Source: a virus
Virus record (IMG/VR): IMGVR_UViG_3300020463_000082
Coordinates: 1-30,947 of that record
Length of the DNA: 30,947 nt
Strand: one strand, 5' to 3'
This document shows, one piece after another, positions 1 through 30,947 of this stretch (its first letter is position 1; every line of letters starts with the position of its first letter). The translations under genes and the position numbers were made by a program. The notes below the pieces were generated by a model. That model ran no database searches. It was not told the DNA's origin and saw only the letters and a program-made list of their open reading frames with translations.

Positions 1-362
1 ATATTAAATTAACATCTGATCTAAATGGACACATAAAATGTAGTGGATTTATTAGAGAAACTGCGTCAATGATAGACATGAATGGTCCTGCCGCAACCGC
101 CGCTACTAAAACTACTGCAAATAATCTTACAGTGAATAGAACAGTAAAAGAAAGTATTGTAGGTAGAGTACCTGAAGCAGAGCCTTGGGGCGGACACGAT
201 GAAGAGCAAGAAAACATTGCACAAGCCGCTAGTCCTGATAGTAATTTTGCCGCAACTGATATTGATATGGCTAGTATTCTAAATAATCAGCAACCTGCTC
301 CTGAACAGACTACACAGCAAAAATCAAATGCAAAAGCTACTAATCCAAGAGGACCAAGATGA
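1..362 (+). CDS. 5: Baseplate hub/central spike protein, gp5-like, C-terminal end (partial)
   Basis: Only the 3' end is present: the frame is open from base 3 and stops at 360-362, giving about 119 residues, so the start lies upstream of the window. The visible part begins with short beta-strand-like segments (IKLTSDLNGHIKCSG, then MIDMNGPAATAAT), resembling the end of the spike/OB-fold part of gp5/VgrG-type proteins. It is followed by RVPEAEPWGGHDE, close to a motif I recall near the end of gp5 in marine T4-like phages, and a polar, Ala/Thr/Gln-rich tail. In T4, gp5 is the cell-puncturing spike at the centre of the baseplate. The next gene overlaps the stop by 4 bases (ATGA), and gp25 and gp6 follow closely, which supports a baseplate assignment. 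The identity rests on motif memory and synteny, because the diagnostic N-terminal part is missing. Confidence 0.65.
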   Translation, partial: IKLTSDLNGHIKCSGFIRETASMIDMNGPAATAATKTTANNLTVNRTVKESIVGRVPEAEPWGGHDEEQENIAQAASPDSNFAATDIDMASILNNQQPAPEQTTQQKSNAKATNPRGPR

Positions 363-1258
363 CAAACACAGTAGAAGAAAGATTTAGAAGAAATTGGAGT
401 GACTTTACAGTAAAAGATCATACTGCATATCACACTATTCTCAATATAGCAAATGTAACATCTAGTCAAAAAGCTATAGATTGTGCATTAGGTTTTTTCT
501 CAAATTACAGTGGATTTGATCAAACTGCATACGGAGAAGGAAGTTATATCACAGGATTAACTGAACAACAAGCATTTGATTTATGGAAAGATGCATATAA
601 CAAACAAGAAATACTTGCTAAAAAACAATTAATATCAAATGGAATCGGAACAATTACTCAATCAGTTTATGATGCAATGGTGCTTTATCATTGGGCAACA
701 GGTAAATTGTTTGAAGTGTTTCACGGAAAGATAGTTTACGAAATATTGCCTGTATTAAAACAAGGTAAGTATGATACTCTAGCTGATATGATTATAAACA
801 GTCAAATTAACAAAACTTTGTGCGTTAGAATAGCAACTATTCTAAGGCTTGCAGATTATGGTAAAGTTAAAACGAGAACATGGTATCGTAGTAATGGCGT
901 ATTTAAAATGCGTGATTTCAATGAAAAAGGCACATTAAACAACGATCAACTATCAAGAGCAAGATTTGCTTACTTTGCGGAGACAGGAAATTTTTTACCT
1001 AACACCCCAGAAGGATTAAGCAGAAAAATTGTTACAGATTATAACAGTACTTTGGTCACACAGATTTTTGCGTTTGACGGAGCAACAAATTTTAACTTGC
1101 TTGCTAATGCTAGTATGAGTCCAGTAGAAAAACTCTTAGTCACTATAAATGATGATATACAACAGCATTTCTTTGATTTTACTTTGGATGGATTTACACT
1201 TACAATAACCAAATCAATGAATACTGGTGATATTATTAAAACTGTTATAAAGATTTAA
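359..1258 (+). CDS. Lysozyme-fold-like virion/baseplate protein
   Basis: 299 aa. The ATG overlaps the previous stop (ATGA) and is preceded by an AGAGGA ribosome site. Residues about 65-170 follow the helical pattern of the C-terminal lobe of T4-type (GH24) lysozyme: LTEQQAFDLW, then SVYDAMVLYHWATGK, then ILPVLKQGKYDTLADMI and a VRIATILRLADYGK helix. The T4 enzyme has ITKDEAEKLF, then a bundle helix, LRMLQQKRWDEAAVNL and RAKRVITTFRTGTW in the same order. The catalytic Glu-Asp-Thr arrangement of the N-terminal lobe (E11, D20, T26 in T4) is not recognisable; the matching stretch, SGFDQTAYGEGSYITG, is short. The last 130 residues look beta-rich and are unassigned. In T4 the lysozyme domain lies inside gp5; here it may be a separate gene next to gp5. 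Enzymatic activity is uncertain, and a purely structural role is equally possible. Confidence 0.5.
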   Translation: MTNTVEERFRRNWSDFTVKDHTAYHTILNIANVTSSQKAIDCALGFFSNYSGFDQTAYGEGSYITGLTEQQAFDLWKDAYNKQEILAKKQLISNGIGTITQSVYDAMVLYHWATGKLFEVFHGKIVYEILPVLKQGKYDTLADMIINSQINKTLCVRIATILRLADYGKVKTRTWYRSNGVFKMRDFNEKGTLNNDQLSRARFAYFAETGNFLPNTPEGLSRKIVTDYNSTLVTQIFAFDGATNFNLLANASMSPVEKLLVTINDDIQQHFFDFTLDGFTLTITKSMNTGDIIKTVIKI

Positions 1259-1272
1259 CTGAGTATTTAATT

Positions 1273-1296
1273 TTACCATAAATAATAGTATGGTAA
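1273..1296 (+). promoter_or_regulatory. Late-promoter box inside an inverted repeat covering the gp25 start codon
   Basis: The arms TTACCATA (1273-1280) and TATGGTAA (1289-1296) are perfect reverse complements separated by 8 bases. A T4-like late -10 box, CATAAATA, lies at 1277-1284, and the gp25 ATG (1290-1292) is in the right arm. By T4 late-promoter geometry, a transcript would begin at about 1290, essentially at the ATG, and would lack the left arm. Read-through RNA from upstream would contain both arms and could hide the start codon. The repeat and the box are seen directly; the regulatory meaning is inferred. Confidence 0.55.
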
Positions 1297-1652
1297 CCTA
1301 CATCGGATATAGCACAATAGATAGTATAAGTGGTAGCAAAACATTAACAGATGTTAATCTTGCCAAACGTGATTTATTAAATCACTTTTACACAAGACGT
1401 GGAGAACGGGTAGGATTTCCTTCTTTTGGAAGTATACTACCCGATTTAGTCTTTGAACCATTGGATAGTGCAACAGAAAGAGAAGCATTAGATGATGTAA
1501 ACAAAATTGTTAACAATGACCCACGTTGGCAAGTGTTGGAAACACTTTTAAGTAAACCCGATGATCATACATTAGAAATCAAAGTTAGGTTACAATACAA
1601 CGACACAGGAACAGCAGAAGAACTGTTTCTGAGATTTATAGGTGAAGAATAA
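1290..1652 (+). CDS. 25: Baseplate wedge protein gp25
   Basis: 120 aa, close to the 132 aa of T4 gp25. Family features are clear: an N-terminal YIGYSTIDS strand, LAKRDLLNHFYTRRGER, FPSFGSILPDLVFEPLD (position of the family's conserved E-P motif), then EREALDDVNKIVNNDPRW and a C-terminal beta segment ending LFLRFIG. Gp25 forms part of the inner baseplate wedge with gp6 and gp53 and is structurally related to subunits of type VI secretion and other contractile systems. The ATG at 1290 is the only in-frame ATG and has no ribosome site; a late-promoter box ends 5 bases before it, so late mRNA may be leaderless. The stop overlaps the gp6 start by one base (TAATG). Confidence 0.93.
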   Translation: MVTYIGYSTIDSISGSKTLTDVNLAKRDLLNHFYTRRGERVGFPSFGSILPDLVFEPLDSATEREALDDVNKIVNNDPRWQVLETLLSKPDDHTLEIKVRLQYNDTGTAEELFLRFIGEE

Positions 1653-4600
1653 TGGCACAAGGCGCAAGACAAGCTAGTTTATTTGCCGCAGAAGACTTTA
1701 CAGTAGCATACGAAAGTTTTGCTCAAGCAAATCTGCAAGCATATGATTTTGATACAATCAGAACTGCAATGGTAAACTATATACAAACAAATTATCCAGA
1801 AAATTTTAATGATTACATTAATTCAAGTGAATTTATAGCACTTATCGAATTAATGGCATTCTTAGGGCATAACCTAGCATTTAGAGCAGATCTTGGTCAA
1901 AGAGAAAACTATCTTAGCACAGCAGAACGCAGAGAAAGCGCCTTGCGTATTGCTGAATTTTTAGGATATACACCTACTAGGAATGTTGTTGCTAGTGGTT
2001 ACTTAAAAATAGATACAGTCGAAACAAATGAACAAGTTTTTGATTCAAATGGAAATAGTTTAGCAAACGTTAATACTCAGTTTGAAGATGCTACAAATCC
2101 AACAAGCTACCAAAACTTCTTAACTATTATGAATGCTATTTTTCAAAGTAGTAGTAAGTTTGGATCTCCATTTGCTACATCAACAGCAGGAAATATTACT
2201 AATGAAATCTATAGAACAAATAGTACTAATAATACATCTACAAGAGAATTTACAAATAAAATAAACGGTGCTAATGCTACATTTAGTTTGTACAGTGCAG
2301 GAGTTGATACTGCAACAAACACGCTATTAGAAAAAATTCCTAATCCTTATGGTGCAGTTGACTTGCTTTATAGAAATGATAATAGTGGGTTTGGCTCACC
2401 AAACACAGGATTCTTTATTGGATTTAAGCAAGGATCTTTAGCATTCAAAGACTTTGAAATAAACAATGGACTGCCTAATCTTTCAGTTGATATTAATGCA
2501 GACAATGTAGCAAATGGACAGATTTGGGTACAGAATGTTGACGAGGTTGGACAAGTACAAAAAACATGGACAAGAGTTGATAGATTGTTTGGTGCAAGTG
2601 CAATGTTTAACGCAAGACAAAATAAGATACGTGACATTTATTCAGTGAGTAGTAGAGAAAATGATCAAGTAAGTATTGTATTCAGTGATGGTAATTTTGG
2701 TAATATTCCAAGGGGAATAATCAGAGTCTGGTATAGAACAGGACTTAATCAAACATATAGTTTAGTACCTGATACATTTAATCAAACTTCATTCAGTATT
2801 GATTATATTAGTGCTTCAGGCAACTTACACACTGCTAAGTTTAAAGTAAGTTTGAAAAGTATAGTAAGCAATGCAAGTGAAAGAGAGACAGTAGCTAGTA
2901 TTAAAGCTAATGCTCCTAGGTTCTTTGCCACACAGGATAGAATGATTACAGCAGAAGATTATGCAATTACACCATTGACTGCTAGTGAGAATATTAGAAA
3001 AATTAAAAGTATAAACAGAGTACACAGTGGGCATAGTAGATTCAGAGATATATACGATCCAACTGCAACCTACAGTGATGCAACACAGTATAGTGACGAC
3101 ATTTATCTTTATGAACAAGGTATTACAAACAGAAGTGTAATCAGTTTACCATCCAGTTTAACTGGTACACAAATATATGACAAATATATTAAACCTATGC
3201 TTGCAGATCCAGAGATATTTAATTTTTATTACAGCAGACAAGGCTGGTCATCAACAACACATGATGCAAAGTATGATTTCAACAACACTATAGACGGAAT
3301 TACATTCTTTAACACTACTGGTACCGAAACAAATGTTTTTAGATGGAATCAAATTACAAAAGGCAGTGATGGTTGCAGTGGATATTTTAGTTATAATAGT
3401 ATTGTCCAACGAGTTGGAGACACAGCAACAAATAGTTTAAAGAAAGCTGATATAAATGGGCTAATCGAATTTATTGACGCTCCTTACAAAATGGGATATA
3501 TTAGTGATGCTACAATAGTAAATGCAGGTAGCGGATACACTAGTACACCTACAGTAATAGTTACTGGAAAAGGCAGTGGTGCTTCAGCAACCTGTACTAT
3601 CGCTAATGGACAAGTTACTAGTGTTGCGATTACTAACAGTGGTAGCGGCTATGATCAAAGTACAAATATCTCTATCTCAGGTGGAGGTGGCACAGGTGCT
3701 CTTGTAAGAGGTACTATTATAGACGCAAAAACGCAATGGGTAAAAGTAGATAGACTTTACAAAAATGGACTAGGTGATGATAATAGTGCAGGCAATCCAA
3801 CAGGTATTGATAATACTGGCAAAGGCTCAATAGTGCTTAATGCAGTTGTTAGCAGTGGAGCAAGAGTAAGACGATTAGTTCCAAGACTAAGCACAGATTT
3901 AGATGATACAACTAGAACAAATGTAATATCTAAAATCAACAACAAAAATACTTTCGGATTGCGATATAATGCAAGCTCACAGAAATGGATTATTGTTGAT
4001 AGTGCAAATCTTCCAGCTAATAGCACAACACTTAATTCAGTTGCTAATTGGAGTTTAGAACATGCAGGTGATGGAAGCAGTACTGGCATTGACAACAGTT
4101 GGATCATAAGACTAAATCATGGTACAGCAGAATGGGAGATGCTGACTAGAAGAACGCAATATATTGTAGGAAGTTCAAACAAATTAAAGTTTACTAATCT
4201 AAATTTCAATAATACATTCAGTAGTGAAACAAGCAAACCTCTCAGAGATAATATTAAAATATTAAAAATTAATTCTAAAAGTGAATCTGACCCTAACCCA
4301 TTGGGAAAAGATTACAAGTTTAATGCATATGGATACTTTATATATTCAGATGGCTATACAGATCCACATAATATTAGAGTTACACTTGCTGATCCTGATA
4401 ATGATGGTTATCCAAATGATCCTGAAGCATTCAGCAATATTGTAAGTAGTTCAACTATAAAGTTAGGAACAAAAACTGTAGATGGATTTAACTATACAAC
4501 AATAGACCCAGATAACGGAACAACAGTTGTAAATGGAATTGGAAATTTACATACACAGTATAACAGAATAGCTGACTTGAATTCATTGATTGATCCTAGT

Positions 4601-5227
4601 ACAACTAATATTATTGATACATATGTTCTTTTGAACAGTTTCAATAGTGAGTATAGGAATTGGGCATTGTATGATGGCAGAGCAGAGACACAACCAAATC
4701 CTCCAACTATTAGTGAGTTAACAGATACATTCCAAAGTCTTAATACAAAAAAATCTATAAGTGATCAAGTAATTTATAGACCAGTAAAATATAAACTATT
4801 GTTTGGAGATTTAGCCAGCGGTGAACTTCAGGCAACATTTAATGTTACAAAAACAAGTAATAGCACAATAAGTGATACAGAAATAAAACAAAAAGTAATT
4901 ACTCTTATCGACCAATATTTTAATATTGATAACTGGGATTTTGGAGAAGACTTTTACTTCACTGAAATGGCGGCTTTCATACATAATAACATGATTGGCG
5001 AAATAAGTCAAGTAACAATTTCAAGTGTAAGCAATCCATCAGATGGTACAAGTTTATTTGAAATCTCAAGTAACAGTGATGAATTATTTTTACCGTTGGT
5101 AAAACAAAATAATATTTCTGTACAAGGTTCATCTAATGCTAATTTAACAACTATAGGTGAAAATTCAACTGGTAATATTTCTACAAATTCAAGCAGTGGA
5201 TCAAGTTCTAGCGGTGGAGGCTACTAA
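1652..5227 (+). CDS. 6: Baseplate wedge protein gp6 (baseplate J-like)
   Basis: 1191 aa, much longer than T4 gp6 (660 aa). The N-terminus (YDFDTIRTAMVNYIQTNYPE, FIALIELMAFLGHNLAFRAD, RENYLSTAERRESALRIAEF, LGYTPTRN) is typical of T4-type gp6, which forms the wedge ring with gp25 and gp53. The middle (about residues 330-480) has the baseplate-J-like core, including FSDGNFGNIPRG and the ATQDRMITAEDYA segment. The C-terminal domain carries YRPVKYKLLFGDL and a long helix-strand region. Extra material lies in between, including a Gly-rich SGYTSTPTVIVTG module at about 624-687 that also occurs in the next gene. The protein ends in a Ser/Gly-rich tail. It is coupled to gp25 by TAATG, and its own stop overlaps the next start by one base after a GGTGGAGG ribosome site. 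Confidence 0.92.
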   Translation: MAQGARQASLFAAEDFTVAYESFAQANLQAYDFDTIRTAMVNYIQTNYPENFNDYINSSEFIALIELMAFLGHNLAFRADLGQRENYLSTAERRESALRIAEFLGYTPTRNVVASGYLKIDTVETNEQVFDSNGNSLANVNTQFEDATNPTSYQNFLTIMNAIFQSSSKFGSPFATSTAGNITNEIYRTNSTNNTSTREFTNKINGANATFSLYSAGVDTATNTLLEKIPNPYGAVDLLYRNDNSGFGSPNTGFFIGFKQGSLAFKDFEINNGLPNLSVDINADNVANGQIWVQNVDEVGQVQKTWTRVDRLFGASAMFNARQNKIRDIYSVSSRENDQVSIVFSDGNFGNIPRGIIRVWYRTGLNQTYSLVPDTFNQTSFSIDYISASGNLHTAKFKVSLKSIVSNASERETVASIKANAPRFFATQDRMITAEDYAITPLTASENIRKIKSINRVHSGHSRFRDIYDPTATYSDATQYSDDIYLYEQGITNRSVISLPSSLTGTQIYDKYIKPMLADPEIFNFYYSRQGWSSTTHDAKYDFNNTIDGITFFNTTGTETNVFRWNQITKGSDGCSGYFSYNSIVQRVGDTATNSLKKADINGLIEFIDAPYKMGYISDATIVNAGSGYTSTPTVIVTGKGSGASATCTIANGQVTSVAITNSGSGYDQSTNISISGGGGTGALVRGTIIDAKTQWVKVDRLYKNGLGDDNSAGNPTGIDNTGKGSIVLNAVVSSGARVRRLVPRLSTDLDDTTRTNVISKINNKNTFGLRYNASSQKWIIVDSANLPANSTTLNSVANWSLEHAGDGSSTGIDNSWIIRLNHGTAEWEMLTRRTQYIVGSSNKLKFTNLNFNNTFSSETSKPLRDNIKILKINSKSESDPNPLGKDYKFNAYGYFIYSDGYTDPHNIRVTLADPDNDGYPNDPEAFSNIVSSSTIKLGTKTVDGFNYTTIDPDNGTTVVNGIGNLHTQYNRIADLNSLIDPSTTNIIDTYVLLNSFNSEYRNWALYDGRAETQPNPPTISELTDTFQSLNTKKSISDQVIYRPVKYKLLFGDLASGELQATFNVTKTSNSTISDTEIKQKVITLIDQYFNIDNWDFGEDFYFTEMAAFIHNNMIGEISQVTISSVSNPSDGTSLFEISSNSDELFLPLVKQNNISVQGSSNANLTTIGENSTGNISTNSSSGSSSSGGGY

Positions 5228-8200
5228 TGAGCGAACGTAAACCAAATCCTAGTTTAGCACCTAATATATCGAGGCCAGGTGAAAGTTTAGAAAAAACAGG
5301 TACCAAACGTGTAACTGAACTGCTACCTGATATTCTTAAAACAACTGTAAACAAACAATTCTTTGATTCAACATTTGAACAGTTACTAGCTAGTGGTAGT
5401 TTAGAATCTATTAAACATTTTGTTGGTGAAACTACAGGCGATGATGTTAGAGATGCGGTTCCAGCTATAACTGATAATTATTTGCTTGATAATAGATCCA
5501 ATGATCCATATCAGTTCCAACCTGGAATGGTTAGCAAGAATCAAGATAATAGTATAAGCCATACACTAGCATACGATGACTTGTTAAGAAGTTTTCATTA
5601 TAATGAAGTTGATACAAACAATCATCATAAGTTCTTAGCTGAATTAGGATACACATTAGATTTACCTATTAACTATGATATGTTTATAAACTATCATAGA
5701 TACTATTGGGTCTTAGATGTTATGCCACCTTGTGAATTACAATTTACAAGCGTATTTGATATGGATACAATTAATGGTGAAACATCTTACACAACTCCTG
5801 TAATGAAAAATGGTAAAACACTTACACTAGAAAACGGAATGAGAATAAAACTTGCACCACACACTGTGGATAGATTTACACAAACCAATAGTGCAAATAC
5901 TACTTTCACAGCAACAGTGCAGAACGGAGTTGTAGATTCGTTGCGAGTTTATAAAAACAACGCACAACAAACTATTACAGCAGATTATACATACAACGCA
6001 ACAACAGGTGTTGTTACTTTTACAACTGCACCAGCAGTTAATGAAGAAATAGAGATACACACATACTATTCTTATAGCACGTCAGGAATTTATGAAAATG
6101 ATGCAATTCTTGTAGTCGACGGAGTCGGAGATCCAAATGGTATAGTATTAACAACGCAATTTAGTCCAGGACAATACGAAGGCAAACAAGGCAAAAGAGT
6201 ATGGTGTAATATTACAACCTATAGTGCTCAAGAGCCAAGTGGGTTTGATGAAGACCAATATAGTTTTGATTTTAGAAAATTTGATCTCAGAGAACATAGA
6301 ATGACTACTAGAGATTATACTGTAGAACAAAGACAATCACCAGATCAAAGTGCATGGAGTAGAAGTAATCTTTGGGTACACGAAGAAACAATTAAAAATG
6401 TTTTAATATACCAAGCAGTAACAGATGATGTTTACACATTAGATCGTTATAGAGCAGTAAGACCAATTATAGAATATAAAGCAAAACTAGAGAAATTTAA
6501 CTTTGGCAAAAAGCATGTAGTAAATGTAGATCATGCATTAGAAAGTGCAATAGATCCAGCAACTGTCATAGTAGGTCAAACAGATTTTAATGTATTTCCA
6601 ATTGGGTTTACTACTGAATGGACATCAGGACAAGGATATGACTTTGGAGAAAAAGTTAAAGTAACAAGCGGTTCGACTCCTAACCTTGTAATTACATATT
6701 GGGAATGTGTAAAAGCACATGGCGAAGAACGTAAACCAACGCATGGCGAAAATTTAGAATTTTGGGAGCAAGTTACTCCTGTAGAATTGGAAAACAAAGA
6801 TTTAATTATATTCTTTAACACCACAAACAGTGCGTATACAAACAAGATATTCACAGTTAACGGAGTAGGATCAAGTATAACACTCACAGAGACATATAAC
6901 TTTGATGGTAGCAATAGTGCAACAAAATTAAACGCTGGCGAAAAAATACTAATTCTCAATGGGTATAATATTACTGATAAAGTTTTAGCTGGCGAGAATG
7001 TATCAAACAGAGAAGCTCCACTAAGTGGTAGTGAGATACATTTCGACGGCACTACATGGATACATAGTCAGCAAAAAGAACACAGAAGTCAAGGTATGAA
7101 AGTACAGCTATATGATGTAGACTTGAACAAGTTGGACAATGTAACTCAATATCCAGACAGTGATTTTAACGGTTCTACTATTTTTGATTTTGTACACAGT
7201 ACTACAAGTAGTTTTGATACTGCACTAGGGTTCAACGCTGAGTATGTTGATTATGGAAATACACCAGGTCTAAATTTTGAAGCCCCACTATTAAGTAAAA
7301 AATCTACCTATGTACAACAAAGTAATGATGGTAGTAAAAATCAAATCAAAAACATAGGTGGTCAATACTATTATAAAGATTTTGTTAGTGGCAGATATTA
7401 CAATGGATGGACAGCGGATAGATTCGGACAAGTTGTTAAAAAACGTATTCGGAAAGTAATTACTGATCCTTCAGTTCCTTTGCTAGTAGACGTTGGACAT
7501 TCAAAAACAGTTTCTGACAGATACTACAATATATTCCAAGAAAGCGGCGCACTAGCAATAAGCACACAACCAACAGCAGACGTCTCTGATGGTAGAGTCA
7601 CGAGGGTTGGTGGTAAGTTGCCTACATTGTTTTTCTTTAACGACAATACATATACAGTTTCTACACACTTTCCTCAAGCACAAATAGAGTTTGTAAACAT
7701 GGATGATTCTGCAATTGGTAATGGTATTTTGAGAACAGCAGGTAGTGGCAACTCTTTTAACATAGTAGTTACAACACCAACTGTTAACAGTATAAAGTAT
7801 AGATTGGTGTCGGATCCAGCTAATTTTGGAGTAATATTTTTTACAACAAATGCAAATGAAACAAATGTAGAAGTAAGAAAAAATGGCAAAGAATTTACAA
7901 ACTTTACACATACAAATGACATTGTAACAATTAATACTGGACTAATATTAGATGACATTTATGAATTTGTATTCAAATCAGATGCAAATTATAGTGCTAC
8001 AGGTGAAGGAAATTTTGAAGTTGCAAGTACACAACTTAGTAACCCACTTAATCAAAATTTTGAGAAAGTAAGCTACGGAGATTTAGTAAGACATTTGACT
8101 TCACAGATGAAATCAAATCCGTTGTTTAGCGGAAGTTTACATGGCACAAACAACTATAGAAACATTGTACAAACACATGATACAGGTGGACTGATAAAAC

Positions 8201-11200
8201 AACAACCATTTAGTACAGAATTAGCAAATCAATTATTGGTAGACAACAATACTAATCCATATAGTGCTTTGCAATTTACAAATGCAAATTACAATGAGTT
8301 TATAAACAAATTTAAAAATAAAATTACACAGCTTCATAATAGTACAGAAATAGATGTACCAGTATATCAACTGGTTGATAAAACACTTGAAGCATTAAAC
8401 ATTGGAAAAAATAGTAGTAATTCTTTTGCAAACAGTCAAATGGCAATGTATAGAGATTATAAAAGTTTTAATGGTAGCTGGGTACTGAATCAAACACCTA
8501 CATTTGATTTACCTGAAGAAGTAAACACTTATGACGATACTTTTAATCATGTACAAGTATGGATACAAATTCCAGACGCAAATGGTGAACATACTTGGAG
8601 AGGATTGGTTAAAGATGTAGATTACACAATGGACGATTATAGTGTAACAGTTACAATGAGTGGCATAACCTTTCCGGGTTCTGGTAAAAACAATATACAC
8701 ATCAGATGGTACAAAAGAGGAAGTGTAAGTTTTATGCCTTATAGTGCAGTAAAGCTAGGAATGATTAAACCTTTTGTACCAGAACTAAGAAGTGATTACA
8801 GTAAAGATAGTACAGGCACAGCAACAGACAATGTAATTATTGGACACGATGGTAATGTACATGTACGCAACGGAACAGAATTATACGCTAGAACAGTAGT
8901 AGGATTTGATCCTGTAGATGCAGGGTTGTGGGATTTAGAACTGAGAATATACAATAACCTCAATAGTAATCTTGATAATGTTGTAAATCAAAGCACTTAT
9001 TCACCTAATGCTCACAGACCAGCAGTGTATACATGGGATGAAGTAAACAATACAATTAGAAGTGAATTTAACAAATATAAATCTGCTAATAACATTGTGG
9101 CACTCAATAGTACAACATACTTTGATGGTAGCGATAAGTTTACTTGGAATTATAGCAGTGTATCACCTAATATTGGTGGCTGGAGAGGTATATACCATTA
9201 CTTCTTTAGAACTGATAGACCACATACCCATACTTGGGAAATGTTAGGATTCAATAAGAAACCTACTTGGTGGGACACAAACTACAGTTGGACAGATGCT
9301 ACAAAACGTTCAGCTTTGTTGTATGCACTTGAGTTTGGTCTAATAAGTCAACCAGGAGTTAGTGAAACATTTGATGTCGATTATAGTTATAAAAATTATG
9401 ATTGGCAAAACAACACATTGGTTACACTGTTAGGAGTATTAAATGATCCTATTACAGCAGGTGTATGTTCTACACCAACATTAGAAGATAGACAAAAAGA
9501 TTTTGTGTTTGGAGACTGGGGACCTGTAGAAGCTGAATGGCGTAGAACAAGTCAAGGAAAGATTGCAAACATAATTTCATTTATGAGAACAAGACCATTA
9601 ATTGCACTCAACAATTATTTTAGGACACAAAGAAGAATAGTTAAAAATCTAACAGGCTATGATATACCTTACATTATGGATATTGCTTACAAGGGGTTAA
9701 ACAGTTGGAGTAGTACAGCATTAACAGGATCAAGTAACATAGGTAAAATTATTGAAAGTGTTAACATTGTAAATCCAGGAAGTGGATATACTAGTTCACC
9801 CGACGTAATTGTTACAGATAACTTTGGTAATGGCGGATCTGTTGTGGTTAAAGTAGAAAATGGATCTGTTGTTGGAGCCAAAGTAAATTTCCAAGGTGTA
9901 CAATATTATAATAGACCTCAGCTGGATTTAAGTACAGGTAATGCAGTATTAGATCCTATACTAGCTGACGACACTAAAACATATTTTGATGGACTAGCAA
10001 ATGCAATTATTGAATTTGGTAATACATACGGCACAGATGCAAATGCACTAGCAAAAAGATTTAACAGTATTTCATTCCGACCTATAATTAAAGCAGGAGG
10101 TTTTGTTAAAAGAAATCAACAGTTTATTTTAGAAAGCAGTCAAGATAAAGGTAGAGTGTTTATACCAGAAGAGAATGTTGATACACTTTTATATACAAAT
10201 AAACCTTCACAAGAATATTTCTTTGGCGGCATTAAAGTAAACAAGACTGCAAACGGTTATACAATAAATGGTTATGATAATAGCTTGGCATACTTTAACT
10301 ATTATAAGCCAAAAACATCTACTCCTGGTGTTACTGTAAGTTTTGAAGGAATCACAACTGTACAAGTGTTGAGATATAACGAGTATGAAGATATTTTATC
10401 ACAGTTAGATTATAATACTGAACTTAAATCAATTCAAGAAGTATACAACTTTGTTAATGGATATGGTCATTACTTGAATACCTTAGGATTTAGTCAGCAA
10501 TGGAGATCTTCTGCAAGCAACTTTGTAACTTGGGCAGTAGGTTCAAGCACTACAGAATTATCGCTTATTCCAGACTCGTCTAGAGTTACAGTTAATGATG
10601 GACAAGATGGTTACTTTGATAACATAGACAAAAGATATGACGGAGTCTATAATATTATAGATGCTAATGGAAATCAGATTAGAGCATATGATGTTTTAAT
10701 CGATAGAAAAAGTATGGAACCGGATAGCGAGACAGTGTTCCAAGTGAAAGATGAAAATACACAAATTTATGGTATAAGGCTTTATAAGGTTCAGCTTGAA
10801 CATATATTCATTTTTGATAATGTTACAAATTTTGATGATGCTATCCACGATCCAACTATTTTTCTTGCACACAAAAGAATCATATGGAGAGGAAGTAGAA
10901 CAAAAAATTGGAATGGTAAGTTATATTCGCCAGGCTATATTGTAAATGACAATACAATACTTCCAAACTTCGACACTACAGCTAGAGAAGTAGATCAATA
11001 TTATGGTAGAACAAAGACCTTAGGTAACAAGCAGATAAGTGATATAGCAAGATTCAATGCAGGATATAATAGACCAGAATGGAGTCAGAAACTTGATTTA
11101 GATGATGATGCAGTTTATGAATTTGTAAAAGGTAGTTACAAATATAGAGGAACAAATCATACTCTGAGTGCATTTATGAGAAACAACGGTCTGTTTGACG

Positions 11201-14200
11201 GAAATGCTACAGCAGAATTATTAGAAAACTGGGCAATAAGAACTGCTGATTTTGGTGATACAAGAAAAAGAGAAACACTAGAATTTCAAATTACACCCGA
11301 TTTACTGACAACAAGTCCTCAACCTATTAGATTTACAGATGGGCTGAAACATGATGTGCTAAGTGATATAGTAATTGATATAGACAGTATTAGTCCATTA
11401 AAAGTTTACGACAGTGGAACAACTTTTAATACAAGATCCATAAACATTTATAAGAGTACTAGTGACGAATTGTTTGATAGTGATCTCAATAAAGCAGGAT
11501 TACCATTATTGTCAGAAAGTGACTACAGAGTAATCAACAAAGAAGACTTTACTCAGTTCCCAACTGAAGTAAAATCTGTATATGACCACAGCGGCAATTG
11601 GCAAAATATTGGACAATGGGATAGTACTATAAGTTATAAGTTTAATGAGAAGGTACTTTACAATGGTAGAAGTTGGGCAATGCTTGATGAAGATGGAAGC
11701 AGTGGGTTTAGTACAGCAAACGATCCTATTGATCTTTTAGGATCTAATCAACTTCCTGTAATACCTAGTGCAGGGCAAACTTTAATTATCGATGGTAATA
11801 CTATTACTCTATCAAAAACAGCAACAAGTCAAACTAGAAATACAATTACTGTAACAGGCAGTAACAATATATCTAATAGCAATGTTGTTACACATGGCTC
11901 TACAGTAATACTAGGTGAAAGTAGTACAAACAACACAACAATTACTTTTAGTAATAGTATTATAACTACAACCTTTAACGACATATCAAAAGTAGGTTCA
12001 ACTATTAATCCTTCGTTTACAGGTAGTGCTTCGTCGACTCTTATTATTGAAGGAACTACTATTACATTCTCTGATACAGTATCTAGTAGTTCAAATATTA
12101 CGGCACAAACAGCCTACGAAAATGCCTTTAATGCTAGTTGGATATCAAATCAGTCCGCTATTGGATCAACAGCTACTACAAGGATATCAAGAATTGAAGG
12201 TCTAAGAGCGGCTTATGTCGCGGCTAATAGTGCGGCGGCTTGGACAACTTGGATGCAAACATACTATACTAACAATGCAGGTCTTAACATAAGTCATCTA
12301 CTAACTGAGATTGGATTAGCTGGCGCTACAGCAACAGCGGCACAACTTTTACTGGATCAAGACTTGATTATTATTAATAATATTATGGGAACAAATTATG
12401 TAGGAACAAATGTAGCAAACGGTTCAGAGGTAGTTACACCATCTGATATTACAAATTCACAAGCGGCAATGAACAATGGTAGCTTTACTGCTAATATAGC
12501 TAACTATCTAAAAAGTGCATCAAACGCTTCAACTACGTTTACTGGTAATACAATAGTAACAACACAAAGCAGTACCAATTTTAAAGTTTATCAGTTGTCA
12601 GATATTGTACAAGAAATTAATGATGCAAGTATTAGTAATGTAACAGCAAGTGCAGATTCAAGTAGTAGACTAAAAATAACTAAAACTACAAATGATAATA
12701 CAATATCTTTTTCATTAAGTATTAGTGTAGGCACTCTTAATAATACAGTTGGATTTAACAGTGCTACAGAAACAATTAATAGCACAAGTTCTAGCACACA
12801 ATCTACACCAAATCTTACAATACAGCAAGTTGTAGATCAAATCAATGGAGCAGGGGTCAGTGGAGTAAGTGCTCAGTTAGGCACAAATAACAATTCATTA
12901 TTACAAATTAATTCAACACTGTCTAACTTGTTTGTTGGTAGCGGAACAGCAAATACTATAATTGGATTACCTACCGGGGTTGTACCAGCTACAGTAACAA
13001 CTGCAACATCATCTATAGGATTGAATATTACTGATATTGTAGAAAGAATTAATATTGCGGCTATAAGTGGAGTGACGGCAGTCAATCAATCTAATAAAGT
13101 TAAAATTACAAGCACTAACAGTACACTTGTAATTGGCGCCGGAACAGCTAACAGTACAATAGGTTTTACAGCCCAAACTTACAGTGCAACACAATCACAA
13201 GTTAGTGCAATATTTAACGCTTTAGTTGATGCAAATGGTGTTCCAGTATTCAAAGAACAAAGCAATGATCCAAATATTTTTAATATATGGGTAGCGGATG
13301 ATAGTGAGTTTGGCAATTACAACTTAGGATATCAAGTTTATCAAACTATGGACTTTGGTATGTACACTTATGATATTTGTGCAGGTGTAGTAAGTGCTGA
13401 CGAAGCACAGATAAAAGTAAGAAGACAATCAGGCGATACACAAGCACATAACTTATCAGTTGGAGATTACATACTGATTAGAGGCAGTGATAGTGTTCCT
13501 AACATTGATGGTATACATAAGGTAACAAGAACTGATACTGATACATCAATATTCTACATAGACGAGTTTATTGAAACAAACGGGCATGTGGGTAACATTT
13601 ATCCTCTGAGAAAAATGAGATTTAGCAGTTATGCAGATTTAGAAGCAAATAGACAAGACAAAGTAAATGGAGTTTTCAAATATAATTTTGCAGATGTAAG
13701 GCAAAACAATACAAGTAATCCAATTTATGCTTTTGTAGATGATGATGGTACAGGTGCTAGTGCAGTTTATAGTTGGCTAGGTACTTGGAGTGAAAATAAT
13801 GGTCATGTTGGTTCGTGGAATAAAATTAGAACTGGTATTAGGCAAGCAAGAAATGATCTGATCGAAAATATTAAACTTTATAATGCAGACACACAAACTA
13901 CTATAACAACCCTTGAAATATTTGATCCAGCAAAAGGAATACTATTTGGATTTTTAGATAATGAAATAGATTTTAAAATTACAAATGACATTGCAAACTA
14001 CAATTATAATAATATAGATGGTGAAGTCATTAACGTAGAAGCATGGGGAAGAAAATATATTGGAAGACGCTGGTGGAACACAAGCACATCTGTTTACTTA
14101 GATTATGAACAAGGTTCAATAGATTATCAACAAAATAATTGGGGTAGACTAGCTGATGGTGCAAGTGTTGACATTTACGAGTGGACAGCAAGTCCTGTAC

Positions 14201-16512
14201 TTCCAGAACAATGGAGTGACTTAGTTTCTTCAAAAGTTCAAGTAGATGGCAACGAAGCAAGCGGCGAAGTTTATGGTAATGTAATAAACGGACAAACTGT
14301 ATATAACTGGACTGAAGAAAACTATTACAATGATAAACGAAAGCAAACTGAAACAACTTATTACTTCTGGGTAAAAAATAAAACTTCTAGTATAAGAAAA
14401 AGTAATTATAATATACTTCAAGTAGCTCAGATAATAAACAATCCTGCTAATTTTAACCTTGCATGGGCGGCGCAAACAGGAAATGATACTATACTACTAT
14501 CAAACATTAGACCATTTGTATCAAACAGTACAGTAGCACAAGTAAATTTAAAAGTTACAAGTAATGCTAGTCCGATGCAAGAGTGGTTAATGTTAGCTGA
14601 AGGAGACCCAAATGCCACAGTACCAGAATACTTGCATATTAAAATGCGTGACAGTTTAGCAGGCTTTAACAGGTTTAGTATTGATAAACCATTTACAGCT
14701 TGGTCAAGCTCAACAGTTTATTCACAAGATGCAGTGGTAATAGAGAACAACGAGTATTATATTAGTTTGGTTTCGAACAATGCTAATCAACAACCTAATT
14801 TAGATTTAGATATGAGTCATTGGAGTAGGATATATGATTTCAACTTAGTTGAAAACACACAAAGTGATGATATTAGTATATGGAGAGGTCAGCCTGTACC
14901 AGATTTAAAACTACACAAGTACAATAGGTACGGACATCAAGTACGTCCAAGACAAAGTTTGTTTAGAAATTTAAAAGATGCTAGACAAAACTTTGTTCAT
15001 AGTGTAAACTCATTGTTAAGTGAAGTAAATGTTATTGACGAAATTAATAATTGGGAAAATGCATTTAGTACAACTTTTGTTGAAGGCAAAGTAACTTACC
15101 GAGTAAAAGACTATGTTAATCTCATTGATTGGCATCTTACTGAAAGAGACGATAACGGAAATATTACATATAGATTTAACCCAAATACAGTGGCTGATTT
15201 AGTTTATGATACATTCCAAGATTATTTAGAAGCAGGAGAGCCTGAGTCAGATGGCAGTTATGTATTAATTAAATCAACTAGTCCTGGAACAGATATTGAT
15301 AGAAGTGAAATGTACCACTTTACTGGAGGAACAGATAAACTAGTTTTTAAAGAAAAAGCGACAGTACAAATCAGTGAAGAAATGTGGAATCAAGCAAAGT
15401 TTGGACATGGATTTGATACAATTGGTTTTGATGTAACTCCTTTTGATAGTTGTAGTGATAACGTTATTGGTAAACTTATGGATCTACTTAGGACAGAAAT
15501 ATTCATAGGTAGACATCATGTTATGTACAATAAAATGTGGTTTAAACTATTATACAATGCAATATTACAAAACACAGCTAGCGATTTTGCATTCAAAACA
15601 ACTTATACACACCTAGGAGTAAAGAGACCATTGCTTACTGAAAAACAAAATTATCAAGAATACGATATACAAACTGTTGAAGATTTTGTTAAAGATATTA
15701 AACCATTCCATACAAAACTTCTAAGCAGTATGGAAAGCAATACTTTTGGTGAATCAACTAACATAGAAATAGACGAAGAACCTAGAACTGGTGTTATTAC
15801 TTTGAAGTATGAAGATCACAGCGTCAGAGAATGGGAAGGCGATACTGTATTACTTGGAGGTCAATTTGGTGTACCTCACAATACAAACTTAGATCAATCT
15901 CAATTCACAACTGCACAAGCTAGTTTTACTGATGAGTATAATGGAAACGTATTCCAGCAAACTGCACTAGAAGGTTGGGGCGAAGAGCTTGTACCGACAG
16001 ACTATACAGAGAATATTGCAATAACAGTACAAACAAATACAAGTGGTAGTACATATGACGCAGATACTAGAGCATTTAGAATGAGCATATATCAACCTAA
16101 CGATATACAGATTAGTAATGTTATTGATGACGCTCACAAAACAACACTAAGTAGTAGCGTAACAGCAACAGACACTACAATACCAGCGACAAGTCCAACG
16201 TTCTTTGATAATCCAACCGCAGAGCCTGGGGTTGTATATATAAATGGCGAAAGAATTGAATATGATGCAATAGACAATAATAATCTACTATATTGCACAA
16301 GAGGTACATTAGGAACAAGTGCAAAAGCACACACCGGCGGCTCAACTATAATACACAGTGGACCATCGACACGTATTCCAACGCTAGAAAAATTCTCACA
16401 TTATGGAGACGGATTACGTTTAGCATACAATGACAATGGTACAAGTCTTGCTTCAGCAGGAACTTCACCAGAACATGCGTTCATTAGAAATGCAGGCCCG
16501 GGATCGATATAA
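5227..16512 (+). CDS. Giant virion structural protein in the gp7 position of the baseplate
   Basis: 3761 aa in a single uninterrupted frame, over a third of the window. It directly follows gp6, where T4 has gp7 (1032 aa), so a baseplate wedge/periphery role is the best guess from synteny; I cannot align it to gp7. The N-terminal part (RVTELLPDILKTTVNKQFFD, about residues 28-47) and the WEMLGFNKKPTWW region (about 1335) resemble large virion proteins of marine T4-like phages. Carbohydrate-binding-like modules occur at about 465-513, 2131-2170 and 3159-3199. An SGYTS beta module lies at about 1516-1565. A Ser/Thr/Asn-rich beta-repeat region spans about 2175-2657, interrupted by a helical stretch (about 2300-2430). 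The C-terminal region has a helical block (IGKLMDLLRTEIFIGRHH) and a final module around YINGERIEYDAI / CTRGTLGT (3637-3705). There is no signal peptide and no recognisable enzyme motif. It may combine wedge, fibre-attachment and adhesive functions. Confidence 0.75.
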   Translation: MSERKPNPSLAPNISRPGESLEKTGTKRVTELLPDILKTTVNKQFFDSTFEQLLASGSLESIKHFVGETTGDDVRDAVPAITDNYLLDNRSNDPYQFQPGMVSKNQDNSISHTLAYDDLLRSFHYNEVDTNNHHKFLAELGYTLDLPINYDMFINYHRYYWVLDVMPPCELQFTSVFDMDTINGETSYTTPVMKNGKTLTLENGMRIKLAPHTVDRFTQTNSANTTFTATVQNGVVDSLRVYKNNAQQTITADYTYNATTGVVTFTTAPAVNEEIEIHTYYSYSTSGIYENDAILVVDGVGDPNGIVLTTQFSPGQYEGKQGKRVWCNITTYSAQEPSGFDEDQYSFDFRKFDLREHRMTTRDYTVEQRQSPDQSAWSRSNLWVHEETIKNVLIYQAVTDDVYTLDRYRAVRPIIEYKAKLEKFNFGKKHVVNVDHALESAIDPATVIVGQTDFNVFPIGFTTEWTSGQGYDFGEKVKVTSGSTPNLVITYWECVKAHGEERKPTHGENLEFWEQVTPVELENKDLIIFFNTTNSAYTNKIFTVNGVGSSITLTETYNFDGSNSATKLNAGEKILILNGYNITDKVLAGENVSNREAPLSGSEIHFDGTTWIHSQQKEHRSQGMKVQLYDVDLNKLDNVTQYPDSDFNGSTIFDFVHSTTSSFDTALGFNAEYVDYGNTPGLNFEAPLLSKKSTYVQQSNDGSKNQIKNIGGQYYYKDFVSGRYYNGWTADRFGQVVKKRIRKVITDPSVPLLVDVGHSKTVSDRYYNIFQESGALAISTQPTADVSDGRVTRVGGKLPTLFFFNDNTYTVSTHFPQAQIEFVNMDDSAIGNGILRTAGSGNSFNIVVTTPTVNSIKYRLVSDPANFGVIFFTTNANETNVEVRKNGKEFTNFTHTNDIVTINTGLILDDIYEFVFKSDANYSATGEGNFEVASTQLSNPLNQNFEKVSYGDLVRHLTSQMKSNPLFSGSLHGTNNYRNIVQTHDTGGLIKQQPFSTELANQLLVDNNTNPYSALQFTNANYNEFINKFKNKITQLHNSTEIDVPVYQLVDKTLEALNIGKNSSNSFANSQMAMYRDYKSFNGSWVLNQTPTFDLPEEVNTYDDTFNHVQVWIQIPDANGEHTWRGLVKDVDYTMDDYSVTVTMSGITFPGSGKNNIHIRWYKRGSVSFMPYSAVKLGMIKPFVPELRSDYSKDSTGTATDNVIIGHDGNVHVRNGTELYARTVVGFDPVDAGLWDLELRIYNNLNSNLDNVVNQSTYSPNAHRPAVYTWDEVNNTIRSEFNKYKSANNIVALNSTTYFDGSDKFTWNYSSVSPNIGGWRGIYHYFFRTDRPHTHTWEMLGFNKKPTWWDTNYSWTDATKRSALLYALEFGLISQPGVSETFDVDYSYKNYDWQNNTLVTLLGVLNDPITAGVCSTPTLEDRQKDFVFGDWGPVEAEWRRTSQGKIANIISFMRTRPLIALNNYFRTQRRIVKNLTGYDIPYIMDIAYKGLNSWSSTALTGSSNIGKIIESVNIVNPGSGYTSSPDVIVTDNFGNGGSVVVKVENGSVVGAKVNFQGVQYYNRPQLDLSTGNAVLDPILADDTKTYFDGLANAIIEFGNTYGTDANALAKRFNSISFRPIIKAGGFVKRNQQFILESSQDKGRVFIPEENVDTLLYTNKPSQEYFFGGIKVNKTANGYTINGYDNSLAYFNYYKPKTSTPGVTVSFEGITTVQVLRYNEYEDILSQLDYNTELKSIQEVYNFVNGYGHYLNTLGFSQQWRSSASNFVTWAVGSSTTELSLIPDSSRVTVNDGQDGYFDNIDKRYDGVYNIIDANGNQIRAYDVLIDRKSMEPDSETVFQVKDENTQIYGIRLYKVQLEHIFIFDNVTNFDDAIHDPTIFLAHKRIIWRGSRTKNWNGKLYSPGYIVNDNTILPNFDTTAREVDQYYGRTKTLGNKQISDIARFNAGYNRPEWSQKLDLDDDAVYEFVKGSYKYRGTNHTLSAFMRNNGLFDGNATAELLENWAIRTADFGDTRKRETLEFQITPDLLTTSPQPIRFTDGLKHDVLSDIVIDIDSISPLKVYDSGTTFNTRSINIYKSTSDELFDSDLNKAGLPLLSESDYRVINKEDFTQFPTEVKSVYDHSGNWQNIGQWDSTISYKFNEKVLYNGRSWAMLDEDGSSGFSTANDPIDLLGSNQLPVIPSAGQTLIIDGNTITLSKTATSQTRNTITVTGSNNISNSNVVTHGSTVILGESSTNNTTITFSNSIITTTFNDISKVGSTINPSFTGSASSTLIIEGTTITFSDTVSSSSNITAQTAYENAFNASWISNQSAIGSTATTRISRIEGLRAAYVAANSAAAWTTWMQTYYTNNAGLNISHLLTEIGLAGATATAAQLLLDQDLIIINNIMGTNYVGTNVANGSEVVTPSDITNSQAAMNNGSFTANIANYLKSASNASTTFTGNTIVTTQSSTNFKVYQLSDIVQEINDASISNVTASADSSSRLKITKTTNDNTISFSLSISVGTLNNTVGFNSATETINSTSSSTQSTPNLTIQQVVDQINGAGVSGVSAQLGTNNNSLLQINSTLSNLFVGSGTANTIIGLPTGVVPATVTTATSSIGLNITDIVERINIAAISGVTAVNQSNKVKITSTNSTLVIGAGTANSTIGFTAQTYSATQSQVSAIFNALVDANGVPVFKEQSNDPNIFNIWVADDSEFGNYNLGYQVYQTMDFGMYTYDICAGVVSADEAQIKVRRQSGDTQAHNLSVGDYILIRGSDSVPNIDGIHKVTRTDTDTSIFYIDEFIETNGHVGNIYPLRKMRFSSYADLEANRQDKVNGVFKYNFADVRQNNTSNPIYAFVDDDGTGASAVYSWLGTWSENNGHVGSWNKIRTGIRQARNDLIENIKLYNADTQTTITTLEIFDPAKGILFGFLDNEIDFKITNDIANYNYNNIDGEVINVEAWGRKYIGRRWWNTSTSVYLDYEQGSIDYQQNNWGRLADGASVDIYEWTASPVLPEQWSDLVSSKVQVDGNEASGEVYGNVINGQTVYNWTEENYYNDKRKQTETTYYFWVKNKTSSIRKSNYNILQVAQIINNPANFNLAWAAQTGNDTILLSNIRPFVSNSTVAQVNLKVTSNASPMQEWLMLAEGDPNATVPEYLHIKMRDSLAGFNRFSIDKPFTAWSSSTVYSQDAVVIENNEYYISLVSNNANQQPNLDLDMSHWSRIYDFNLVENTQSDDISIWRGQPVPDLKLHKYNRYGHQVRPRQSLFRNLKDARQNFVHSVNSLLSEVNVIDEINNWENAFSTTFVEGKVTYRVKDYVNLIDWHLTERDDNGNITYRFNPNTVADLVYDTFQDYLEAGEPESDGSYVLIKSTSPGTDIDRSEMYHFTGGTDKLVFKEKATVQISEEMWNQAKFGHGFDTIGFDVTPFDSCSDNVIGKLMDLLRTEIFIGRHHVMYNKMWFKLLYNAILQNTASDFAFKTTYTHLGVKRPLLTEKQNYQEYDIQTVEDFVKDIKPFHTKLLSSMESNTFGESTNIEIDEEPRTGVITLKYEDHSVREWEGDTVLLGGQFGVPHNTNLDQSQFTTAQASFTDEYNGNVFQQTALEGWGEELVPTDYTENIAITVQTNTSGSTYDADTRAFRMSIYQPNDIQISNVIDDAHKTTLSSSVTATDTTIPATSPTFFDNPTAEPGVVYINGERIEYDAIDNNNLLYCTRGTLGTSAKAHTGGSTIIHSGPSTRIPTLEKFSHYGDGLRLAYNDNGTSLASAGTSPEHAFIRNAGPGSI
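6619..6765 (+). other. Carbohydrate-binding-like module 1 in the giant protein
   Basis: Residues W465 to W513 show the W-x(n)-Y-x(2)-G-x(2)-V-x(n)-Y-W-E-C-x(n)-P-x(n)-W spacing of small CBM5/12-like (chitin-binding type 3) modules: EWTSGQGYDFGEKVKV, then ITYWECVKAHGEERKPTHG, then FWEQV. Comparable spacings recur twice later in the same protein. Binding specificity cannot be read from the sequence. Confidence 0.45.
12589..13197 (+). repeat. Three tandem beta repeats in the giant protein
   Basis: Residues about 2455-2657 hold three repeats of 59-75 aa starting at 12589, 12814 and 13021. Each opens with a DIV/VVxxIN helix-like motif (LSDIVQEINDASISNVTA, IQQVVDQINGAGVSGVSA, ITDIVERINIAAISGVTA), followed by strands such as LxIxST and a TVGF/IIGL/TIGF end. 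Repeats 2 and 3 share VGSGTANTIIG / IGAGTANSTIG. The pattern resembles repeats in phage fibres and flagellar cap-like proteins and probably forms an extended spacer. Confidence 0.6.
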
Positions 16513-16515
16513 ATA
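16508..16515 (+). promoter_or_regulatory. T4-type late promoter box TATAAATA
   Basis: An exact TATAAATA overlaps the stop codon of the giant gene (TAA 16510-16512) and is followed by CATTA, close to the T4 late consensus. By T4 spacing, transcription would start near 16521, 13 bases before the favoured ATG at 16534, leaving a short leader with the ribosome site GGAAAGAG. It probably drives late expression of the three tail/fibre genes. Confidence 0.7.
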
Positions 16516-16533
16516 CATTAAATGGAAAGAGCT

Positions 16534-17136
16534 ATGAGTTTAGACAAGATAAATGATACATCACTAATAGGAATTGAGGGACATATTAAGATATGGGATC
16601 CAGAGTCTGGCGAAATTCTAGTGAAAAGAAGAAATGCTATTAATTATGAAAACATGAGTATTGCCCTTGCAAGTTTACTTGCAAATGAAAGTGGTAACAC
16701 AGGTTCACATCAGATAGCTACAATGAGATTTGGAAACGGCGGTACAACTATCGACGGACTAGGAAATGTTACATACAAAGCAACTAATACAAATAGTGCA
16801 AGTGGTGCATTATATAATCAAACATTTAGTCAAGCAGTTGACGAAGCCGTTAGTGGTAGTGCATTAAACGGTACAGAAATTAGTCACACAGCACCAAATA
16901 CATTTACAGACGTTATAACAACATGCACGTTAGATTACGGTAGTGTTACAGGACAAGACGCTACCGACACAGCTACTAACATGGACGGAACATATGTATT
17001 TGATGAATTGTCAATATACAGTGGCAACAACGATTTGTTGACACATGTAGTCTTTCACCCAGTTCAGAAAAGTGCAAACAGAAAGATTCAGGTAATTTAT
17101 ACATTAAGAATTAGATCAAGTTTTGCAGACTTGTAA
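16534..17136 (+). CDS. Putative virion/tail structural protein
   Basis: 200 aa from the ATG at 16534, which has GGAAAGAG just upstream. An in-frame ATG at 16522 would add four residues but lacks room for a ribosome site on the late transcript. The N-terminal segment, LIGIEGHIKIWDPESGEILVK followed by NAINYENMSIALASLLAN, resembles a family of small virion proteins I recall from cyanophages. The rest is beta-rich with a FDELSIYSG strand and a C-terminal VIYTLRIRSSF. There is no signal peptide or enzyme motif. It lies between the baseplate giant and fibre-type genes and directly after a late promoter, fitting a minor tail or fibre-attachment component. The exact role is unknown. Confidence 0.6.
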   Translation: MSLDKINDTSLIGIEGHIKIWDPESGEILVKRRNAINYENMSIALASLLANESGNTGSHQIATMRFGNGGTTIDGLGNVTYKATNTNSASGALYNQTFSQAVDEAVSGSALNGTEISHTAPNTFTDVITTCTLDYGSVTGQDATDTATNMDGTYVFDELSIYSGNNDLLTHVVFHPVQKSANRKIQVIYTLRIRSSFADL

Positions 17137-17146
17137 GGAATAAGAA

Positions 17147-18058
17147 ATGCCATATACAATAGATTATAGTCAAAGTAGTAAAACAGCAATAGTTGTTAAT
17201 GACGGTACAATAGATACTAGTACGAGTATTGGACTTATAGGTAAAAACTATACTCGTTTTGGTGAAATACTAAATGAAAACATGTTGCACTTGTTGGAAA
17301 ATTTTTCTAACACAACTGCTCCAACAAATCCAACTGAAGGACAACTTTGGTATGATACAGCTAACAGTCAACTTAAAATATACGATAATGGTGTGTGGTC
17401 AACTATACTTTCAGGTGCTGGGACAACAAAGATAGAATTTAGAAATAGAAAAGATACTGGCGGTAATTATCATAAAACAATAGAAATGATAGTTGATGCA
17501 AATATTGTCCACATAACTACAGATGATACTACAGCTTGGACACCTCATGCAGATGAAAAACTAGAGGATGGTGTAACAGCATTAAGCACACAGTTTCCGA
17601 GTATAGCGGCTGGTATTACTATGAATAATACTACAAACTATAAGTTTAGAGGTTTAGCTACTAGTGCAGAGTATGCTGACCTTGCTGAAAGATATGAAGC
17701 AGATGCAGAGTATGAAGCAGGTACAGTGGTTAAGCTAGGTGGTGACAAAGAAATTACTCAAACACTGCAAGTAGAAGATGATGATGTATTTGGAATCATT
17801 AGTACTAATCCAGGTTTTGAAATGAACGCAAGTGCAGGCACAGATGCTACACATCCTTTTGTAGCACTAGCAGGTAGAGTTCCATGTAAAGTAATTGGAA
17901 GAGTAGCTAAAGGTGATAGACTAATATCTAGTGCAATCCCAGGACATGCAGTAGCACACAAAGAGGTTCCGGGATGGACTGTAGTGATCGGAAGAGCATT
18001 AGAATCAAAAAATACAGACGAAGCTGGAACAATTGAAGTAGTTGTGGGAGCGAAGTAA
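17147..18058 (+). CDS. Tail-fibre-type structural protein
   Basis: 303 aa, preceded by AAGGAATAAGAA 10 bases after the previous stop. The N-terminal 90 residues contain LIGKNYTRFGEILNENMLHLLENF followed by GQLWYDTANSQLKIYDNGVW, the 'GqLWyDTtn...lkvyd' segment common in phage fibre proteins that begin with attachment repeats. The C-terminal half (from about 165) reads KFRGLATSAEYADLAERYEA, AEYEAGTVVKLGG, VFGIISTNPGF, then ALAGRVPCKVIG and KGDRLISS. This beta-rich fold recurs at the ends of phage fibres and appendages and resembles Peptidase_G2-like appendage domains, but no catalytic residues can be assigned. The DYAE-type segment is typical of a region just before a trimeric tip. It is likely part of the host-contact apparatus; no intramolecular-chaperone (S74) motif is visible. 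Confidence 0.65.
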   Translation: MPYTIDYSQSSKTAIVVNDGTIDTSTSIGLIGKNYTRFGEILNENMLHLLENFSNTTAPTNPTEGQLWYDTANSQLKIYDNGVWSTILSGAGTTKIEFRNRKDTGGNYHKTIEMIVDANIVHITTDDTTAWTPHADEKLEDGVTALSTQFPSIAAGITMNNTTNYKFRGLATSAEYADLAERYEADAEYEAGTVVKLGGDKEITQTLQVEDDDVFGIISTNPGFEMNASAGTDATHPFVALAGRVPCKVIGRVAKGDRLISSAIPGHAVAHKEVPGWTVVIGRALESKNTDEAGTIEVVVGAK

Positions 18059-19222
18059 ATGGCACAGTCCATTGGTGATTTAGCAACTAATGAGGATTAT
18101 AACCTTGTTGCTGTAGATGTTAATAAAATATTTGGCGACAAATATCCTACTGCCGCAGTCACCGATGCAAGTAGATTCAATACACATAAGTTTGGATGGG
18201 GTGCAGTAAATATTGCAGATGCACTTGTTGACGGAACGCTTATTACGGCAGTAAGACTACAAGACCTTGTAACAAGAACTAATATTAGTATTGATCATAC
18301 AGAAATAACAGATAGTGTTTTAGTTTTCGCAGTCCCTTCTAATAGAACATCTATTGCTTCCGGTACGCCTATTAGAGCAGAAGATCTCAATCTTATTCGT
18401 ACAAAAATCGGTCCAATTTTAATTAACAATAAACATGCTAGTATAGATGCTTTAAACGCAAGTGCAGTACCAGTAAATAGTACAGGTTATGGTCGAACAG
18501 CAACATGGGATCATCAGCTAAACGGCGAACATAAATTCAGTTGGGGAAGCTATAACAAAGCAAGATACTTTTTCAACGGTGGCGGACAGCTTAGAGTAAG
18601 TTTAAATATGGCAGGCGGTAGTACAGCAGGATACTATAACTGGAGTGATGTTATCAATGAAATGGGAGTATTAAATTTTAATTTTGATACTGTAACGCAA
18701 AGTGCGGCTATTACTGGTGGCACTAGTGCAGGTAAAGGTTTTTATGATCTCACTCAAAATTACGGTGATGGAACAGATACAAACACCGACGAAGGACTAT
18801 TGTTTACATCAAGTGGTGTTACAATAGGTAGAAAAGTTGGTACATATGGTAGCACATATGGATATGGATATGGTTATATCCAAGGAGAAGGAAATTATCC
18901 AGAATGGGCGGATCCAGCACAAGGCGGATATGGTTATGGTTACGGATATAGTGGTGTCTATGTAAGTGCCTACAGTGCTTATAGTACATATCAAAGCCTA
19001 CAATTTAAATTATACGGAAAATATATTGATAATGGCGCCGGAGTACAATTTAAAATTAGATTAGACGATACAACACATGCTAACGTAGTAGACGGAAGTA
19101 TTACACCAACCTGTAGTTACTTGATGCCTGACACATTAACTATTGGTACAACTAGCTTTGATGTAACACCAGCCCCTACTTTCGTAATAGTTAACGACTT
19201 CACAAGTACAGATGATAGCTAA
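18059..19222 (+). CDS. Tail fibre / adhesin protein with Gly-Tyr-rich tip
   Basis: 387 aa; the ATG directly abuts the previous TAA. The N-terminal domain (about 1-130) is helical/beta with RLQDLVTRTNISIDHTEITD and PIRAEDLNLIRTKIGPI. A central domain carries KARYFFNGGGQLRVSLNMAGG, a motif I recognise from fibre-type proteins of marine T4-like phages. Residues 261-311 are extremely Gly/Tyr-rich, with two YGYGYGY runs (267-273 and 291-297) separated by IQGEGNYPEWADPAQGG and followed by an alternating Ser/Ala/Tyr segment. The C-terminus returns to beta strands (FKLYGKYIDNGAGVQFKIR). Gly-rich motif tips form the receptor-binding loops of T2/T6 gp38-type adhesins, so this could be the contact surface. 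It is the last structural gene before the promoter region and accessory block. Confidence 0.65.
   Translation: MAQSIGDLATNEDYNLVAVDVNKIFGDKYPTAAVTDASRFNTHKFGWGAVNIADALVDGTLITAVRLQDLVTRTNISIDHTEITDSVLVFAVPSNRTSIASGTPIRAEDLNLIRTKIGPILINNKHASIDALNASAVPVNSTGYGRTATWDHQLNGEHKFSWGSYNKARYFFNGGGQLRVSLNMAGGSTAGYYNWSDVINEMGVLNFNFDTVTQSAAITGGTSAGKGFYDLTQNYGDGTDTNTDEGLLFTSSGVTIGRKVGTYGSTYGYGYGYIQGEGNYPEWADPAQGGYGYGYGYSGVYVSAYSAYSTYQSLQFKLYGKYIDNGAGVQFKIRLDDTTHANVVDGSITPTCSYLMPDTLTIGTTSFDVTPAPTFVIVNDFTSTDDS
18839..18991 (+). repeat. Gly/Tyr-rich low-complexity coding repeat
   Basis: In-frame TATGGN hexamer repeats (18857-18877 and 18929-18949) encode YGYGYGY twice inside a 51-residue Gly/Tyr/Ser segment of the fibre protein. 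Such short repeats can expand or shrink by slippage, which would alter an exposed loop. Confidence 0.7.
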
Positions 19223-19228
19223 AAACTG

Positions 19229-19258
19229 TTGACAAACCTCACATAAATAAGTTATAGT
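19229..19258 (+). promoter_or_regulatory. Composite promoter: sigma70-like -35/-10 enclosing a late box
   Basis: A consensus TTGACA at 19229-19234 is followed 18 bases later by TATAGT at 19253-19258, a good vegetative sigma70-type promoter. Between them, CATAAATA (19242-19249) matches the late-type box seen at 1277 and 16508. The region is the 63-base gap between the fibre gene and the accessory block, the largest non-coding gap in the window. The leader ends in an AGGAGAA ribosome site at 19272-19278. Early and late transcription of the downstream block is therefore plausible. Confidence 0.6.
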
Positions 19259-19285
19259 AGTATATAATATTAGGAGAAACTCAAT

Positions 19286-19633
19286 ATGGACGAGAGACTC
19301 GAGAAGGCTTTAGACTTTGCGAATTACAGAATTACACTAGGTAATCAGAAACGTACACTGAAACAGCGTACACAAGTATTACAAACTGTACATTACCAAA
19401 AAGGTGTGTTTTTTGCTGATGCAAATACTATCAGCTTTGCTAAAACATTAATAGATTACGGCAAAGATTCTGCTATTATCGTAGATACTAAAGAAAATCC
19501 TATCTCAATCGAAAATTTAAAAGACTTTTTAGAAACATTGCTTAGTGCTTATACAGAGGCAATGAATGAATACAAAGTACAATCAGATAAAATTAAAAAA
19601 GCTAGAAATATTAAAAGTTTGATGGATTGGTAA
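19286..19633 (+). CDS. Small conserved helical phage protein
   Basis: 115 aa with an AGGAGAA ribosome site 8 bases before the ATG. The sequence is almost entirely helical and charged: it opens with ERLEKALDFANYRITLGNQK and ends with a Lys/Glu-rich helix (EAMNEYKVQSDKIKKARN). A middle segment (FADANTISFAKTLIDYGKDS, IIVDTKENPI) could be a small alpha/beta core. I recall similar short proteins next to structural genes in cyanophage genomes, annotated as hypothetical. It has no cysteine clusters, membrane segment or signal peptide. It is the first gene after the composite promoter and is separated from the first glycosyltransferase by 3 bases. Function unknown. Confidence 0.6.
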   Translation: MDERLEKALDFANYRITLGNQKRTLKQRTQVLQTVHYQKGVFFADANTISFAKTLIDYGKDSAIIVDTKENPISIENLKDFLETLLSAYTEAMNEYKVQSDKIKKARNIKSLMDW

Positions 19634-19636
19634 TAG

Positions 19637-20539
19637 ATGTCTAAGAAACAAGGAAATGGCATCTGTATGTTTGTGTATAATAACGATCAATTAGACTATA
19701 CAAGATTTGCAATTCTAGCCGCACAGTATGCTAAAAGATCAATGAACAACATAAGTGTTACTGCTATCACTGATGATGGTACTTTAGGCTGGATGCAAGA
19801 CGCACACGGTGATGCTATGGTAGATAAATCTTTTGACAATATTGTCATTGATAATGTTACACATGAACAAAATATGCGTAAGCATATGGATAGTCCTTGG
19901 ACTGAATTTAATGCACAATTTCATAACAGTAACAAACACGATGTACATAAACTCACACCATATGAACGTACACTGTTGATAGATACCGATTACCTACTAA
20001 TGAATAACGACTATGCTTATTTGTTCGACAGTGATGTAAATGTTGGAATGCATAGATACGCTGTATATCTTGGAGGTGATGCACCTTATAGAAATGAAGT
20101 AAGTTTAAATGATGCGGGTATAAATCATTGGTGGAGTACAGTTGTATATTTTGATCAAAGTGATGAAAGCAAAATGTTTTTTGACATATGGAGTCATGTT
20201 AAAGATAATTGGGAATACTACAGTTTATTGTATCAATTTCCAAAACAGTTATTTAGAACAGACTTTTGTGTAAGTGTTGCTTCACATATGATGAACGGCA
20301 TGAATAATGGAGATACTATACACGACTTTTGTAATTGGCCTTTAATTAATATGGATCAAAAAGATGACATTGCAAAAGTTAATGATTATGCTGATGTTGT
20401 TTTTATTAAACATGATAGAAAAGAACAATGGAAAAATATATTGGTCAGACAACAAAAACAAAATTTACATGTAATGAATAAACGTGCCTTGGATAGGCAC
20501 TATGATGATTTTTTAAGCAAACTGGAACAACATGTCTGA
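19637..20539 (+). CDS. GT-A-fold glycosyltransferase, GT8-like (first of a tandem pair)
   Basis: 300 aa. The N-terminus CMFVYNNDQLDYTRFAILAAQYAK resembles the nucleotide-sugar-binding strand and helix of GT-A enzymes. The metal-binding DxD is D116-T-D118 in PYERTLLIDTDYLL, in the 'y.r.lyiDtD.l' setting typical of GT8-like proteins. Further on are WWSTVVYFDQSDESKMFFDIW (acceptor-side strand and helix) and a C-terminal DVVFIKHDRKEQWK. It probably transfers a sugar from a nucleotide sugar to an unknown acceptor in the cytoplasm. The next gene overlaps it by 8 bases and encodes a protein of the same length and layout, so the two look like diverged paralogues. Donor and acceptor cannot be read from the sequence. 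Confidence 0.65.
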   Translation: MSKKQGNGICMFVYNNDQLDYTRFAILAAQYAKRSMNNISVTAITDDGTLGWMQDAHGDAMVDKSFDNIVIDNVTHEQNMRKHMDSPWTEFNAQFHNSNKHDVHKLTPYERTLLIDTDYLLMNNDYAYLFDSDVNVGMHRYAVYLGGDAPYRNEVSLNDAGINHWWSTVVYFDQSDESKMFFDIWSHVKDNWEYYSLLYQFPKQLFRTDFCVSVASHMMNGMNNGDTIHDFCNWPLINMDQKDDIAKVNDYADVVFIKHDRKEQWKNILVRQQKQNLHVMNKRALDRHYDDFLSKLEQHV

Positions 20540-21410
20540 GTCAGAAAAAAGAGGATACATTACACTAGGTATCAATACAGAAGAAGATAACATAAGATAT
20601 TGCTATGCACTAGCACTTAGTATTAAAGCATGTGATCCAGGTGCTAGTGTTACTCTTGTTGTGGACAAAGGTCAACTAGGTAATGTGCAGACTTTTTATG
20701 AACATGCATTTGATTACATGATCGAATTGCCATATGGTAATAGTGCTCACAAAGATGGCTTTCATGGCATGAATCTTTGGCAGATATATCATTGTACTCC
20801 TTATGAAGAAACAATTTATCTTGATTATGATACACTATTTTTAAATGTTGATATGTTTAACCTTTGGAAAATAATGGCAAATGATCACATTAGTATGCCT
20901 AATAATGCTTTTACATATAGACATTGGGACGTACCGATAGGATGGCGTTTTGAGTTTGAGTTGCAGTATAATTTACCAAAACAATTTAGTAACATAATAT
21001 ATTTCAACAAAAACAGTACACTTGCTGAAGAATGGTTTAAAATGTGTGACCCAGTTTTTCAAAATTGGAGGCAAGTTTACAGCAAAATTTTTACAGATAA
21101 AAAACCAGAAGTATTCGACAAAAATATCTTGTCTAACATGGTAACACATTTTTTAGACGCAGAGAAAGATATAGGTATACGTTTAAGTAATCATTTTGAT
21201 TTACATGCTCTGAGTCATGGCGCATTTCCTGGTCGTGAACAAGTTCCTGAACATTGGACGGACATGATGAATTATTGGGTTACTGACGAAGGAAAAATAC
21301 AAATAGAGAACAGTATAATCAACGGTGGAATTATTCACTATAGTGATGAAACTTTTTTAACAGATGAAATAATCGATGTCTTCAAATCTAAAGCTACTAA
21401 GAGAGTATAG
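20532..21410 (+). CDS. GT-A-fold glycosyltransferase, GT8-like (second of the pair)
   Basis: 292 aa; the ATG lies 8 bases inside the preceding gene. It starts with a GT-A-like strand (GYITLGINTEEDNIRYCYALA) and SVTLVVDKGQLGNV. The metal-binding DxD is D98-Y-D100 in YEETIYLDYDTLFL, followed by a helix and the LPKQFSNIIYFNKNSTLAEEWF segment. A C-terminal GGIIHYSDETFL resembles the 'HY.g..KPW' acceptor/donor loop of GT8 enzymes. Overall order matches the previous gene, including LPKQ versus FPKQ in the middle, supporting ancient duplication. It could decorate virion fibres, host surface polymers or a small molecule; nothing in the sequence decides. Confidence 0.65.
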   Translation: MSESEKRGYITLGINTEEDNIRYCYALALSIKACDPGASVTLVVDKGQLGNVQTFYEHAFDYMIELPYGNSAHKDGFHGMNLWQIYHCTPYEETIYLDYDTLFLNVDMFNLWKIMANDHISMPNNAFTYRHWDVPIGWRFEFELQYNLPKQFSNIIYFNKNSTLAEEWFKMCDPVFQNWRQVYSKIFTDKKPEVFDKNILSNMVTHFLDAEKDIGIRLSNHFDLHALSHGAFPGREQVPEHWTDMMNYWVTDEGKIQIENSIINGGIIHYSDETFLTDEIIDVFKSKATKRV

Positions 21411-22407
21411 CAAAGAACAAAAGAGTGCAAGATGGCATGTCTATTATGAAATAGATACTGGAGATGTTGTCACGGTAACAAACAAAGAAAAAGAATTTAT
21501 CTCACATCCTTTTATTATTAGTGATGATGACAATGCGAGAAAAATTTTAATGGGGCATCTTGATCCAAAAAAATTTGCAGTAGTAGACATCAATGCTGAA
21601 CTTAAACTAGTTGAAAAATCTGCGGTTATAAGAATTAAATCAGCAGAAAATAAACTTAGTATTGTCCCAACCTCAAAATTAAAAGCAGATGTAAACATAA
21701 TATTTTATGCTAACAACTGGAAAATGGAAGTTAATTTTAATCAAGATACTCTTTATAGAATGACCGGAAAAAGATTTTTTCGTAACATCAGTGTAAATCC
21801 AGAAAGTGATGCTGGATATGATAAAATTAATTTGTATCTAATCAAAAACAATGATCCCAATTATCTTGTCAAGACTATTGAGATAGATCCTGCAGAACTA
21901 ATTGAAGAAGGATATATTCTATTTGATATGACACCGTTACGTCGAATTTGTAATCTAACTGACGTCACAGTAATGACAAGAAAGATCTTTAAAAGCTATA
22001 GAACCGAAAAACGTGCAAACTTTACTGGTGTAGATTATAGAACACGTTTTACAAAACGTAGAACTTATGCAATACCAACTCCATTAAATACAGAAATAAG
22101 CAGTGATTTTACAATCTTTCAGAGAAATGGAATACAGTTTTTGCAAAGCAATTTTAAAAACCCACAAGATCAAAAGATATATACTGACATAGGAATTTAT
22201 TTGACTGATCCTAAAAATCCTAATAATCTGCTTGGTACACTAACTCTTCCTTTGAAGGACATAGGGTGGGAAAGTGTAATTGAGCTTGATACAGATATAG
22301 ACTTATTACAATGCGGATTTTTATGTAGAGAATCTAGCAATGATTTAACTTTTGATTTTATAGAAAACATGGAGTCAACACATGGCCAACTTACAACCGC
22401 TAACTGA
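21376..22407 (+). CDS. Conserved-looking protein of unknown function
   Basis: 343 aa; not recognised. The ATG at 21376 lies 35 bases inside the preceding glycosyltransferase; no better in-frame start exists before the Met at residue 59, so translation is probably coupled. The sequence looks beta-rich and soluble, with many alternating strands (VYYEIDTGDVVTVTNKE, AVIRIKSAENKLSIV, VNIIFYANNWKMEVNF). A half-repeat-like pattern is visible: KINLYLIKNNDPNYLVKTIEI with DMTPLRRICN in the first half, and DIGIYLTDPKNPNNLLGTLTL with LPLKDIGWESVIELD in the second. No catalytic motif, signal peptide or membrane segment is present. It sits between glycosyltransferases, so it may be a virion component that becomes modified or a binding partner. 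This is speculation. Confidence 0.6.
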   Translation: MSSNLKLLREYSKEQKSARWHVYYEIDTGDVVTVTNKEKEFISHPFIISDDDNARKILMGHLDPKKFAVVDINAELKLVEKSAVIRIKSAENKLSIVPTSKLKADVNIIFYANNWKMEVNFNQDTLYRMTGKRFFRNISVNPESDAGYDKINLYLIKNNDPNYLVKTIEIDPAELIEEGYILFDMTPLRRICNLTDVTVMTRKIFKSYRTEKRANFTGVDYRTRFTKRRTYAIPTPLNTEISSDFTIFQRNGIQFLQSNFKNPQDQKIYTDIGIYLTDPKNPNNLLGTLTLPLKDIGWESVIELDTDIDLLQCGFLCRESSNDLTFDFIENMESTHGQLTTAN

Positions 22408-23362
22408 ATTTGACATAGTATTCATAAGCTATGACGAACCTAATGCAGAATCGAATTATGCAGACCTACTAGATAAATGTCCTTGGGCAAAACGAAGTCA
22501 CGGAGTATGGGGTAGCGATGCCGCACACAAAGCGGCGGCGGCCCTGAGTGAAACTGATAGGTTTATTACTGTAGATGCAGATAATATCGTAAGAGAAGAG
22601 TTCTTCAATGCACAAATTGATGTAAGTAGAATAAGACCTACTGATGTGATAAGTTGGGCAGGTAAAAATGAAGTTAACGGTTTAGTATACGGCAATGGTG
22701 GTATAAAGTGTTGGCCCGTAGATGTTGTTAATAGAATGCGTACACATGAAGCGGCTCCAGAAAGTGATAAAGCGAGTCAGGTTGACTTTTGTTGGAATAT
22801 TCGTTACATACAAATGAACAATGTGTATTGTGATGTTATGAATAACGGTAGTCCATTACAAGCATGGAGAGCAGGCTTCCGTGAAGGGGTCAAAATGGGA
22901 TTGGAAGGCGGAGATGTTGTTGATCCTAAGAATTTAAAGCGTATACATCAGGAAAACTATAAAAGACTTTTAGTTTGGATGACAGTAGGTGAAGATACTA
23001 TAAATGGACTGTGGGCAATGTATGGTGCAAGATTAGGCTGTCATATGACCAATATCGAAAGGCGTACTTGGGACTGGCGAAATGTTAGAGACTTTGATTG
23101 GTTAAGTAATTTCTTTAAAACAGAATTGTTTCCTGAATTTGAAGGTGGTGATCAAATGTGCGTAAATACTGGTGTAAGTTGGGATTACGACAAACTCAAA
23201 AATAAAACTGTAGAATTAGGAGAAGATCTTCGTGGCAAGTTGGATTTGGAAATTAGTGACTTGGATTGGACTGGCAGTAGATTCTTTAAGAAAGTATATA
23301 AGAATCCACACAGACTTGGTGCTATGGTGAGAGAAGATCAAGTTGACGATAGTATTGAATAA
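22382..23362 (+). CDS. Putative glycosyltransferase (marine phage family)
   Basis: 326 aa, starting 26 bases inside the previous gene after an ATGGAGTC ribosome site. The N-terminus FDIVFISYDEPNAESNYADL followed by CPWAKRSHGVWGSDAAHKAA and a DRFITVDADNIV segment (DxD D65-A-D67) is a layout I recall from proteins annotated as glycosyltransferases in T4-like cyanophages. The 'GsdaAhn.g...a..d.i..lDaDn.v' pattern is that of GT-A (GT2-like) enzymes. The C-terminal half is rich in Trp and charged residues (LWAMYGARLGCHMTNIERRTW, then RNVRDFDWLSNFF). It is unlike the two GT8-like neighbours, so the block holds at least two glycosyltransferase types. Acceptor unknown. Confidence 0.65.
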   Translation: MANLQPLTEFDIVFISYDEPNAESNYADLLDKCPWAKRSHGVWGSDAAHKAAAALSETDRFITVDADNIVREEFFNAQIDVSRIRPTDVISWAGKNEVNGLVYGNGGIKCWPVDVVNRMRTHEAAPESDKASQVDFCWNIRYIQMNNVYCDVMNNGSPLQAWRAGFREGVKMGLEGGDVVDPKNLKRIHQENYKRLLVWMTVGEDTINGLWAMYGARLGCHMTNIERRTWDWRNVRDFDWLSNFFKTELFPEFEGGDQMCVNTGVSWDYDKLKNKTVELGEDLRGKLDLEISDLDWTGSRFFKKVYKNPHRLGAMVREDQVDDSIE

Positions 23363-24497
23363 AACATGCAAGTTAGCAAGTTACGGATATGATCAAAGAC
23401 ACAATGGTGCATGTTGCTGGATTAAAGATGCTGACGGTAATAAGCCCAGGCAAAGTAAAACAACTACTGCAAAAAAATACTTACATTCATCATTTATAAA
23501 ACAAGTTAGACAAGCATTAGAAAACGGAATAGAGCATCCTGCATGTGAAAAATGTTGGGTCGATGAATCACAAGGAAAAATAAGTAAAAGAATAGGTATA
23601 GAAGAAAATAACTACATTGATTGGCATGCTAATGCTAGTATAGGAGAGTTAGTTTACCTTACTCTGTTTGTTGGTAACAAATGTAATCTTGCTTGTAGAA
23701 CTTGCGGAGCTCATAGTAGTACAGGTTGGTTTAAAGAACACAAAGTTATACAAGACAGTTCTGACAAACAGCAACCAGGATTTGAAGATGGTATTAATTT
23801 AAAACCTTTTGATGCTTCTGATATTGATGTACCACTAGATAAACTACAGTATTTAGAAGTGTTAGGCGGTGAACCATTTTATGAGTTGGAACATGTAAAG
23901 TTCATTGAACGGATCTGTAGAGAAGCAGATCCTAAAAATGTTTCTTTGTTTTACAGTACTAATGGAACTAAAACTATTAGTCCAGATATTGAACAAATGT
24001 TTAGTAGGTTCAAAAAAATAATTATAAGTTTTAGTATCGATGCAGTGTACAAGCCTTTTGAATACATAAGAACATTAGGACAATGGGAAGAAGTTGAAAG
24101 AACTATAAGCTATTGGAAAAGTCAACCCAATGTGCAAATACAAAATCATGCAACTATGAGTGTTCTTAATATCATGTACATTACTGATCTATACAACTAT
24201 TTTAAAGAAAAACAAGATTTTGCTGATTGGCAACTGTCATACACATATGCAGAATATCCTCCACAGTACAATTACAATGTAATGAGTGAAGATATTAAAG
24301 AAAAATATTACAATGATATCTTATCCAGCACACAGTTTGGCATGCATACTAAAAGCATACAAAATTATTTTTCTAATAGTAAATTTAACAAACAAAACTA
24401 TGACTTTTTCCTAAAACAATTAGAATATACAAGTACAATAAGAAAACTTAACATTCAAGATTATCTACCTAAACTTTGTGAGATACTTGAATTATGA
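23343..24497 (+). CDS. Radical SAM protein with N-terminal Cys cluster region (rSAM 1)
   Basis: 384 aa. No ATG is available near the start; TTG at 23343, with GAGAGAAG upstream and a 20-base overlap with the previous gene, is the best choice. The radical SAM motif CNLACRTC (C114, C118, C121; CxxxCxxC) binds the [4Fe-4S] cluster that cleaves S-adenosylmethionine, and LGGEPF (GGEP 175-178) is the SAM-amine motif. Before the core are C9, C24/C25, C68 and C71 (ACEKCWVDE), spaced for a second cluster. This matches the family annotated as twitch-domain radical SAM proteins with the auxiliary domain at the N-terminus, common in marine phages. Such auxiliary clusters often bind peptide substrates in SPASM/twitch enzymes. 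It ends with ATGA shared with the next gene. Substrate unknown. Confidence 0.8.
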   Translation: MTIVLNKTCKLASYGYDQRHNGACCWIKDADGNKPRQSKTTTAKKYLHSSFIKQVRQALENGIEHPACEKCWVDESQGKISKRIGIEENNYIDWHANASIGELVYLTLFVGNKCNLACRTCGAHSSTGWFKEHKVIQDSSDKQQPGFEDGINLKPFDASDIDVPLDKLQYLEVLGGEPFYELEHVKFIERICREADPKNVSLFYSTNGTKTISPDIEQMFSRFKKIIISFSIDAVYKPFEYIRTLGQWEEVERTISYWKSQPNVQIQNHATMSVLNIMYITDLYNYFKEKQDFADWQLSYTYAEYPPQYNYNVMSEDIKEKYYNDILSSTQFGMHTKSIQNYFSNSKFNKQNYDFFLKQLEYTSTIRKLNIQDYLPKLCEILEL

Positions 24498-25279
24498 AAC
24501 AGAAACTTTGGATATTCGGCGACAGCTTCGCTGATAGAAAATTAACACACCTACACTTGAATCCTATTAGTGGCAAGCCTCCTATATATTTTGAAGGCTG
24601 GAGTTATTGGCTTGAAAATGATTATGAAGTAGAAAATTTTGCACAAAGTGGTATAGGTGCAGACACTTGTTTCTTAGAATTAACTAATAAAGTAGACAAC
24701 GAAACACACGACCTTGAAAATATTAGTGTGGTATTTGTATTTCCAGAAGCCTTAAGTAGAGTAAAATTAACAGGATATGAAAAGCATAAAAGTTGGACGT
24801 TTCCTTTTCATGCATATGACAGAGAACAATATAGTAAGATTCTTATGGATGCTAATTTAAATAAAGGTCAAGCGGAGAGATATAGTAATTATGACAAGTA
24901 TCATGAGTTTGTAAAAGTATTTTTAACAGATTATATAGAAACAGATGAATATCAAAATAAGACCAATACACTGTTAAGTGCTTTAGATTGTTACGCCAAT
25001 CACTTTAAAAGATTTATGTTATTACCTGCTAATAATATTTCAGGTAATACTAAAAACAAGAAAGCAAATCATTTCAAAAACATGACGATTAGAGAAGATA
25101 TTAGTCTTTATAAACTAGCAGATCAAGGCGAGTTGCCTAATGATGAAATGTTTAAATTACTAAGAGCCAGAGGCAGTAATATAAATGTCAATGATCCAAG
25201 AATGCTATACCCAAATCATTTAGACCACAAGCATAACAAAATAGTATATGATATTATTAAAGATTTTATGGAAACTTGA
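24494..25279 (+). CDS. SGNH/GDSL-like hydrolase (first of a tandem pair)
   Basis: 261 aa; the ATG overlaps the previous stop (ATGA). The N-terminal strand KLWIFGDSFAD carries the block I GDS with nucleophile Ser11. A GIGAD segment (about residue 55) fits the block II glycine. The C-terminal MLYPNHLDHKHN provides conserved His242 and a D244-x-x-H247 spacing like block V. A block III Asn is not obvious. SGNH enzymes are esterases or acyltransferases; glycan O-deacetylases are frequent among phage and polysaccharide-locus members. With no signal peptide it would act in the cytoplasm or within the virion. It is followed one base after its stop by a clear paralogue and sits between radical SAM genes, so it may act on the same product. 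Confidence 0.7.
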   Translation: MKQKLWIFGDSFADRKLTHLHLNPISGKPPIYFEGWSYWLENDYEVENFAQSGIGADTCFLELTNKVDNETHDLENISVVFVFPEALSRVKLTGYEKHKSWTFPFHAYDREQYSKILMDANLNKGQAERYSNYDKYHEFVKVFLTDYIETDEYQNKTNTLLSALDCYANHFKRFMLLPANNISGNTKNKKANHFKNMTIREDISLYKLADQGELPNDEMFKLLRARGSNINVNDPRMLYPNHLDHKHNKIVYDIIKDFMET

Positions 25280-25280
25280 T

Positions 25281-26219
25281 ATGAAACAGAAACTTTGGAT
25301 ATTTGGTGATAGCTTTGCAGATAGAAGAACAAATTACCGTGAGTACGTCAAAAACAGACCCACAGACGTAATAGAAGATTGTAAATTCAAAGAATTGGGC
25401 CGTGCTGATCCTGTTGATATAGATATGTTAGACTACACATCGACTTATGTAGGATCTCCGCATTATCTTACTGATACAGAAGTAATAACATGGGAAGGGT
25501 GGAGTTATTTTCTTGAAGATGATTATGATGTAGAAAATTTTGCAACAGCTGGAATAGGTGGTGACACTTGTTTTTTAAGACTAACACAGCAAGTAGATGA
25601 GGTAAACAAATTCACAGGTGATAGGGTATCAGGATATCCTCCACTACAAGAAGTAAGTGTAGTTTTTATTTTAGCAGATATAATAAACAGAGTACCATTA
25701 ACAGGCTATAAGGATAACCAACAATGGAGTTTTTTGTTTAACACATATCCGAGAAAAGAATACAATGAAATTATGGGAAATTTATCTCAGTTTCACGCCG
25801 TTGCTGATAAAGTCGATACCTATTCAAAATACAATAAATTTGCAGAGACTTTTTTAATGGATCATATGGAAACAGATGAATACAAAAATCGAGTAAAGTT
25901 ATTTTTAGGTGCATTAGATCACTATGCTGGTTTTTTTAAAAATTTTATTTGTATACCGGTTGGCAATTATGAAGCTCATTGGCAAGGTTGGAGCACTAAC
26001 CACAAATTTCATAATATGCAATACAGAGAAGACTTACAACTTGAAACATTGTCAGCTAAAAGTGAAATGCCAAATAAATTATATCAGTGGATATTTAACT
26101 ATAGTAAGAGGAATAGCAAATATCAAAGACCAAAACATTTATATCCTAATCATTTAGATTCTAAATACAATGGCAAGATATATAACGAAATAAAACAATG
26201 GATGGAAACAAGTGGCTAG
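25281..26219 (+). CDS. SGNH/GDSL-like hydrolase (second of the pair)
   Basis: 312 aa from the ATG at 25281, chosen over an upstream in-frame ATG at 25248 because residues 1-14 (MKQKLWIFGDSFAD) repeat the start of the preceding gene exactly. Ser11 is the predicted nucleophile. Shared landmarks include EGWSY, ENFA..GIG.DTCFL, RVPLTGY and YPNHLD near the end (His291). An insertion of about 40 residues after residue 15 and another near 110 explain the greater length. The first copy's D-x-x-H is D-S-K-Y here, so the conserved His of NHLD is more likely catalytic, or this copy has changed activity. Its last bases overlap the GTG start of the next radical SAM gene by 8. Confidence 0.7.
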   Translation: MKQKLWIFGDSFADRRTNYREYVKNRPTDVIEDCKFKELGRADPVDIDMLDYTSTYVGSPHYLTDTEVITWEGWSYFLEDDYDVENFATAGIGGDTCFLRLTQQVDEVNKFTGDRVSGYPPLQEVSVVFILADIINRVPLTGYKDNQQWSFLFNTYPRKEYNEIMGNLSQFHAVADKVDTYSKYNKFAETFLMDHMETDEYKNRVKLFLGALDHYAGFFKNFICIPVGNYEAHWQGWSTNHKFHNMQYREDLQLETLSAKSEMPNKLYQWIFNYSKRNSKYQRPKHLYPNHLDSKYNGKIYNEIKQWMETSG

Positions 26220-27618
26220 AAAACAATTAGAAGATGAACTAAATGAAACAAGAGACTTGCTTAACAGCATAAGTCCTAGCTTCTGTTTAGCCAAATGGAT
26301 GCAACATACATTATACCTACAAAATGGTATGAATCACAGTTGCCATCATCCACCTACACATAAAATACCAGTTGAAGAAGTAATTGCTAATCCTAAAGCA
26401 CTACACAATACAAAATTTAAAAAACAACAAATGCAAAAGATGCTAAATGGCGAGCGTCCTAAAGAATGCGATTACTGTTGGCGTGTAGAAGATCGAGGTG
26501 ACAAGTATTTCAGTGATAGAACATACAAAAGTCAAACCAGTTGGGCTATGCCTTACATTTATGATGTAATGGAAAAAGGTGCTGATGAAGATATAGAACC
26601 AAGCTACTTGGAGATTAGTTTTAGTAACGTATGTAACTTAAAATGTGCATATTGTAGTCCTGATCTCAGCAGTAAGTGGATGGAAGAAATAAACCAACAT
26701 GGCGAATATCCAACACACTTCAAACACAATAACTTAGAAGCACAGCGTGATATGGGAAGAATGCCCATACCTAAAAAAGATCCAAATCCATATGTAGATG
26801 CTTTTTGGAAATGGTGGCCTTCTGTATATCCAAGATTGCATACACTTAGGCTAACAGGTGGTGAGCCGCTTATGAGTAAAGACTGTTGGAAAGTACTAGA
26901 AGCTATCAGAGATAACCCAAGGGAAGATTTAGTTCTAGCTGTAAACACTAACTTAGATGTTGAGCCAAAGTTACTAGAGAGATTTGTCAAATTAGCTAAA
27001 GAGATAGGCCCAAACATTAAAGAATTTCAAATTTTCACCAGTGGCGAAAGTACAGGCGCGGCGGCTGAATATGCTCGTTATGGCTTAGATTATGATAGAT
27101 GGTATGCAAACTGTGATTGGATACTCAGCGAACTGTACGGCGAGTTTAAAATGGTGTTTGCATTCATGACAACAGTTAATATACTCAGCGTTGGAACGTA
27201 TGATCTGTTTATTAAAGATGTGCTTAAATTAAGAGCTAAGTACATTAAACACAAAGATGATGGAAATCTGTTGCCTTGTATGACAAACTTTCTGCGTTAT
27301 CCTAATTTCCTTGCAATTTGTAATTTAGACGACGAAACTAAAGCTGAAGTGGAAAGAAAAATTATAGACGTAGCTGAAAAATATCAAGTTGGAACTACCA
27401 AGGATACTGGATTTTTGTGGTTAGAAGAAATTAATCAGTTGGAAAGATTATTAGCATTCATGGAAGATGATAGTATCGGAAACTTAGACATGAATAGAAG
27501 CGACTTTTGGAAATATTTTGATGAATACGATAAGCGTAAAAAAATTAGCTTTTGGGATACCTTTCCTGACCTACACAACTATTATGAAATATGTAAGACA
27601 ACGACCTATGCAGGATAA
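26212..27618 (+). CDS. Radical SAM protein with N-terminal Cys cluster region (rSAM 2, CHHP type)
   Basis: 468 aa from GTG at 26212, with GGATGGAAA upstream; no ATG fits. The radical SAM motif CNLKCAYC has C141, C145 and C148, and LTGGEPL (GGEP 216-219) is the SAM-binding motif. The N-terminal region holds C25 (FCLAKW), C44 in SCHHPPTH, and C86/C89 in ECDYCWRVED, again four Cys suited to a second [4Fe-4S] cluster. After the core come a TIM-barrel-like series of strands (LVLAVNTNL, IKEFQIFTSGEST, FAFMTTVNIL) and a helical C-terminus ending KKISFWDTFPDL. The next gene is a close paralogue. Expected role: radical modification of a peptide, protein or small molecule, with the auxiliary cluster helping to bind substrate. 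The substrate is not indicated. Confidence 0.82.
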   Translation: MARKQLEDELNETRDLLNSISPSFCLAKWMQHTLYLQNGMNHSCHHPPTHKIPVEEVIANPKALHNTKFKKQQMQKMLNGERPKECDYCWRVEDRGDKYFSDRTYKSQTSWAMPYIYDVMEKGADEDIEPSYLEISFSNVCNLKCAYCSPDLSSKWMEEINQHGEYPTHFKHNNLEAQRDMGRMPIPKKDPNPYVDAFWKWWPSVYPRLHTLRLTGGEPLMSKDCWKVLEAIRDNPREDLVLAVNTNLDVEPKLLERFVKLAKEIGPNIKEFQIFTSGESTGAAAEYARYGLDYDRWYANCDWILSELYGEFKMVFAFMTTVNILSVGTYDLFIKDVLKLRAKYIKHKDDGNLLPCMTNFLRYPNFLAICNLDDETKAEVERKIIDVAEKYQVGTTKDTGFLWLEEINQLERLLAFMEDDSIGNLDMNRSDFWKYFDEYDKRKKISFWDTFPDLHNYYEICKTTTYAG

Positions 27619-27620
27619 TT

Positions 27621-28976
27621 ATGAAACATAAAGAACTACAAAAAGTTAAAGACCAAGTAAACAAAGTAGGTTGCGGATTTTGCGCCGCCAAATGGTATAA
27701 CAGTACTATATGGTTAAGCAATGGCAGAACAGCCAGTTGTCATCATCCAGAAGCACACTACATTCCGCCAAGAGAAGTGTTTAAAAATTACAAAGCATTG
27801 CATAATACAGAATTTAAAAAGCAACGTAGAAAAGAAATGTTGGAAGGCAAACGCCCAGAAGAATGCACATATTGTTGGGTAGTTGAAGATGCAGAACCAG
27901 ATGCTATGAGTGATAGAGTTTTTAAGAGTAGCATCTACACACCTGAAGAAATAGAAGCAATCAAAGAAATTGGTTGGGACGAAGATGTAAATCCAAAAAC
28001 ATTAGAAATAAGTTTTGATAATTTATGTAATCTAAGTTGTAGCTATTGTAATCCTGAGTTTAGTACAACATGGGCCAATGATATCAAAACAAATGGCATA
28101 TACGAAAATATGAAAACAGCAGGCGGAGGTGCATATCAGAATGATGGAGATCACGCATACAGCTTTGGACTTAAAGGCGGCGATGGTAACTTGTTTACCA
28201 AAGCATTTTTTAAGTGGTTTGACAATGGGTTAAAAGAAGATCTACAAGAACTAAGAGTCACCGGAGGAGAACCTACTCGCAGTCCTGATTTTTGGAAGCT
28301 GGTAGATAAGTGTGAAGGTGAAAAATTTAATTTTGCTATAAACAGTAATCTTATTCTTGCAGACAATATGATGCAAAAGTTAATTGATGCAAGTAAAAAA
28401 TTTGAGACATTTGATTTGTATACCAGTTGTGAAACAGCAGGAAAACATGCAGAACTTATAAGGCATGGCTTTAAATATGATATGTGGAGAAAGAATCTTA
28501 TACGTTTTGCTAAAGAAGGTGAATATAGACACATGAGTATAATGATGACTATTAGTAATCTTACACTGTTTAGTATTACAGATTTCTTTGATGATATTAT
28601 TGATCTCAAAAGAGAATTTAGTAACAAAGCATTGTTTCACATGACCTTAAACATATTGCGTTTTCCTAGTTTCCAAAGTGTAACACTGTTACCAGATTAT
28701 ATTAAAGAAGAACGTGTAGAACATTTAACAATGTGGCTAGATACATTTGGTAGTTTTCTTACTGATAGTGAAAAAGCACACATACAGAGATTAATAACTT
28801 ATATTCAAAAAATTGAGAAATCATTAGAAGATACAGATACAACAGAAGATAAACAAGCAGACTTTGTAAACTTTTTTAGTAACTATACCAAACGTAGAAA
28901 TATTGACATTGTGGAAACAATAGACAATGATGGGTTTACAAAGTGGTGGGGGGAAATGAATGCAGAACGGCTCTAA
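27621..28976 (+). CDS. Radical SAM protein with N-terminal Cys cluster region (rSAM 3, CHHP type)
   Basis: 451 aa; ATG two bases after the previous stop, with AGGA upstream. It parallels rSAM 2 throughout: FCAAKW (C21), SCHHPEAH (C40), KALHNTEFKKQRRKEMLEGK, ECTYCWVVED (C82, C85) and SDRVFKS, then radical SAM CNLSCSYC (C136, C140, C143) and VTGGEPT (GGEP 215-218). The strand FNFAINSNL and FDLYTSCETAG match LVLAVNTNL and FQIFTSGESTG of rSAM 2. C18 is an extra Cys not shared with the paralogue. Differences are concentrated between the CxxxCxxC motif and GGEP, where this copy has a Gly-rich insertion (TAGGGAYQNDGDHAY), which could change the substrate pocket. The next start lies 17 bases inside its end. 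Confidence 0.82.
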   Translation: MKHKELQKVKDQVNKVGCGFCAAKWYNSTIWLSNGRTASCHHPEAHYIPPREVFKNYKALHNTEFKKQRRKEMLEGKRPEECTYCWVVEDAEPDAMSDRVFKSSIYTPEEIEAIKEIGWDEDVNPKTLEISFDNLCNLSCSYCNPEFSTTWANDIKTNGIYENMKTAGGGAYQNDGDHAYSFGLKGGDGNLFTKAFFKWFDNGLKEDLQELRVTGGEPTRSPDFWKLVDKCEGEKFNFAINSNLILADNMMQKLIDASKKFETFDLYTSCETAGKHAELIRHGFKYDMWRKNLIRFAKEGEYRHMSIMMTISNLTLFSITDFFDDIIDLKREFSNKALFHMTLNILRFPSFQSVTLLPDYIKEERVEHLTMWLDTFGSFLTDSEKAHIQRLITYIQKIEKSLEDTDTTEDKQADFVNFFSNYTKRRNIDIVETIDNDGFTKWWGEMNAERL

Positions 28977-30282
28977 CAAAGATCCAAGCAAAAGTTTTTG
29001 TATCATTCCATGGATACATTTAAACACATGGCCCAACGGTAGTGTGTTCCAATGCTGTATTACAGATTGGCGAAATGTTATAGGTGATCTTAAAAAAGAA
29101 AGTTTGGAACAAGTCTTTAACAATGAATACATGCGTGACCTAAGAAAAGATTTACTCAAAGGTGAATTTCCTAAAAGTTGTACAAAATGTTACGAACAAG
29201 AACACATGGGCATTACTAGTTTTAGACAGAATGCAAATAGACAATTCAATGAACACATTGCAAATATAGATAAAAAAACAGATGATAACGGGCATGTAGA
29301 TGATGTAAAATTACACTATTGGGATTTTAGATTTAGTAATCTATGCAATATGAAATGTAGAATGTGTGGTGGACATCTGAGTAGTTTGTGGAATGCAGAT
29401 GAGAAAGCAATCTACGGCGAAGCAAGTGAAAGTGCAAAAGGTGGTGTTGTAAACACCAAAGACCTCAGCGTAGATAACTTGTATGAATTACTAGAGTATC
29501 ACATGGACCATGTAGAAGAAATATATTTTGCAGGTGGTGAACCACTTATTATGGACGAACACTATTATATTTTAGAAAAACTTATTGAAAAGAAAAAATT
29601 TGATGTAAGAATTAGATACAATACAAATTTACTTAAATTAAAATTTAAAAAGTGGGATAACATAGAACTATGGAAACACTTTGAACATGTTAATGTTCTT
29701 GCTAGTTTAGACAGTATGGATGCAAGAGGAGAGTATGTACGCAAAGGTACAGTGTGGTCAACCATTGAAAAAAATGTTGATAGAGTTATGGAGGCTGTTA
29801 ATGCAAGACATATTATGTTTAGTATTAGTCCTACAATTAATTTGTTCAATGTAAAAACCACACCAGAGTTTGTAGATTGGCTTATGGGTAAAGGACTTAA
29901 CATGGAAAGAATACACCTTAATAATGTACTTACAAATCCATCATGGTATCATGTTAACATATTACAAGAAAGTGACAAGCAAGAAATAATAGAAAAGTTT
30001 CACAAACACGTTGATACAGTTCCTGAAGATCAAAGAAGTAACTTGCGTGGCAAATATGATTCAATTGTTGATTATCTAAATGCAATGAGACAGGTAGACG
30101 GTGGAGATGCAGGTCCTATGAGTGATGAACAGCTAAGTTGGAATCTTTCGAAGTTCTATCAAGTAACAGATCTATTAGATAAACACAGAAAAGAAAATTT
30201 CTTAGATGTGTTTCCAGAACTTGAAAGTTTTTATCTCAAAGCAAAGCAAGAGCATTGGAACCGGAAGCACGATGGCAGTTAG
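28960..30282 (+). CDS. Radical SAM protein with N-terminal twitch-like region (rSAM 4, CC type)
   Basis: 440 aa; the ATG lies inside the end of the previous gene after a strong GGGGGGA ribosome site. The N-terminus FCIIPWIHLNTWPNGSVFQCC (C14, C32, C33) and SCTKCYEQE (C74, C77) closely resembles the C..PW..l...p.G....CC pattern of SPASM/twitch auxiliary-cluster domains, here placed before the core. The radical SAM motif CNMKCRMC (C129, C133, C136) is followed by FAGGEPLIMDEHY (GGEP 192-195), then VRIRYNTNLLKL and VNVLASLDSMDARGEYVRKG (barrel strands). A C-terminal helical region ends LDVFPELESFY. It is a paralogue of the next, incomplete gene and more distant from rSAM 2 and 3. Its substrate may be a peptide, as for SPASM/twitch maturases, but no precursor gene was identified. 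Confidence 0.83.
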   Translation: MQNGSNKDPSKSFCIIPWIHLNTWPNGSVFQCCITDWRNVIGDLKKESLEQVFNNEYMRDLRKDLLKGEFPKSCTKCYEQEHMGITSFRQNANRQFNEHIANIDKKTDDNGHVDDVKLHYWDFRFSNLCNMKCRMCGGHLSSLWNADEKAIYGEASESAKGGVVNTKDLSVDNLYELLEYHMDHVEEIYFAGGEPLIMDEHYYILEKLIEKKKFDVRIRYNTNLLKLKFKKWDNIELWKHFEHVNVLASLDSMDARGEYVRKGTVWSTIEKNVDRVMEAVNARHIMFSISPTINLFNVKTTPEFVDWLMGKGLNMERIHLNNVLTNPSWYHVNILQESDKQEIIEKFHKHVDTVPEDQRSNLRGKYDSIVDYLNAMRQVDGGDAGPMSDEQLSWNLSKFYQVTDLLDKHRKENFLDVFPELESFYLKAKQEHWNRKHDGS

Positions 30283-30947
30283 TGAAACATTTTGTGTTCT
30301 CCCTTGGCTTCACCTTCATTTTTGGCCTGATGGCAAAGTACATCATTGTTGTTTAGGTAGTAACAGTTATCCAATGGGACATCTTGAACAAGGATCTCCA
30401 AACGAACTTATTAACAGTGATAGATATAAAAAACTTAGGTTACAATTACTAAACAACGAAAAACCCAAATCCTGTCTACAATGTTTTGAAAGAGAAAATC
30501 ATGGTGCAGTAAGTATGCGTCAGCACCATAACGAAGTGTGGGCAAAAGAAATACCACATGTATTGGAAAACACAGACCATACAGGCTTTGTAAAGGATTT
30601 TAAATTTAAGTACTGGGACTTTAGATTCAGTAACTTGTGTAACATGAAATGTAGAATGTGCGGAACCACATTCAGCAGTCAATGGTTTGATGATGAAGTA
30701 AAACTTTCTGAAAAAGGATTACGAGGAAAACCTAGTACAACTAAACGTGTAAACAACTCACAAGATACAAGTTCAGTAGATTTAAAGAGTTGGGTTGAAA
30801 GCAAAATCAATGAAGTTGAATATTGTTATTTTGCAGGTGGCGAACCATTAATAATGGAAGAGCATTACTACATTTTAAAAAAGCTAATAGACGCCAAAAG
30901 AACAGATGTAAGAATAAGGTACAATACAAATTTATTGAAATTAAACT
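30272..30947 (+). CDS. Radical SAM protein with N-terminal twitch-like region (rSAM 5, partial)
   Basis: Incomplete: 225 codons from the ATG at 30272 to the window end, with the frame open. The start overlaps the previous gene by 11 bases. Residues FCVLPWLHLHFWPDGKVHHCC (C8, C26, C27), SCLQCFERENHG (C68, C71) and YWDFRFSNLCNMKCRMCG (C123, C127, C130) match rSAM 4 nearly word for word. YCYFAGGEPLIMEEHYYILK (GGEP 189-192) and VRIRYNTNLLKL also match, so the pair arose by tandem duplication. The variable part is between the Cys motif and GGEP. The remaining barrel and C-terminus lie beyond the window, so the accessory block continues further. Confidence 0.82.
   Translation, partial: MAVSETFCVLPWLHLHFWPDGKVHHCCLGSNSYPMGHLEQGSPNELINSDRYKKLRLQLLNNEKPKSCLQCFERENHGAVSMRQHHNEVWAKEIPHVLENTDHTGFVKDFKFKYWDFRFSNLCNMKCRMCGTTFSSQWFDDEVKLSEKGLRGKPSTTKRVNNSQDTSSVDLKSWVESKINEVEYCYFAGGEPLIMEEHYYILKKLIDAKRTDVRIRYNTNLLKLN

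Follow-up and report, generated by a model that had tools for sequence, protein, structure and literature searches.

What a phage builds with ten predicted enzymes encoded directly behind its fibre genes, and on which surface the product is placed, are the questions raised by a stretch of 30,947 nucleotides from a marine virus of bacteria (the window; positions 1 to 30,947 of IMG/VR record IMGVR_UViG_3300020463_000082). An earlier note on this DNA had recognised three glycosyltransferases (GTs), two SGNH hydrolases and five radical SAM (rSAM) enzymes next to the fibres, a gene content that has since been confirmed by motifs, profiles and a structural model of the third glycosyltransferase, GTc, with the two hydrolases as putative SGNH-like proteins. 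We consider it probable that these genes encode a glycan pathway, and we tentatively favour a serotype-like glycan-decoration locus whose acceptor would be a protein encoded in the fibre region of the phage itself, which looks like a viral version of the strain-specific sugar-coat genes of bacteria.

From 19637 to the end of the window there are 11 open reading frames on the plus strand, which as called overlap by 4-77 nt or are separated by gaps of at most 3 nt; together they encode three GT-A-type glycosyltransferases, the beta-sandwich protein U343, two SGNH-like proteins and five rSAM enzymes, the last of which (R5) runs off the window end. The single overlapping unit described earlier is retained, with its start moved to 19286 and a promoter of its own. 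Its ten probable enzymes also stand, but U343 (21376-22407) had been missed and does not have an enzymatic fold, and the rSAM genes do not lie five in a row, the actual order being R1, S1, S2, R2-R5.

16522..19222, plus strand: fibre block, a near-constant neighbour of the GT core across loci
16522-17136, plus strand: F204, phrog_11259
17147-18058, plus strand: F303, Peptidase_G2/IMC-like
18059-19222, plus strand: F387, with Tyr-Gly repeats
19229..19258, plus strand: predicted sigma70-type promoter, TTGACA-N18-TATAGT, serving the u115-led operon
19242-19249, plus strand: T4-late-like CATAAATA, inside the promoter spacer
19286..19633, plus strand: u115, 115 aa, function not assigned, opens the operon
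19637..20539, plus strand: GTa, predicted GT8-like glycosyltransferase, DxD invariant
20532..21410, plus strand: GTb, paralogue of GTa
21376..22407, plus strand: U343, tandem beta-sandwich (Ig/FN3-like), fast-evolving
22382..23362, plus strand: GTc, predicted GT-A-fold glycosyltransferase
23343..24497, plus strand: R1, predicted N-terminal-twitch rSAM enzyme, TTG start
24494..25279, plus strand: S1, putative SGNH-like protein, GDSFAD
25248..26219, plus strand: S2, putative SGNH-like protein, tandem paralogue of S1 (43% identity)
26212..27618, plus strand: R2, predicted N-terminal-twitch rSAM enzyme
27621..28976, plus strand: R3, predicted N-terminal-twitch rSAM enzyme
28960..30282, plus strand: R4, predicted N-terminal-twitch rSAM enzyme whose twitch matches that of BtrN
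30206..30947, plus strand: R5, predicted N-terminal-twitch rSAM enzyme, incomplete at the window end

Internal ATGs that would abolish the long overlaps place the probable start of S2 at 25281 and that of R5 at 30272. The dN/dS is below 0.28 for all genes that have a close homologue in either of two related contigs (L010 or L013), and all testable genes are under purifying selection. The source phage is read as a jumbo-type myovirus; the baseplate and F204 genes of the window match PA5oct/Atu_ph07-type jumbo phages, and a gp6 query matched PA5oct/GAP32-type jumbo phages. Homologous contigs also occur in metagenome-assembled genome (MAG) bins of Pelagibacter, Rickettsiales, Rhodobacteraceae, Verrucomicrobia and Betaproteobacteria, and these are probably mis-binned phage.

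The promoter bears directly on the choice of acceptor. By its sequence signals the operon starts at 19286 with u115, i.e. before the first GT, from its own sigma70-type promoter; the strict promoter pattern is present 5' of u115 in 50 of 56 relatives, compared with 0/144 positions ahead of F204, F303 or F387 and 0.3% of shuffles, while a TATAAATA motif is found at 16508, ahead of F204. Such a promoter suggests transcription by the host polymerase, possibly early, which would suit modification of the host as well as, or better than, modification of the virion. The fibres, which had been named among the targets, are not supported as such: unlike the fibre genes, the operon has a sigma70-type promoter of its own, so that the target may instead lie in the host envelope. 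The corresponding alternative, in which the same glycan pathway alters LPS or capsule sugars during infection and so excludes competitors or prevents re-adsorption of new virions, is one we hold possible while doubting it. It is favoured by the contrast between the sigma70-type promoter and the late-type motif of the fibre genes, by the combination of GT8 and nucleotide-sugar genes that is typical of O-antigen synthesis, and by the published interpretation of pelagimyophage GT clusters in host-recognition regions (PMC7029224) and of jumbo cyanophage sugar clusters (PMC7824862); on the other hand, in most loci the promoter region also contains the CATAAATA late-like motif, and the link to the fibres is constant across divergent phages.

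This constancy was established across 80 related viral loci, in which the arrangement fibres - u115 - GTa - GTb - U343 - GTc does not vary and 244 rSAM genes lie 3' of GTc against none 5' of it. The order fibre, GT, rSAM was found in 39/39 scorable loci, and rSAM genes are present in 50 of the 51 non-redundant loci (those with at least 5 kb downstream), although the loci belong to related phages and their co-occurrence partly reflects shared ancestry. In a reverse scan with rSAM alone, using an alignment that came from the linked loci, the GT core was recovered in 58 of 74 new loci.

Behind this constant part, gene content turns over. Phage pairs with GTc 85-90% identical have 7% of cassette genes in common; one pair (L062/L066, GTc 91.5%) has none in common, whereas another (L040/L072, GTc 63%, fibres 27% identical) has half of the cassette in common, and some distant phages have most cassette genes in common. 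Cassette type does not follow fibre sequence, which argues against a fibre-specific fit. Taken together, these comparisons indicate that the downstream block is exchanged at a fixed site behind a constant GT core. Movement of the genes independently of one another and of the fibres, which the earlier note would have held against a cassette, was seen for individual cassette genes only, and for neither the rSAM class nor the GT core. Its proposal of a sugar or surface-decoration pathway beside the fibres is reinforced by the uniform gene order, by this turnover at a fixed site and by the sugar genes of the variable block.

The cassettes almost always have several N-terminal-twitch rSAM genes and often SGNH-like ones. 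In longer relatives the number of rSAM hits on a single contig reaches 19, and nucleotide-sugar, SIS-isomerase, carbamoyl- and amidinotransferase genes are added. Among the cassettes are a cytidylyltransferase with MannoseP_isomer, an epimerase, UDP-sugar dehydrogenase, DegT, TylF and PMM, carbamoyltransferase genes cluster in 35/77 loci and amidinotransferase genes in 23/77, and the near relative L010 holds Ribul_P_3_epim, NTP_transf_3, SIS, CTP_transf_like and carbamoyltransferase. A putative sulfotransferase (L265:14146-14868), picked by eye from its P-loop, was not confirmed. The window unit has no predicted membrane protein, and among 561 cassette proteins 8 are so predicted; this near absence means that no flippase or polymerase is present as a complete envelope-polysaccharide system would need, and the lack of a flippase or of an acyltransferase-3 type protein weighs against a host-envelope acceptor. 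Serotype conversion of the gtr type (gtrABC-like), which relies on a membrane flippase and membrane glucosyltransferases, was likewise rejected, as no protein of the window unit has a predicted membrane segment.

Phage glycosyltransferases can also act on DNA, and thymidylate synthase, Thy1 or DHFR domains occur in some cassettes, which would be the material for a hypermodification of phage DNA bases by the GTs and rSAM enzymes. We give this scant credence: the window unit has no domain of a base hydroxylase or kinase or of an altered thymidylate synthase, no other base-hydroxylating or base-activating gene was recognised in the window, the locus lies in the fibre region away from replication genes, and its cassettes turn over extensively beside a constant GT core.

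The three GTs had no match naming a glycosyltransferase in Pfam, PHROG or NCBIfam. GTa and GTb are probably GT8-like glycosyltransferases, as suggested by an invariant D116-D118 and a weak profile match to glycogenin (GT8, E 0.002). GTc, which ranks with the most conserved genes here and is without a match in annotated phage records, has an invariant D65-D67 and an AlphaFold model (pLDDT 85) for which GT-A enzymes, among them TarS, TarP and BcsA, give the strongest structural matches, so that motif and model point to a GT-A-fold glycosyltransferase. Between them lies U343, which by fold is not an enzyme and consists of tandem Ig/FN3-like beta sandwiches; no sequence family supporting it was found, and it is a possible acceptor or virion/adaptor protein. 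For u115, neither a family match nor a match among annotated phage records was obtained.

All five rSAM proteins contain the Pfam Radical_SAM domain, CxxxCxxC, GGEP and four N-terminal cysteines, features of which CxxxCxxC is found in 100% and the four cysteines in 98% of 185 sequences. The full-length proteins exceed the curated cut-off of 170 bits for NF033640 (N_Twi_rSAM), with 247.9 (R1), 334 (R2), 287.5 (R3) and 416.6 bits (R4), while the incomplete R5 is assigned by its Pfam domains (SPASM and Radical_SAM) rather than by NCBIfam score. By motif and profile R1-R5 are thus members of one family, the N-terminal-twitch family NF033640, which is the best NCBIfam match; PapB, StsB and WgkB score far under the cut-off.

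SPASM/twitch rSAM enzymes often modify peptides, which raises the alternative that R1-R5 act in a RiPP-like manner on the fibres or on a hidden precursor and that the GTs glycosylate the product. Peptide S-glycosyltransferases SunS and ThuS are among the Foldseek matches of GTc, and at the equivalent site cultured rhizobial jumbo phages have peptide-maturase-related rSAM genes and a protein ending CHxSCHxSCH. This explanation is nevertheless improbable, since the twitch is N-terminal with BtrN as its best match, sugar-nucleotide genes are present in the cassettes, and a pattern search of the marine loci found neither a Cys/His/Ser-rich tail nor an HxS repeat or similar motif, and no RiPP-type precursor with a repeated modifiable core. 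The Tyr-Gly repeats of F387 were rejected as rSAM target: many loci with rSAM genes have short repeats or none, their length being considerable in some loci and 2-3 residues in others with full cassettes. Neighbourhoods of bacterial rSAM homologues were too mixed to guide the choice of substrate (TPR, GT2, GDSL and many others), and the lack of a consistent position beside sugar genes counts against the favoured glycan reading.

BtrN oxidises an aminocyclitol, and its likeness to the R4 twitch, together with a StrB1-similar amidinotransferase, carbamoyltransferase and a TylF-like methyltransferase, recalls aminoglycoside/macrolide tailoring. A released, antibiotic-like sugar or aminocyclitol-like metabolite, unattached to surfaces, could be made in this way, and an antibiotic-like product has been suggested for a jumbo cyanophage cluster (PMC7824862). 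We regard this as very unlikely here, where three GTs form the constant part of the locus, the link to the fibres is constant and no export gene was recognised.

S1 and S2 had no database match, including none to Pfam GDSL, and S1 found no match among viral contigs. Their GDS is invariant, the DxxH is non-canonical (PNHLD), the Ser is often Cys in relatives, and iterated profiles link them with a phage family of 126 members (GDS/GCS...N...H type); on motif and profiles they are putative SGNH-like proteins. The templates picked for an hhalign comparison with candidate GDSL neighbours held no real SGNH protein.

Under the favoured reading of a glycan-decoration locus, the constant GTs would transfer a glycan to, or lengthen one on, an acceptor that is itself constant, and the swapped cassette would make and edit its variable outer sugars. 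In this regard, the rSAM enzymes, with their BtrN-like twitch, may perform radical oxidation, epimerisation, deoxygenation or C-C chemistry on sugars, and the SGNH-like proteins may add or remove acyl groups. With less support, the acceptor could be U343, F387 or F303, giving a strain-specific sugar coat of the virion. More speculative, and in our judgement doubtful, is that phages own an O-antigen-like polymorphic locus, in which a constant fibre-linked GT operon and rSAM-rich cassettes coat the fibres with carbamoylated, amidinated or other exotic sugars and so create phage serotypes. If the favoured reading is true, the genomes of large, uncultured phages from aquatic habitats include a polymorphic locus for sugar decoration that is organised like a bacterial capsule locus (constant flank, swapped centre); dozens of unexplained viral rSAM genes would gain a function, one tied to adsorption or exclusion, and would be a large new source of radical enzymes for sugar tailoring.

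The locus had been called undescribed, a claim that has to be narrowed, as rSAM genes with GTs (PMC7029224) and an exchangeable five-rSAM module (PMC2853527) precede it. Clusters of rSAM and GT genes in phage host-recognition regions were already known, and what appears to be new, from gene comparison, is the constant GT core with exchangeable rSAM cassettes. The pelagimyophage host recognition cluster, which lies between VrlC and gp14, likewise follows baseplate/fibre genes as a hypervariable island and includes GT8-type GTs, and two related genomes differ by rSAM cassettes (PMC7029224); the consulted portion of that report describes no fixed u115-GTa-GTb-U343-GTc core, own promoter, serial rSAM expansion or cassette-exchange analysis, and pelagimyophages are T4-like (PMC7029224) whereas the window genes match PA5oct/Atu_ph07-type jumbo phages. 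Jumbo cyanophage clusters, polymorphic between relatives, contain epimerases, cupin isomerases, nucleotidyltransferases, GTs, carbamoyltransferases and 2OG oxygenases (PMC7824862); the portion consulted describes no fixed fibre-linked GT core, and radical SAM or SPASM is not mentioned in that report. In mycobacteriophage-type virion glycosylation a virion protein is glycosylated and a GT gene stands beside virion genes, the latter being the arrangement here as well.

In Agrobacterium phage Atu_ph07 and Sinorhizobium phage Phosso, homologues of the baseplate, the giant protein, F204 and the IMC fibre precede 3-5 rSAM genes, but these rSAM genes are of other families, the GT core was not found in them and a candidate CHxS-tailed substrate is present. 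Campylobacter phages CP220/CPt10 (PMC2853527; FN667788 CPT_0080-0089) have one swapped block of five rSAM, an amidinotransferase and two nucleotide-sugar-transferase-like genes, a module interpreted there as raising host metabolism; its rSAM proteins fall outside the N-terminal-twitch family, with a best E of 7e-9 that stays below cut-off, and in the FN667788 stretch examined no fibre genes stand immediately before the block. The cultured Vibrio phages K566/K567, in which no GTa, GTb, GTc, u115 or U343 homologues were found, have six NF033640-family hits, two of them above the cut-off, beside GT8-like and GT4-like genes. Although not orthologous, K566 and CP220 put the question of rSAM enzymes acting together with GTs within reach of culture.

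Eleven open reading frames occupy positions 19637-30947, all on the + strand and either overlapping or separated by at most 3 nt, and an earlier note on this DNA had listed three glycosyltransferases (here GTa, GTb and GTc) while leaving out U343, a fast-evolving protein between GTb and GTc that is modelled as tandem Ig/FN3-like beta sandwiches. None of the three enzymes has a match in Pfam, PHROGs or NCBIfam; the claim of three glycosyltransferases holds on a weak profile match of the paralogues GTa and GTb to glycogenin of family GT8 (E 0.002) and, for GTc, on an invariant DxD-like motif together with an AlphaFold model whose best structural matches are the GT-A enzymes TarS, TarP, BcsA, RmlT and SunS, with TM-scores so low (about 0.3) that GTc may be placed in GT-A at fold-class level only. 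Past GTc the gene order is R1, S1, S2 and R2-R5. The five radical SAM (rSAM) enzymes reported earlier, R1-R5, are indeed present, the four complete ones (R1-R4) scoring 248-417 bits against the N-terminal-twitch family NF033640 N_Twi_rSAM (cut-off 170 bits), but they do not stand in a row as had been stated, as S1 and S2 separate R1 from the others; the SGNH hydrolase label given to S1 and S2 is plausible but weak. R5, whose gene runs off the window end, shows both a SPASM and a Radical_SAM domain. All of R1-R5 carry four N-terminal cysteines as well as CxxxCxxC and GGEP, motifs that would in principle allow each to hold two 4Fe-4S clusters, one catalytic and the other auxiliary. Pairwise identity is 47% for R4/R5, 33% for R2/R3 and 17-23% for the remaining pairs, and the five are not recent copies of one another.

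A GTc query against IMG/VR returned 80 loci in which the order F3761-F204-F303-F387-u115-GTa-GTb-U343-GTc, with the fibre block F204-F387, is near-invariant even where F387 identity is 25%. In these loci 244 rSAM genes lie downstream of GTc (620 kb) and none upstream (700 kb), and of the 51 non-redundant loci that extend ≥5 kb past GTc, 50 contain rSAM. The reverse search, with an rSAM alignment as query, gave 77 further loci, and 74 were left once a duplicate and two loci from previously recovered contigs had been set aside; the GT core is present in 58 of these and fibre homologues in 39, and all 39 scorable loci keep the order fibre, GT, rSAM, counts to be read in the light of the relatedness of the phages and of a reverse query itself built from linked loci. 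In a second group of these loci, without a full U343, a ~355-aa protein and a carbamoyltransferase come after five rSAM genes. Contigs with the phage core u115-GTa-GTc-rSAM (L098, L100, L101, L107, L114, L128 and L129) come from bacterial MAGs binned as Pelagibacter, Rickettsiales, Rhodobacteraceae, Verrucomicrobia and Betaproteobacteria, and are probably phage contigs binned into MAGs. F387 (18059-19222) carries Tyr-Gly repeats at about residues 260-305, encoded by TATGGN units, whose length varies strongly (7 residues in the window, 18-20 in L013/L014 and 2-3 elsewhere).

The cassette downstream of GTc is exchanged. Counting genes as shared at ≥60% identity, pairs of loci with 85-90% identical GTc have a mean of 7% of cassette genes in common, and 88% of such pairs have none; L062 and L066 share no cassette gene, yet GTc is 91.5% and GTa 88% identical. 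Conversely, L040 and L072 have half of the cassette in common despite identities of 63% in GTc and 27% in F387, and L020 and L028 have 80% in common, up to 93% identical, with GTc at 77%. This arrangement, a constant flank with a swapped centre, is also that of O-antigen and capsule loci. Purifying selection (dN/dS <0.28) acts on those window-unit genes for which L010 or L013 has a close homologue.

With respect to chemistry, sequence past R5 probably resembles the downstream part of L006, a near relative (R2 86%, R3 90%), which has additional rSAM genes, a ~340-aa protein and further enzymes. G013, on which L010 lies, goes on to encode Ribul_P_3_epim, an NTP_transf_3 protein, a SIS-domain isomerase, an APS-kinase-like protein, a CTP_transf_like protein, a carbamoyltransferase and a GTc paralogue, and its SIS and NTP-transferase set suggests a heptose-type sugar. 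Other islands encode cytidylyltransferases, UDP-sugar dehydrogenases, epimerases, DegT, TylF, C-methyltransferase and carbamoyltransferase domains; members of a carbamoyltransferase cluster occur in 35/77 reverse-set loci, and 23/77 have an amidinotransferase (AGAT E 1e-17, StrB1 E 9e-15). Among solved structures, the twitch of R4 comes closest to that of BtrN (E 5e-6), a butirosin enzyme that oxidises an aminocyclitol. Together with the sugar-type genes, this makes a sugar or sugar-like substrate our best guess and a fairly probable one, virion and host acceptors being counted together. The ~340-355-aa protein (L215:13644-14699, L006:15706-16731), found in 38/77 loci and mostly adjoining the last rSAM and carbamoyltransferase genes, has no match in Pfam or PDB. 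NF033640 matches number 19 on G011 (L176-L178), a single 66-kb phage fragment, 17 on G007, 15 on G004 and 14 on G013; the 11-12 rSAM proteins of CP220/CPt10 were reported as highly unusual (PMC2853527).

The operon opens in every case with u115 (19286-19633), which is small, conserved and without homologue among annotated phages, and is preceded by:

19229-19258, + strand: promoter TTGACA-N18-TATAGT, kept across relatives

The strict pattern stands upstream of u115 in 50/56 distinct relatives, against 0.3% in a shuffled control, and is absent from all 144 regions upstream of F204, F303 and F387, which argues for a GT-rSAM operon with a predicted promoter of its own; within the window alone the score is unexceptional (67 matches observed, 68 expected), and the evidence is conservation across relatives. 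The T4-late-like motif NATAAATA is found upstream of F204 in 22/42 loci and within the spacer of the u115 promoter in 42/56 relatives. This promoter is probably read by the host polymerase and perhaps also active late.

A promoter of this sigma70 type, along with precedent in the literature (PMC7029224, PMC7824862), favours the host envelope as glycan acceptor, which we regard as rather unlikely. Modification of virion proteins is our tentative reading, held at a little short of an even chance: the fibre linkage is fixed, the variable and non-enzymatic U343 sits inside the GT operon, and membrane proteins are nearly lacking, none being predicted in the window unit and very few in the cassettes. 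Cassette type does not track fibre sequence; this speaks against a fit to particular fibres, but leaves a generic acceptor as likely as before.

The baseplate and F204 genes place this phage with jumbo phages of the PA5oct/121Q/Atu_ph07 type. Within the stretches examined, no annotated rSAM gene adjoins the fibres in PA5oct, Salicola phage SCTP-2 or Vibrio phage 2.275.O; Atu_ph07 and Phosso resemble the window in having rSAM genes beside fibres, although the rSAM families differ. Among these genes, directly behind the fibres, lie those of Atu_ph07 gp170 (L094:13119-14009) and Phosso 289 (L090:5415-6335), proteins of ~300 aa that end with DFCHSSCHASCHNSRSRR and DYCHTSCHASCHSSRSRR, a tail pattern matched in the phage collection only by these two phages; both proteins, from phages in culture, are candidate RiPP-like substrates. 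In the cultured Vibrio phage K566 (L093:12001-21462), GT8-like and GT4-like genes are interspersed among four rSAM genes of NF033640 type. A search of open-access literature, which takes in no preprints and few subscription journals, gave no paper on a phage locus combining carbamoyltransferase, radical SAM and glycosyltransferase. The block of the cultured Campylobacter phage CP220 (L264, CPT_0080-0089) is alike in composition but unrelated: it combines five rSAM genes with an amidinotransferase and two nucleotide-sugar-transferase-like (GT-A-like) genes, and its exchange relative to CPt10 has been described (PMC2853527). In pelagimyophages the host recognition cluster carries rSAM cassettes as well as GT8 genes (PMC7029224).
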